Source: Powellomyces hirtus (taxonomy: Eukaryota > Chytridiomycota > Chytridiomycetes > Spizellomycetales > Powellomycetaceae). From it: 64,000 nucleotides of DNA. Positions within the stretch are counted from its first letter, which is position 1. Each line of letters starts with the position of its first letter. The translations under genes and the position numbers were made by a program. Shown in pieces: positions 1 through 64,000 of this stretch. The notes beneath the pieces are model-generated. The model was not told where the DNA came from. It worked only from the letters and a program-made list of their open reading frames with translations, and did no database searches. Location: NCBI GenBank assembly GCA_025526995.1, contig JAHLKG010000002.1, forward strand, positions 992,001 to 1,056,000, read 5' to 3'.

Positions 1-1352
1 AGGGCCATGGAGTGGTCAAACCCAAAGTCAACCCCACCATCTATCCTGACAAATCCGGCCTGATCCACGTTGATCTCTTTGGCCCAGTTTCAACTCCTTC
101 TCTGTCAGGAGCTACCTATTCTCTGGTTATCCTTGACCAAGACACACGTTATTCCAAAAGCTACTTCTTAAAGGGCAAGTCAGCCCATACCGTCCATTCC
201 TGCCTATTGGATTATGCTGCCCTCTACAAAACCCAACGTAGCTATCTTATCAAGCAAGCCCACAAGGATCAAGGCTCTGAATTCCTCAACAAAGTGAATC
301 AGGGTTGGAGTGCTTCTCAATGCATCATCTGGAACACCACGGCTGCTTATTCTTCCTTTCAGTATCCGGTTGAACGTATTTATCGTACCCTTGCGGACAT
401 GGGACGTACACTGCTCCATGCAGCTCATTTCACTCTGGATTTCTGGGCTGAAGCTTGGAATACTGCAAACTATCTACGTAACCGTCTACCGGCCCGTGAA
501 TATACCAAGACACCTTTTGAAGCTTGGACCGGCATTAAACCTAAGCTGGACCATCTTAAACTCATTGGGTGCGCCGCCTATGTAACCCCGGTTCTTATGA
601 AGGACAAGCTCCTTCCACGTTCATGGACTGGCATTCTAGTTGGCTATGGCCTTTCCTCACCTACCTACCGTATTTGGAATCCGGCCACCTCTTCCATTGT
701 GGAAACCCATGACATCCGCTTTGATGAATCTAAATTATTCTGGGACGCAGCTCTTTCCTTGGATCAACTCCAAGGCTTCAGGGTGGCTGAGCTTCCCATT
801 GACAATCCCACTGGCAATGACCTTCCCACGTCTGGCTCTGCCGGCAGCTCCTCTGACGAGTCTTCCTTATCTGAGGATGAGTATGAAGTGGAGAAGATCA
901 CACAGCATTGCCACCATTGTGACAAGCTCCAGTTCTACATCAAATGGAAAGGTTATCCATCTTCTGACAACACTTGGGAAGATGAAGACCGGCTTGATCA
1001 TTGTCACGAACTTCTCAATCAATACCTTGAGGACAATGACTTGGGCAACTCATCACACACCTGACACACCCATGCCTTCCAGACATCTGCTGCTACGTCT
1101 GAAGCCACTACTGTGCCTTGCGATTACGATGTGCCCAATACTCTCAAGCAGGTCCTTGCTTCTCTTCACCGTGTCTCTTGGGAAGCTGCCAGGAAAGCCG
1201 AACTTGACTCTCTGACCTTGAACAACACCTGGTCAGTTGTTGACCGTCCAGCACCCCCCACCAATGTTGTGGATTCCCGCTGGGGCATTTTCGACTTGGG
1301 ATGGACTTCCAACCTTCTCAGGACCCTTTTGGAGGGGGCGCCAGTGCCTCTT
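1..1352 (+). mobile_element. copia-1 internal fragment, copy 1 (left end outside window)
   Basis: Ty1/copia internal sequence containing the integrase core, a chromodomain and the first part of reverse transcriptase. It ends abruptly at 1352, where a gypsy LTR begins after the bases CTCTT. It corresponds to 10468-11817. About nine substitutions and one indel separate the two copies over 1.35 kb, several of them at CpG sites. Confidence 0.85.
12..1352 (+). pseudogene. copia-1 integrase-chromodomain-RT fragment
   Basis: The 12-1064 frame encodes the integrase catalytic core: Asp in the HVDLFGP motif, Asp in KDQGSEF, and a Glu in VERIYRT about 35 residues on. Next comes a proline/serine linker and a chromodomain near residues 295-345, with the aromatic and YIKWKGY core and the TWE motif. 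A TGA at 1062-1064 interrupts the frame. The same frame then continues from about 1113 with an RT N-terminus (AARKAELDSL, NNTW, VVDSRW), which is lost at about 1290 before the catalytic motifs. Here the integrase reads straight through, whereas the second copy has lost one base near 10769. The element cannot be active, since no RT or RNase H is present. Confidence 0.85.
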
Positions 1353-1627
1353 TGTAATAATACTAGGTCCGTTGCCAGAGTCTAGTCTTCTATTCGGGAA
1401 TTCCCTATGTCTAGTTCTACTGTAAGATCTCTGAGCCTTGAATACGCCCTCGTCGGAGTATTCCTACTTTTCTTCTGGACCGCGGGGCGGTCCCGGTCAC
1501 GTGATGGCCATCCGTGGCCATCCCTAAGGTCTAGTACCCTTCGGAATGCTGACGCTAGCATCCATCTCGCGCGGGGTCCTTCCCGACGCATGTCTAGGCT
1601 TAGGTTGGCGAGCCACGCCTCATTACA
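1353..1627 (-). repeat. gypsy LTR (3' LTR of copy 1)
   Basis: 275 bp, from TGTAATAATACTAGG to GCCTCATTACA, with a 6-bp terminal inverted repeat. I see no difference from the LTR at 11818-12092. It contains CACGTG at 1498-1503. Confidence 0.93.
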
Positions 1628-2041
1628 CCCCCCTTAGATTCGCGACTATCTCTTAGGCTCGAATCTCTTCAGCGAGGTGAAGCTTGCCTAAGCCGGGCGG
1701 CGGCGGGTTAACGGATGCTGACGTGGTTGTGCGAAGATGAGGCTGGGGAGGCAGCCCTGGTGCGGGTCGCGTCGCGGTAGTCTCCGGCGGGTAGTATCCG
1801 CCCTTCGTGGTGCGCGAAGTTGTCGGAAAGTCTATTTCTCTCTTCGCAGGGGCCCTAGATGAATCACGAGTAGCTTCCTCCATGCGGATTTCGATAAGTA
1901 ACATCTGCTGCGCTCCGTAGGGGATGAAACACTAACACCTGAATTTCCGAGCGTTCCCAGGCAGATCGAGCCTTTACAAGGTACTGCCCGTTGAATCTCC
2001 CCCTCTCGCTCTTCTTTTCTTTGTAGCTCGACGAACTCACA

Positions 2042-2088
<47 letters not shown>
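1628..2088. other. Non-coding leader between gypsy LTR and antisense RING gene
   Basis: About 460 bp without a convincing ORF. It begins with the purine-tract complement CCCCCCTT. It ends in a (CA)n microsatellite of about 45 bp (2042-2087) that directly abuts the RING start codon. It is the likely promoter and 5' UTR of the antisense gene. The counterpart is 12093-12551, where the CA tract is two bases shorter. Confidence 0.5.
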
Positions 2089-2831
2089 ATGGCTGACACC
2101 CCCAACAACTCTCCTCCCCCCCCCGACACCACCACCACCATGGGCAAGCGCCGGCCCGCCCAACAACTTGCGAAAGGCGCAACCAAGCGGGCCCAGCCCG
2201 CCCGGGTAAGTAGGGGTCGGGGCTCATCCTCGGGTGTGGCAACTCGTCTCATGTTGCCCGTCTTCCTTTGTTACCTACAGGACCCCTCGGTCCATGAAAA
2301 GTCCACCCCCAAGGGGTCGGCCGACTTGCCCGCTTGCTGGAAGTGCCATCTTTTCCGCAAGGGCAAGATGTTCACGTCGGAATGCCACCATCTGGTGTGC
2401 CGGCCCTGCATCGTGGCGGCGGCCGACGACACGGTATGTCCTCCTTTCGCTGAGGGGCGTCCTGATGCCTTCCTAACGGTGTGGTTCCTTTGTTCCTTTG
2501 CTTTCCAGAACGACGGCCCTCAGGGCCAGTTGACGTGCGGCGCCCCCCACTGCGGCCGGGTCCTCTTCTTTGCCGCCATCCCCGCCGGGTGCCAGTTCGC
2601 TGGCTGCAACCATGTTGGAGCGGACCTCCGCATGTTCCCATGCAACCATCTCCACTGCATGGGCCACGTCCGCGCGTAAGTAGTACTCTTCGGCCTGCTG
2701 CTGTCTTACCTGATTAACTCAGCTCTCTTTGCAGCGAGATGAACGTGGCAAATTACACCCCCCTCCGGTGCGGGTTGGGCGACCGGTGCCACGGCAATCG
2801 GTGCCAGTTCTCCTTCACCAAGATTGGTTGA
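2089..2831 (+). CDS. Antisense RING-finger cargo gene of gypsy element, copy 1
   Basis: Four exons: 2089-2205, 2281-2433, 2509-2675 and 2735-2831, encoding about 177 residues. All three introns are 59-75 nt with GTAAGT or GTATGT donors and CAG acceptors, and the frame is kept across each. The N-terminus is Pro/Thr-rich and basic. Exon 2 gives a C3HC4-like RING start (CWKC, then ECHHLVCRPC), completed in exon 3 by a CGAPHC pair. More Cys/His clusters follow (GCQFAGCNH, FPCNHLHC, RCGLGDRCHGNRC). RING domains commonly act as ubiquitin or SUMO E3 ligases. The gene lies inside the gypsy element but on the strand opposite gag-pol. I do not recognise a named family. The ATG sits immediately after a CA repeat. 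Confidence 0.78.
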
Positions 2832-3062
2832 TTAGTTCTCCCCCCCCTCTTTCTTGTATATACTTTCGATTGTTGTCTGTTGCTCCCTTGGGGCCTGGCC
2901 TCCGGGCCGTAATCAAATTCAGTACCAAAATCTCATCGCTGTACTTGCCTTCTCATCGCTGTGCTCCCTTGAGCCTTGTAGCATTTCGTATGCGTCCGCT
3001 GTGTCCAATGTCACTCGGCTTCTTCCCGGCTATGGTGCTCATGGTAGATGCCCTGCATCTCA

Positions 3063-3838
3063 CTTCCCCGTTGGGAAGACCGCCCAGCGGTTCCCTGGCC
3101 ATCGTCCAACGATGCCGGTATCTCACCTAGTGAGGTCTACTGCCTCGCAGTCTTCGGCTCATCGCCCAGCAATCCCGGCATCTCGCCCAGCGAGGTATGC
3201 TGCCCAGCAGCCTTCGGCCATCGTCCAACGATGCCGGCATCTCACCTCGTGAGGTCTACTGCCTCGCAGTCTTTGGCTCATCGCCCAGCGATCCCGGCAT
3301 CTCGTCCAGCGAGGTATGTCGCCCAGCGACCTTCGGCCCATCGTCAAACGATGCCGGTATCTTGGCCGAAGCCCTTCTCTTCCCCTTTGTGTGGGTATGT
3401 ACTGCGGTCATGGTCCCCGCGGGTCTCGAGGTACGCTGCCATGCAAATCTGGTGCCGGTCACCTTGCATCGGCAAGCCGGTCGATGCCCAGCATCACCCT
3501 TCTCACCCAGTGAGGTATGCCGCCCAGCGGCCTTCGGCCCATCGTCAAACGATGCCGGTATCTTGGCCAAAGCCCTTCTCTTCCCCTTCGCGTAGGTATG
3601 TACCACGGCCATGGTCCCCGCGGGTCTCGAGGTACGCTGCCATGCAAATCTGGTGCCGGTCACCTTGCATCGGCAAGCCGTCGGCTCATCGCCCAGCGAT
3701 CCCGGCATCTCACCCAGTGAGGTATGCTGCCCAGCAGCCTTTGGCCATCGTCCAACGATGCCGGCATCTCGCCCAGCGAGGTATGCTGCCCAGCAGCCTT
3801 CGGCCATCGTCCAACGATGCCGGAATCTCGCACTGTAA
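3063..3838. repeat. Array of ~25 three-base-loop mini-hairpins, copy 1
   Basis: Short perfect inverted repeats of the form 5-6 bp stem, 3-nt loop (CCA, CTA, CTC or CAA), 5-6 bp stem occur every 17-25 bases. Examples are CATCGT-CCA-ACGATG, CTCGC-CCA-GCGAG, GCTGC-CCA-GCAGC, GTCGC-CCA-GCGAC and GCCGC-CCA-GCGGC. Three hairpins plus spacers (GTAT or GTCT, CTTCGGC, CCGGCAT) make a ~60-nt unit. A ~118-bp block lacking them is repeated at 3362-3479 and 3561-3678. At equivalent positions the two arms change together and stay complementary. The array lies between the RING gene stop and the pol stop, so it could be the 3' UTR of either transcript. Confidence 0.85.
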
Positions 3839-3892
3839 TGTCCTCTACCTCAAGTAGCATCTCTCTTGTTAATTTACGGTACAGCTCGCTAT

Positions 3893-6800
3893 CTAGGTTC
3901 TCTTACGTCGCCTGGCTGCTAGCCTTTGGCCGCGGTCCTCTCCGGGGTGCTCCCGGAGCCATTCTTCCAGTGCGGTCGTTCCCTTCACGTGTGCATACGG
4001 CTCCCACGTGTTCTGGGTGTTCTCGTAACCTGTCCACTTGACTAAGAACTGCTCGGTGTTCCTGTGCCATCTGGCATTTAGGATCTTGTCCACTTGGTAG
4101 GTCTCCTGACCGTCTTCGTCCTTCTCGGGCTCAGGCGGGGCGGTGATCTGTCTGTACGGGGTACCGCCCGGGTCATGGTAACGTCTCAGAATGCTGACAT
4201 GAAAGACTGGGTGCAACCCGGTGAACTCCTTGGGTAGTTCGAGCTCGTAGGTGTCAGGATGCGGGCCCTTGCCGCGTACTGTGAATGGCCCAATCCATTG
4301 CTCAGCCAGCTTTTTGTTCCTTGTGGTGACGCTGGTAATCGCGATACCCTCGCGATGGAGTAAGACCTTGTCACCCTCTCGGTATGCTTCCGCGTGCTTC
4401 TTGCGGTCGTAGTACTTTGCCTGCTGGTCCTGTGCGTCTCGGAGCCGTTGCTGCACGATGCGACTCACATCGGCGAATTCCTTAATCCGTCTCTCCACGG
4501 CGGTTTGTGCCGATTGCCTTATCATCTCCCCGGGGTTAGGTGCTACCCATTGGTTCAGTACCCGGGGAACGCGGCCTAGGTCAATCTCGAAAGGGGATAG
4601 TCCCGTCGATGTCTGCGGCGTTCGGTTGTAGTTGTACTCGAGGGTGGGGAGTAAACTCTTCCAGTTGGAGCCGGTATAGTCGAGATAGGGGCCCATGATT
4701 CCCTTGATCGTCTTGATGGCGTTCTCCGCCTTGCCGTCGGTCTGTTGGTGTTGTGCCGACGAGAGTTCCTGCTTGACGTCGAGTGCCCGCATCAGGTACC
4801 GCCAGAATTCTGATAGCCACTTGGGGTCCCGATCGCTCACGATGGTGTGGGGTAACCCCGTGTGGCGGAATGCCTGTTCCAGAAAGAGTTGAGCCGTCTC
4901 CTGAGCTGTAGCGCGTGTATTAGTAGGTAGAAGTATCACGCGGCATGAAAGATTGTCAACGATGAGGAGTACGGTGTCCGCCGTCTTGGTCAGTCTCTCG
5001 CCGGTGTGGTGCGAAGGGTTCTTCGTCACGTCAGGCTCTACCCGAGGTTCCCCCCCCTTAGAGCCTGACGTGGGGAAGAATATATCCATGCCGATTTGTT
5101 GCCAACGAGCGTCGGGGATCGGTAAACTGCGGATGAAGCCGATCGGCGCGGCGCGCTTGTGACGTTGGCATGTAGGGCAAGTGCGGACATATTGGTACAC
5201 ATCACGCTCCATGTGAGGCCAATAGTACGACTCCAGAAGTTTGGCGAGCGTCCGTTGTACACCGGAGTGGCCGCCGTTCGCGAGGGAGTCGTGATGGGTC
5301 TGAAGAAGTGGCCCCCGTAGACTGTCGGGGACGTACCGACGGTCGTGGTACATCAAGAATCGGTCCGGAGGGGAGTCCACTGCCCGGAATCGGCGTGCAT
5401 GGCCGGACAGGTTCTCCTGTGGGCCGTCAAGGGTTAGTAGGATGTTTTGGCCAAAATCATCGGATGCGAGCGCTCGGGTCCAGTCCGCATCGGTCGGCAT
5501 GTGCGTCGTTGCGGTTATCTCCGGTTGCACAATGGCGGTGACCACATCGATCTTGGCCTGGCAGGTCGCACACTTGGGGGCGTAAGTCGGGTCGCGACTT
5601 AGGAAGTCGGCGATCGAGTTCCATGTGCCGGGGAGGTATTCCACTGAAAAATCGAACTGTTGGAGGAACTCGACCCAGCCCGCTTGGCGACGTGACAGGT
5701 GGGGTTGTTCCTGAAGGTAGATCAGGGATTTGTGGTCGACAAAAGCACGGAAGGGGCGGCCGATGAGGTAATGGCGGTTGGCGCGTATAGATTTGACCAG
5801 TCCCAGTAGTTCTTGTTCATGTACGGGGTATCAGGTCTCGGCGGGTTGCATCTTGCGGGAGTAGTATGTCACCGGGCGAAGTTGTGGAAGGTTAGCCAAG
5901 CCTGATTTGGTGGTAGGTAGTGGATGAGGGTATGGGAAATCCCCTGCGGCCGGCTGTGCCAGCCATCCACCATAGGCGTAGCCCGATGCGTCGGTAAACA
6001 AGTAGGTGTCAAGCGCCGGGTCGAAATACGCTAGGGTAGGTGCCGAAGAGCATAATTCCTTTAAGCGACTGAACACCTTGTCCTCCTCGTCGCCCCATTG
6101 CCATGGGCGATTGCCGGATTGTAGGTTCGTTAACGGTAGGGTGATCTGTGCATACTCGGGGATGTATTCTTTGACGTAGTTGACGAGGCCCATAAAACTA
6201 AGGAGTTCCAGGGAGTTGGTCGGGCCAGGTCGTTCCCGGACCGCAGTCACCTTGGAGGGGGCGATACTCAGGCCATCCTTGCCGACTCGGTGGCCGCAGA
6301 ACTCGACTTCGTCAACCGCCCATTGACATTTGCTGGGTTTGACGTGGAGGCGATGTTCCGCCAAGGTCTTGAGGACCTCATCGACGTGCTGAATGTGCGA
6401 ACTCATGTCGGTGCTGAATATGAGAATATCGTTGAGGTATGAGATCACGTAGGCGTCGTACTTGTCGCCCAAGAGTTTGTTGGTTAGTCGCTGGAATGTA
6501 GCAGGTGCATTAGTTAAGCCGAAAGGTAGAACATTGTATTCGAAATGTCCAAAACGTGTTCGGAACGCTGTTTTCTCCCTATCTTCCAGTCGGATCATGA
6601 TGCAGTGGTACGCGTCGCGGATGTGGATCGCGGTGAATACCCGCATGTTGACAAGCCTGTCGCGCAGCTCCGAGAGGTTCGGAAGTGGCGTGGCACCCTT
6701 GTGAGTCATCTTGTTCAGTGCCCGGTAGTCAATGCAGCAGCGTAGGCCGCCGTCCTTCTTTGGGGCAAATAGGACGGGCGCGCCCCACGGACTGCGAGAG

Positions 6801-7822
6801 TGTGAGATCCAACCCTTGTCCATTAAATGCTGCATCTGCTGGCCGAGCTCGTCCAGTTTGTCAGGGCTCAAATGCCGGAGTGGCTGCATCACGGGCTTCG
6901 AGCCGGGTTTGAGCCGAATGGTGAAATTGTCCTTGCCTCGGTCCGGAGGCATGCCTGACTGCTCGGTGAATAGCGTCGTGACCTATTTCTCTAGGGTCAG
7001 TCGGAGTGGATGGTCGGCTGCCAGCGCCTCTAGCGGGTCCTCTTGATCTGCCGCCTTGGCTTCAGTGTTGGTGTGGCGTCGTTCCTCCAAGATTGCCCTT
7101 TTCTTGGCGTCGACCGTCCGTACGAATTGAGCCTCTGCGACTGGAATCGCATCTACGATGTGTACCTCGAAAACTCCAGTGATCTCGTCCTTCTTCATCA
7201 AGCGTTTCCATTGCTTGGCCGTGTAGATTCCCTCTGCATTGAGTGCTGGCTTCGCCGGCTGGAATCTGCGAGGCCGTACCTCTCGTGGGGAGGGTAGGCG
7301 GGCGGCGCACGCGGACGGTGCTTCCCAATGGCGGTTGGTCGATTTGGCTCGAAGGCTAAGGGTCTGGCCGTCGTGGTAGAACGTCATCGTTGGAAAGCCC
7401 CCTTGGTCGAAGAGCCCTCGGACGTCCAGCCCCAATATGAATGGCAAGCCCAGTATGGCATCGACCCTGATCGGCACGACCACGAACGGTACGGTATCCT
7501 CCCGGTAAGTGATCTTCTCCTCGGTGAACACCGAGAGGTCCCCACAGGTCATCTTTGTTGCCCCGTAGTTTCCCGCTCTGTCGCCCCACCGGACCTCCAG
7601 CGGAGTTGGAGAGGTGTAGGTCCAGAGGCCGTGTTTGGCGGCCCAAGTGTTGCTGATGATCAGGGTGTTACATCCGGTATCGATTAGGATGCGGGCAAAG
7701 TGCCCTTGTACCTTCCCGTGGACCACAAATGTCTTCCTGTGAATGCGGGGTCCCGGTCTGTCCGTGGGGATCTTGTCTTGCATCCGGGGTTGGGGTACTG
7801 AGACGGTGCAAGCGTTCAGCAC
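3893..7822 (-). pseudogene. gypsy pol, copy 1: PR-RT-RNase H-IN-chromodomain, inactivated
   Basis: Minus-strand order: aspartic protease (LIDTGCNT), reverse transcriptase, start of RNase H (FTDASGYAYGG), zinc-binding integrase N-terminus, integrase core (Asp in GMDIFF, Asp in VSDRDPKW, Glu in DGKAENAIK) and a C-terminal chromodomain (YQVDKIL, FLVKWTGY, NTWEP). Lesions: TAG at 6981-6983 between PR and RT; the first RT catalytic Asp is His (6623-6625); YLDD is YLND (6431-6433); TGA at 5831-5833 just after the RNase H start. The integrase-chromodomain part (3893-5644) is intact. The pol frame begins by overlapping the gag stop by a few bases in another frame, as expected for frameshift expression of gypsy pol. 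Confidence 0.9.
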
Positions 7823-9042
7823 CCGGGGCGAAAATCCGAGCTGTTGACTGAGCCCCCGTCGCTGACCGCCTCGTCTCCGGACCCTTCGGTGATCTCTACA
7901 GGGGCGGCGAACGTCCTATGCTCACCGGCTTTGCCTTTACTTGCTGGGCACCCACGGGTGTAGTGCCCCTTGCCCCCGCAATTGAAGCATTCGTTGCGCT
8001 CCCGGGGTTCATTGTAGATGGTGCGCTCACGGTGTGAAGTCCCTTGGTAGTTGTCCATACCGCGTGTGGGACGGCCTGAGCCGTAGGGTGTGTGGCGCCC
8101 CCGTTCTCGTGTTTGATAGTTCCCTCGGTGGACCTGGGCCGGCTGGACTGCGGCGTACTGACGTCTTCTCCCGTCGGGGGTCACCTGCGCAAGGTCATCC
8201 GCATAGCCTCGAATCTTGTAGCATAACAGGGCATCGTTCTGTAGCTCGGTGATCGGAATCTCGGCGCCGTTGTTCCTCATGATCGCGGTATAGCAGTGGT
8301 CTCGAATGCGCTGGCCAACGTGGTTGGTCGAGAATCCGGTCAAGAAGTAGTTGCGCTCTTGCCGTGGGGTAAGTCGCTCCTTATCGTCGAGCGTTGCGAT
8401 CTGGGCCCAAAGGGTATTGAACTTGGCGATGTACTCCGATATGCTATTAGTGAAAACCAGACGCTTCATCTTTGCCTCCGCGGTGTTTCGTAAGTTGGCA
8501 GGATAGAAGCGGGTGCGGAGTGTCCTTGTGAACTCTTCCAATGTCATGGGCAGGTCGCCGGCATCTCTGAGCATTTGCCACCACTCGTCGGCGGTCTCCT
8601 TGAGGTACCCCGAGATGTGGTCGACATCCCGGTGGTCCGTCCTGAAGTCGGTTGCCTCAAGGTAGCGCGTGTGGACCTTCAAGAACTCATCGACCTTCGA
8701 CACCATTTCTTCACTGTTCCCTTTTCCGTCGAAGTGTGTCAGCTGCTTGCGAAGGTTCTCGCGGCGTTCCTTCTCGGCTTGCATTTGTGCGCGGTTTTCT
8801 TCCGCCAGGATGATGTCGACGTGCGGTGTTGCAACTGCTGGTTGGACTGGGGTTGGAATCCTTGAGAGAAGGGCTTCGAAGCGGACCTCTCCCATTGCGA
8901 TCTGTTCCTGCAGTAGGCGTTGGGTCTCCGCCAATTGTGCAGCCAACATTGCGACGGGGTTGCCGATCGGTGTGTCGACTTCGGGTTCTCCTACTGCCGG
9001 GCTTTCCCCTGCCATTGGGCTGTTCCTGGTGCTACGTGCCAT
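7816..9042 (-). CDS. gypsy Gag, copy 1
   Basis: 408 residues, uninterrupted. The N-terminus is predicted helical (AQLAETQRLLQEQIA). A retrotransposon Gag core follows around residues 90-260 (EWWQMLRDA, FYPANLRN, NYFLTGF). A CCHC zinc knuckle CFNCGGKGHYTRGC lies near the C-terminus and an acidic tail ends the protein. Gag forms the capsid and binds genomic RNA through the knuckle. The chosen ATG is about 28 bases inside the 5' LTR edge and is the first on the transcript. The near-identical copy at 18262-19488 is also open. Confidence 0.9.
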   Translation of the reverse strand: MARSTRNSPMAGESPAVGEPEVDTPIGNPVAMLAAQLAETQRLLQEQIAMGEVRFEALLSRIPTPVQPAVATPHVDIILAEENRAQMQAEKERRENLRKQLTHFDGKGNSEEMVSKVDEFLKVHTRYLEATDFRTDHRDVDHISGYLKETADEWWQMLRDAGDLPMTLEEFTRTLRTRFYPANLRNTAEAKMKRLVFTNSISEYIAKFNTLWAQIATLDDKERLTPRQERNYFLTGFSTNHVGQRIRDHCYTAIMRNNGAEIPITELQNDALLCYKIRGYADDLAQVTPDGRRRQYAAVQPAQVHRGNYQTRERGRHTPYGSGRPTRGMDNYQGTSHRERTIYNEPRERNECFNCGGKGHYTRGCPASKGKAGEHRTFAAPVEITEGSGDEAVSDGGSVNSSDFRPGC

Positions 9043-9060
9043 TGTTGTCGTCTACGGGGT

Positions 9061-9070
9061 GGTGCTACCA
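9061..9070 (-). promoter_or_regulatory. gypsy primer-binding site, copy 1
   Basis: Reading out from the 5' LTR on the minus strand, the first internal bases are TGGTAGCACC. The TGG start is expected for pairing with a tRNA 3' CCA end, and the rest would fit a tRNA ending GGTGCTACCA, possibly initiator Met. The same bases sit at 19507-19516 in copy 2. Confidence 0.6.
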
Positions 9071-9345
9071 TGTAATAATACTAGGTCCGTTGCCAGAGTC
9101 TAGTCTTCTATTCGGGAATTCCCTATGTCTAGTTCTACTGTAAGATCTCTAAGTCCTGAATACGCCCTCGTCGGAGTATTCCTACTTTTCTTCTGGACCG
9201 CGGGGCGGTCCCGGTCACGTGATGGCCATCCGTGGCCATCCCTAAGGTCTAGTACCCTTCGGGATGCTGACACTAGCATCCATCTCGCGCGGGGTCCTTC
9301 CCGACGCGTGTCTAGGCTTAGGTTGGCGAACCACGCCTCATTACA
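9071..9345 (-). repeat. gypsy LTR (5' LTR of copy 1)
   Basis: 275 bp with TGTAAT/ATTACA ends. By eye it differs from the equivalent LTR at 19517-19791 at about seven positions, while the two left-hand LTRs are identical. This fits a different origin for this end. It is followed by TCTCA and copia-1 sequence. Confidence 0.92.
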
Positions 9346-11817
9346 TCTCACCTCTGAAGAAGAACGCAACTTCTACAAGAGGGCCCGTGATCCCCATTAC
9401 CTCCTGTCAATCACGGCTGGCAATACCAATTGTCAGCTTAGTCAGGCCAAACTTCAAGCCACTGCCTTACGATTGGAGGCTTTAAACAAGCGGATCAATC
9501 AGTTGGACTCATCATCTTCTTCAGCCCTTCAGTCTGGCAATAAGAAGAAACAGAAATCATCTCCAGCTGCCAACACTGCACCTGTGCCGACTACTTATTC
9601 TGTCGCAGCTCCAGCCATGTCTGTGCCCCCTAAGAAACCTTCTAAGCGGGACGCTATTCCAGTTAAGGCTACTGTGACTTGTCCCTTTTGCTCTGCTACT
9701 GGCAAACACAACTATTGGGATTGCCTTAGGGCCACAGACTCCCAAAAGCGAGCCTATCGCAAAAAGCGCAAATTGGAATACCACCAGAAGCAACTGGCCT
9801 CCGCTAATGCCATGATGGCTACTTCCTCAGGCCTTCTAGTTGCCTCTACCGCTCCCACCTTTGCCTTGGAAGATTCCGCATCTTGTAAAGCATTTAGAAC
9901 AGCCTCAAATGGCAAACTCAAATGGGTGGTTGATTCCGGCGCCTCTGACCACATGTGCTATCAGGAATCCACCTTCCTACACCTCAAGCCTATCACCCAC
10001 ACTGTGGAAGTGGCTAACGGTGTTATTGTTGACGCTACTGGCTTTGGAGACATTTGAGTGATGTATCAAGTACATGGACTGATCATCCGGGCCGTACTTT
10101 TTGTCCCATCCTTTCACCACAACCTACTCTCTGAGCCTACCTTGTCAAAGCGGAGAATCAATCTTTCTTTCAAGCGTACCCATTGCTCTATGGACCTACC
10201 AGACGGGATCTCTCTTACCATCCCTTGCACGCCATCCGGTCAATTGCCCTTCACCTGCAAACTTAGAATGGCTGCACCGGCCTCCAGCTTGGCACTGGCT
10301 ATTGGGGCTCCCACTATCCTGTCTCTGGGAGACTATCTCCTTTGGCATGCTCGACTTGGTCACCCTTCCTATGACCGCTTCAAAGAGCTGGCCACCACTT
10401 TACCTCTTGCCTTCACTTTACCGCCTTCAGACGACATTCCTCTTTATGCTGAATGTGCCGTCAGCAAGGGCCATGGAGTGGCCAAACCCAAAGTCAACCC
10501 CACCATCTATCCTGACAAATCCGGCCTGATCCACGTTGATCTCTTTGGCCCAGTTTCAACTCCTTCTCTGTCAGGAGCTACCTATTCTCTGGTTATCCTT
10601 GACCAAGACACACGTTATTCCAAAAGCTACTTCTTAAAGGGCAAGTCAGCCCATACCGTCCATTCCTGCCTATTGGATTATGCTGCCCTCTACAAGACCC
10701 AACGTAGCTATCTTATCAAGCAAGCCCACAAGGATCAAGGCTCTGAATTCCTCAACAAAGTGAATCAGGTTGGAGTGCTTCTCAATGCATCATCTGGAAC
10801 ACCACGGCTGCTTATTCTTCCTTTCAGTATCCGGTTGAACGTATTTATCGTACCCTTGCAGACATGGGACGTACACTGCTCCATGCAGCTCATTTCACTC
10901 TGGATTTCTGGGCTGAAGCTTGGAATACTGCAAACTATCTACGTAACCGTCTACCGGCCCATGAATATACCAAGACACCTTTTGAAGCTTGGACCGGCAT
11001 TAAACCTAAGCTGGACCATCTTAAACTCATTGGGTGCACCGCCTATGTAACCCCGGTTCTTATGAAGGACAAGCTCCTTCCACGTTCATGGACTGGCATT
11101 CTAGTTGGCTATGGCCTTTCCTCACCTACCTACCGTATTTGGAATCCGGCCACCTCTTCCATTGTGGAAACCCATGACATCCGCTTTGATGAATCTAAAT
11201 TATTCTGGGACGCAGCTCTTTCCTTGGATCAACTCCAAGGCTTCAGGGTGGCTGACCTTCCCATCGACAATCCCACTGGCAATGACCTTCCCACGTCTGG
11301 CTCTGCCGGCAGCTTCTCTGACGAGTCTTCCTTATCTGAGGATGAGTATGAAGTGGAGAAGATCACACAGCATTGCCACCATTGTGACAAGCTCCAGTTC
11401 TACATCAAATGGAAAGGTTATCCATCTTCTGACAACACTTGGGAAGATGAAGACCGGCTTGATCATTGTCACGAACTTCTCAATCAATACCTTGAGGACA
11501 ATGACTTGGGCAACTCATCACACACCTGACACACCCATGCCTTCCAGACATCTGCTGCTACGTCTGAAGCCACTACTGTGCCTTGCGATTACGATGTGCC
11601 CAATACTCTCAAGCAGGTCCTTGCTTCTCTTCACCGTGTCTCTTGGGAAGCTGCCAGGAAAGCCGAACTTGACTCTCTGACCTTGAACAACACCTGGTCA
11701 GTTGTTGACCGTCCAGCACCCCCCACCAATGTTGTGGATTCCCGCTGGGGCATTTTCGACTTGGGATGGACTTCCAACCTTCTCAGGACCCTTTTGGAGG
11801 GGGCGCCAGTGCCTCTT
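9346..11817 (+). mobile_element. copia-1 internal fragment, copy 2 (gag to RT start)
   Basis: Ty1/copia sequence lying between two gypsy copies. It runs from within gag (9346) to the RT N-terminus (11817) and ends in CTCTT before the LTR at 11818. The same CTCTT follows the right LTR at 19792-19796, so the second gypsy copy inserted here with a 5-bp target-site duplication. Confidence 0.85.
9346..11817 (+). pseudogene. copia-1 gag-PR-IN-chromodomain-RT fragment
   Basis: The frame runs from the gypsy LTR into gag, with no start codon of its own. It contains a zinc-knuckle-like motif CPFCSATGKHNYWDC, the protease motif VVDSGASDHMC, a pre-integrase segment (LLWHARLGHPSYDRF), the integrase core, the chromodomain and the RT start. 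Breaks: in-frame TGA at 10055-10057 within the protease; a one-base deletion near 10769 shifting integrase from the 10058-11050 frame to the 10864-11529 frame; TGA at 11527-11529 between chromodomain and RT. The RT is lost after VVDSRW. Both TGA codons sit where an Arg CGA is plausible, so CpG decay is likely. Confidence 0.88.
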
Positions 11818-12092
11818 TGTAATAATACTAGGTCCGTTGCCAGAGTCTAGTCTTCTATTCGGGAATTCCCTATGTCTAGTTCTACTGTAAGATCTCTGAG
11901 CCTTGAATACGCCCTCGTCGGAGTATTCCTACTTTTCTTCTGGACCGCGGGGCGGTCCCGGTCACGTGATGGCCATCCGTGGCCATCCCTAAGGTCTAGT
12001 ACCCTTCGGAATGCTGACGCTAGCATCCATCTCGCGCGGGGTCCTTCCCGACGCATGTCTAGGCTTAGGTTGGCGAGCCACGCCTCATTACA
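11818..12092 (-). repeat. gypsy LTR (3' LTR of copy 2)
   Basis: 275 bp with TGTAAT/ATTACA ends; no difference seen from 1353-1627. Preceded by target-site duplication CTCTT. Confidence 0.93.
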
Positions 12093-12506
12093 CCCCCCTT
12101 AGATTCGCGACTATCTCTTAGGCTCGAATCTCTTCAGCGAGGTGAAGCTTGCCTAAGCCGGGCGGCGGCGGGTTAACGGATGCTGACGTGGTTGTGCGAA
12201 GATGAGGCTGGGGAGGCAGCCCTGGTGCGGGTCGCGTCGCGGTAGTCTCCGGCGGGTAGTATCCGCCCTTCGTGGTGCGCGAAGTTGTCGGAAAGTCTAT
12301 TTCTCTCTTCGCAGGGGCCCTAGATGAATCACGAGTAGCTTCCTCCATGCGGATTTCGATAAGTAACATCTGCTGCGCTCCGTAGGGGATGAAACACTAA
12401 CACCTGAATTTCCGAGCGTTCCCAGGCAGATCGAGCCTTTACAAGGTACTGCCCGTTGAATCTCCCCCTCTCGCTCTTCTTTTCTTTGTAGCTCGACGAA
12501 CTCACA

Positions 12507-12551
<45 letters not shown>
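12093..12551. other. Leader of antisense RING gene, copy 2
   Basis: Counterpart of 1628-2088: purine-tract complement, no ORF, then a (CA)n tract ending at the RING ATG. Confidence 0.5.
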
Positions 12552-13294
12552 ATGGCTGACACCCCCAACAACTCTCCTCCCCCCCCCGACACCACCACCA
12601 CCATGGGCAAGCGCCGGCCCGCCCAACAACTTGCAAAAGGCGCAACCAAGCGGGCCCAGCCCGCCCGGGTAAGTAGGGGTCGGGGCTCATCCTCGGGTGT
12701 GGCAACTCGTCTCATGTTGCCCGTCTTCCTTTGTTACCTACAGGACCCCTCGGTCCATGAAAAGTCCACCCCCGAGGGGTCGGCCGACTTGCCCGCTTGC
12801 TGGAAGTGCCATCTTTTCCGCAAGGGCAAGATGTTCACGTCGGAATGCCACCATCTGGTGTGCCGGCCCTGCATCGTGGCGGCGGCCGACGACACGGTAT
12901 GTCCTCCTTTCGCTGAGGGGCGGCCTGATGCCTTCCTAACGGTGTGGTTCCTTTGTTCCTTTGCTTTCCAGAACGACGGCCCTCAGGGCCAGTTGACGTG
13001 CGGCGCCCCCCACTGCGGCCGGGTCCTCTTCTTTGCGGCCATCCCCGCCGGGTGCCAGTTCGCTGGCTGCAACCATGTCGGAGCGGACCTCCGCATGTTC
13101 CCATGCAACCATCTCCACTGCATGGGCCACGTCCGCGCGTAAGTAGTACTCTTCGGCCTGCTGCTGTCTTACCTGATTAACTCAGCTCTCTTTGCAGCGA
13201 GATGAACGTGGCAAATTACACCCCCCTCCGGTGCGGGTTGGGCGACCGGTGCCACGGCAATCGGTGCCAGTTCTCCTTCACCAAGATTGGTTGA
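12552..13294 (+). CDS. Antisense RING-finger cargo gene of gypsy element, copy 2
   Basis: The same four-exon structure as 2089-2831, shifted by 10463 bp, with all splice sites kept and no stop or frameshift in the exons. The only exon difference I noticed that changes the protein is Lys to Glu in STPxGSAD; others are silent or intronic. The gene stays open in both copies while pol in each copy has several inactivating lesions. That is suggestive of separate maintenance, but with so few differences it is not proof. Confidence 0.78.
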
Positions 13295-13525
13295 TTAGTT
13301 CTCCCCCCCCTCTTTCTTGTATATACTTTCGATTGTTGTCTGTTGCTCCCTTGGGGCCTGGCCTCCGGGCCGTAATCAAATTCAGTACCAAAATCTCATC
13401 GCTGTACTTGCCTTCTCATTGCTGTGCTCCCTTGAGCCTTGTAGCATTTCGTATGCGTCCGCTGTGTCCAATGTCACTCGACTTCTTCCCGGCTATGGTG
13501 CTCATGGTAGATGCCCTGCATCACA

Positions 13526-14301
13526 CTTCCCCGTTGGGAAGACCGCCCAGCGGTTCCCCAGCCATCGTCCAACGATGCCGGTATCTCACCTAGTGAGGTC
13601 TACTGCCTCGCAGTCTTCGGCTCATCGCCCAGCAATCCCGGCATCTCGCCCAGCGAGGTATGCTGCCCAGCAGCCTTCGGCCATCGTCCAACGATGCCGG
13701 CATCTCACCTCGTGAGGTCTACTGCCTCGCAGTCTTTGGCTCATCGCCCAGCGATCCCGGCATCTCGTCCAGCGAGGTATGTCGCCCAGCGACCTTCGGC
13801 CCATCGTCAAACGATGCCGGTATCTTGGCCGAAGCCCTTCTCTTCCCCTTCGCGTGGGTATGTACTGCGGCCATGGTCCCCGCGGGTCTCGAGGTACGCT
13901 GCCATGCAAATCTGGTGCCGGTCACCTTGCATCGGCAAGCCGGTCGATGCCCAGCATCACCCTTCTCACCCAGTGAGGTATGCCGCCCAGCGGCCTTCGG
14001 CCCATTGTCAAACGATGCCGGTATCTTGGCCAAAGCCCTTCTCTTCCCCTTCGCGTAGGTATGTACCACGGCCATGGTCCCCGCGGGTCTCGAGGTACGC
14101 TGCCATGCAAATCTGGTGCCGGTCACCTTGCATCGGCAAGCCGTCGGCTCATCGCCCAGCGATCCCGGCATCTCACCCAGTGAGGTATGCTGCCCAGCAG
14201 CCTTCGGCCATCGTCCAACGATGCCGGCATCTCGCCCAGCGAGGTATGCTGCCCAGCAGCCTTCGGCCATCGTCCAATGATGCCGGAATCTCGCACTGTA
14301 A
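13526..14301. repeat. Array of mini-hairpins, copy 2
   Basis: Counterpart of 3063-3838. Most stems are perfect. Single changes break pairing in a few (CATTGT-CAA-ACGATG near 14005 and CATCGT-CCA-ATGATG near 14275), both consistent with CpG transitions. Confidence 0.85.
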
Positions 14302-14355
14302 TGTCCTCTACCTCAAGTAGCATCTCTCTTGTTAATTTACGGTACAGCTCGCTAT

Positions 14356-17300
14356 CTAGGTTCTCTTACGTCGCCTGGCTGCTAGCCTTTGGCCGCGGTC
14401 CTCTCCGGGGTGCTCCCGGAGCCATTCTTCCAGTGCGGTCGTTCCCTTCACGTGTGCATACGGCTCCCACGTGTTCTGGGTGTTGTCGTAACCTGTCCAC
14501 TTGACTAAGAACTGCTCGGTGTTCCTGTGCCATCTGGCATTTAGGATCTTGTCCACTTGGTAGGTCTCCTGACCGTCTTCGTCCTTCTCGGGCTCAGGCG
14601 GGGCGGTGATCTGTCTGTACGGGGTACCGCCCGGGTCATGGTAACGTCTCAGAATGCTGACATGAAAGACTGGGTGCAACCCGGTGAACTCCTTGGGTAG
14701 TTCGAGCTCGTAGGTGTCAGGATGCGGGCCCTTGCCGCGTACTGTGAATGGCCCAATCCATTGCTCAGCCAGCTTTTTGTTCCTTGTGGTGACGCTGGTA
14801 ATCGCGATACCCTCGCGATGGAGTAAGACCTTGTCACCCTCTCGGTATGCTTCCGCGTGCTTCTTGCGGCCGTAGTACTTTGCCTGCTGGTCCTGTGCGT
14901 CTCGGAGCCGTTGCTGCACGATGCGACTCACGTCGGCGAATTCCTTAATCCGTCTCTCCACGGCGGTTCGTGCCGATTGCCTTATCATCTCCCCGGGGTT
15001 AGGTGCTACCCATTGGTTCAGTACCCGGGGAACGCGGCCTAGGTCAATCTCGAAAGGGGATAGTCCCGTCGATGTCTGCGGCGTTCGGTTGTAGTTGTAC
15101 TCGAGGGTGGGGAGTAAACTCTTCCAGTTGGAGCCGGTATAGTCGAGATAGGGGCCCATGATTCCCTTGATCGTCTTGATGGCGTTCTCCGCCTTGCCGT
15201 CGGTCTGTTGGTGTCGTGCCGACGAGAGTTCCTGCTTGACGTCGAGTGCCCGCATCAGGTACCGCCAGAATTCTGATAGCCACTTGGGGTCCTGATCGCT
15301 CACGATGGTGTGGGGTAACCCCGTGTGGCGGAATGCCTGTTCCAGAAAGAGTTGAGCCGTCTCCTGAGCTGTAGCGCGTGTATTAGTAGGTAGAAGTATC
15401 ACGCGGCATGAAAGATAGTCAACGATGAGGAGTACGGCGTCCGCCGTCTTGGTCAGTCTCTCGCCGGTGTGGTGCGAAGGGTTCTTCGTCACGTCGGGCT
15501 CTACCCGAGGTTCCCCCCCCCTTAGAGCCTGACGTGGGGAAGAATATATCCATGCCGATTTGTTGCCAACGAGCGTCGGGGATCGGTAAGCTGCGGAGGA
15601 AGCCGATCGGTGCGGCGCGCTTGTGACATTGGCATGTAGGGCAAGTGCGGACATATTGGTACACATCACGCTCCATGTGAGGCCAATAGTACGACTCCAG
15701 AAGTTTGGCGAGCGTCCGTTGTACACCGGAGTGGCCGCCGTTCGCGAGGGAGTCGTGATGGGTCTGAAGAAGTGGCCCCCGTAGACTGTCGGGGACGTAC
15801 CGACGGTCGTGGTACATCAAGAATCGGTCCGGAGGGGAGTCCACTGCCCGGAATCGGCGTGCATGGCCGGACAGGTTCTCCTGTGGGCCGTCAAGGGTTA
15901 GTAGGATGTTTTGGCCAAAATCATCGGATGCGAGCGCTCGGGTCCAGTCCGCATCGGTCGGCATGTGCGTCGTTGCGGTTATCTCCGGTTGCACAATGGC
16001 GGTGACCACATCGATCTTGGCCTGGCAGGTCGCACACTTGGGGGCGTAAGTCGGGTCGCGACTTAGGAAGTCGGCGATCGAGTTCCATGTGCCGGGGAGG
16101 TATTCCACTGAAAAATCGAACTGTTGGAGGAACTCGACCCAGCCCGCTTGGCGACGTGACAGGTGGGGTTGTTCCTGAAGGTAGATCAGGGATTTGTGGT
16201 CGACAAAAGCACGGAAGGGGCGGCCGATGAGGTAATGGCGGTTGGCGCGTATAGATTTGACCAGTCCCAGTAGTTCTTGTTCATGTACGGGGTATCAGGT
16301 CTCGGCGGGTTGCATCTTGCGGGAGTAGTATGTCACCGGGCGAAGTTGTGGAAGGTTAGCCAAGCCTGATTTGGTGGTAGGTAGTGGATGAGGGTATGGG
16401 AAATCCCCTGCGGCCGGCTGTGCCAGCCATCCACCATAGGCGTAGCCCGATGCGTCGGTAAACAAGTAGGTGTCGAGCGCCGAGTCGAAATACGCTAGGG
16501 TAGGTGCCGAAGAGCATAATTCCTTTAAGCAACTGAACACCTTGTCCTCCTCGTCGCCCCATTGCCATGGGCGATTGCCGGATTGTAGGTTCGTTAACGG
16601 TAGGGCGATCTGTGCATACTCGGGGATGTATTCTTTGATTTAGTTGACGAGGCCCATAAAACTAAGGAGTTCCAGGGAGTTGGTCGGGCGAGGTCGTCCC
16701 CGGACCGCAGTCACCTTGGAGGAGGCGATACTCAGGCCATCCTTGCCGACGCGGTGGCCGCAGAACTCGACTTCGTCAACCGCCCATTGACATTTGCTGG
16801 GTTTGACGTGGAGGCAATGTTCCGCCAAGGTCTTGAGGACCTCGTCGACGTGCTGAATGTGCGAATTCATGTCGGTGCTGAATATGAGAATATCGTCGAG
16901 GTATGAGATCACGTAGGCGTCGTACTTGTCGCCCAAGAGTTTGTTGGTTAGTCGCTGGAATGTAGCAGGTGCATTAGTTAAGCCGAAAGGTAGAACATTG
17001 TATTCGAAATGTCCAAAACGTGTTCGGAACGCTGTTTTCTCCCTATCTTCCAGTCGGATCATGATGCAGTGGTACGCGTCGCGGATGTCGATCGCGGTGA
17101 ATACCCGCATGTTGACAAGCCTGTCGCGCAGCTTCGAGAGGTTCGGAAGTGGCGTGGCATCCTTGTGAGTCATCTTGTTCAGTGCCCGGTAGTCAATGCA
17201 GCAGCGTAGGCCGCCGTCCTTCTTTGGGGCAAATAGGACGGGCGCGCCCCACGGACTGCGAGAGTGTGAGATCCATCCCTTGTCCATTAAACGCTGCATC

Positions 17301-18268
17301 TGCTGGCCAAGCTTGTCCAGTTCGTCAGGGCTCAAATGCCGGAGTGGCTGCATCACGGGCTTCGAGCCGGGTTTGAGCTGAATAGTGAAATTGTCCTCGC
17401 CTCGGTCCGGAGGCATGCCTGACTGCTCGGTGAATAGCGTCGTGACGTATTTCTCTAGGGTCAGTCGGAGTGGATGGTCGGCTGCCAGCGCCTCTAGCGG
17501 GTCCTTTTGATCTACCGCCTTGGCTTCAGTGTTGGTGTGGCATCGTTTCTTGGCGTCGGCCGTCCGTACGAATTGAGCCTCTGCGACTGGAATCGCATCT
17601 ACGATGTGTATCTCGAAACCTCCAGTGATCTCGCCCTTCTTCATCAAGCGTTTCCATTGCTTGGCCGTGTAGATTCCCTCTGCATTGAGTGCTGGCTTCG
17701 CCGGCTGGAATCTGCGAGGCCGTACCTCTCGTGGGGAGAGTAGGCGGGCGGCGCACGCGGACGGTGCTTCCCAATGGCGGTTAGTCGATTTGGCTCGAAG
17801 GCTAAGGGTCTGGCCGTCATGGTAGAACGTCATCGTTGGAAAGCCCCCTTGGTCGAAGAGCCCTCGGACGTCCAGCCCCAATATGAATGGCAAGCCCAGT
17901 ATGGTATCGACCCTGATTGGCGCGACCATGAACGGTACGGTATCCTCCCGGTAGGTGATCTTCTCCTCGGTGAACACCGAGAGGTCCCCACAGGTCATCT
18001 TTGTTGCCCCGTAGTTTCCCGCTCTGTCACCCCACCGGACCTCCAGCGGAGTTGGAGAGGTGTAGGTCCGGAGGCCGTGTTTGGCGGCCCAAGTGTTGCT
18101 GATGATCAGGGTGTTACATCCGGTATCGATTAGGATGCGGGCAAAGTGCCCTTGTACCTTCCCGTGGACCACAAATGTCTTCCTGTGAATGCGGGGTCCC
18201 GGTCTGTCCGTGGGGATCTTGTCTTGCATCCGGGGTTGGGGTACTGAGACGGTGCAAGCGTTCAGCAC
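14356..18268 (-). pseudogene. gypsy pol, copy 2: PR-RT-RNase H-IN-chromodomain, inactivated
   Basis: Protease and RT are one open frame (18268-16640, 542 residues) with LIDTGCNT, FTAIDIRD and SYLDD intact. A TAA at 16640-16642 stops it in the RT connection. A TGA at 16295-16297, shared with copy 1, stops it again in early RNase H. The integrase frame (16108 down) shifts near 15515, where the C run is one base longer than in copy 1, and resumes to the chromodomain and stop at 14356. An 18-bp in-frame deletion relative to copy 1 lies near 17540. Confidence 0.9.
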
Positions 18269-19488
18269 CCGGGGCGAAAATCCGAGCTGTTGACTGAGCC
18301 CCCGTCGCTGACCGCCTCGTCTCCGGACCCTTCGGTGATCTCTACAGGGGCGGCGAACGTCCTATGCTCACCGGCTTTGCCTTTACTTGCTGGGCACCCA
18401 CGGGCGTAGTGCCCCTTGCCCCCGCAATTGAAGCATTCGTTGCGCTCCCGGGGTTCATTGTAGATGGTGCGCTCACGGTGTGAAGTCCCTTGGTAGTTGT
18501 CCATACTGCGTGTGGGACGGCCTGAGCCGTAGGGTGTGTGGCGCCCCCGTTCTCGTGTTTGATAGTTCCCTCGGTGGACCTGGGCCGGCTGGACTGCGGC
18601 GTACTGACGTCTTCTCCCGTCGGAGGTCACCCGCGCAAGGTCGTCCGCATAGCCTCGAATCTTGTAGCATAACAGGGCTTCGTTCTGTAGCTCGGTGATC
18701 GGAATCTCGGCGCCGTTGTTCCTCATGATCGTGGCATAGCAGTGGTCTCGAATGCGCTGGCCGACGTGGTTGGTCGAGAATCCGGTCAAGAAGTAGTCGC
18801 GCTCTTGCCGTGGGGTAAGTTGCTCCTTATCGTCGAGCGTTGCGATCTGCACCCGAAGGGTATTGAACTTGGCGATGTACTCCGATATGCTATTAGTGAA
18901 AACCAGCCGCTTCATCTTTGCCTCCGCGGTGTTTCGTAAGTTGGCAGGATAGAAGCGGGTGCGGAGTGTCCTTGTGAACTCTTCCAATGTCATGGGCAGG
19001 TCGCCGGCATCTCTGAGCATTTGCCACCACTCGTCGGCGGTCTCCTTGAGGTACCCCGAGATGTGGTCGACATCCCGGTGGTCCGTCCTGAAGTCGGTTG
19101 CCTCAAGGTAGCGCGTGTGGACCTTCAAGAACTCATCGACCTTCGACACCATTTCTTCACTGTTCCCTTTTCCGTCGAAGTGTGTCAGCTGCTTGCGAAG
19201 GTTCTCGCGGCGTTCCTTCTCGGCTTGCATTTGTGCGCGGTTTTCTTCCGCCAGGATGATGTCGACGTGCGGTGTTGCAACCGCTGGTTGGACTGGGGTT
19301 GGAATCCTTGAGAGAAGGGCTTCGAAGCGGACCTCTCCCATTGCGATCTGTTCCTGCAGTAGGCGTTGGGTCTCCGCCAATTGTGCAGCCAACATTGCGA
19401 CGGGGTTGCCGATCGGTGTGTCGACTTCGGGTTCTCCTACTGCCGGGCTTTCCCCTGCCATTGGGCTGTTCCTGGTGCTACGTGCCAT
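18262..19488 (-). CDS. gypsy Gag, copy 2
   Basis: 408 residues, open, with the same Gag core and CCHC knuckle (CFNCGGKGHYARGC) as copy 1 and a handful of substitutions. It sits directly inside the 5' LTR and primer-binding site (19507-19516). Confidence 0.9.
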   Translation of the reverse strand: MARSTRNSPMAGESPAVGEPEVDTPIGNPVAMLAAQLAETQRLLQEQIAMGEVRFEALLSRIPTPVQPAVATPHVDIILAEENRAQMQAEKERRENLRKQLTHFDGKGNSEEMVSKVDEFLKVHTRYLEATDFRTDHRDVDHISGYLKETADEWWQMLRDAGDLPMTLEEFTRTLRTRFYPANLRNTAEAKMKRLVFTNSISEYIAKFNTLRVQIATLDDKEQLTPRQERDYFLTGFSTNHVGQRIRDHCYATIMRNNGAEIPITELQNEALLCYKIRGYADDLARVTSDGRRRQYAAVQPAQVHRGNYQTRERGRHTPYGSGRPTRSMDNYQGTSHRERTIYNEPRERNECFNCGGKGHYARGCPASKGKAGEHRTFAAPVEITEGSGDEAVSDGGSVNSSDFRPGC

Positions 19489-19516
19489 TGTTGTCGTCTA
19501 CGGGGTGGTGCTACCA

Positions 19517-19791
19517 TGTAATAATACTAGGTCCGTTGCCAGAGTCTAGTCTTCTATTCGGGAATTCCCTATGTCTAGTTCTACTGTAAGATCTCTGAGC
19601 CTTGAATATGCCCTCGTCGGAGTATTCCTTCTTTTCTTCTGGACCGCGGGGCGGTCCCGGTCACGTGATGGCCATCCGTGGCCATCCCTAAGGTCTAGTA
19701 CCCTTCGGGATGCTGACGCTAGCATCCATCTCGCGCGGGGTCCTTCCCGACGCGTGTCTAGGCTTAGGTTGGCGAGCCACGCCTCATTACA
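19517..19791 (-). repeat. gypsy LTR (5' LTR of copy 2)
   Basis: 275 bp with TGTAAT/ATTACA ends, followed by target-site duplication CTCTT at 19792-19796. Confidence 0.93.
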
Positions 19792-19796
19792 CTCTT

Positions 19797-20229
19797 CCTC
19801 CTTTTATATCCGGAAATCATTCTTCCATCACCTTCTATCGACTTCCGTCACACAGTTCCATTTTATTTCGGCAAAAGACTTAGTGAAGGTGGTCTTCTCG
19901 TGTTATAACCTTTGGATCCAGACGTGATTTTAACTGCATCTTCCACTAGTTCCGCACCCCACTTGACACTCAGAACTGGACCATGGTTTTGCTTGCAACA
20001 GGACGTAGGATTAAAGGATAAGTCCCTGACACCCCTGCTACCTTCAGAATTCCGAAAAATTCATTGGGCCCCTCAATTACAGCTAGCGGGAATTGAACCT
20101 GCGGTTCCATGCCTGCGTCCCTGCGTCAGTCCAGTGCACTAAGTCTTAACCAGCCCAACAACAAATTTCGTCTTAACCTTCAGAAGTTCCAATTACCTTT
20201 TCCCCTACCTTTGCTCCTTAGAGGGGGCG
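19797..20229 (+). other. Probable copia-1 3' remnant, no gene
   Basis: About 430 bp continuing the copia-1 side of the gypsy insertion. I see no RT or RNase H coding. It ends with the purine tract GAGGGGGCG (20221-20229) followed by TGTTGGGATACC, which looks like a polypurine tract and the start of an LTR. If so, copia-1 lost most of RT and all of RNase H by deletion. Confidence 0.35.
20080..20157 (-). other. tRNA-like sequence (degenerate, possible SINE head)
   Basis: The minus strand contains a good pol III box B (GGTTCAATTCC) preceded about 55 bases upstream by TGGTTAAGACTTAG, similar to the box A region of Leu/Ser-type tRNAs. The T-arm stem has a mismatch and no acceptor stem closes, so this is not a functional tRNA. 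A tRNA pseudogene or SINE head is possible. Confidence 0.3.
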
Positions 20230-20354
20230 TGTTGGGATACCAAGGAGTTCCGGCCGGTCATTCAGAAGCCTTTATTCCTTTGCTTCTGTTCTTCTATCTT
20301 GAACACTATTGTACTGTACTGTCCACGATTCTTTGAACGGTACATGGCTATTTC
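20230..20354 (+). repeat. Putative copia-1 3' LTR start, interrupted by copia-2
   Basis: Begins TGTTGGGATACC after a purine tract. It is cut at 20354 by copia-2 and would resume at 32679. A possible LTR end (ACAACAACA) lies near 33089. With the other LTR outside the window this rests on the TG...CA form and position only. Confidence 0.27.
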
Positions 20355-20611
20355 TGTTGTGCGTAGGTGCGGTTAAGGTGTAGTGCAACAGAGGAAAGCT
20401 AGCTCGACACTCTCAATGACAATGGGATGATTGTGTTGTTGTTAAGTGTAAACGATGGGTGAAAGAGATCTACACTACAAAGAAGAAAGGTGGCTGTGCA
20501 AGCTATCTAAGCATACGCGGTCAGATGAGGCACCATTGCGCAGCGGGGGTCACGTGGAGTCTTGGAGCGCTGTCGATTTGACAGGTTTATCTCAAAAGTC
20601 CAATCTCAACA
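20355..20611 (-). repeat. copia-2 LTR (3')
   Basis: 257 bp. It differs from the other LTR (32417-32673) at only one position that I can see (T versus A near 20380). CACGTG at 20551-20556. Confidence 0.93.
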
Positions 20612-20635
20612 CTCCCCCGACTTTGGAGACCAAAC

Positions 20636-21100
20636 ATGCCACAAAACGGTCGAGCTCCGAAGTGTCCCTTTTGTCTTTTTCGAGATGCCGAATTCTGTGG
20701 GGACTGCGGGCACCTGCTGTGCTTTTGGTGTTTGAAGTACATTTGGGTGACACCTGACGACGCCGCACGCAGATGTGTTATCTGCAGGTGAGGAAGGAGC
20801 CCCGTTGTGCTGGTTTCAGGGTACTGATATCTCGCATTGCACAGAAAGGAGTGGGTTAACCTCTTTGAAGGGGAAGTAACGAGAAGGCGGTGTGACAGGT
20901 GTTACAAAAGAAAAGACTGTCGGACGCCGCACACCTGTGGAGAAAATGACCCCTGTTTTCTGTGTGAGAGCTGTTCACGGGGTCTGGTGCATCGAAGTGG
21001 AGAGATACGTTGTCCGAAATGCAACAAGTCGGACCGTCGATTGAGATGGTGGTTGCGGCGGGTGTATTCAACTAGACTTATAACGGGTGTATATCAATGA
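20636..21100 (+). CDS. Antisense RING-finger cargo gene of copia-2
   Basis: Two exons, 20636-20787 and 20845-21100, give 135 residues. The intron is 57 nt with donor GTGAGG and acceptor ACAG. The first exon is a textbook C3HC4 RING: CPFC, then CGHLLCFWC, then CVIC. The second exon adds a Cys-rich part (CDRCYKRKDC, CFLCESC, CPKC) and a basic tail. Residues 1-50 would bind two zinc ions, and such domains usually recruit E2 enzymes. The ATG lies 25 bases inside the 3' LTR. The stop at 21098-21100 overlaps, on the other strand, the end of copia-2 pol (TGA at 21096-21094), so the two genes converge tail to tail with a 7-base overlap. It resembles the gypsy antisense gene in layout but little in sequence. 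Confidence 0.8.
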
Positions 21101-23271
21101 GATTTGGCGTAATCTGATTCCGTTCGGAGTCCAGTTCGGTGTCGCAGATCATCAAGTAATAGGCGAGGTAGCGGTTTTGTCAGGGCGTCAGCCAGCATGA
21201 GCTTGGACTCAATGTACTGTAGGTGAATGCGCTCGTTACCGACGAGGTCTCACAGGAAGTGATAACGGACATCGATGTGTTTGGTTCGTTGGTGATGCGT
21301 CGGATTGGCAGCAAGCATGATAGCGGCCTGATTGTCCTCATAGATGAGAACTGCTGTCTGCTCCGTTGCTGACAGTTCGGATAGGAGACCCTGGATCCAG
21401 AGAGCTTCCTTTGCACATTCCGCGAGTGCAATGTATTCTGCTTCTGCTGTGGATAGCGCCGTTGATTTTTGACGTTGAGATTTCCATGAAATGGCAGCTC
21501 CGTTGAGCATGAATACATAGACGGAGGTTGAGCGATGCGTGTCCGTACAGCGTGCGTAGTCGGCATCTGAATATCCGACAATATCTCCCCCATCTTTGAA
21601 GACAAGAGAGAGATCACTGGTTGTGTTTGTGTACGCGCAAACTTTCTTTGCGGCCGTCATGTGTGCGGCCGTCGGTGCTGCCAGGAACTGAGATAAGCGG
21701 GAGACTGAGTAGGCCAGGTCGGGGCGAGTCCCTAACATCAGATACATTAGTGTTCCAATGATCGACTGATATTCCTTGATTCCTGATGCGTCGAGGGCGT
21801 CGGCTCCATCGTTCGCATTTAGATGTAAGGTCGGGTCCATCGGGATGTGATGCGGCCGCATGCCGTTAAGGTTAAACTTGTCGATCATGGCTTTGATGTA
21901 CTTCTGTTGGCCGATGGTAATGCATCGCTTTGACCGGTCGCGCGTAATCTGAAGACCGAGAAGGAAAGAGATCTCCCCCATGTCCTCCATCTTGAAGCGT
22001 TCGGCAAGCGCGGATTTGAGAGCGAGCAGGTCATTGAGGTCTGATGCGAAAATCGTGAGATCATCCACGTAGACGGCAACAATCAGGATCTTTGTGTTGT
22101 CAGTCCGCTTAATGTAGAGCGCGGTGTCGAGTTCTGATACTGAGAACCCGAGCTGTTGAAGAAAGGAGTCGAGAACCTTGTTCCATAGGCGCGGCAATTG
22201 TTTGAGGCCGTAAAGGGAACGGCGTAGTTTGACGACGTCGTCAGCGACGCCGGCTGGGAGCCGCATCCAGATTTCTACGTCAAGATCTCCGTTGAGAAAT
22301 GCGGTGATGACATCCATCTGATGGACGTGAAGGTCGAGCTTAGCGGCAAGCGCGAGTAGCGCCCGCAAGGTGTTAAACTTGACGAGGGGCGCATACGTTT
22401 CGTTGAAGTCAATGCCTTCATGCTGCGTGAAGCCTCGGGCGACGAGGCGGGCTTTGAACTTCTTGATGGAACCATCGGCGTTGCGTTTGACTTTGAAGAC
22501 CCATTTGGAATCAACAAGGTGAGTGCCGGGCAGTGTTTGCGTGGTATCCGTGTCCCACGTCTTGTTAGTGCGGTGAGATAAGAGTTCGGCGTCGATCGCT
22601 TGTTTCCACTCTTTCGCGTACGGCAAGTTGACCGCCGCCTGGTAAGTGGCGGGCTCGTCAATGTCAGTGCTGCATGCGGCATGCAATTCGGCGATTACGG
22701 GTGTGCCGTCATCTTCGATTCCGGTGAATCGCGTCAGGGCCTCTGAATCCTTGACGTTGTCAAGGGGTTCCCATGTTGGTTCGTCGTAGCCAGGCCACTT
22801 GACCAGGAATTCCTCTCCCCCTTCACCGTTGCAAGAGAGTAAGATGCGCTCAACCACATATTCGGGAGTGGTGTCGCTCTGAGCGACAGGGCTGATGTAG
22901 TCAGCCTCGTTAATTGTGACGTCTTGTGCGTCGATGATCGAATCCGTCGATGCATCATAAAGGCGATAGTTGCCTTGTTTAGTGGGGTGATATCCCACTA
23001 GTCGGAACGGTCCGACAGCGCGAGCTCCGAGCTTGCGGTGTGTGCGACGGCGCACAGGTTGTTGCATATAGGCCACGCTCCAGATGGTGCGGAGGTTCGA
23101 TACATCGGCAGGGGTCCCAAACCAACGTTGGTATGGGGTCTCTCCGTTGAGAGACATTGATGGCGTCCATTGACCCAGATAGTTGACGGCCGTAGCGAGT
23201 TCTCCCCAAAGTTTGAAAGGAGCGCGGCTGTCATGAAGAACCGCTCGGACCTGGTCCATGAGCGTACGGTT
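21094..23271 (-). pseudogene. copia-2 pol part 2: IN C-terminus, chromodomain, RT, RNase H
   Basis: Continues the integrase begun at 30350-29845 across the copia-3 insertion (LTNRTLMDQVRAVLHDS). Then comes a chromodomain (YVVERIL, EFLVKWPGY, PTWEPL) and RT with KWVFKVKRN, QMDVITAFLNGD and an intact AVYVDDL. RNase H follows (YSDADYA, STAEAEY, EDNQAA). A TGA at 21250-21252 interrupts RNase H between YHFL and DLVGNERIHLQYIE, where Arg (CGA) is usual. The frame then continues to a final TGA at 21094-21096. Only this stop and the nested insertion disrupt an otherwise well-kept sequence. Confidence 0.9.
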
Positions 23272-23524
23272 TGTTAGCACGAACAGACTCTGTCATCGAG
23301 TCACAACTGCGCCATCGCAGGGCGTATCCTATGCCACTACGATGAGCCACGCGATCACGTGCAAACCACGTGATCAACTCCGATATAAGTAGTTTTCCTT
23401 CCATACTTAATATATCGGTGGGGACTTGTCTCTTTTTCTCCAATAGAGCGTACTTCGTTGTTTTGCCCAGTCAACTACCCTGAAAGCTTCCTCAACTATC
23501 TACCCAGATACTCTCAGACCAACA
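23272..23524 (+). repeat. copia-3 LTR (5')
   Basis: 253 bp, TGTTAGCACG to CTCAGACCAACA. Two CACGTG sites at 23356-23361 and 23367-23372. Confidence 0.93.
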
Positions 23525-23538
23525 GGTTATGAGCCCTG
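23525..23538 (+). promoter_or_regulatory. copia-3 primer-binding site (initiator-tRNA anticodon half)
   Basis: GGTTATGAGCCCTG directly follows the LTR. It is the exact complement of the anticodon stem-loop CAGGGCTCATAACC of fungal initiator tRNA-Met. This implies priming by a half tRNA, as known for Drosophila copia. Confidence 0.8.
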
Positions 23539-25762
23539 AAATGGTAGGCAACGAAACGAGCCCCCGGTACACTCGTAGTATGTTAAGACGCCTAGCGGGT
23601 CGACGGACCCCAGGGTCCAATATGCTACAACGAGCCGTAGATCGTGCCGCAAAGAAAAGCGCACGAGTGCCTGGTGAATGGACATCACCAAGCAATGGAG
23701 GGAACTCTGCCGATAACGAGACACTGGCAGAGCCAACGCCCTTGAGTGTCGATGCCAACAAGGGCGACGACGCATTGGAAGGGCGTACCCGAAACATCGA
23801 CCGACGCGATGGCAAGGTCGATACCCGTCCCCTATCAAGCAGTACGGATGATCACAGAACGATCAGCTACAGTACTCCAGCGGCATTCCCAAGTGGGGAA
23901 TCAGCGAACACCGTGCATGTACGCCCGCGTGGGGCGGACATGGATAGGATAGATAGGCTTGAGAATTCTCTAGCCCAACTAACGGAAATGCTCCAAATGA
24001 AATGGCGCATGGATCAGGATGTGAACATCCCGATCAACCCTCAGGTACGTACGGCGCAACGGCGCGTACGCACACCATCACCCACTCGCAACGACGGGTT
24101 CGCTGCACCGTGGACAGAGTACAATCAGGAGATTGGAGCTCAACAGGAATACCAACGTTCTCCAATCGAACGCCGCCCTACGTCACCGACATCGAGCATA
24201 CACAGCGTGACGACCAAAATCATCGACAGTCGAGGTGCGAAGGCTTTCGTGGATGGAACGCTGAAAGATATTGGGTCCTAAAATGGAGAATCCAATATGG
24301 TAAAACTTCAAACGTTCATCGACAAGATTGAGACAGTTGTGAAGTACAAAATGGTTCCGTCCGAGTTTCTCGTAGATTTTGTGGCTACGAAACTCACAGG
24401 ATGGGCATACACTTGGTGGCAGTCGCTCTCCCCAAGTAAAAGGAACAAAATTACGACGTGGCATGACTTTGAAGACGTTGATTCAGGAAGAACCAACACC
24501 GGTCTTAGGTCCGCCCTTCTGGCGCGCTTCGCGCCACGAAACCACACTAGAGATTCGCTGCAGAAACTACGGGAATTGCGTCCCAAAGGCCGCATGGATG
24601 AGTACATCACTCAGTTCAACATGCTGGCATTTTCTCTGCCGAAGACACCGGATTACGTCCTTCAGGATTACTTCATTAACGCGCTAACACCAGACCTTGC
24701 GGCCTTGGTTCAGGCTAATGAAGAAAACATAACTGATTTGAGCAGTTTACAGGCCGCCACATCCAGGATCGCCGCCAACATGGCTAAGAAACCTAGCGGG
24801 ACCGCAACGGATACGCGACCAGGTGCCGCATACACTGACGCCTCTAAGAAACCAAAGGGTGGCAAGAACCACAGGGAGAAGTCAACGAACGGCAAGAAGG
24901 ACAAGGAATCCACTCCATCAAACAAAGGCCAACCACACAAGTCGGGTTGTTGGGCCTGTGGAGACCCTAAACACCGGACACAGGAGTGTCAAGTGTTAAA
25001 GAAGTTCAAATCCGAGATGGAGAAGAACAAGACGAAGGAGTCGTCTGATGGTGCTGTTAGCACAAATGCTGTGGAAGCATTACCTGTCTGGGTCCGCCAG
25101 GATCAACCGTATGAAGCCCTCATTGACTCTGGCGCGACGGACCACATGACACCCCACAAAGCGACCTTGGATCACTCAACCGTGTACAGTGATGTCAGAG
25201 CTGTTATGCTGGCTGACAAAACATCACTACCCTCTACAGTTCGAGGTACGGTACGAGTTGAAGTTAACGGCTATCCGAATCCGCTCGAGCTGGGCGGAGT
25301 CCTACATGTGCCAGGATTACGACGAGATCTCGTATCGGTAGCGAAATGTAACAATCAAGGCGTTGACGTGCTCTTCAAATCGAATGGAGACGTCATTTTC
25401 ACGCAAGACGGCAAAGATATCGCCAAAGGCGTACGCCGCAACAACGCGTATTACCTGCAAGGTACGCTACTGTCTGAAAGTCTGTCGTCAGATTCAGAAG
25501 TATGCACGGTCAAAGTCTCTCCTACACTCGCCCATGCTTGTCTTGGACACGTTGGCAAACACGTCCTGGAGAAGATGGCATCGGTTACGGACGGTTGGTC
25601 CGTAGTGGGGGATCTAAGCAACTTCAAAGATTGTGAAGCCTGCGTGCTAGGAAAAGCCGCTCGTCTTCCATTCTCCCTTGGTAATGCTGAAACCAGGGAG
25701 ATCTGTGAGCTGATTCATTCAGACCTACAGGGACCATTTCGCATCCCTGGTTACGAAGGATC
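23529..25762 (+). pseudogene. copia-3 gag-protease-pre-integrase
   Basis: One reading frame from ATG 23529 with a TAA at 24279-24281. It then continues through the Gag core (WAYTWWQSLSPSKR, LLARFAP, LRPKGRMDEYI), a CCHC knuckle CWACGDPKHRTQEC, the protease motif ALIDSGATDHM, and the zinc-binding HHCC segment (HACLGHVG, CEACVLGKAAR), to the first integrase Asp (IHSDLQGPF). It is cut at 25762 by the solo LTR. The N-terminal 160 residues are basic and unlike other Gag proteins I know. The TAA could be a nonsense mutation or separate a leader product; a mutation is simpler. Confidence 0.85.
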
Positions 25763-26129
25763 TATTGGAATGTTGAGACTTGCGTACTCAACGTTTGGTC
25801 CTTACATTAGATCCTTACTTGGATTCTCCGACTAGAACGCGTGACCGCCATACCGGTAATGCTAAGAGCTGAATTGGATCACGTGTGATCACGTGATTGG
25901 AGAAAAGGTAGATTAGAATGCTCAAAGCAAAACATTACCGATAAGACTTTAAGACATAAAAATACATTCACATACATTACATCTCCGTGCATCTGACAAC
26001 GCTACATCGTCATCTGCATCACAGAAGAGCTCTGTAAACCCCCTTTACAAAGTATACTGGAGGCCACATCGAATTCGGCCAATCCTCTGCAATTCCAATA
26101 AAGTACTGGAAGTGCCAATATCTCCAACA
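25763..26129 (+). repeat. Solo LTR S1 (TATTGGA family) in copia-3 integrase
   Basis: 367 bp, TATTGGAATGTTGAG to ATATCTCCAACA. Flanked by GGATC on both sides (25758-25762 and 26130-26134), which splits the integrase codons between GYEG and SRYSLEF. Two CACGTG sites at 25880 and 25890. The end has one change from the TCCAATA seen in other copies. Confidence 0.9.
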
Positions 26130-28690
26130 GGATCACGCTATTCGCTGGAGTTCATTGAACACACATCCAGATACGTGACCGTTTTCCCTATTCCTTCAAA
26201 GGATTCAGCAGTCATACTCGAAAGGTTTCTCATCTACAAGGCTTGGATTGAGAAACAGACTGACCGACAAATCAAGATTCTACGTACGGATCGAGGCACC
26301 GAATACTTTGGGGAGGTTCTAGAGTACCTATTGAAAAATGGTATCACTCATCAAAAGTCCGCGGCCTATTCGAGTCAGCAAAATGGGATTGCCGAACGAT
26401 GGCATCGCACGGCGCTGGACAGGGTCCGCGCCACCTTCGCGGATACGAAACTACCTCGAAGATTCTGGCCTGCTCTACTGGTAGCGGCTGGTTACATCTA
26501 TTCCCTTACGTACAACCGCATCAACAAGAAGACGCCGCATGAAATATTGTTTGGCCGGCGTCCTGATGTCGCCAATCTTTGGCGTATTGGTTGCGTGGCG
26601 TATTCCGTTCTAACGAGCAAAGGACGAGATAAAATGGAGAATCGAGCAAAGAAGGCTTACTTGGTAGGCTATGCTCAACCCACAGGTACCAAGGGGTATC
26701 TGGTATGGGATCCTGTTACTGACAAGGTCAAAGTGTCACGAGACGTGATCTTCAAAGAAGACTTGGGACTCGAATCCAAATATCAGCAGGATCCAGCACA
26801 TCTTGACCTTCTAGATGAAGAGAGTCAGGAGGATGACGTCGAATACACCGTGGAGGCGATTATCGACAAGCGCCGCAGTAAGGTGCACACAAAAGAGTAC
26901 TTGGTTAAGTGGGAGGGATATCAAGAACCTACGTGGGAGTCCCGACTTTCACTACTCGATACTACAGCACTGGATGACTGGGAAAATCGAGTAGCCGCGT
27001 ACGATGTCGGCACACGACGAAATGACCCCATCGCTGCATACGCCGCCCGCGCGCGGACTCAAGCAACAATCAACAAAGACGCCATGACATGGAAGCAAGC
27101 GATGAAAACCCCTCAGAAGGAGGAATTTCTCAAGGCTGCACGCATTGAGTACCAATCCCTGGTCGACAACGGTACATGGGAGCTCACCAAGCGTCCACGT
27201 AACAAGCGCGTGATCAAGACAACATGGGTCTTTCGAACGAAGGTCAATCCCGATGGCACCTTTAACAAGTTCAAAGCCAGAGCAGTGGCTCAAGGTTTCT
27301 CTCAACAACCTGGTCGTGACTTTGGTGATACATACTCACCTACGCTACCATTCACAGCGCTACGCCTCTTCTTGGCGTATTGTGTTCAGCACGGGCTGGA
27401 CATCCACAGTATGGACGCTGTTACCGCCTTCCTCAACAGTGATATTGATAAGGATATCTATATCGGGCAGTTTGAGGGATTCAAAGATCCGGATCACCCC
27501 AAAGGCGATTGGGTCCTGAAGCTACTGAAAGCTCTCTACGGCCTGAAGCAATCACCTCTTCTTTGGTATGAGACCTTGAAGACTGCACTGTTAAAACTCG
27601 GCTACGAAGCGGTTTCTGTATGCCCGTGTATCTTTTTCAAGTACGCGACAGACGACCGTACACCTCCGTCAAACGACAACTTGGTCCTTATCCTTGTCTT
27701 CGTCAACGATCTGCTTATTGCAACGAAGGATCCGGAGATTCTGGCGAACAGCAAGATGGAGCTACATTCGAAGTTCAAGTTTACGGAGCAAGGTCGCGTA
27801 ACCAGTCACCTTGGTCTCGTCTACAAATATGACTTCGACTCTCCTGTTCGTACCCTCGAAATCTCAAATGTCAAGTATATCGACGACGCTCTTGAACAAT
27901 TCGGCATGAGCGACTGCCATCCTGTCTCCACCCCGTACGCCGTGTCAGCGCGTAACCAACAACTGGAGGATTCGACACCATTCACAAATCTCAAAATGTA
28001 TCAGGAAGCAGTGGGGGTCCTCACTTGGGCCTCCATCACATGGCGATGGGATATCGCCACTGCAGTCGGTTACGTTGCGCGCCGCGTCGCCGCACCTACT
28101 CACTCTGACTGGAACAATGTTAAACGCATTTTCCGCTATTTGAAGGGTACCCGCGATTACGCCCTCAAGTTCACATCCGAACGAAATGATCCGCGTGGCC
28201 TACGCGTATTCACGGATGCGGATTATGCAGGAGAACTCACCGACCGTACGTCCACTACAGGTATCTTGGCCCTTTACAATGGGTTTCCTGTTCTGTGGAA
28301 AAGCAGCAAGCAGAAGTGCACCACCCAAAGTACGACCGAAGCGGAGTACATAGCTGCCAGTACCGGCCACAATGAAGCCAAATGGCTACGCCAACTCTTG
28401 GCGGAAGTTTTGGGACCTCAACCGGATTTCAAATCTCGACCGGTCCCTCTCCATGTCGATAATCAGAGCGCCGGGGCCTTGATTCAGTCTAAGGCTATCA
28501 ACCAACGCACCAAACACATCAACGTTTGGTACCACGGTATACGCGATTCGTTTGCGAAGCAAATTATCGAAATCATCGACACCAATACGGACGATCAACT
28601 GGCGGACATCTTTACGAAGCCTTTCCCAGCTGTCAAACATCGAGACACTGTCCTGAAGATTACGAATGGGACTCATATATTTGATGAGAG
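26130..28690 (+). pseudogene. copia-3 pol: integrase, chromodomain, RT, RNase H
   Basis: Resumes after the solo LTR. The integrase core has Asp in RTDRGTEYF and Glu in NGIAERWHRT. A chromodomain follows (YTVEAII, EYLVKWEGY, PTWES). RT has TTWVFRTK, SMDAVTAFLNSD, LYGLKQSP, then FVND at 27702-27710 in place of the usual YVDD, so it is catalytically dead. RNase H has FTDADYA, TTEAEY, VDNQSA and DIFTKPF. The frame happens to stay open to 29429, but beyond about 28690 it is Pro/Ser low-complexity opposite an antisense ORF and is probably not pol. Confidence 0.88.
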
Positions 28691-28788
28691 AATACGCAAT
28701 GAGAGCGCGCCTACAGAAGCACACCGAGCTCAAGTGTTACTCGCTGAATGTCAGGAGAATTACTCACAACGCTGGCTTACCTTGGCAT

Positions 28789-29382
28789 CTACACTGCAAT
28801 TGCGGAACCCGAAGCTATGCCCCTCCAGGAGGATGGACCTGCCCCTCCTCCATCATCCTCATCGCTTGAGGGTGAGCGTCGGCTTGGAGAGATCGGTGAT
28901 CCCTCCAACTCCTCGGCTTCCCCCTCCTCCTCCTCTTCCTCATCATTATACGGAGCCTCCCGCTCCAGGATGTCCCACATCCTCTTCACCTCCGCTGCAG
29001 ACTTCTTGTCCGCAGCCTTCTTCTTCGCCTGGGCTTTACCCTTGCCCTTCCCAACAGCCATCTTCCGGTTCCGCCGGTCCTCTAGCACGGATCTCAGTCC
29101 CTCAAGCGTCCCGGTCACCCTTGCGCAACCAAGAGGCGTACCAGACCTCGACCGGTCCTTCACCCGGCCTTTCGCTTGCTCAATATGGCGTTCAAGGACC
29201 CCTTGACGGTCCTTGCGGTGGAACTGTCGGGCATACGCCGCCAACATCGTTCAAATCTCCGCTCGGGACAACCCCGCAGCGGGTGCGCCTCCCACTGGCG
29301 CAGAGGGCACCACTGCCGATGGCACAGCCGGAGCCGTGGTCGCTGCAGGAGCCGTTGCTGGCGGTGCCGTTTTCCTCGCCAT
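28789..29382 (-). pseudogene. Antisense ORF of copia-3 (basic/acidic protein, one in-frame TGA)
   Basis: Lies between RNase H and the 3' LTR on the strand opposite gag-pol. From ATG 29382 it reads an Ala/Pro-rich leader, then an in-frame TGA (29253-29251) in the context SRAEI-stop-TMLAAYARQFHR, then 152 residues. These include a charged helix-forming stretch (LERHIEQAKGRVKDR), a Lys/Ala-rich tract, an acidic run of Glu and a Ser-rich tail. Arg (CGA) would fit the stop position. The opposite strand in this region is Pro/Ser repetitive, which suggests the minus strand is the coding one. No domain recognised and no RING. Confidence 0.5.
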
Positions 29383-29591
29383 CATCTTCGCCTTGCCCGA
29401 ACCTGACAACTACACCGGCACATAGTTAGAGCTTACGCCTCATTTGCGCGGATCTCATAGACGTACCCTAGCCATTCCTCGTATTCTCAAAGTATAATAA
29501 ATGGGGTGTGTGGGGTGTGTGCGTGGGTGTGTGTAGTAAGAAGTAGATAGAGCAACTCTCTCATTGACAGACTGACAGGTCTGAGTGGGGG

Positions 29592-29844
29592 TGTTAGCAC
29601 GTACAGACTCTGTCATCGAGTCACAACTGCGCCATCGCAGGGCGTATCCTACGCCACTACAATGAGCCACGCGATCACGTGCAAACCACGTGATCAACTC
29701 CAATATAAGTAGTTTTCCTTCCATACTTAATATATCGGTGGGGACTTTTCTCTTTTTCTCCAATAGAGCGTACTTCGCTGTTTCGCCCAGTCAACTACCC
29801 TGAAAGCTTCCTCAACTATCTACCCAGATACTCTCAGACCAACA
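29592..29844 (+). repeat. copia-3 LTR (3')
   Basis: 253 bp; seven differences from 23272-23524. Target-site duplication CGGTT follows. Confidence 0.93.
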
Positions 29845-30350
29845 CGGTTGAACCATTCAGCAATGCCATTTTGCTGAGAGGAGTACGGGTGAGTAGGGTT
29901 TAACGTGATCCCATCGGCGAGCAGCTCAGCCTGTAGGGGATAGTATTCACCGCCGTTATCGCAGCGCAGCTCCTTGATCTTGGAGTTGAGATGGCGTTCA
30001 GCGTACGCGCGATAGTTTTGCCAATAATCGTTGGTTTGATCTTTGGTCTTGAAGAGGTAGATGACAGAGTATCGTGTGTATTCGTCCATGAACGTGAGGA
30101 TGTAGCGGGCGCCAGAGAGGGAGAGAAGATTGGCGCCCATGTCAAGAATGTCCGAGTGTATGCGATCAAGTGGTTTGGTTGCAGGTTGAGAGTTTTGCCC
30201 ATTGAAGGGCAGCCGAGTGGATTTACCGAGGGAGCAGCCGAAGCACAGCGCGTGCTCCGGTTCGATGTTGTTTGGCAGATCGAGAGAATAGATCAGATTC
30301 GCAGCTTGAAGCGCTCATTGTCCAATGTGCCCAAAGCGTTGATGCCATAG
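29845..30350 (-). pseudogene. copia-2 pol part 1: pre-integrase and integrase core
   Basis: On the minus strand: WHQRFGHIGQ, then an in-frame TGA (30317-30315), then ALQAANLIYSLDLP, the zinc-binding CFGCSLGK, the first catalytic Asp (IHSDILDMG), the second (RCDNGGEYY) and the start of the QQNGIAEW segment. It is cut by copia-3 at 29845. Arg (CGA) is a plausible original at the TGA. Confidence 0.85.
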
Positions 30351-30351
30351 T

Positions 30352-31965
30352 TTATAGACATTGCGGTCCTTTGTTTTGCAGCTTCGGTCGCAAAAGCAGC
30401 GGCGGTGGTTTCAACATAACCATCGATAAATGGCAGGTTTCCGTTGTGGGGAGCGGTAGGATAACGCGGCCGTTCTTCAAGATGGAGGAACCGTTAGTTG
30501 AGAACGTGATTTCGTAACCATCTCGGTTCAGTGGCGATGTGGAAACCAAGTTGCGGCTCGCTTCAGGTACGTAGAGCACGTCGACGCAGACAATGGCTTC
30601 GTCCGTGTCGTTATTGCTGATGGTGAGTGTGCCTGCTTCGCGAGCGGTAAGGTTTTCGCCGTTTGCGACGCTGATTTGGACTGCCGGGATGGGTCGCAGG
30701 TCAGTAAGGAGAATAGCGTCCTTGATAATGTGGTGCATTGCGCAAGAGTCAAGGGCGATTGAATGCGAGGACCTGTGGTTAGTTGCCAAAACGAGGTTTG
30801 CTTCGGCAGCGGGTTCTTGCTGATGTTGTTTAAGGAGCTCGTGCGCGTCCTTCATTTTCGGGCAGTCCTTCAACCAATGACCGGTTTGTTTGCAGAGGAG
30901 GCAGGGAGATCCTGGAACTGAGCAACGGTGTTGTTTTTTCCACGATTTTCGGGGCGCGTGTTCATTGGTGTTGGCGTCCGAATTGCCATGCATCACATGG
31001 GCTTCAACGTGAGACTCGTTTTTGGGCACACGAGCGCCCCGTTCTGAGGTAAGCTGTTCCTGTCGGATTGCGGCTTCCTGCATGGCGTCCAGATCCAAGA
31101 GATCCTTTGAGATGATGGCCGAGTAGATAGGACGCTTGAGTCCCTTGAGATAGCGATGCTCGATTTCTCCTTTGTTCATGTCGGGAATCTGCATGACGAG
31201 TTTGTTGAACGCATTGTTGTATGCAATGACCGACGTGGTCTGCGAGAGATCATCCAGTTTATCACGGATCATCGAGCTGAACGCTGGTGGTGTGAATCTC
31301 AGGCGTAGCGTTGTTTTGAGATGATTCCATGTTCGAGGGGCGGTCCCCTGGCTTTCCTGGGTCCTCCACCAGATGTGAGCGGTAGATGTGAGTTTGCTTA
31401 CCGCCATTTTTGCTTTGAGAAGTGGCGGAAGGTATGCAACCTCGAAAAAATTGTCCAGTTTTGCAATGAATTCGAGAAGTAATTGCGGACTACTCATATC
31501 GCCATCGAAGTTGGGAACTTGTTTAAGGAGCTCCTTTGCGACGGAATTCATTGAGGACAACGTGGGAGAAGAATTCTCCGATGAGCAAGAGTGTGGGCGG
31601 TCCTCCGGGAAGACATGAGGGTTTGCAGCGGCGGCCGTCTGCATTTGCATTTGTGCGAAGGTAGAAATCATCTTCTCCATCATCTCTCGTTGGGATTCAG
31701 CCGCAAGGTGCTGAAACTCCCTTTGTGACTCGGCGGCGAGTCGCTGCGATTCCAGCAGCATGCGTTCCTGCATTTCGGCGATAATGCGTTGAGATTCCAA
31801 CAGCGCCTTCTCCAAATACTCCTTGGTGACAATCTCGTCGTCAGGTTGAGCGGCTCGACTCTTGTCGTCCTCACTGTGATGACCCTCATCTGCAGAATCC
31901 TGCGTCGGCGCAGGGGCAGTGTTTGTTCCGGACGTGGTCCGAATGGGGCTACGGGACAATGACAT
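30352..31965 (-). CDS. copia-2 Gag-protease
   Basis: 537 residues, open. An N-terminal acidic region is followed by a long coiled coil of repeated ESQR(L/I)(L/I)AE elements (residues ~55-115). The UBN2/Gag-like core follows (TSTAHIWWRTQESQG, LRLRFTPPAF, RYLKGLKRP), then a CCHC knuckle CLLCKQTGHWLKDC and a protease-like segment, IALDSCAMHHI. The protease motif is DSC rather than the usual DSG, which would be expected to harm activity. The chosen ATG is the first in frame. The leader upstream is interrupted by a solo LTR. Confidence 0.85.
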   Translation of the reverse strand: MSLSRSPIRTTSGTNTAPAPTQDSADEGHHSEDDKSRAAQPDDEIVTKEYLEKALLESQRIIAEMQERMLLESQRLAAESQREFQHLAAESQREMMEKMISTFAQMQMQTAAAANPHVFPEDRPHSCSSENSSPTLSSMNSVAKELLKQVPNFDGDMSSPQLLLEFIAKLDNFFEVAYLPPLLKAKMAVSKLTSTAHIWWRTQESQGTAPRTWNHLKTTLRLRFTPPAFSSMIRDKLDDLSQTTSVIAYNNAFNKLVMQIPDMNKGEIEHRYLKGLKRPIYSAIISKDLLDLDAMQEAAIRQEQLTSERGARVPKNESHVEAHVMHGNSDANTNEHAPRKSWKKQHRCSVPGSPCLLCKQTGHWLKDCPKMKDAHELLKQHQQEPAAEANLVLATNHRSSHSIALDSCAMHHIIKDAILLTDLRPIPAVQISVANGENLTAREAGTLTISNNDTDEAIVCVDVLYVPEASRNLVSTSPLNRDGYEITFSTNGSSILKNGRVILPLPTTETCHLSMVMLKPPPLLLRPKLQNKGPQCL

Positions 31966-32014
31966 GATTGAGTATTGAACAACGTGAAGAAGGATGCAGG
32001 GTGCTTGTCGTTTT

Positions 32015-32379
32015 TATTGGAATGTTGAGCCTTGCGTACTCAACGTTAGTCCTTACATTAGATCCTAATTTGGAATCTCCGGCTAGAACGCATGACCGTG
32101 ATACCGGTAACGCTAAGAGCAGAATTGGATCACGTGTGATCACGTGATTGGAGAAAAAGTAGATTAGAACGCTCGAAGCGAGACATTACCGATAAGACTT
32201 TAAGACAAGAATTACATTCACATACATTACATCTCCGTGCATCTGACAACGCTACATCGTCAACTGCATCACAGAAGAGCTCTGTAACTCCCCTTTACGA
32301 AGTATACTGGAGGCCACATCGAATTCGGCCAATCCTCTGCAATTCCGATAAAGTACTGGAAGTGCCGATATCTCCAATA
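32015..32379 (+). repeat. Solo LTR S2 (TATTGGA family) in copia-2 leader
   Basis: 365 bp with perfect TATTGGA/TCCAATA ends and target-site duplication GTTTT (32010-32014 and 32380-32384). CACGTG at 32131 and 32141. Confidence 0.92.
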
Positions 32380-32402
32380 GTTTTAAGCGTTGAGCGGGCT
32401 AA

Positions 32403-32416
32403 CAGGGCTCATAACC
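32403..32416 (-). promoter_or_regulatory. copia-2 primer-binding site (initiator-tRNA anticodon half)
   Basis: On the minus strand the first bases after the 5' LTR are GGTTATGAGCCCTG, identical to copia-3 and complementary to the initiator tRNA-Met anticodon arm. Confidence 0.8.
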
Positions 32417-32673
32417 TGTTGTGCGTAGGTGCGGTTAAGGAGTAGTGCAACAGAGGAAAGCTAGCTCGACACTCTCAATGACAATGGGATGATTGTGTTG
32501 TTGTTAAGTGTAAACGATGGGTGAAAGAGATCTACACTACAAAGAAGAAAGGTGGCTGTGCAAGCTATCTAAGCATACGCGGTCAGATGAGGCACCATTG
32601 CGCAGCGGGGGTCACGTGGAGTCTTGGAGCGCTGTCGATTTGACAGGTTTATCTCAAAAGTCCAATCTCAACA
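32417..32673 (-). repeat. copia-2 LTR (5')
   Basis: 257 bp. CACGTG at 32613-32618. Followed by target-site duplication ATTTC (32674-32678). Confidence 0.93.
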
Positions 32674-32678
32674 ATTTC

Positions 32679-33175
32679 CATCACTCTGCTACCTACGAAC
32701 TGTGCCACCTTCACGTCTTATGTGGCACACGGTTCCATGATTAATCCTCTACCACCACGCGTCTTTAGTGGCACGGTCCCCACTTGATTCCCATTGTTCC
32801 CCTTGCATTGTGACATTAGGCCCCTTACGTTCATTTCATTTGCATGGCTCTTTCATTTCCCATTGTTCTAGAGCTGCTGCTGTCTTCACCCATTTTGCTC
32901 TTAAGCCCGGAGGATCCTTACTCCCACCTCCTGCTCTGAGAGAGATTTATGAGAGACTTGTTATACTATTGGCAATACACTACCTTTTGCTCTTTGCTAC
33001 TCGCACTTTTAAGCTTGGCCGTCTAAGCAATTACCCTCCAGCGCACCTACTTGCAACTACCATGTGCATCAAGCACTACAACAACACCATCACTCCAATG
33101 ACAAAACCGTCCATGACGGAGCTTCCGAATGACTAAAATCCCTTTAACACGGATCGATTGCTTGAATAAGGGCTG
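32679..33175. other. Right flank of copia-2; no gene seen
   Basis: About 500 bp. The 32768-33136 ORF is T/C-rich and has no recognisable domain. The segment continues whatever lay at 20230-20354 before copia-2 inserted, possibly the rest of a copia-1 LTR. Confidence 0.35.
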
Positions 33176-33542
33176 TATTGGAATGTTGAGCTTTGCATAC
33201 TCAATGTTAGTCTTTACATTAAATCCTAAGTTAAAGTCTCCAACTAGACCGCGTGACCGTTATACCAGAAACACTAAGAGCTGAATTGGCTCACGTATGA
33301 TCACGTGATTGAAAAAAAGTAGATTAGAACACTCAACAAGCGAGACATTACCGATAAGACTCAAGACATGAGAAATTAATTCCCATGTCTACATCTCCGT
33401 GCATCTGACAATGGTACGCCATCATCTGCATCACAGAAGAGCTCTATAACCCCTTTACAAAGTGAATACAAGCAGCCTGATCTGAATTTGGCCAATCTTC
33501 TGCATTTTTGATAAAGTACTGGAAACGCTGATATCTCCAATA
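33176..33542 (+). repeat. Solo LTR S3 (TATTGGA family)
   Basis: 367 bp, more diverged, with TATTGGA/TCCAATA ends kept. Flanks do not match (GGCTG left, ATCCT right), so the target-site duplication is lost or the copy arose by recombination. One CACGTG at 33302; its partner is degraded to CACGTA. Confidence 0.85.
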
Positions 33543-33694
33543 ATCCTGGTTTCAGGAAGCATGTGATACTGAAACAATAATGAGACTGGTTTCAGCCACC
33601 TTTTAGCTTACTTTGACTTGTGTTTCTTGAAGGTTGAACCGGTGGCTTAGAGAAATAGTCCACATCGCTACTATGGTGGTATTTGGATGCGGGG

Positions 33695-33759
33695 CGTATG
33701 ACACATAGAGACATTCCAAATAGAAGACTAGCTCTGGCAACGGACCTAATATTATTACA
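33695..33759 (+). repeat. Relic of gypsy LTR, opposite orientation
   Basis: About 65 bp ending ATTATTACA match the complement of the start of the gypsy LTR (TGTAATAATACTAGG through the ATAGAAGACTAG region) with several changes. The rest of the LTR is not recognisable. Confidence 0.65.
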
Positions 33760-33766
33760 GCAGGTG

Positions 33767-34133
33767 TATTGGTATGTTGACGATTGCGTACTCAATGTTG
33801 GTCCTCACAATAAATCCTAACTTGGAATCCCTGCTCAAAACACGTGACCACTATACTGGTAATGCAAAGAGCTGGGCTGGATCACGCGTGATCACGTGAT
33901 TGAAAGAAAAGTAGATAGTTTCACTCCACAAGCAAAACCATTCCGTTAAGACTTAAAACATAGTTTTACATTCACATACATACATCTCCGCGCATCTGGC
34001 AACATTACATTGTCATCTGCATCACAGAAGAGCTCTGTAACCCCCTTATGAAGGCAATACAAGCAGAACATTTGAATTTTGCCCAATTCTCAGCATTTCC
34101 AATAAAGTACTGGAAACGCTGTTATCTCCAATA
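33767..34133 (+). repeat. Solo LTR S4 (TATTGGA family)
   Basis: 367 bp, TATTGGTATGTTG to ATCTCCAATA. No clear target-site duplication. CACGTG at 33841 and 33893. Confidence 0.85.
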
Positions 34134-34649
34134 GGCATGAGATCCTGCATCTAGGATCCATTGGAAGGACTAACCTTGAGTTGGGAGTTCCAACTGTTGG
34201 TTGTATTCATTGCAACAACATGCAAAATGCCAGTGTCATATGCTTGAAATCCAGCATATGGACTCAAAGAAATTCTGAGCCATCAAACCGGCCTGGATGT
34301 ATCCGGATGTAGTTGTAGCACCACTGGATTTGAACCGGACTTCTACCATGTATTTTTGTGGAAAGATATTTAAGCTCCACATCTGCTTTCCTGATAGGCA
34401 TCAGCTGAAGAAAAGCTCCGCCTTGGCATTCAGCCCGGCCTTGGGCATTCAGCTGCCGCGGTCCGAAGTATAAAATAGATACCTCGGGCAATAAAACCTT
34501 TCAATAATGGAACATCCTATCGCTCCCATTTTTCTACTAAGAAATCTCCAATCTCAAATACGCCCTCAAGCGTACTACAGCCAGTGACCCGGGAAAGCAT
34601 TGATGTATTGTTGCCATACTTTGAGCAAAAGGATACAATACTACAAGTT
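34134..34649. other. Boundary region between transposon cluster and host genes
   Basis: About 500 bp. A 75-residue minus-strand ORF (34264-34491) has no domain I recognise and is probably chance. Nothing else is supportable. Confidence 0.4.
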
Positions 34650-35895
34650 TTAAACATGAGGGCTGGGCATGGTGTTGTTAAGACGTTTGATCATCGATCC
34701 GACTATGAGACTGCGATTATGTTGGGCCTCCGTCGCAGAATAATAGGTATCCGGTAAGGGAACTGCCCAAACGCCAGAACCCAGCGATACATGTCGTTCT
34801 GATTGTCGTTCTGATGCTGACGCTGTCTGGAGGGCTTCCTCCCACCGCCCTGCTCGATCCATGTTCTGCGAAGCTGCGGCATACATCAGCGAGGTGTGTA
34901 GCGGGACTTCAGCAAGGGATAAATTCTGTGCGTCAGCCGAGAGCTTCGCGGATTCTTCAAGATCGCTAATTCTTGAGATTCCTATAGACTCGGACAGTTT
35001 AGCATTCAGCAGACCCACGCTGTCCCGATATCTTCTTTCCAGAGAATTTTCAATCCCGCCTTTCGGCTGACATGGTTGCTCGGAGTTTTGGACTCCGCCA
35101 ACAGTTACGACTGGGGTCGGAGCTACTTCCGTCGGCTTTTCCATTTGTTCCTGACGTGGAGTTTTCCAGACGCTCTCGTTAGTTAGCTGATTGTAATAGT
35201 AGGGTTTTCCTGATGTCCGGGAACGGCACAGGATCCAATCGGTTGTTGAGGATTGAGACCAGACCTCCACCTCTTTCGTTTCGGTTTTTACATCGTTTGA
35301 AGACGTCCCCTGGTTCTCGGGACAGACCAAATCCGTTTGTTCTCTTCCGACAATGATTGATGCCCATTCCTCTGACGGATAGACAGAGTCCGGACGCTCG
35401 TTGGAGACGTCCGGACGCTCGCTCTCCAACGAGCTCGTCGAAAGACGGCTGGAGCACACACTTGCTCCGTACGCCGTGGGAGCGGGCTCTGCCGTCTTAA
35501 CCATATCTCAAAAGCAGCCTGGTAAATAAGTGGCCCAGGAAATCAGTACTTTTTGATGTAAGTAACCTACCCCGCGCCATTCTTTCTGACATCGGGAGGT
35601 CTCTTGCACGACTGAGGCTCACGTGTGGAATCACTGATTTCGACGGCTGGCGAGGTGTAATGCTGTGCCCTTTGATGGCGGTTTCTTCTACTTTATCGCC
35701 CAGACGATCCCAAATGGATCTCTTTCCGCTTGATCGTCCAGCCGTCGTCTCTAAGGCATTTTTTGATTCATCCGTTTGAGGTTTGGTATTTTGCAAACTG
35801 CCAGGTACCCTTTCCGGCTGTCGATCTTCCATCATGCCACACCGGGTACTCTGCGGTTGCCTTGTGCCTCGACCTCTTGCTTTATGACGGGACAT
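34650..35895 (-). CDS. WW-domain protein
   Basis: Two exons: 35895-35571 and 35506-34650, with a 64-nt intron (GTAGGT ... GAG). About 390 residues. The N-terminus is basic with a KRSIWDRLGD element; the middle is Ser/Asp/Glu-rich. A WW domain follows (WILCRSRTSGKPYYYNQLTN, then ESVWKTP), with both Trp and the aromatic patch that binds proline-rich ligands. The C-terminal ~130 residues are predicted helical (SLERRYRDSVGLLNAKL). WW proteins of this form often act in RNA processing or transcription, but no specific orthologue is recognised. The downstream acceptor was chosen because the earlier one gives an immediate stop. Confidence 0.7.
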
Positions 35896-36110
35896 GCCAG
35901 ATTAGAACTTTTGTGACGTGAGTGAGTCGGGTTCTTATTTCACACTGATGACGTGTAACACGCTCACACAACGGGTAGGAAACAATGCCGTAAGCCAAAA
36001 ATTAGGCACGCCTTGATGATGATGATTTAGTAGCAATTTAGAGGTTTTGATTCAACGGCGGCTTTGGTCGGCTTTATCATGCCAGAAACAGGTAGTTTTA
36101 ATATATGCAG

Positions 36111-39100
36111 TTATGCTCCCAAGTCAGATGTTGATGCTAAGAACTTCTCGACATCTTCATCCTCAGAGTGCAGATCCTCCGTGGTCTGCCCATCTATAAA
36201 TTGAGTAGGGTCGTCGAAGTCGATGTCTCCCTGAAAACAGTAAGTCGGTTAAAGATGCAAATGATTGTGGTGAGGAAGCTGCCAATACACCTACCCTCAC
36301 CGACCCTGTCCCAGTGGTGTTGACCTCCAAACTCATGTGGCTCATGTTATCTGAGATCGCGTCCGATCTTTCTTCCGAGAACAAGGATCGGGTCTGTATT
36401 AACGCAGCAATCGCAATATTAGTGTATGCCCCTTAGACGGAGGGACCAAAGAACCCTACCTCCTCATCACCCGGTACACTGCCTTCACTCAAGTGCATCC
36501 TTACTCGGGGAGCTGTTGCTGGAGTTTTCTCATCCTTGGATGAGACCTGAGAGTCAGGCAAGCCTTCCGGAAACCTGTCCTTCAGTTGGCCGATGACGTC
36601 CCAGTCAAGACTGTCCCTCATATCAGCATAGTCTTCGGCTGGAAAGGGTCCCTTCTCACGCTGACGTTTGAAAGCCTCTTCCGCAAACAGCCCGTACTTC
36701 AGGTCAGGGAAGAGGTCTTGGTGTGTGTCTGGGCTGGCGATCGCTTCTGCAGCTTTGTGCTTGTTGTCCTTGACCAGACCGTCCCGCCAAAGGTCGACCA
36801 CGCGCGGAATTTGACTAGGCATATAAGTTCGCGCCAACAGCGCCGCCTCTGGAATCCGATCCGTCGCCACCAACAAGTCGGTGCACTTCTCCACTTCACC
36901 ACGCAGCAGGTAACACATGAATGCGATGTTGTTCTTGCCCTTCCCAGTTGCAAGCTCCGCAAGATCTGACAATCCTTTCCGGTTCCCACTGGCTTGGTAC
37001 ATCAACAGCAGCCCTTCCAAATCTTTCGCATTGCGTAAGCACTCATCAGCCAAGTCGAATTGCCAAAGCTCCAATGCCTTGTCCCCAACGGTCTTCCATT
37101 TGTCTTCCTGGTCCAGAGTCTGTGCAATCTCATATGCCATATCCATCCTTTGCAATTGGATGGCAAGGTCGAAGCGGTGCTCTGGATCGGCGGAAACTGC
37201 GAGTGCCTGTTCCTTCAAGTTTTGGCCCTCCAGAAATCGAGCAACTCGGTTTCTCTGATCGGCGGGCACACTGGGCAATAGACTGTCCGCCAGGGCGAGG
37301 TCTCCGCGGAGAACTGCTGTCTGATATTGAATCAGGCTCAGTGGAAGGGCGTAGCTGAACACACCTAGGTCCTTGTCAGCAAGATAGACGCGATTGTCTC
37401 GAGGAATGTAGCCGAGAAGGTACAAGTTCGTATCAAAGTGGCTGAGAGTGGATGTTTGTCCTCCGACGAGATAATTTAACCGATTACCGTTGTTGGTATA
37501 GATAAATGAATCGCCAACCCAACATCCGGTTTTGATACTTAAATTGAGCGGCAAGCTTTAGCTAAAACGACCATGAGATGCATGAGATACGAATCATACC
37601 TCTCATTGATTTCGGTTACGAACTCGACAGCTTCTTCAATGCCCTCCTCACCGATCGAAGCGGCTCCATGTCTATCAACATATTGCTGATAGGATACTCG
37701 GTTGAATTTCAGAACATATGTAATGTCATCGCAAATGATCGCCACCAGGTCTGACTCGGACCAGTAAACCTAAAATGATGTGAGTTGATGCTATGGCTGT
37801 CGTACTGATTCAACATACCGCTCAACGTACATTGCGAGCGACGACATCAACTCTGCGAACGCAAACCCCTGTCTCCCAGTCATAGAAGTTCAGGAAATTA
37901 CTACTTCGAATACCAAGAAGAGCCCCTCCGTAAATGCCTTCCGCACTGTAAGTCGGTCTTATGGAAACGTCAGTCTTTTCTTTGAAATTCTTGAAAAGCT
38001 TCACTTTGGATGAAGATTCGCGTATAGCGTATCTGAAAGGAAGCAGTTATGTTAGCGATGTGATTGCTTTGGCGGTGGAAACCGAGAGACATCTTACTCA
38101 TTCGAGTCCAATGCCCAAACAAATTCGAGAGCACTTCCAAAGCTCTTGTTCCTCCACGCAAGTGCAGTATAGATGATGTACTCGCCATCGCCACAAACAA
38201 CAACAAAGCGCCCATTCGGACTGTGCTGCAGCATTTGTGGATAAACCTCACAACTACCAAGCTCTTTTGTAGCCAAGGTGATTCGTTCCCCATCCTTCAA
38301 ATTCTCGTCCACGTTCGCCTTTACATTAGCCGTTTGGATTTCGCTGTGGCGTGCCCAGATGATCTTGCCACCATTATCCATGCTGACAGCTGGCTCTTCT
38401 CGTCCGAGCTACTCAAATCAGCGTTGGTTATGTGACTGAGGAGGGGCGTGTCAAAGACGCATCCACACCTTTATGGCAATAGTACCCTCATCATATCCAA
38501 AGGCCACGTCATTGCTTCCTTTCAGATATGCCAAAGTCCATGCCCTCTCCATCCCGTAGTTGAGAGTATTTTCAAGCCGATATGTATTGGCGTGCCACAA
38601 TCGAACCGTTCCTTCAGAAGTTGTTAGATGGGTAAAAAACAAAACGAATGTTGCATCGCTTACCATCTTCGCTGGCGCTGATTATGATGGGCAGCTCAGG
38701 GTGAAACGCCGCGACCGTCACATTATGCGTGTGACCTTCCAATGTTTGCACACAAGTTTTGTTTTGGTAATCCCAAACCTTGACAACTCTGAAACCCTTT
38801 AGTCATGGTTCGTCAGAAAGCGAAACAGTGCTCCGAATCTCACTTGTCATCAGCCCCACTGATGAGGTAAGGCTTGTCACCGCCGTGATAATAGTCCACA
38901 CAATTAACCCCTTTTTCATGTCCCTCCAACGTATAGTTCGGCGAGCTTGATCCTAACGACCAGACCTTCAATCAAGCGTCAGCTACGGAATTAACGAGAC
39001 AGCTCAAAATTGATTCCAAGACGGACCTTGATAGTACGATCCAGACACGCACTGGCGAAGGTGTTCCCATCTTTTGGGTTGAAGGTCACTTGCATGACGT

Positions 39101-39867
39101 AATGTGTATGTCCTTCGAAGACCTGGCTGACCGCATTAGTTCCCTCTAGCTGTTGAGGGTTGCTTTAAATAATTACCATGATGTTGCGCCAGCCTTTCTC
39201 CCAATCCCACAATTTGATCATCATGTCATCTGAACATGTCAAAACGTACGGCTGGGTAGGGTGGACAGTGATGTTGCGAATATAGTCCTGATGCGCCTCG
39301 AACGCAATGACTTTCTCGTGCGTATTGTAATTGAAGACTTTGACTTGCATGTCGTCCGACCCGGTTATCAGCCATGATTTTCTGGCGATGAATTTGGCTG
39401 CTCGAACTGCAGATCGTAAACAAGTCAGTCATACGTGAGAGAAAGATTCATGAACAGTTGCTGGCTGCTGGCTAACCAGGAAGATCGGTGATTTCGAACG
39501 TTTTTACAACATTCTATTTCCAAGACGGAGAGGTTATACACGATGTTGCTGCTCCACTCGCGTTCTCTGAGCATCTACCTGAGTTTCGTGATTCCATATG
39601 TACACAGTGCCATTGTATAGCGCCGCCAATAGCCAGGGCTCAGTCGGATGGAAGTCTACTGCTTTCACTCGGTCCGACCGATTGGACAGTTTTCTCTGTC
39701 AAATAGTTATTAGCACGACCCCAGTTAACATTTGGGCCCACCTGGAAAACCACAGTTTTGATATTGCATACCTTGATGTCGAGTCGCAGGGGCTGAAGAT
39801 CAGCAAAAGAGAGGTGTTGAGCATTGGAAAGTATAATAATCTCAACAGAATAACAATGTCATACCAT
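36111..39867 (-). CDS. SEC27: Coatomer subunit beta' (beta'-COP)
   Basis: COPI coat subunit acting in retrograde Golgi-to-ER vesicle formation; the N-terminal WD40 propellers bind KKxx cargo signals. The reading starts MPLRLDIK and continues with [36 protein letters not shown] and [15 protein letters not shown], diagnostic of the family. After the second propeller a large exon (about 37554-36480) encodes the alpha-solenoid ([52 protein letters not shown]). The last exons give an acidic tail ending ASTSDLGA. More than ten exons. Exon 1 contributes only the ATG (39867-39865) and exon 2 is 21 nt (39792-39772). The start codon of HOP2 lies 392 bp away in divergent orientation. Confidence 0.93.
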
Positions 39868-40259
39868 CTTGACTGGAAATTGTGGGAAGGCAGCAATCTT
39901 CTCAACAAACGATGGTATATCCGAGACAAATCAACTGTCGCAGACGGCGGTGTATTGTTAGTTGTCCAGTAGCTATAACTATCTCTGGAGGGACGGGGTT
40001 ACAAAAGTTGATTTGCATGTCCTCACCTGGTAAGGCTGCTGCAGATGCACCGATACGGATTCAAGCCGCAAAACGGCAACGCGTGAACCGCCCCCTCCAG
40101 GTACGGTATGTTGCACACGCGAGAGAGATCTGCCTCAAGATCCTCAGACCTCAGTAGCGTTGCATTATCCTTTTCTCGTTATACCGATTGCTTTACTGGC
40201 TACTTCAAAGTACTTCACTTAGAGAGCTATTTGGGTGCATTCTTGCTTTCATACCAAAC

Positions 40260-41551
40260 ATGGCGAAAGAGAAAAAGGACAAAAAGTCCGGCCAATCCAA
40301 AGAAGAAGGTCTGTGTCGAATTGGTCAACCGTTAACGGTGGTGGAGACTCACGGGCGCTGTTTTAAAATGGATCTACAGCGCATGACGTTGTTCTTCATT
40401 ATTTGAGAAAACAGAACAGGTAGCTCTCTTCCGCGATACACGCTGAGGCATCCAGTACTTAAATTGTGAGAAGGCCGTATAGTGCCGTTGATGTCTTCAA
40501 CAATTTGGGGGGGCAAATTGGGAAGCCCGTCGTTCTCAAAGCACTGACAACTATGGCCGAAGAACGTAAGGACATCAGTTGGTTCAGTGATGGTCCGCAA
40601 GAGCTCAATAACTCTTGGTTATCTTGAACATATGTAGAACTCATACACGGGAAGCTAAATGGTAGTATTCCCATCGGATCTTACAATGGAGTGGTTCAAA
40701 TGCTAGAAAAAGCAGGTGCTTTTAGGAAAGCAGTGGGTTTTCGTAGCCAAACAGGACGAATTTGAAATTCCATCGAGAGCAACGCTTGATGAAATGGATG
40801 CAGCGATCGCGCAAAGCAAGGAACAGATTAAAACAAAGATGGAAGAGGTGTTGTATGGACGAAGTTGTAGTTTACATCCGAGCTGAAGTTTATGCTGACC
40901 GTGGAAATTATGAAGAATACTCTAGTGCAAAGCGGTATGTCGTGTGCAAATGAATTCGTGATTCATAACTCATCGGCATATATTTGTGTTTCTTCATCAT
41001 TGTCAGAACTGTGCAATCTGAACAATTCACTTACAACCACTCAAATGGATGACAAACTTCAAAGTTTGAGCATCGAGGTAACCAATCGGGCATATCGGGG
41101 GACTTCATCTGAAAGGCCGTCCGACAAGGCGGGCGGGCATCCTTATTTTTATCTATGATAGAACAAACAATTCGAAGAGCGTCTCGCGACACTTCGATCC
41201 GGTTCCACCGGTGTCAAAATGAGTGCGGAAGAACGAAAGAAAATTGATGCAGAACTGGACAGAATCTTGAAGGAATGGCGCCGGCGAAAACGAATGTTTG
41301 GGGATATGTGGGGTGCTGTCACAGAAAACATACAGGGCAATCTCCATGAGCTGCGGGTAGGTTCTCGAATCAATCCATGTTCGACATCATTTCGGTGCTA
41401 CGTGAAGGTGTTGTTGTTTCATTTGACATTGCCAGAAGCAGGAGCTGAAATGACCTCAATCTTTCCCGGAATGTAGGAGGCAATTGGAATTGAGACCGAT
41501 GAGGCCGCTGGCGTAAATGTCAATGGTGATCTATTGAAAGGCTTTGCGTAG
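40260..41551 (+). CDS. HOP2: Meiotic homologous-pairing protein Hop2/PSMC3IP
   Basis: Nine exons: 40260-40308, 40380-40419, 40474-40565, 40638-40661, 40726-40847, 40871-40934, 41007-41077, 41162-41356 and 41477-41551. Joining them gives about 240 residues. After a Lys-rich start comes the winged-helix DNA-binding domain (VVLHYLRKQNRPYSAVDVF, GKPVVLKAL, KQWVFVAKQDEFE). A coiled coil follows (LDEMDAAIAQSKEQI, LTTTQMDDKLQSL) and then the conserved C-terminus (KEWRRRKRMF, EAIGIETDE). Hop2 works with Mnd1 to stimulate Dmc1/Rad51 strand exchange in meiosis, so this organism retains that pathway. All junctions keep the frame, and several exons are under 50 nt. Confidence 0.92.
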
Positions 41552-41754
41552 ATTCAATGATTGAGTCACAAGAGCGTAGCCTCATGCGAAAAGTATTGGG
41601 ATGGTCCATGCTATACACAATTCCATTATGTCCGCTGCACGCAAATTTGGCCGACACTTTTACGTAGAGCACATACGCCATGAAATCTTCGCTTCTTGTG
41701 CAATGTATTTGATTAGTATCCGCCAAAGTGACTTTTGTCCTGCACCCTTTGCTC

Positions 41755-42953
41755 CTACGGTGTGTCTACAAGAGCGGCCACCCCCGTGTCCACCAATCGG
41801 TCAAAAGGGATTTCCGCTTCTTTGTCGGATATCACGCCTGCTTTCTTCAGAACGCTGATACATTCTTGTAGCACTTTCGCGCTTACTTCTCGCGAATCCT
41901 GAGGATATGCAACTGCGGAGAACCAAGTTCTAACGTCGTCCTCGGGAAGCTGAAACCGCTCTGCGACGTACAAGATGGACGCGCCCTCCCGGCCGTCCAT
42001 GAAAGAAACTGACATCTGCGTAATCACTGTGGAGCAGCATAGTCAGCCCACAAATTTGCATTCACTGATCCGAAAAAAAAGTTACCTTCAAGCATGGTAC
42101 TTAAAGCTTTCTTGTGCGCCAGTGCCTTCTGTGTTGCTGCAAACAGAAAGGCAGGCCAAGGCGGTGTGATGTTGGACAGGTGATGCAGTTCACCAGAATC
42201 ATAATAAGGCTGCAAAAGGGAATTTAGCGCAAATGTTGACAAGCAAGGGGTAATAAAAATCTCAAACCTTGGTCATGACGCGCTCCCATAAGAAAGCATC
42301 AACAGCTCCAGTTTTCACGCCGTTCACCAAGCCGGTAATATTGCTCAGCGGTGTGAATGTGAAGGGCTCTGTGCCGTTCTTTAGCCAACCCATCCTATCT
42401 GCGAGTACAAATGGAATAATGTGGCTTCCACTTCCGAGACGAGAAATTCCAATTTTGGCATTTTTTAGCGGTTCCCATGCATCGGGTCCAAGACCCTCGC
42501 GTGGGCTTTGACCAAGGCGTCCACTGGGAGACGTCGCAATGGACCAGGTGAGGGGAGAGCTGACATATGTTCCAATTATCCTGAACAGTCCATCCTTGTT
42601 GGAAAGACTTGCCACTAAACCTTCCGTGAGCGCAATCGCTACGTCTAGTTGATCATTGTTCAACATGTTGACCATCTAGGAAACGTAAGCATCTCCGCAG
42701 AATGAGTTGGTTTGCGAGCGTATTTACCTCTCCAGTTCCTGATATAAGCATCATCATCAGTAATCGCCTAAACATTAATTGCCCGACTTTCGGTCCTACC
42801 TCCTGGACAATTGACCACCTCAACTTTCAAGCCATATTGACCGAACACCCCTTTCTGGACTGCCTGAAAAACAGGGGAGCAGAAGTGCTCTGGCACACAG
42901 CCCAGTCGTATGGTTTCAAGTTGAGTCAACTGCTGAACTTGTTCAGCGGCCAT
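41755..42953 (-). CDS. Periplasmic-binding-fold protein, Ca3427/NMT1-THI5-like
   Basis: Starts MAAEQVQQLT and reads a type-2 periplasmic-binding fold: TIRLGCVPEHFCSPVFQAV near the N-terminus, MVNMLNNDQLDVAIALTEGLVA, IGISRLGSGSHIIPFVLAD, TGAVDAFLWERVMTK and an LFAATQKALAHKKAL helix. This matches fungal cytosolic relatives of bacterial ABC-transporter substrate-binding proteins, such as Candida Ca3427. The ligand is unknown. No signal peptide. The gene contains an 11-nt exon (42738-42728) between consensus splice sites, needed to join NCPGG to GE-MVNM. It converges with HOP2 (about 200 bp apart). Confidence 0.75.
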
Positions 42954-43167
42954 GGCGAGTGTTGGCAAGGTCGCGCTTGGAAGTTGATACCACGTACAGT
43001 AAAGTGGCGAAACCGTAGATGACAGACTCTGCTCAATGAGTCATGGCAGTCGCGCTGTCAATGTCCTGACTAAGCCCAAATGCGTGGAATGTCAGAAATT
43101 CGGCGTCAATTTAGAGCCCGTCATTTTGAATCTATACCATTCATACCTAGATATCTAATTTGTCCCA

Positions 43168-44916
43168 ATGGCAGAGTCATCCGCATCCGAAACAAGCATG
43201 CCGGGAAAGGCAAGCAATACCGCTGCATTTTCATCGAAGTCCGCACGGGGTTCAAAACATCAGCACAAAGACGGTGCTGGAAAAGATGCGAAGAAACGGG
43301 CGCCGAAAACGCTGAATGATCGGGCTGAGGATGCTTCTGATAAACCGAGAAAGAAAAGGGAGCGAAAGAGCTCGCGAAAGGCCCGCGGGGATTCAAAGGA
43401 AAATGATTTTGATTCACCCCGGGATGATGCGGCTGGTGGTCCCATGGGGGAAACCGATCTTCACCCACGAGTTAGTGATTCCAAAGCTCTCAATCGTGTA
43501 GACCGCATTGGATCAATAGATGATGACTGGGAAACAAGATTCATGTTTGAGCAGACGTTATTACCTCGCTCAGCGTCACAGAGCTCAAGGAGAAGGGGAA
43601 AATCCCACGATCCCTCTAGAACTCGTCGCTCCGAGGATAAGCTACCTAACGGTCCTAATCGAGGATCTAAAGGGTACGAGTGACTTGCGACGCAAAGCTT
43701 ATCAAACCTCAGAACGAGTCTTCGCTTACGACTTAGTCCGCGGGCAGTGAGATGGGGCTTTCGGACCTCGCGGGCGAACGATGCCGCTGTTAAGATCAAA
43801 GTATCTTCTCTCAGATAGCTTGAAATCCCATGAAAAATCTCAGCGTGAAACAATGATTAAAGTCAAATCACCCATATCTGGTATGTGTATTTGCTTAATG
43901 AACCGCCATTTAATGGGTCAATCCCATTACTGAGTGCTTTTAGACCAGTATGTCGTTGTGTCCACGCGCCAAATTCGTCGACATTCAAACCAGAACCCAG
44001 AGGATCTGCACGTGGCTCCTCTTGACAATTTGCCTGATCTGAGGCACGTAGGGACATCGGATCTGGGCGCGGTGTTTGTTGAAGGTATTTCAACTGAGTA
44101 CTTACTAATCTCGGGATTTCACTCCTGGACTAATGTTCCAAGCACAGAACGGGGAAAGTATCAATATCGTCCCGCAACATCGATGCATTCGTCAAACATT
44201 ACGCATACAGACGTTGAGTCCGGCGTGGAAGGGGCAAAGAGCAAAGATGCAATGCTTACGGACCTTCAAACTGTGAGTATCCACTCTGCCGCTTGTGAAC
44301 CTGCCATTTCGACGCATTGCATGATTCCGCCAACGCTAATGAGGCACAAACAGTGTATTCAGCGTTGGACTGCTCACGCTTTACACCTCACGCACGGTGT
44401 CTACTCGGGTCTTTGTCTCCTCTCTTTGTTGCTTCTTCCGAGCTTCACCGCACTATCTTTTTCGTCCGAGTTATCGCCGTTGAGCGATGTAATAACTCAA
44501 TCAAGCTTTCGGTTCCTCACTTGGTATTCTCTACGGGCGTTCGGAGTCAGCGTCGCCTTCAATTTCTTGTCTACATTAAGCCTTTTTGATGTGTTGGACA
44601 TTGTCGTGCGGAATGCCGACGACGGTGGGCATCGAGTGACAGTCCCATGGTATCTGAGAAAAGGCAGCCTATGGGCCGCTATCAGTATGATATTGTGTAC
44701 GATTAGCTGACGAGCCGACATACGCTGAATGCATCTTAACACACTCTTCCTGTAGTCGCATCTATATCCTGGATTTCTGCGGCGCTCATGGTCTCATTGG
44801 ACGATCGACTGTGGGATTCTCAACGAGACGCTAATTTTGGGCCATATGGGAATCCCGATTGGTCTGTGCCATGTGAACCACTTTTCAAAGATGATTACCC
44901 GTTATCCCATCATTGA
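43168..44916 (+). CDS. TMEM237-like four-span membrane protein (ciliary transition zone)
   Basis: The N-terminal exon (from ATG 43168) encodes a Lys/Arg/Ser-rich cytosolic region. Central exons lead to LGAVFVEG, the short motif typical of TMEM237 before its membrane region. Four hydrophobic segments follow: around LTHGVYSGLCLLSLLLLP, FGVSVAFNFLSTLSLF, SLWAAII and ASISWISAALMVSLDDRLW. The last intron starts GTATGATATT inside Ile and rejoins at 44760. The middle junctions (43680-43930) are only partly resolved. TMEM237 sits at the ciliary transition zone; a fungus with it should be flagellated. An unrelated four-span protein is the alternative. Confidence 0.55.
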
Positions 44917-45241
44917 TGCGCTGTTGCCATAGGTTTGCAGCTGGTGCTTCTCTGAGTCAACCGCCCGTCGAAGGTGACATCTCACGCTGGGCAACACTGA
45001 ATTGTGTGCGTGGCGTGTTCGGGATCGCTTCATGGCTGATGTCCTGGCACGTGAGGACAGAGCAGGATAGAGGGGGACGAAAAACATAGCAAATGATACA
45101 CTGGTGCTATGTCTGTATTTACAAATACTTGCTATGACCGTCAATGAGGAGGCGGGAGAGGTTGATAGACTGGACTCATTGTTGCAGTCTGCGCACTGCT
45201 CTCCAGTCACGTTGAAGTGACATGGCGTCTCCAATGATTCT

Positions 45242-47699
45242 TCAGGAGCTGCTGGTGTTGGTCTCCTTTGCAGCATCGTCACCCCCATCTAATAATCCAG
45301 TTTTCTCCGCATCAAGCTGACTATCGGATGTTGGTTCTGTATCTGCTTGATGATTTTCATAATATGGATTCCGAGCATTGAGAAATGTCATTATGCGTTC
45401 ATGGAGACCGTGATTGACCTCGAACGAGTTGGCCTAAGTTATGGATCACTGGTGAGTGGCAGTGTCAGCGTGCATTCGCAAAGCTCGAAAGGTGTACCTG
45501 CAAAGTCAATCGAAACAGACCGATGGTGCCTTCGGGTGCATGTTCCGCTGTTAAATCCTGCTCTTGCAGCGCGTCCCAAAGTGCTTTCAGTCCCTCCTCG
45601 CGAATGACATTCCCGTAGAGATTCAGATTGTTCAATGACCGATTGCCGAGTACGAACCATTGACCATTGTGCTCAAACATAGGTTCCGAGGCCGGTGTTA
45701 CATCAACGACCTTTTTGCCAAAGTCGGAAACTTTAGTACAAAGGTCTTCCCAGAGCTCCCAAGATGTACGTGTGACAGTGAGGTGCCGGGCATATGACAA
45801 ACCTCTTCTGCTTCTTCTTTAACCTCCTCCGCCTTCCCTTTCTTGCCACCTTTGGCTGGTGCGGCTCCTTTGACGTTCTTCCCACCTTTTGCAGCTTTAT
45901 CATCTGGGGCGCTCGCCGCCGTGGTCGCCGCCGCGCCGCCCTTTTTGGCAGCGGCGGCAGCAGGAGGTGGAGGTGCCTCAGAGGGTCCCTTCTTGCCGGT
46001 ACTTAGGGCGCCTGCGCTGACTTTACTGGCTGCAGGTGCAGCATCGGCTTTGCCTGCAGCGCCACCCTTCACTGCCTTTTTCTTTGCATCCGCTGCCACA
46101 GTCTCCTTCTTCCCTGGAGCAGCGGCGTTTATACTCTCGACACTTTGAATTCTGTGCGGAAAGTGGAAAATAGTCAATGAATTATGAGCGCGTGCCATCA
46201 CTGTTTCTGCGGCTTTATGGGGGACATGCCTGGTTCCCAATTTTGCCGAGTTGTTTCGTCCCGCGGTTGCTGCGGTGCCACCGCTTGTCAGATTCCTTTT
46301 CATGTTCTTCTTGACTACGGGATCCTGCGTGCATCAATTGCTTAGTACCAATTGCCTGATTGCGTGACGTTTTGGATGTCTCATGAGAATGTAGTTACCT
46401 CCTCTTGGTCCTTCCGTTGCTTGTCCATATCAGCCATCGCTTTGCGTCTTGACGCCAGTTCATCGTGTGATAGCGGATAATTGGATAGCATCTTCTCATT
46501 GACATGGGTAAGTTGAGACCCTTTTTGACTGGAGTTTACAAACGGGCCGCTGGAAAGCTACCTTTGCCATTGCGCTAACTCCTTCATCTCCGATGTTATT
46601 CAACCCAAGTGATAGCGACAATAGCGTTTGATTGATCCTCAATGCCTGGATGCCCGATGTTAGAGCAAAAGTCTGACATCACAGGTCGTGTTGGGCTGAG
46701 GTATCATCATCACACATACATCTGCCAGAGCCTCCGCACCGTCTTTGCCAATCTGATTGTCCCACAAATTGAGATTGACGAGGGTCTTGTTGACCTTCAG
46801 CTGCTCAGCGATCGCCTTCGCCCCAGTATCACCGAGTTGCGTGCTTCGCAATGAAAGATGTCTGAGTGGCGTATCCTCTGTTATTAATTCCGCAAAAAGA
46901 GCGGGTGGCACATGTGGATTTTGATCCAGCAACAGAGTACGGATGGAGGTCTGCGCCAGAGCTGAAATCAACGGAGACATATGCGCAGCTGTAAGGCCAC
47001 AATTCCAGAATCTGAGTTCATCCTAAATGTTAGAACAGCAACAACATCGGGAACGTGCATGGTATTACCAGGCTCGTCTTACACTAAATGAGACAACGTC
47101 CCACACGCGACCACGAGACCACAAATTATCTCCATAATCTCTGGTGTAATGTTCCATCCGCGTACTTCCAGTTTCTGGAGATCTTCCTCATCCTCCTCTG
47201 CAGTTTCTAGTACAATCGTGGGCACAAATCGAAATCGGGAAGCATAGTTCATCGTGGGTGCTACTTTCTGCTCCTTCTGTCCCTCAAATGAATCCACTGT
47301 GGACGCATTAGCGTCTGGAACATCCAGCGGGTCAGAAGGTTGGTCTTCAGGGGAACGGAATCGATTAGCATTCCTCGGGCACGAAGGGCCCTCGACGTCA
47401 GGATCCGAGGGGAGATCACATTCTCCAGCAACTGATTGCGGTCGCGGCGTTACAGGAATCGGAAGTGGTGGCAGGGGATGATGCACCGTGAGGACATTGA
47501 GTGGTTTGCATCCATGCCTTCGACAAGCCTCGATGAAGTCGGCCTCAAAGTTTCCAGTGTACTCGGGGCCTTTAAGAATTTGGATAAATTCATCTGTGAG
47601 CCCAGTCCTTACTACATAGATCAGTAGAATAGGCCGCTATTTTATCAAAAAGCTATACATACCCTCGTTCCCTTCCTCCGGTTGAGCGTCAACCGTCAT
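45242..47699 (-). CDS. LRRC71: Leucine-rich repeat protein, LRRC71 family
   Basis: Starts MTVDAQPEEGNE (47699) and ends at TGA 45244-45242. The N-terminal domain has FEADFIEACRRHG followed by a Pro-rich stretch, then RFRFVPTIVLE and KLEVRGWNI, a pattern specific to LRRC71. LRRs follow: LRHLSLRSTQLGDTGAKAIA, LVNLNLWDNQIGKDGAEAL and LLSLSLGLNNIGDEG. A Lys/Ala-rich low-complexity insert (45810-46290) follows, then a last LRR part (SLNNLNLYGNVI). Vertebrate LRRC71 has the same order with a Lys-rich insert and is an axonemal/ciliary protein. At least six exons. The start faces the thioesterase gene across 164 bp, probably a shared promoter. Confidence 0.83.
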
Positions 47700-47863
47700 T
47701 CTGCTCTAGAATGCTCACCTTTGACAGCATGTGCGCGCAGCGCATGTGTCACTCCGTCTCGTTGCGCGTTGCTGACAAATACCAATGGCTAAAATGTTGC
47801 TGACAGCCTTTCTGCCCCATTTCGCAACCCGTTCCCACCAATAAAGCACTTTTCTGGGCTGAC

Positions 47864-48745
47864 ATGGCTGCTCGCTTCATAGGCCGGACGTTGTTTTCTA
47901 ATCCAATGCGAGGGGTTGCTCCCCTCGCTCGCCGCGGCATCCCGACCGCGCGGACAATAACGACCACCCCGGCTGTCCGATCCCGCCTTCATTACGCGAC
48001 CGCTATCGTAGCAGCCTTTTCAACCGGATGCATTGTTACTTTCAAGCTGTCAGCCGATCAGCAGGATACGTTCACCGAAATATCTGACGAGTCAGAGCTG
48101 GCGCATGCGCAGTTCTTAAGTGCTGAACGCGATGGAACTGCTTTGGTGGCCGAGCTGAGGAAAGATCCCGAATGGAAGGAGGTCGACCCTTACAGTTACC
48201 TGAGTGGGGGAAGGCTGCACAGAAACTTTACAGCGGGGACGCTCAAGGGAAAGGGAAAGGTTGGTAGTCTCCTACACTTTTTGGCAGCGACCTCAAAGGG
48301 CAAAGTTTCGAGAACTCGTCTGTAACCACTTTGGTCTGTCGTTCTATAGTTTGCCCTTCGCCCAGTCCTCTTCCATAACAAGGACATGACCGAATGCATT
48401 GCGGTGCTTCATCTCGGCGAGCGCCTCTCGGGTCATGACAACATCGTTCACGGAGGAGTACTTGCTACCCTTCTTGACGAAATGTGCGCGCGAAGCACCA
48501 TTCCGTCCCTCCCGCACAGAATGGGCTTCACGGCCAACCTGAGCATTGACTACCGAAAACCGGTCGCTGTGAACCAGTTTGTGGTCATGCGATCCAAACT
48601 GACGAAACTGGAGGGTCGGAAAGCATGGTCGAAGGCCAAGATTGAATCTCTAGATGGGAAGGAAGTATTTGTAGAAGCCACCTCGCTTTTCGTTAGCCCG
48701 AAAGACGCATTGCTGGCAATGGCCCACCGATGGCGCGCATCTTAG
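47864..48745 (+). CDS. Mitochondrial acyl-CoA thioesterase-like (PaaI/THEM4 type)
   Basis: Two exons, 47864-48259 and 48350-48745, about 264 residues. The basic N-terminus (MAARFIGRTLFSNPMRGV) looks like a mitochondrial presequence, followed by a hydrophobic segment (YATAIVAAFSTGCIVTF). The hotdog fold is in exon 2: FHNKDMTECIAVLHLG, then HDNIVHGGVLATLLDE, the conserved HGG loop and helix of PaaI/THEM4-type thioesterases, then SIDYRKPV. Such enzymes hydrolyse acyl-CoA; the substrate cannot be told from sequence. The intron has donor GTTGGT, weaker than usual, but is required to join GKGK to FALRPVLF. Confidence 0.85.
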
Positions 48746-48885
48746 TCGTAGAACAGCATTTTCGATTAGACATCTAGTCAGCATACAAAATGGACCTTCC
48801 TAGAAATATATACGTGCTCATATTACAACACACTGCTACTGTAGAACGGGCTGGTAGCCCTCTTGTTGACTGCTTATTCTGCACA

Positions 48886-50333
48886 TCAATCCCCACAGGT
48901 GTTGCAGTTGTCCAAATGGATATCCTCTATATCAGAGGTATATCCAGCAAACCACACTTGACCTGCACCTATCACTTTCCGCCACCAATCACGATACACC
49001 ATGACGATGGTGTCGGCGGGCGCAGCTGTTCGCTTGTCAATGGCTTTGGCGCCCCAGCGAAGGTTCTTTTGCACGCCTTTCAGCAGCGCATAGTCTTCCA
49101 ACAGAACGCGCTTATTGAATCGATGGAGATACCAGGATGTCATCCACTTTAGCGGCGGTACGTAGCTCCATAGTGCTGCCGCTGGATCAGGAATAAACGG
49201 CATTCGTTGGAAATAGATGAAGCGGCAATGTCCTTTCCGGGTGGGTATGGCATAGAATGTCTGATCGAATGCCTGAAACTTGACGGGCGGAGCACTATCG
49301 CCAGCAGGATCTTTCGCGTGTGTTGGTGGTGATGGGGACGGCTGCGGAGTTGCCCTGTCGGCCCTGAACTTCAAAGCTACAAGACAGGGTGGTCGGAACT
49401 CAAATTGCACTCCTGGAAGATCGGGGCGCTCAGGTGTAACTTGTGTTCCCTTGACAGATTCAAGGCTAAAATGCACATCCTTGATCGTCAAGCTTGTTGC
49501 GTTGGCCCGTTTGCTGATGGTAGTGTCATGTGTAAACGGTAGATGTGCGGGATCCAGGAAATTCTCAACCAGAAGCGAGCTAAGGAATCGATGTATACGC
49601 AGGAGACAGTCAAAACCAGCAATTTCATGCAAATCCGGGCCTGGACTGGCGGAGATTCATCGCCATCCATACTCAACTGGTCGATATCCAAATCAATGTA
49701 TCCCGTCCATGGACGCACGTCACGAGGCCGACCCCATGCCAAGTAAACGCCCGGAGGTTCTCTCTGTTCAACAGATTCTGGATCGCCGGGCCATACCCAG
49801 ACCCACTCGTCGGCCTCCCTTACAGGATATTGCCGGACCCTCGCCGCGGGCAATTTTGCTCTGGCTGGGAGAGATGGCACGTGTACACATCTTCCTTCCG
49901 TGTCAAACTGCCAACCATGATATCGACATTCTAACAGACCATCGGAAATTCGTCCTACGGAAAGAGGAGCAGCACGATGTGGGCAAAGGTCTTCAAGAGC
50001 CTTTGAGAAGATAAGCTTCAGACACCTGGAGTGTTTCGACGAGGAGACTGTATGCGGTTGTTTACCACCGCAACATTCAATGCTGGTTCACGATAGAGAA
50101 TGAGTGGATCTCCCTAAACGAATGGTTCCGTCAGTTTGCCTCTTAAAGTGAACAAGGTCCCTGTTCGCATTTGCCCAGGAAGGTACCCAGAGATGTAAGC
50201 CCAAAGGCTTTGCTGTCAGCTCATTTGAAGGAACGACAGGAAACCAGTAATTTCGAACATTTGCCGTTGAGTTGAAGAACTGGTTGCGGTCAACGCTTGT
50301 GGGGGGCGAGGCCTTGATAGAGAAGTCCGCCAT
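48886..50333 (-). CDS. Rieske [2Fe-2S] oxygenase, PaO/TIC55-like
   Basis: Starts MADFSIKASPP. The Rieske cluster ligands are CPH and CRYH (in LCPHRAAPLSVG and LECRYHGWQF). The mononuclear iron site is ENFLDPAHLPFTHD (Asp, His, His). The C-terminal domain has FYAIPTRKGHCRFIYFQRMPF and MVYRDWWRKV, and the last residues contain a CNTC (CxxC) pair, as in plant and cyanobacterial pheophorbide a oxygenase, TIC55 and PTC52. Several introns, including a donor after the first ~48 codons. No transit peptide or membrane span is obvious. Function in a fungus is unknown, since chlorophyll is not a likely substrate. It converges with the thioesterase gene (140 bp apart). Confidence 0.83.
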
Positions 50334-50971
50334 TTGTAACTGTCACTTGTGTGCGGTTGCGGCCGACAAACAGGTCCACAAAGGTGACATTGACAGGCAT
50401 GATGGATGTAGGATTACTGTCAATTTCGCGTTTCGAAATGTTGAATCTCCGTTCGACTTACTGTTAGTTGACAACCAGGCTTGGCCGAGCTCTATGATAA
50501 TCATAACGTCAAATTGCTTGAACATCAGGCGGGATGGAAACGGTACGCGGCAAAAATCGCATAGGTTGCTCGGGTACTCGGGGCGGATGTTCACATACGA
50601 GTACAAAGACAACTTCCGCAAGAAGGGAAGCTGCCGCAGCCCATGTTCGCTGTCCCCCGAATCTGAATGCAGATGTCTCGCGGCGGACAGCCGACCTCGG
50701 TAAAACTCTGCCCTGGCGGCCAGAAAACATGTCCCTTGCTAATGTTCATTACAAATCAGGACTGTGGTATGGTTACAGTCCCGAACTATTCAAAAACTGA
50801 CGCGTCGCCCCCCAGCATTTCTATGGCAACAGGGACTGTGGTGCGTAATGCTCTCCTTCACCACATCCACATTTCCGCGCGAACATAAATTTGAAAGCGA
50901 GTTTTACCACCCCTCGCCGTCATTCCAACCAATCTTTTCGCACATTTTACCTGTATTTCCCTTCACACGCA
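50334..50971. other. Divergent intergenic region between Rieske oxygenase and MIA40
   Basis: About 640 bp. No convincing coding, tRNA or repeat seen; presumed promoters of both genes. Confidence 0.5.
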
Positions 50972-51436
50972 ATGGCATCCATAAAAAGCTCAACCCAAGC
51001 AGTAGAACAAGCGCACAAATCGGCCGACTACCACGGCACCAAGCCATCAGAGACCGAACCAACACCAGCAGCAAGCAGCAACGGTGGAGAAGGAGGTCTG
51101 GGCCAAGCGCAGGACGAGGCGTACGATGAAGAGACGGGGGAGATCAACTGGGACTGCCCATGTTTGGAGAACATGACGAAAGAACCGTGCGGCGAGAAAT
51201 TCAAGGCGGCATTCTCGTGCTTTGTGTACTCAAAGGAGGAACCCAAGGGCGTCGACTGCATCGAACAGTTCCGTGAAATGCAAAAATGTTTCAGAGATCA
51301 CCCTGATATTTACGCTGCGGAGCTGGATGACGATGATGATGAGGACGACGAGGATGACGATCACGAGGAGGACAAGAAGGAAGACAATAAGGAGGACAAG
51401 AAGGAGGAAAAGAAGGAGAGCAGCAGCAAGCCATAG
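50972..51436 (+). CDS. MIA40: Mitochondrial intermembrane-space import receptor/oxidoreductase Mia40 (CHCHD4)
   Basis: 154 residues, no intron. It has the redox CPC motif (DCPC, residues 62-64) followed by twin Cx9C (C73/C83 and C96/C106), the exact Mia40 core. Mia40 binds incoming intermembrane-space proteins and inserts disulphides, being reoxidised by Erv1. There is no long N-terminal presequence or membrane anchor before the core, so it resembles the short soluble form of animals and plants rather than the anchored yeast form. The C-terminal ~45 residues are Asp/Glu/Lys repeats. ATG 50972 is chosen; the frame is open upstream, but with no ATG. Confidence 0.95.
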
Positions 51437-51983
51437 GCTAGCTTCCACTCCCTCTATCCACCATCGACACCATGATTACCGAAACTACGGATCATTGAAG
51501 CACACTAGCATAACCTACTTGTACTTGTACAGCCCCTTCACCTGCCGCAGACGCATCGCGACGATAGATTTTTTATATATGTATATTCTCATTTGAGGAT
51601 GAATCGTCCCCCACTATCGAATCCTTTGAAAAATGCTCATTAACAGCGAAGAAATCTTTTAGCCGATCAAAATGTTTGTACAAAGGACATTATATGTATG
51701 TATTTTCCTAAATTTAGCGGCAAAATATGCACTCAGCCAGCGAAGTGGGGAAATAGCACGGACAGCTTTTACTACAATTGAGAATACAGATGGGATTGAA
51801 GGAAAGGGTTGAATATGACTGCACGCTCGCTGGTTGTGCGTCTATGAGACAGAATGGACAAGTGAGAGAGAATAATACAGGTGGGCTTTGCGTGGTGTGC
51901 AAGATCGATTGAGCCGCGATAGGGTATCGGAAAGTATACGCGTCGGCGAGGGGGGCCGGATCGCATATGTAAAGGAAGATGGA
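51437..51983. other. Convergent intergenic region
   Basis: About 550 bp between the 3' ends of MIA40 and the GH26-like gene. Nothing recognised. Confidence 0.5.
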
Positions 51984-53765
51984 CTATATTCTAGTCGTAG
52001 ACGGATGGATGGCGATGTCAATTTGGTCAAGTCGGTCAATTTGCGACGATGAACGGCGAGGAAGGCTCCCCGTAGCGCTCCTGTTTGAGCTGTTGATGCT
52101 ATGTCCATCTACAGATAGGTGTGACGACTGTTGCCCGAGTGAAACTTCGTCCAGACTGCGGTGCTTGCTGCGATCGAGTGTCGCGTTAACGTTGACAATG
52201 GTGGCGCTGTCGTCGACGGACTCGACCTCCGCCGCGTCGTCACCTTCGTCGCCCTTTTCGCTGCCATTGTCAGGCGGAGGAGGCGCATTTTCTGCTTCCA
52301 AAGCCGCGGCTGCTGCTGCTCGACGTGCGCGGCGAAACCGGAATATAGCGAATGCAAACCAGCATCCGACGGAAGTAAATGGGACAATGAACATTGCCAA
52401 AATCGCGGCCTGTGGAATACGCGACGCTGCGCCACCATTATCACTTCCATTGCCGTCATCAGGACCGGGCCCGGAAGGTGGCCCTGGTGGCAGAGTTGGG
52501 TTCTTGAATGCATCCGCAGGAACGTACGTAGTTCTGAATCCAGTAGCATTGCCCCAAATAAAAGAACCTTGGGACGCTTTTAGGTCCGCAGCGAATTCGT
52601 TGACTGTGCGGTTCGTCACTCGGTAGTCGAGATACAGATTGGACTGAGCTTGCTCACCCTCCTCCTGCATGTCCCACAAGCAAATCATTTTGAGCAAAGG
52701 AAAGCTATTTGTGAAGGTTGGTGCCATGTACTGAGACCACCATGCTCGTTTCGTCGCAACTTCCGCTGGGTCGCCTGCTGGAATGGCCTGAGAACCGGTT
52801 TTGTTGCGCAGATATACGGCGGCCGTTTCTGCTAGCATAAATGGCTTTCCCTTTTGTGCGGCATATCTGTCGTAAAAATCCGTTTTGGACACCGAGTTGA
52901 CGCCCCGTATCGCGTCGGCGATGGCATCGACCGTTGGCAGGCCGTTGGCAGTCCATGGATACTGCTTTCCACGGTAGTAGACTGACAGACCAACCCAGTC
53001 GACATAAATATCTCCAGGCCAATACACAGCGTATGGGTCTTGAAAAGGATCTTTAGGGTTGATGGCATCGTAATTGGCGGTTCCGGGAGCTGGAGAAGAG
53101 GAACCTCCTTTCGGCCACGGGGAGCCGGTTGCTTCCTGGGGTGCCCACACCAGAGCTGTTTGATTTGCTTCGGGATGTTCACGAAGAGCTTTGTGCAGGT
53201 TGTTCCAAGCAACGGTGAAAAGGCTGGGCTGCTGACCCCACCGAACCCACGGAGTGTTCATGGATGGAGCGAATCTTAGAAAAACGCCTCGTCCACGGGC
53301 ATTGAAGCCTGCGCAAGTGTTGACGATTCGCTGAATGTCGGCTTGGGTAAAATTCTGGCTATCTAGTCCTCTCCGAGGAAACACGCTCAAATGCACGTAT
53401 GCGTCGGTTGCGGTCTCGTCAATAAGCTCGAGTTTGTCGGTGCCAGCGCCAAAGCCCACAGCCCCAGGTGCGGGAGATGGTGTGTTGTTGCTGACGTTCA
53501 GAGGTGGTATGTGCATCGAGAACATGAAAACCGAAGCGCTCTGGCCTATTCGGGTGTTGAATTCCGTGGGCGAGTCGGATTTGAGGTTTAGCGCAGCTCC
53601 AAAGAGCCGTTTTCCAGTTGGCGGTTCCAGAGGAGCGGGTCCGGAGACCGAGGTCGCAGGAGACGAGGGGACATCAGGACTGCCTCCGCCGACGGTACCC
53701 GGGCCTTGCGCTTCAACGAGAAGCACGAGGCACGAGATAACCGGGATTAGAAGTGGAAGACGCAT
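51984..53765 (-). CDS. Glycoside hydrolase family 26-like, membrane-anchored
   Basis: 593 residues, no intron. Signal peptide at residues 1-19 (LPLLIPVISCLVLLVEAQ). A Ser/Pro-rich linker follows, then a (beta/alpha)8-type domain (about 50-410) with the two expected acidic residues: Glu211 in VWAPQE and Glu313 in FMLAET. The aromatic patch VDWVGLSVYYRG lies between them. GH26 enzymes are mainly beta-mannanases and related endo-glucanases that retain anomeric configuration. After a Pro/Gly linker comes one membrane span (about 450-472) and a basic, Ala- and Ser-rich cytosolic tail of ~120 residues. Substrate is not predictable. Confidence 0.75.
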   Translation of the reverse strand: MRLPLLIPVISCLVLLVEAQGPGTVGGGSPDVPSSPATSVSGPAPLEPPTGKRLFGAALNLKSDSPTEFNTRIGQSASVFMFSMHIPPLNVSNNTPSPAPGAVGFGAGTDKLELIDETATDAYVHLSVFPRRGLDSQNFTQADIQRIVNTCAGFNARGRGVFLRFAPSMNTPWVRWGQQPSLFTVAWNNLHKALREHPEANQTALVWAPQEATGSPWPKGGSSSPAPGTANYDAINPKDPFQDPYAVYWPGDIYVDWVGLSVYYRGKQYPWTANGLPTVDAIADAIRGVNSVSKTDFYDRYAAQKGKPFMLAETAAVYLRNKTGSQAIPAGDPAEVATKRAWWSQYMAPTFTNSFPLLKMICLWDMQEEGEQAQSNLYLDYRVTNRTVNEFAADLKASQGSFIWGNATGFRTTYVPADAFKNPTLPPGPPSGPGPDDGNGSDNGGAASRIPQAAILAMFIVPFTSVGCWFAFAIFRFRRARRAAAAAALEAENAPPPPDNGSEKGDEGDDAAEVESVDDSATIVNVNATLDRSKHRSLDEVSLGQQSSHLSVDGHSINSSNRSATGSLPRRSSSQIDRLDQIDIAIHPSTTRI

Positions 53766-55041
53766 GTTGCGCGACAGAGAGAGGTGTTGGGGCAGGGGTG
53801 CAGTTACGGATAGGATAGGAGCACAGTATCTATCCTGGTAGGTCGGTCGGTCTTCCTACACCTTCCCTGCAACTGCTGCGAGGGTAGGTTGGAGGTGACC
53901 GAGTAGTGTTAAGAAAAAACGTTTAGTATTTGAGTAGGAAGACCAAACACAGGTATCACACTACCATCCAGTATGGGTTGGCGGGACACAGCGGGCAGGC
54001 GACGCGCTGCGCCGCCTCGACTCACTCAAATGATTTCTGCCTGGCGGTAAAAGTCAAATTTGTAGATCACGTTGAGAAGTCCAGACTCTTCAGACTCTCG
54101 CACGGGGGCAGGTCTCAACATGTATGATATCGATCGATACCTTTGGTATGATATCGATACTGTTTTGCGTTATCCCAAGTAAGTTAGATCGTAGATGCTA
54201 ATAATAATAAACTTGTTGGTTTGGTATTCCAGCCACAATGATTGCTGTCCCGAGACTGCTTGGTTGTTTTTATGAAAGCCGAACGGAGACTCATGTGGAG
54301 CGTCTCGTCTCCTCTCTCCACCAAGGCCTAATCTTAAACCGGGAACATTCCTAATTGTAACATTCCGCTGAACCTTCTACCTTGATCGATTCACGCTTAA
54401 CCTTGTTGATTTCGCGTAGACAGTCCACTCCTCAGCGCCATTGCTCCACCGCAAAATGGAGACAGCGAGAGGAAGAGGGAGAATGATATCAGATGCCATC
54501 GAGTGTTCATTCGTCATCAATTCCATCATCCATTGTTTTATAACTGTTACTTGAGATACTAGATACGGCATGCTCCATCGATTCTTTTCAGAGCCCCTAG
54601 ATCTAGCAGGCAATACAAAATGAATGGATGGAATGGATGGAATGGATGGAATGATGGGGCTTGGCTTTAGCCGCACATCCATTCCCGAACTCGGCCGATG
54701 AAGCCATGCGTACTTAGCAAGTGCAAGCGAGGCTTGTGAGACGCGAGGATTGAACTCCAAGGACTCGCGGGGAGGTTTTTGTTCCCCCCACATCCCCCTG
54801 TGATTATTGTTGGTGTATCTAGAAGAAGAACAAGAGACGAGAAAAAAGTTCCCATAAAAACAGGCATTGCACAAGAGTCCGGCATCACTCTGTGTCGCAG
54901 GTCACGTCTCAGCATCACAACACTCGTTCGCGAAACGACACAACAAAGCTTCTCTCCCCACCACGTAGCTTGGGATTCGCCCCATTAAGTAAGGGCATCT
55001 GCAACTGTCAATCGTGTAAAGTGCCATTTCCCTCCCAAACA
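53766..55041. other. Divergent intergenic region, 1.3 kb
   Basis: Lies between the starts of the GH26-like and SH3 genes. It holds a nine-base tandem repeat (54622-54658) and a short palindromic GATATCGAT-rich stretch near 54125-54165. No coding or RNA gene supported. Confidence 0.5.
54622..54658. repeat. Nine-base tandem repeat (AATGGATGG)n
   Basis: About four copies of AATGGATGG in the upstream region of the SH3 gene. Confidence 0.85.
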
Positions 55042-56850
55042 ATGCTGGCTCAATCCTTCTCACGCCTTGCGCTGTTGCTGCTCGTCTTGTGCACCTGCTG
55101 CTGCTTCTTGGGAGTGCAGGCACAATCTACCGACGCTGCCCCTGGAGGGGGCGGCTCAACTGGTGGTGGCAGCGGAGACGGCACCGGAAACACTGCAGGA
55201 GGTGGTGGTAGCGGTGGTGGAACGGCTGCCCCGCCCAACACTCCGAGCCCTGGCGGCGGCGGCACTGGAGATGGCGACCCTACAACTCCCGGAGGAGGCG
55301 GTGGTGGTACCACTCCTGGCGGCGGTTCCGGAGGTGGAGGAACAACGCCCGGCTCCGGAGGCGGTACAGGCGGCGGCGGCGGAACAGGCGGTACCACTCC
55401 CGGCTCAGGCGGAGGTGGAGGATCTGGCGGCGGCACTACTCCCCCCAGCGGCGGCGGCAGCAACGGTGGAGGACAATCCACTCCGCCTACTGATGGAGGC
55501 AATGGAGGTGTTACTACTCCCGGCGGCGGTTCCCCTACGCCCCCCGCTGGCGGAGGCAACGGTGGAGATGTGACGACGCCATCTGGAGGTGATGATACGA
55601 GTCCTACCCCAACTCCACCTCCCATCACACCTGAACCCGTCACACCCGTTCCACCTATTAATACTCCCGATCGCCCGGTTCCTCCAGTTGCACCGACCCC
55701 ACCCGCCCAGGTACCTGCGAACCCCGCAAATCCTCCCCAACCAACCGCGGCTCCAGCTGCGCAACCGACCGTCACTCGCCAGACTTTTAGCAGAGTCTTG
55801 ACCTACACATCGAACGGTGTGCCGCGTACCACCACCACCGTGTGGGTGGACGAAATCCCTATCACCTCTGCATCGACCTCTCCGACCAACAGCCCAGTCA
55901 GTGGTACGTTACTTGGCTGTTTTTTCACATTGTCTCGCCCAATTACAATGTCATCATTATCTAATCAACCTATATCCTCTTTCAGATGCTGGTCTTGAAA
56001 GGGCCGGTGGAAGCAAGAGCAACACTGGTGCCATCATTGGCGGCGTCGTCGGTGGACTCTTCCTTCTTGCTATTTTGACTCTACTCACCACGGGCTTTAT
56101 CCGATGGAGGAAGCAAATGAAGGCAGACTCGGAGAACGGCGTTTTCAGCCGTCGTGCACCCATGGCGGAACTGTTTGGCGTGGATAGCAAGGTTCTCCGC
56201 GCCGAGTCTCCCGCCACATCTGTGGCGCACGAAAACATGAGCGTCGGGACCAAAGAGGTTCGGGAATCTCCGTCGCTGCAATCGATGCGGGCTACGAGCC
56301 CCTACTCGACTCAGTCGAATAATGGGCTCTTGGGTCCAAACGGGGAGCCGGCCGGGGGTCAATGGGCCAGGCAGCCTTCTCCTTATTACTCGTCGTTGTA
56401 CTCTGCCGAGAACCATGGACCAGTGAACCACGATGTGCTTCCAGTCTCTCCGCCTTCCCATGATAGATTTTCAAACTCTTTGGGCACAGGATCGGCTGCT
56501 GGAGCCGCAGGCGTCGCTGGAGCTGCTCTTTTGCGGGGAGCGTCATTCGAGAATAGGGCGAGACGCCCCTCCGATGGAACCGTCGACGCGCTCTCGTCTC
56601 AGGAACCACCCGCTGTCGCCGTACGCTCTTTCATCCCCACGCATGCAGACGAGATTGAAGTCTCCGCTGGGGATTCTCTCGTCATCTCGTAAGCATCTAT
56701 ACGCGATCTGTTCCACATGCACCGCCACTTTGACTGAACATCATCTATGATTTCTCCATTGGCAGACAATCGTTCAGTGACGGCTGGGCGACCGGCGTCA
56801 ACTCACGTACCGGACAATTTGGCGCTTTCCCTATGACTATTTTGTCATGA
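55042..56850 (+). CDS. Single-pass surface protein: Gly-rich ectodomain, cytosolic SH3
   Basis: Three exons: 55042-55903, 55986-56688 and 56766-56850. Signal peptide (LALLLLVLCTCCCFLGVQA). An ectodomain of ~200 residues of Gly-rich repeats with TTPG spacers, then a Pro/Thr-rich stalk and a short globular part (RQTFSRVLTYTSNGVPRTTT). One membrane span (AIIGGVVGGLFLLAILTLL), a basic stop-transfer, then a disordered tail. The tail ends in a C-terminal SH3 domain (RSFIPTHADEIEVSAGD, DGWATG, GQFGAFP). The layout recalls fungal surface sensors or polarity proteins (Fus1-like), with SH3 recruiting proline-rich partners. The last intron falls inside the SH3 domain. Family assignment is inference. Confidence 0.75.
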
Positions 56851-57428
56851 TAACATTTTTTGTATACCCGACCTTCTTTTCTCTCCATACCGGCTTTGCC
56901 CATTTCCATCTTTTCTCCGTATATAGTAGTTGGACACACAAACCGATTCGCACGTATGGTAGTCACATTCTATGGAACACTCATTTCCGTTTTAGATCTG
57001 CACTATTTTAGATCTTCCGGTTTGGCTTGCATGGACCACTTGTATCTGTTTTCTTTCCGTCTGTTTCAATAGTAGTGTAAGGACATGAAACTCCGTTGTT
57101 TGGTGTTCCAGCTAACACCAGTTGTACAGACTGTCAGAAACGCATTCATTTCGTGGCAAGAAAACCATGTCTACATTGACGGAACGAGCCAAGAGCAATA
57201 ATGGGATTGTCATGATTTTTGATTCCATGTGACAATAGTCGCTTACAACTCACACAGAAGTTTGCTACATTGTGTTAAAACGGATTAAGGGGACATGGTT
57301 GGGTGCACCTAGGTTATCTCGCAGATAGCTATGCTTAGAATTGTAAATACATGCATCTAGTGAACCAGTAAAGTGGGTAGAGTGGTAAAATGGAACTGGG
57401 CAGTGAAGTGTTGATGATAGACCGCAGC
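56851..57428. other. Convergent intergenic region
   Basis: About 580 bp between the SH3 gene and OLA1; nothing recognised. Confidence 0.5.
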
Positions 57429-59183
57429 TTATTTCTTCTTGGGCGCCGTAACTTGACCAGCCTTGAAGTCTACGGTAAAGAGGCAACAAGGGTAAGTACA
57501 GAGCAGAAGGACCAGCACAGACGCGCAACAGGGGCTTACAGAGAATGTCTCCGTCGAGGACAACGTATTCCTTGCCTACAAGAGGGGGGCCGCAAATCAG
57601 CAACGTTGTATACTTAAGGCATAGTAGCGGCAAGGGATGTACGGTACCCTTTTGAACGTATTTGCCACCCGCCTTCACTGCAGCTTCAGAGCCAAGTTCC
57701 TTCAGGTCATCATACCGCATCACTTCCGCCATGATGAAAGCCTGCGGAGTCATTAGTGCCAGAATCAGATAAACTTACGCTTTGCGTGAGTTGTCTGCTA
57801 TTGTCGTACCTTTTCAAAGTCGGTGTGGATTGTGCCGGCCGCTTGAGGCGCCTTTGTGTTCTTTCGGATCGTCCATGCGCGAACCTCATCGGGACCTCCG
57901 GTGAAGACTGGAAGCAGAGGAAAGGAGATGTATGCGGTGAGAATAGGGTCTAACAAGGGTCTATCCGAACTGCTCTTGGACGACTTACAGTAGATGAGCT
58001 GCAAGGCGTTGTATCCAGCAACAATGATCTTTGGCAGAACGGAGGCGACTGGAGCCGCGACCTCGTGCTGCGTTTGCAGGTCCTTCAGGTATGTGGCCTT
58101 CTCCTCAGGTGTCATGGTGGTCATCTTCATCTCCATCACACCAGAGTACGGGATGAGGAGATCGCCCGGGTGGTTGGCGTCTATCCATGCCTTGATCTTG
58201 GGCAACGACTTGTTCTTCTTGCGAGCGTAGTCGCGTTCGCTCAGGTTGCACTATCAAACATCGAGAAACGTTAGTTAGTTACGAGACTCCAGTAGAACTC
58301 TGCGCATGGAAGATATGATTTGGCTCACCAGGTAAACAACGGGCTTGGCCGTGATGAGCTGGAGAGTGTTGATGATCTCAATTTCCTTTCCGTTCCATTC
58401 ACCGTCGCGGACGTCCCTTTTATCTTTGACGACCCAGTTGTAAACCTTCTCCACAATGTTGTATTCCTCCTTCTTTGCCTTGTCGGCTGCATTGCCTCCA
58501 TTCCCTATGCGGCGAACATCTTTCTTGCGGGCATCCATCTGCTTGTTCAGAAACTCTTCGTCCTTCAACCGAAGCTCCTCGTGGATAATGGTCAGATCGC
58601 GCACCTGTGTAACGTCGATAACTGGTCAGCGCAAAAAGCAAGGCGAAGAAGCCCGCCTGTGTCAACACTTGGCGCCATGATCATACCGGGTCGAGATCTC
58701 CTTCAACGTGGATCACATCAGCGTCATCGAAAGCACGGACAAGATGGAAGATTCCATCAACGGCACGGATATGGCTGAGGAAAGCGTTTCCCAGACCTTG
58801 GCCCTCCGCAGCACCCTTCACCAAGCCAGCAATATCTGTGACGGTCAAAAACGCTGGAACTTTGCTGGCGGGTTTGTAGAAATCACAGAGCCAATCGAAG
58901 CGAGGGTCCTCCACCATGGCGCGTGCTTCGGCGGGATTTATCGTACAGAAGGGAAAATTCTATTTTCACGATATCAGCCAAGTTCTGCTTTCAGAAATAC
59001 AGAGTTACCGCTGGTTTTGTTGTACTCATCCTTTACCTCCGCCGAGACCGCGCTGTTTGTGAGGGCATTGAAGAATGAACTCTTCCCAACGTTTGGCAGA
59101 CCAACAATTCCCATTTTCAGGTTGTTGCCTGGCCGTCCGAGGAGCGGCTTCTCGACTGTGTCTCCTTTCTTCTTGGGGGGCAT
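57429..59183 (-). CDS. OLA1: Obg-like ATPase 1 (YchF family)
   Basis: Starts [17 protein letters not shown] and ends TAPKKK. G1 is GLPNVGKSS and the G3 region is [11 protein letters not shown]. The usual NKxD is replaced by NLSE, which gives the family its preference for ATP over GTP. The middle contains the coiled-coil insert ([19 protein letters not shown]). The C-terminal TGS-like part has [25 protein letters not shown] and [16 protein letters not shown], unmistakable for OLA1. It is a conserved ribosome-associated ATPase linked to stress responses. At least six exons; the last is very short ([13 protein letters not shown]). The final stop is at 57431-57429. Confidence 0.95.
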
Positions 59184-59395
59184 CTTGGACTTGTTCTTCT
59201 GCTTGTTCACCTGCTCGGAATGTCAATTGCAATGCCCTTGTCCAGCTTTGAAGATGTTGCGTACTAGATTAAGCTCAACCGACGCGTTGGCTGCCGAATG
59301 ACGGACAGTTCAATTACGGTGGAAGACAATTCCTGTTCGACATTTGCCCACTATAGATCAGTACCACAGACCGCTTCAAGCTGGTCATTTCCACC

Positions 59396-61013
59396 ATGTT
59401 CCGCAGCACGGCCTCTCCTATGGATTTCCGGCGATCAGATCACCAAGTCCCTTGGTCTGTCCCGCTCGACTCGACGACCGATCGCAAGAGCAACCCTCCC
59501 GGCGACGGCGGAGTTCCCGGGAAAATTGGAGGGATGGCAGGGGGAAGAGACGACGCATCTCCCGGTGAGTGAGGATACATGTTGTCAATAACACTTTAAT
59601 CATTGGGCATCACTTTGTCAGAATCGTTGACGCCTTCATGTAGCTTGTAACAAAAGTCCATTCTCCTTCTCTGCGACGTCGTTATCCAGCCTGCAAATAA
59701 CCGCAAAGGAGCCGCGACGAGTGATACAGCCTCGTCGCCCAAAAGGAAGTCCTGCAAAAAAGAATCTGTCTGGCGATTTATCGAAAGGCGAGAGTGACGT
59801 GGACTCGGATGACGACATGCCGGTGAAAGGGGTACGTGGCCGTGGTCTGTGCCAATCCCTCGTGGATGTGCACTCACGAAATTGAGTACACAGAATGCGA
59901 GGAAGCGAAAAAAGAAGGACGAGGCCGAGTATCCTGGGCGGACCAGCTATCCTTCAGGACAAGGAGGAGCATTTGGCGCGAAAGCCTTGCTCTTACCGTA
60001 TATGATCAGCGGGTAAGGTCAAATGGGTCTAGTCCGCTTCGGCGCTGGCACTGATATGCCTTTGGATACTCAGATACATACAGATGATTTTCTCTATGCT
60101 GGTCATTGGCATGATGGTCTATCTGGGAGTGCAGTTCATCCTGACTGTGCGACACGACTTGGATATGAAGGCAGAAGAGTACTCATTAGGTAACATATGC
60201 CGCGCTGCACCAACCCCTTTCAACCTCTGCTGATATGTTTTCGCGTTAGATATCATGCAGCAAGTCTCTGAATGTTCCAAAAACTACCTGGAAAACCGAT
60301 GTGACCCCCGCACACGCGTCCAATTCATGCAAAAGGCGTGCTCGGAATGGGAATTGTGCATGCAAAGAGATCCCAAAGAGGTTGGAAGGTAAGGGTGGAC
60401 GTGCGCCGCGCGTATTGTGTGGTGATCAGATGTTAATGATATCGGTGATGCAGACTGAAAGTCGGCGCCGAAACTCTTGCGGAAATTTTGAACAAATTGG
60501 TGGAACCGCTCTCATACAAGACGATGGCGTTCGGAACAGTTCTCCTTTTTGGAACCCTGATCTTGACTTCATCGGCTTTCAACTTGGTCAAATCCCGCGC
60601 CGCCACAACAGCAAATATGGCATCCATGTCAGGTTTCCACCCACATGCTTATCACTACATGGCCCCTGCTTCCCCAATACCCTCACCGCAGTCACATCAT
60701 TGGAGTCCAAGCTATGGACCACCAGCTAGATATTCTAATCACGGTAAGTTGGCCCCTCCAGCGGAATACAGCTGCATACGATATTGATCGACGCTCCGGA
60801 TTTTATTTTTTCTCACAGATTCCATATCCTTTTCAAATCGCGAGAGTCCAAAACAACTGACATTTGGCAGCTCACCGCGACGTTCAAGAAACCACGATTA
60901 CATGGATTCCGATTAATCACCCTTTCATGACGGCGTTGTCCGCCCGCTTCAGCATAAACCATCACCTGTACAAAGCCGAATCACTTTATTGTAAATATAT
61001 GAGAGAAGCATGA
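59396..61013 (+). CDS. BRL1: Nuclear envelope protein Brl1/Brr6
   Basis: Starts MFRSTASPMDFRRSD. A disordered basic/acidic N-terminus leads to one membrane span (MIFSMLVIGMMVYLGVQFIL). Then comes the lumenal Brr6/Brl1 domain with its Cys pattern (VSECSKNYLENRCDP, KACSEWELCM, then AETLAEILNKLVEPLSYKT). A second span follows (FGTVLLFGTLILTSSAF). Brl1/Brr6 proteins help fuse inner and outer nuclear membranes during nuclear pore assembly and are absent from animals with closed lineages. Several short introns; the last exon gives TWIPINHPFMTALSARF before TGA at 61011. It is divergent from OLA1 (212 bp) and ends 50 bp from the next gene. Confidence 0.85.
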
Positions 61014-61062
61014 CCATGCATAGAGAAAAACTCGAGTGTCAGAGTGATGTGGGATTTTTGGT

Positions 61063-61318
61063 TCATTTTCTGACTGGTACAAAGTAATCAATGTGCTTTC
61101 TCAGTTGGCTTGCCCAAGCGTCGATGACCCAATCCCCGATTCGGAAGTACTGATATCAGACTGTTCGTGCGGTCTCGTTCTCAATATTACGGGCATCGAA
61201 CTCTGCATGATGGCATGATAATGTTAGCCAACATACCGACACTGGCGGTGCGCTTGGCGCCAGAGAAGGCCGTACTCAGAAGAGCTGCACTAAAAGCGTA
61301 GTGAACAAGATGCCCCAT
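61063..61318 (-). pseudogene. DUF1748-like small mitochondrial protein, with in-frame TGA
   Basis: Exon 1 from ATG 61318 reads MGHLVHYAFSAALLSTAFSG then AKRTASV, matching the start of fungal DUF1748 proteins (short, one hydrophobic segment, xxHYxxDxxLxSTxxxGxKR). After a ~34-nt intron (GTATGT ... CAG) exon 2 reads EFDARNIENETARTV, then TGA, then YQYFRIGDWVIDAWASQL, which is the conserved C-terminal half. The total would be 73 residues, the family's usual size, so the stop lies exactly inside the family alignment. No intron that removes it keeps the frame. It may be a nonsense allele, readthrough or a sequence error; CGA (Arg) to TGA is the simplest origin. Confidence 0.6.
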
Positions 61319-61709
61319 GGTTTGGAGTAGTCAGAGAAATGAGTGGAATCGTTGTATTTTAGTTTGTTACGTTCTGCGCAGCGCGTTCGGGCGAGGCACT
61401 CGGAATTTCCGACTTTTCGAAGTGGCTTCTTCGTCTCAAAAAGTTGTTGGGCCCAAAATAACCTTAATATTTGGTATTTCAGCCGAAACGAAAACTTGTT
61501 CACTCTTTGCCCTCTGTAGATGCCTCATGTCTCGGACCGATTGTGCGCACTTGTTGCCCACCGTTCCTCCAGCTTTCAGTGACGGATTGTTCTCTCCTGA
61601 CCATCCGAAATCAATGCAGCTTACATTCTACAGTCTGCTCCTGCGCGGTCATTGCTGAGGTTGATGTATATGCCAGCGTGTCTATTATGTATATCGTGTG
61701 AAACAGCTC
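61319..61709. other. Intergenic region, no feature seen
   Basis: About 390 bp between two minus-strand genes. ORFs here look like chance. Confidence 0.45.
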
Positions 61710-62313
61710 TTATCGTAGATAATGTTTCTTCCAGTATGGAATGAGCTTTTTGAGAGACTTCTTCTGAGTTGTGGTGGCGAGAACTCTTCGCTTCTTTGAC
61801 TTCCGCTTCCACACCCGCATTTTCCGATTCAAGTGCCGACGCCCGGCCTGTGCTCGCTTGAACACTCCATCACCCGACACCATCCACCTAACAAAATGCA
61901 ACTGAGGTCAGCATTGAAAGTTCCTTCTACGACATGTCAGCCATGTCGCATGCGCACCTGGCAACAGCTCCGCCGTGGTTCTTCAACTTGTGCTTCTTTG
62001 TTTTTCGTTTTGATGCTACTTTCGACCGTCCCCAGGTGCTTTCGCAACGCAGGTGTATCAGAGTACCAGCAACGCCCGGCCCAGACCAGGATGGTATTCC
62101 TGTGGATCTCTTAAGACATGACGACGCTGTGAGTTGTGGGCTGAGAGCTGATCGCAATGAAAGGTTTCTGAAGGCGCGGACTAGTGGTGTGCTCGACGGT
62201 CGAGCTGAGGAAACATGAATGTGAGATTGTATGCAAAATAAGACTTCTTTTGGCTCCACCACAACACAATACCTTGCCACCGGGCATTCACAGCAGCCTG
62301 CGCTCGGCGGCAT
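61710..62313 (-). CDS. MRPL35: Mitochondrial large-subunit ribosomal protein bL35m
   Basis: Two exons, the second 61887-61710. The bL35 core is split by the intron: KRKTKKHKLKNHGGAVAR joined to WMVSGDGVFKRAQAGRRHLN, then a very basic tail ending WKKHYLR. The donor is GTGCGC at 61957 and the acceptor TTAG. The upstream frame contains a Ser/Arg/Leu-rich presequence-like stretch (TPLVRAFRNLSLRSALSP). The start is uncertain: the first nearby in-frame ATG is at 62313 and gives about 186 residues, but a further upstream exon is possible. bL35 binds 16S-like rRNA in the mitoribosomal large subunit. Confidence 0.78.
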
Positions 62314-62666
62314 ATCACTGTGCGGAGCATCTTGACCACCGGGTACAATGATTATTGCTGGGTCCTTTCGCTTATATGGGGTAGGGTTGGGAATCCGGCA
62401 TGCGAAGCTGTGCCACCGCATGCCGATACTAGGCAACCCTCTTACGAGAGCGAGATCGCGCGTCGTCTCCGCCTTTTTCAACAGAATGATGATATCGTGT
62501 GAATTGGCTGATGTTGGATGCTCTTGATGTTTGAGGGATATTGTTGTTCTTCGACAACATGACAAACAACCTCCACGTGGCCAACGAGAGCAGTAATCAC
62601 ATTCGGATTGCAACTGACACTCCAAGTGTATATACGATCACTTCCTCGATCTCTCCGGATCAGGAC

Positions 62667-64000
62667 CTATCTACCCACAAATCGCTTTCTAGTCTCTATA
62701 ATCTCTGTATAAACTCTATTCTTCCAACAAGACCCAGCTTCGCATCTTTTGGCCGCTCCGCCGGTCCCCGGCGCAGTCCAGAGGTGTAGATTCTTCCCTT
62801 GCGAGATGTTATCTCGCCTCTGCTTTCGTGCCATTTTGCCAATCAAGTCTTCGTTGCGCGTCTTGTAGCATAGTATTTTGTTCTGCACCAACATCTCGTT
62901 GAAGGCTGTTTGCGTGTGCAGGGCGTTGACATACTGAGTCACAGTTTGGATCAGGTTGTGATCAGTCTTCTTCTCTTTGTTCGACCTGATGCAGCAATAG
63001 CAAGTACCTTCTCCAAGACGCTAGTTGCGATACATCCATGTGCTCGCAAGAGTTCTCGTTCTCTGAGGTTCCAGTTATCCTTGATTATGATCGGCTCAAC
63101 ATCCTGGAGATTGAAATGTGAGACGACAATCATTGACAGGTACAACAGCATTTACAACTCACGCCTGGCAGTGCTGCTGTCTTTCGTGGCACCACCCTGA
63201 TCCCCTACAGGAAAACGAGCAAAAAATACTGATGATTAGCGATTCTCTGAGAGATGTACGAACACAGTGCCGAAGATATCTTTTGCAGGTCCAACAAATA
63301 CCTGTGATGGTACTGCTATTTCCGGCAATGTTGCCAAGGGTTCGATGTATGGCTCTACCGTGGCAGGAAATTCATCGATTCGATCGTTTAATCTCGAGGC
63401 GCCGGATGTCGAAGGTCTAGACGGTGTCATGGGTAATGATTGTTGCGATGACGCGGGCACAGATTCAACAGCTGGTTCAGTGTCCCAAAGCATCTTTGGC
63501 TCCATGCGTTCGTCCATTGGTGGTTCTGGAGTGGGTTCTGGGGTGGGGTCTCGGGTGGGCTCCAGTTCGAATTGGACCATTACGGGTTCATCTCTGAATG
63601 GATGCTGCTCTTCTACAAACTCTTCAGGGTTGTCTGAAACCAGCGGGACCAGCACCTCAGACTCTGACGGTTGCTGTATCGCAGGTTCCTCAATTCGCGC
63701 GACCACCACCTCCTTTGCCTTACCGCGTCTCGATTGAGTGCGTAAGGAGGTTTGATCGCTCGACTGCGTCGGATCTTGCCCATTTGAGAATCGGACCTTG
63801 TTCTCCTTCTGCTCATGCAGGAATGTCTTGGCTTCTTGCAAGTGAAATTGCATATCGTGGTCGTTTTTGAAGAAGAAAGCGCTGTGGGCTTCGTCGTCGG
63901 CAGTAGGGGCAAAAAACCGATGATTGACTGCCCCAGCGTTATCTTTGTTATCGACAAACGAAAAAGTGCCAGCGCTTCGCGGACGAGACGGAGATGTCGA
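62667..64000 (-). CDS. Unrecognised gene, 5' end outside the window
   Basis: The frame is open from the right edge to about 63276 (minus strand), with an acidic, Pro/Glu/Thr-rich disordered region (DPTPEPTPEPPMDER) preceded by DMQFHLQEAKTFLHEQKENK. Further exons toward the left give DVEPIIIKDNWNLRERELL and a helical part (NLIQTVTQYVNALHTQTAF, EDLIGKMARKQRRDNI). Introns of about 60-70 nt are likely around 63265-63200 and 63165-63110. One junction near 62970 does not resolve: the two good frames are offset and the only GT-AG pair nearby is 22 nt. No domain recognised; the coiled-coil C-terminus suggests a structural or scaffold protein. Confidence 0.45.

Follow-up and report, generated by a model that had tools for sequence, protein, structure and literature searches.

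Matched arms in a hairpin array of a Powellomyces hirtus chromovirus point to possible selection on RNA structure

An LTR retrotransposon of the chytrid Powellomyces hirtus carries a tandem row of short hairpins, flanked on one side by the stop codon of pol and on the other by the 3' end of an antisense zinc-finger gene. The stems differ from unit to unit, and the two arms of each stem stay matched. Our favoured explanation, held tentatively and at a little below an even chance on the basis of sequence comparisons among copies, is that the arms stay matched because selection acts on the hairpins as RNA structures, in the stretch that separates pol from the 3' LTR. The array would then be a set of short RNA hairpins in a chromovirus, non-coding and multiplied in tandem. 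Selection on the RNA during the life cycle of the element would keep the arms paired, and the units of this redundant array would also turn over through duplication and loss. Selection is ahead of its closest rival, the copying of one arm from the other, but not by far, since both fit the pattern of shared and private changes. Selected RNA structure and arm-copying were the two alternatives named in the original prediction, and they are the ones that survive best. The window referred to below is the whole stretch of 64,000 nucleotides that was analyzed (contig JAHLKG010000002.1, positions 992,001 to 1,056,000, forward strand).

The hairpin array and its host element

The array is better delimited at 3046–3838, where 27 tandem hairpin slots were found, 25 of them perfect, and the roughly 25 mini-hairpins predicted here are thus real. 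Stems of 5–6 bp were observed as predicted. The loops are mostly 3 nt long. Perfect stems of at least 5 bp around a 3-nt loop start 24 times in kilobase 3 of the window, and the single perfect stem with a 4-nt loop (3063–3078) brings the total to 25 perfect hairpins; the slots at 3160 and 3301 are imperfect in the window copy. Another 22 such 3-nt-loop stems begin in kilobases 13–14, where a second array copy (13509–14301) is located inside a second element copy (11818–19791), and each of the remaining 1-kb bins of the window contains at most five. Units A, B and C, of about 20 bp apiece, give a period near 60 bp, and Tandem Repeats Finder reported periods of 59–60, 119 and 201, in agreement with the predicted spacing of about 20 bp and higher period of about 60 bp. 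The three stems given as examples in the original prediction (GCTGC/GCAGC, GTCGC/GCGAC and GCCGC/GCGGC) are all present, and eleven different stems were read in the window array rather than the predicted ten. A search of the window against Rfam 15 gave no matches at the gathering scores of the families.

Two spacers of about 130 bp divide the array into three hairpin sections. In the first section (3046–3353) the number of ~60-bp units differs among copies, the middle section (3483–3554) holds 4 hairpins, and the last section (3688–3819, or 3688–3838 with the final, unpaired unit) holds 7 perfect hairpins. Neither spacer 1 (3355–3482) nor spacer 2 (3556–3687) contains a 5-bp stem with a 3-nt loop. 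Towards its end each has a single 5-bp stem around a 4-nt loop (3463–3476 and 3664–3677, respectively), which is of a different kind from the array stems.

The host of the array is a Ty3/gypsy chromovirus of 7993 bp on the minus strand. Domain matches on this strand identified gag with a Ty3-type capsid and a CCHC zinc knuckle (7816–9042), aspartyl protease (6983–7822), reverse transcriptase with RNase H (5831–6952) and integrase with H2C2, rve, SH3_Tf2-1 and chromodomain matches (3893–5644), which is the order gag, protease, RT/RNase H and integrase expected for Ty3/gypsy. The chromodomain is placed at the C-terminus of the integrase (Chromo, 1.3e-11, residues 516–563 of 583), and the integrase stop codon lies about 55 bp from the array start. 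The element is bounded on the minus strand by a 3' LTR of 275 bp (1353–1627, TG...CA) and a 5' LTR (9071–9345), which form a direct repeat with 97.5% identity, and a purine run on the minus strand adjoining the 3' LTR (1628–1635) is the probable polypurine tract. In addition to the paired LTRs, target-site duplications were identified: TCTCA flanks the copy at G000:C2:976629-984697 and CTCTT flanks the second element of the window. Five of the six best named matches to the reverse transcriptase were Powellomyces hirtus proteins (four 84–94% identical, one 72%).

The flanks of the first element in the window are mismatched. TCTCA, on the right, matches the target-site duplication at G000:C2:976629-984697, and CTCTT, on the left, matches that of the second element, a pattern expected from unequal crossing-over between insertions. 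Window positions 1–9345 and 10467–19791 form a tandem duplication, which is 98.7% identical over a 9.3-kb match. Elsewhere in the window, 21250–23280 and 26112–29429 encode Copia-type pol proteins (RVT_2) whose chromodomain follows the SH3-like domain of the integrase and precedes the reverse transcriptase, and the gag ORFs nearby match the Ty3-type capsid.

The antisense zinc-finger gene (2089–2831, plus strand) encodes 177 aa after removal of the introns 2206–2280, 2434–2508 and 2676–2734, and ends with a stop codon at 2829–2831. Just upstream is a (CA)n microsatellite (2038–2087), of which the (CA)25 run stops one base before the start codon and is perhaps part of the promoter. The GT/AG intron ends are retained in 32–34 of 34 copies and the frame is stop-free to codon 150 in 26 of 34. 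The introns presumably survive because they are left unspliced in the sense RNA. A domain search with the antisense protein gave only RING-like matches that were weak and fell below the cut-off. Non-CpG changes in at least four copies comprised 19 non-synonymous and 14 synonymous changes, and private ones 47 and 17, respectively. The evidence for protein-level selection on this gene is modest, since the shared changes are without a clear synonymous bias.

The sole protein-search match of the antisense gene (2089–2679) was P0001, the 'oncoid' of 'Powellomyces chytrid fungus MELD virus 1'. This protein of 197 aa appears, by eye, to include a translated intron, and the deposited viral gene may therefore be an unspliced fragment of the present retrotransposon. 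Two diverged versions of the zinc-finger gene coexist in the genome. With a 56-aa exon of the old copy L062 as the query, 88 matches were obtained, of which 18 were 73–100% identical and the other 70, including the two of the window at 43%, were 36–58% identical. Four loci (L005, L024, L027 and L028) combine the L062-type gene version with arrays that are 95–97% identical to that of the window, which suggests that array and antisense gene have probably been reshuffled between element subfamilies.

Copies of the array across the genome

The array occurs in dozens of copies in the genome (29.3 Mb, 60 contigs). Two patterns of a linker plus a variable arm gave 176 and 269 matches genome-wide, as compared to none for the reversed controls. 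A total of 54 arrays were extracted (one, L030, without its left flank), ranging from 306 to 1090 bp with flanks and most commonly 832–834 bp. They vary both in unit number, in steps of about 60 bp, and in spacer number. From these arrays 1487 units were parsed; 224 were dropped because they resembled spacers, stood at the array end or had at least three mismatched pairs, which biases the set towards paired units, and of the 1263 kept, 944 were perfect at all five pairs. The number of distinct perfect stems over the 54 arrays was 15. The loops had been predicted to be constant, but several sequences occur across the 1263 hairpins (CCA 851, CTC 154, CAA 115, CTA 65, CTT 48 and others 30).

Among 20 chromovirus-related loci of about 2–6 kb each (L044–L063), the array was found in L060, L061 and L062; the hairpin count showed no comparable dense cluster in the remaining 17. 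L062 retains the array layout, with its longer pieces about 72–80% identical. Locus L063 (G000:C33:25700-31600) is 97% alike at the pol end and 94% in the LTR, and has a different 3' region and no array. In IMG/VR the pattern was present in 5 contigs, which is about the chance level by estimate, the stems in two of these sequences (L078 and L080) were unrelated to the array stems, and the integrase was without a relative.

The copies also bear on whether the array encodes a repeat protein in a 269-aa plus-strand frame, a reading that we reject as highly improbable. The stop-free run of 269 aa was equalled by only 2 of 200 mononucleotide shuffles. However, in the 45 copies where a start was found, the first stop fell at codon 269 in 13 and elsewhere in 30, and the frame remained open to the end of the extract in L003 and to codon 309 in L026. 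The frame had no family matches. The distribution of variants over the three codon positions was 25/36/37 for those shared by at least two copies and 48/46/39 for private ones, and this lack of bias indicates that the array is not coding.

Matched arms between stem types and among copies

The predicted joint change of the two arms was confirmed for the differences between stem types. All 75 cells of the 15 types taken from perfect slots are paired, whereas 500 shuffles gave 70.3% (sd 3.1) and sliding the arms gave no more than 60%; because the types were hand-picked as perfect (14 slot majorities and one shared variant), this result shows the variety of matched stems and not their rate. All five stem pairs show changes on both sides among the 15 types, which are not independent events since the array units share ancestry. 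Of 28 units parsed from the column majority of 24 equal-length copies, 22 were perfect. Four of the other six are spacer look-alikes, one is the end unit, which does not pair, and one is a slot mixing two stem types, which occur there in similar numbers and are each perfect alone.

Within slots, the variants of these 24 copies are mostly confined to a single arm and are often changes from CG to TG or CA, which are common in resident copies, as from cytosine methylation. Both arms of CpG pairs were changed in 12 cases, against an expectation of 9.3 for independent arms, and five of the 12 represent one stem-type replacement. Broken pairs, counted with L071 omitted here and in the slot majorities, number 2–12 of 137 per copy and climb with all non-stem differences (Spearman 0.64). 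No correlation with private non-stem changes alone was observed in the 24 copies (r=0.13, p=0.55). CpG changes show no depletion in stems (13 private and 19 shared, as compared to 25 and 16 in non-stem positions, p=0.10), and 19 of 20 columns with CpG stem changes in at least four copies are uncompensated, which we read, without tree mapping, as probable repeated decay. The counts suggest that resident copies decay neutrally, without clear compensation.

Non-CpG changes inherited by many copies behaved differently. Uncompensated stem variants of this class numbered 37 private, 10 in two to three copies and 2 in at least four copies, as compared to 90, 43 and 27 outside the stems. The Fisher test for depletion in stems, private changes against those in at least four copies (p=0.016), is modest and depends on one cell with a count of two. 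Each segment was represented by 42 to 53 copies in this comparison; the four divergent copies (L061, L062, L066 and L073, also omitted from the set of 1263 hairpins) were then dropped, and badly aligned slots were removed. With the divergent copies retained, the counts were 59, 22 and 4 in stems and 157, 49 and 38 outside, and one of the four stem columns changed in at least four copies was an outer pair beyond the 5-bp stem. The private non-CpG stem columns scored as compensated numbered 11 with the divergent copies, and 1 without these and the badly aligned slots.

The other four non-CpG stem columns changed in at least four copies make up two compensated pairs. Among the 42 to 53 copies per segment, the pair in the right slot had both changes in 10 of 10 variant copies, and that in the left slot had both in 9 of 11 and a single one in 2. 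On a tree of the pol flank, which was of sufficient length in 44 of the 54 arrays, the change from C.G to T.A in the right slot arose once, in a clade of 9 that all carry both changes, whereas the left-slot pair takes 5 changes by parsimony, among them a single-arm state private to one copy. In 25 equal-length copies, all 8 non-CpG stem columns shared by at least four copies fall in four compensated pairs, two of which represent one stem-type swap (the GCTGC/GTCGC slot) that is probably a whole-unit exchange.

Uncompensated arm changes in other genomic copies, which the original prediction had named as evidence against itself, were thus found for private and CpG changes in resident copies, but not for the non-CpG changes inherited by many copies, which are depleted in stems or compensated. 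Since shared uncompensated non-CpG stem changes are rare and resident decay is uncompensated, matching seems to be enforced at propagation, and we conclude with moderate confidence that the propagating lineage either restores or requires matched arms, and that this ceases once a copy has inserted. The independent compensated events that would speak for selection are few, some of the stem swaps resemble whole-unit exchange, and with about 27 redundant hairpins selection on any single pair must be weak.

If the array were a neutral tandem repeat, old palindromic units would have been multiplied, and mirrored CpG hypermutation would mimic matched changes from C.G to T.A. CpG transitions are prominent in decay, and both-arm transitions of this kind connect CTCGC/GCGAG to CTCAC/GTGAG and GCCGC/GCGGC to GCTGC/GCAGC. 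However, compensated differences are also found at non-CpG pairs (the outer pair A.T/G.C, the loop-closing pair T.A/C.G and pair 2 of the C unit, T.A/C.G). Among the slot majorities the end unit alone is unpaired and half-changed types are never fixed, some of which chance would be expected to leave. We consider a neutral origin of the matched arms unlikely.

A serious rival, though a less probable one than selection, is that the nascent strand folds back during reverse transcription and copies one arm from the other, such that every new insertion begins with matched arms and structural selection is unneeded. The compensated changes with few single-arm intermediates, as in the right slot on the tree, are consistent with such a process. 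The parts of PMC8794818 considered here report that template switching in DNA replication creates and maintains perfect RNA hairpins, and the perfect stems and one-step compensated changes described there resemble those of the array. That account concerns DNA replication and RNA genes, whereas here the copying would need reverse transcription. Both-arm CpG changes near chance make ordinary DNA replication an unlikely copying step, and since resident DNA is without clear compensation, template switching during replication is disfavoured and any copying step would sit in reverse transcription. Of the by-products mentioned in the same parts of PMC8794818, inverted loops are missing (no TGG loops among the 1263 kept hairpins) and extended stems are rare (two L081 hairpins reach 7 bp). 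Furthermore, the remainder of the element has no excess of perfect hairpins with a 3-nt loop. Transition counts failed as a discriminator between selection and arm-copying, as 24 of 27 shared non-stem changes were also transitions.

Strand, candidate roles and related systems

The folding energy of the array was better than that of 20 of 20 dinucleotide shuffles on each strand (z -6.3 for plus and -4.0 for minus), although these shuffles lose the tandem repetition. The mean local pairing probability of the mini-hairpins was 0.68 on the plus strand and 0.38 on the minus strand, and higher on the plus strand in 8 of 8 arrays. Shuffles of the linkers sometimes reached the plus-strand value (4 of 40 and 2 of 40 in two arrays), and composition and the G-free loops therefore account for much of the plus preference. 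The global folding energy was lower for the minus strand than for the plus strand, and the roughly symmetrical counts of wobble-preserving changes gave no strand signal. By folding, the plus strand, that is, the antisense transcript, is predicted to form the mini-hairpins better than the minus strand.

Under selection on the RNA array, the likeliest molecule would be this plus-strand transcript, with the array as a structured 3' UTR of the zinc-finger gene. Such a transcript would have to extend about 1 kb further. The array lies downstream of a gene on either strand, with pol on one and the zinc-finger gene on the other; a structured 3' UTR was among the candidate roles of the original prediction. 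We regard it as possible, though clearly short of probable, that a redundant, modular row of mini-hairpins has arisen in an LTR retrotransposon as the structured 3' UTR of its intron-bearing antisense gene, in which shape alone is selected. Two to three dozen interchangeable hairpins would then drift in stem sequence as units are gained and lost. The second choice, which we treat as a lead, would be the genomic RNA, for example with the array as a multivalent site for the Gag knuckle via NNG loops. In either molecule the array would serve RNA stability, export or packaging. Retroviral nucleocapsid knuckles favour exposed G in loops, and on the minus, genomic strand 1233 of 1263 hairpins have the loop UGG, GAG, UUG, UAG or AAG.

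The array is located between two convergent genes and its symmetry belongs to both strands, as would also be expected of a DNA-level role, either as palindromic binding sites or as a bidirectional terminator or insulator between pol and the zinc-finger gene. However, stems that differ widely in sequence with a constant symmetry are ill-suited to a sequence-specific protein, and 5-bp arms are too short for stable cruciforms. A function of the DNA itself is in our view improbable.

By its sequence features, the layout of the element is nearest to that of the Retand lineage among plant Ty3/gypsy elements. The parts of PMC11963269 considered here describe a long region between pol and the 3' LTR with antisense ORFs, tandem repeats in about half of the elements, and a proposed DNA-binding antisense protein. 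The present element shares the antisense ORF and the tandem repeats in this region. It is yet not a Retand, because the TRP28 and non-chromovirus characters are absent: the Retand antisense ORF carries TRP28 (PF04195), whereas the present protein lacks this domain and is encoded by a spliced zinc-finger gene, and Retand is a plant non-chromovirus, as opposed to a chromodomain element in a chytrid host. The present repeats are compensated hairpins, and the word 'hairpin' is absent from the main text of PMC11963269.

A second likeness is to the short palindromic repeats of Volvox organelle DNA, for which the parts of PMC2670323 considered here describe short stem-loops with a recurrent loop sequence and degenerate nuclear copies with stem mismatches. 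Double-hairpin elements of Allomyces mtDNA, cited in the same source, are a further parallel. The Volvox and Allomyces palindromes are mainly organellar and are described there as selfish DNA, whereas the present repeats are arrayed in tandem and belong to an LTR element of the nuclear genome. The literature searched, mostly excluding subscription papers, contained no report of compensated hairpin arrays in LTR elements, and among the papers listed in a search on Powellomyces retrotransposons and in a wider one, no title dealt with such arrays.

The array adds a fungal case of a spliced antisense gene carried by an LTR element. Its repeats conserve shape rather than sequence, in many copies that can be compared, and these copies let selection on RNA structure be told from arm-copying mutation, a question that arises generally in RNA evolution.
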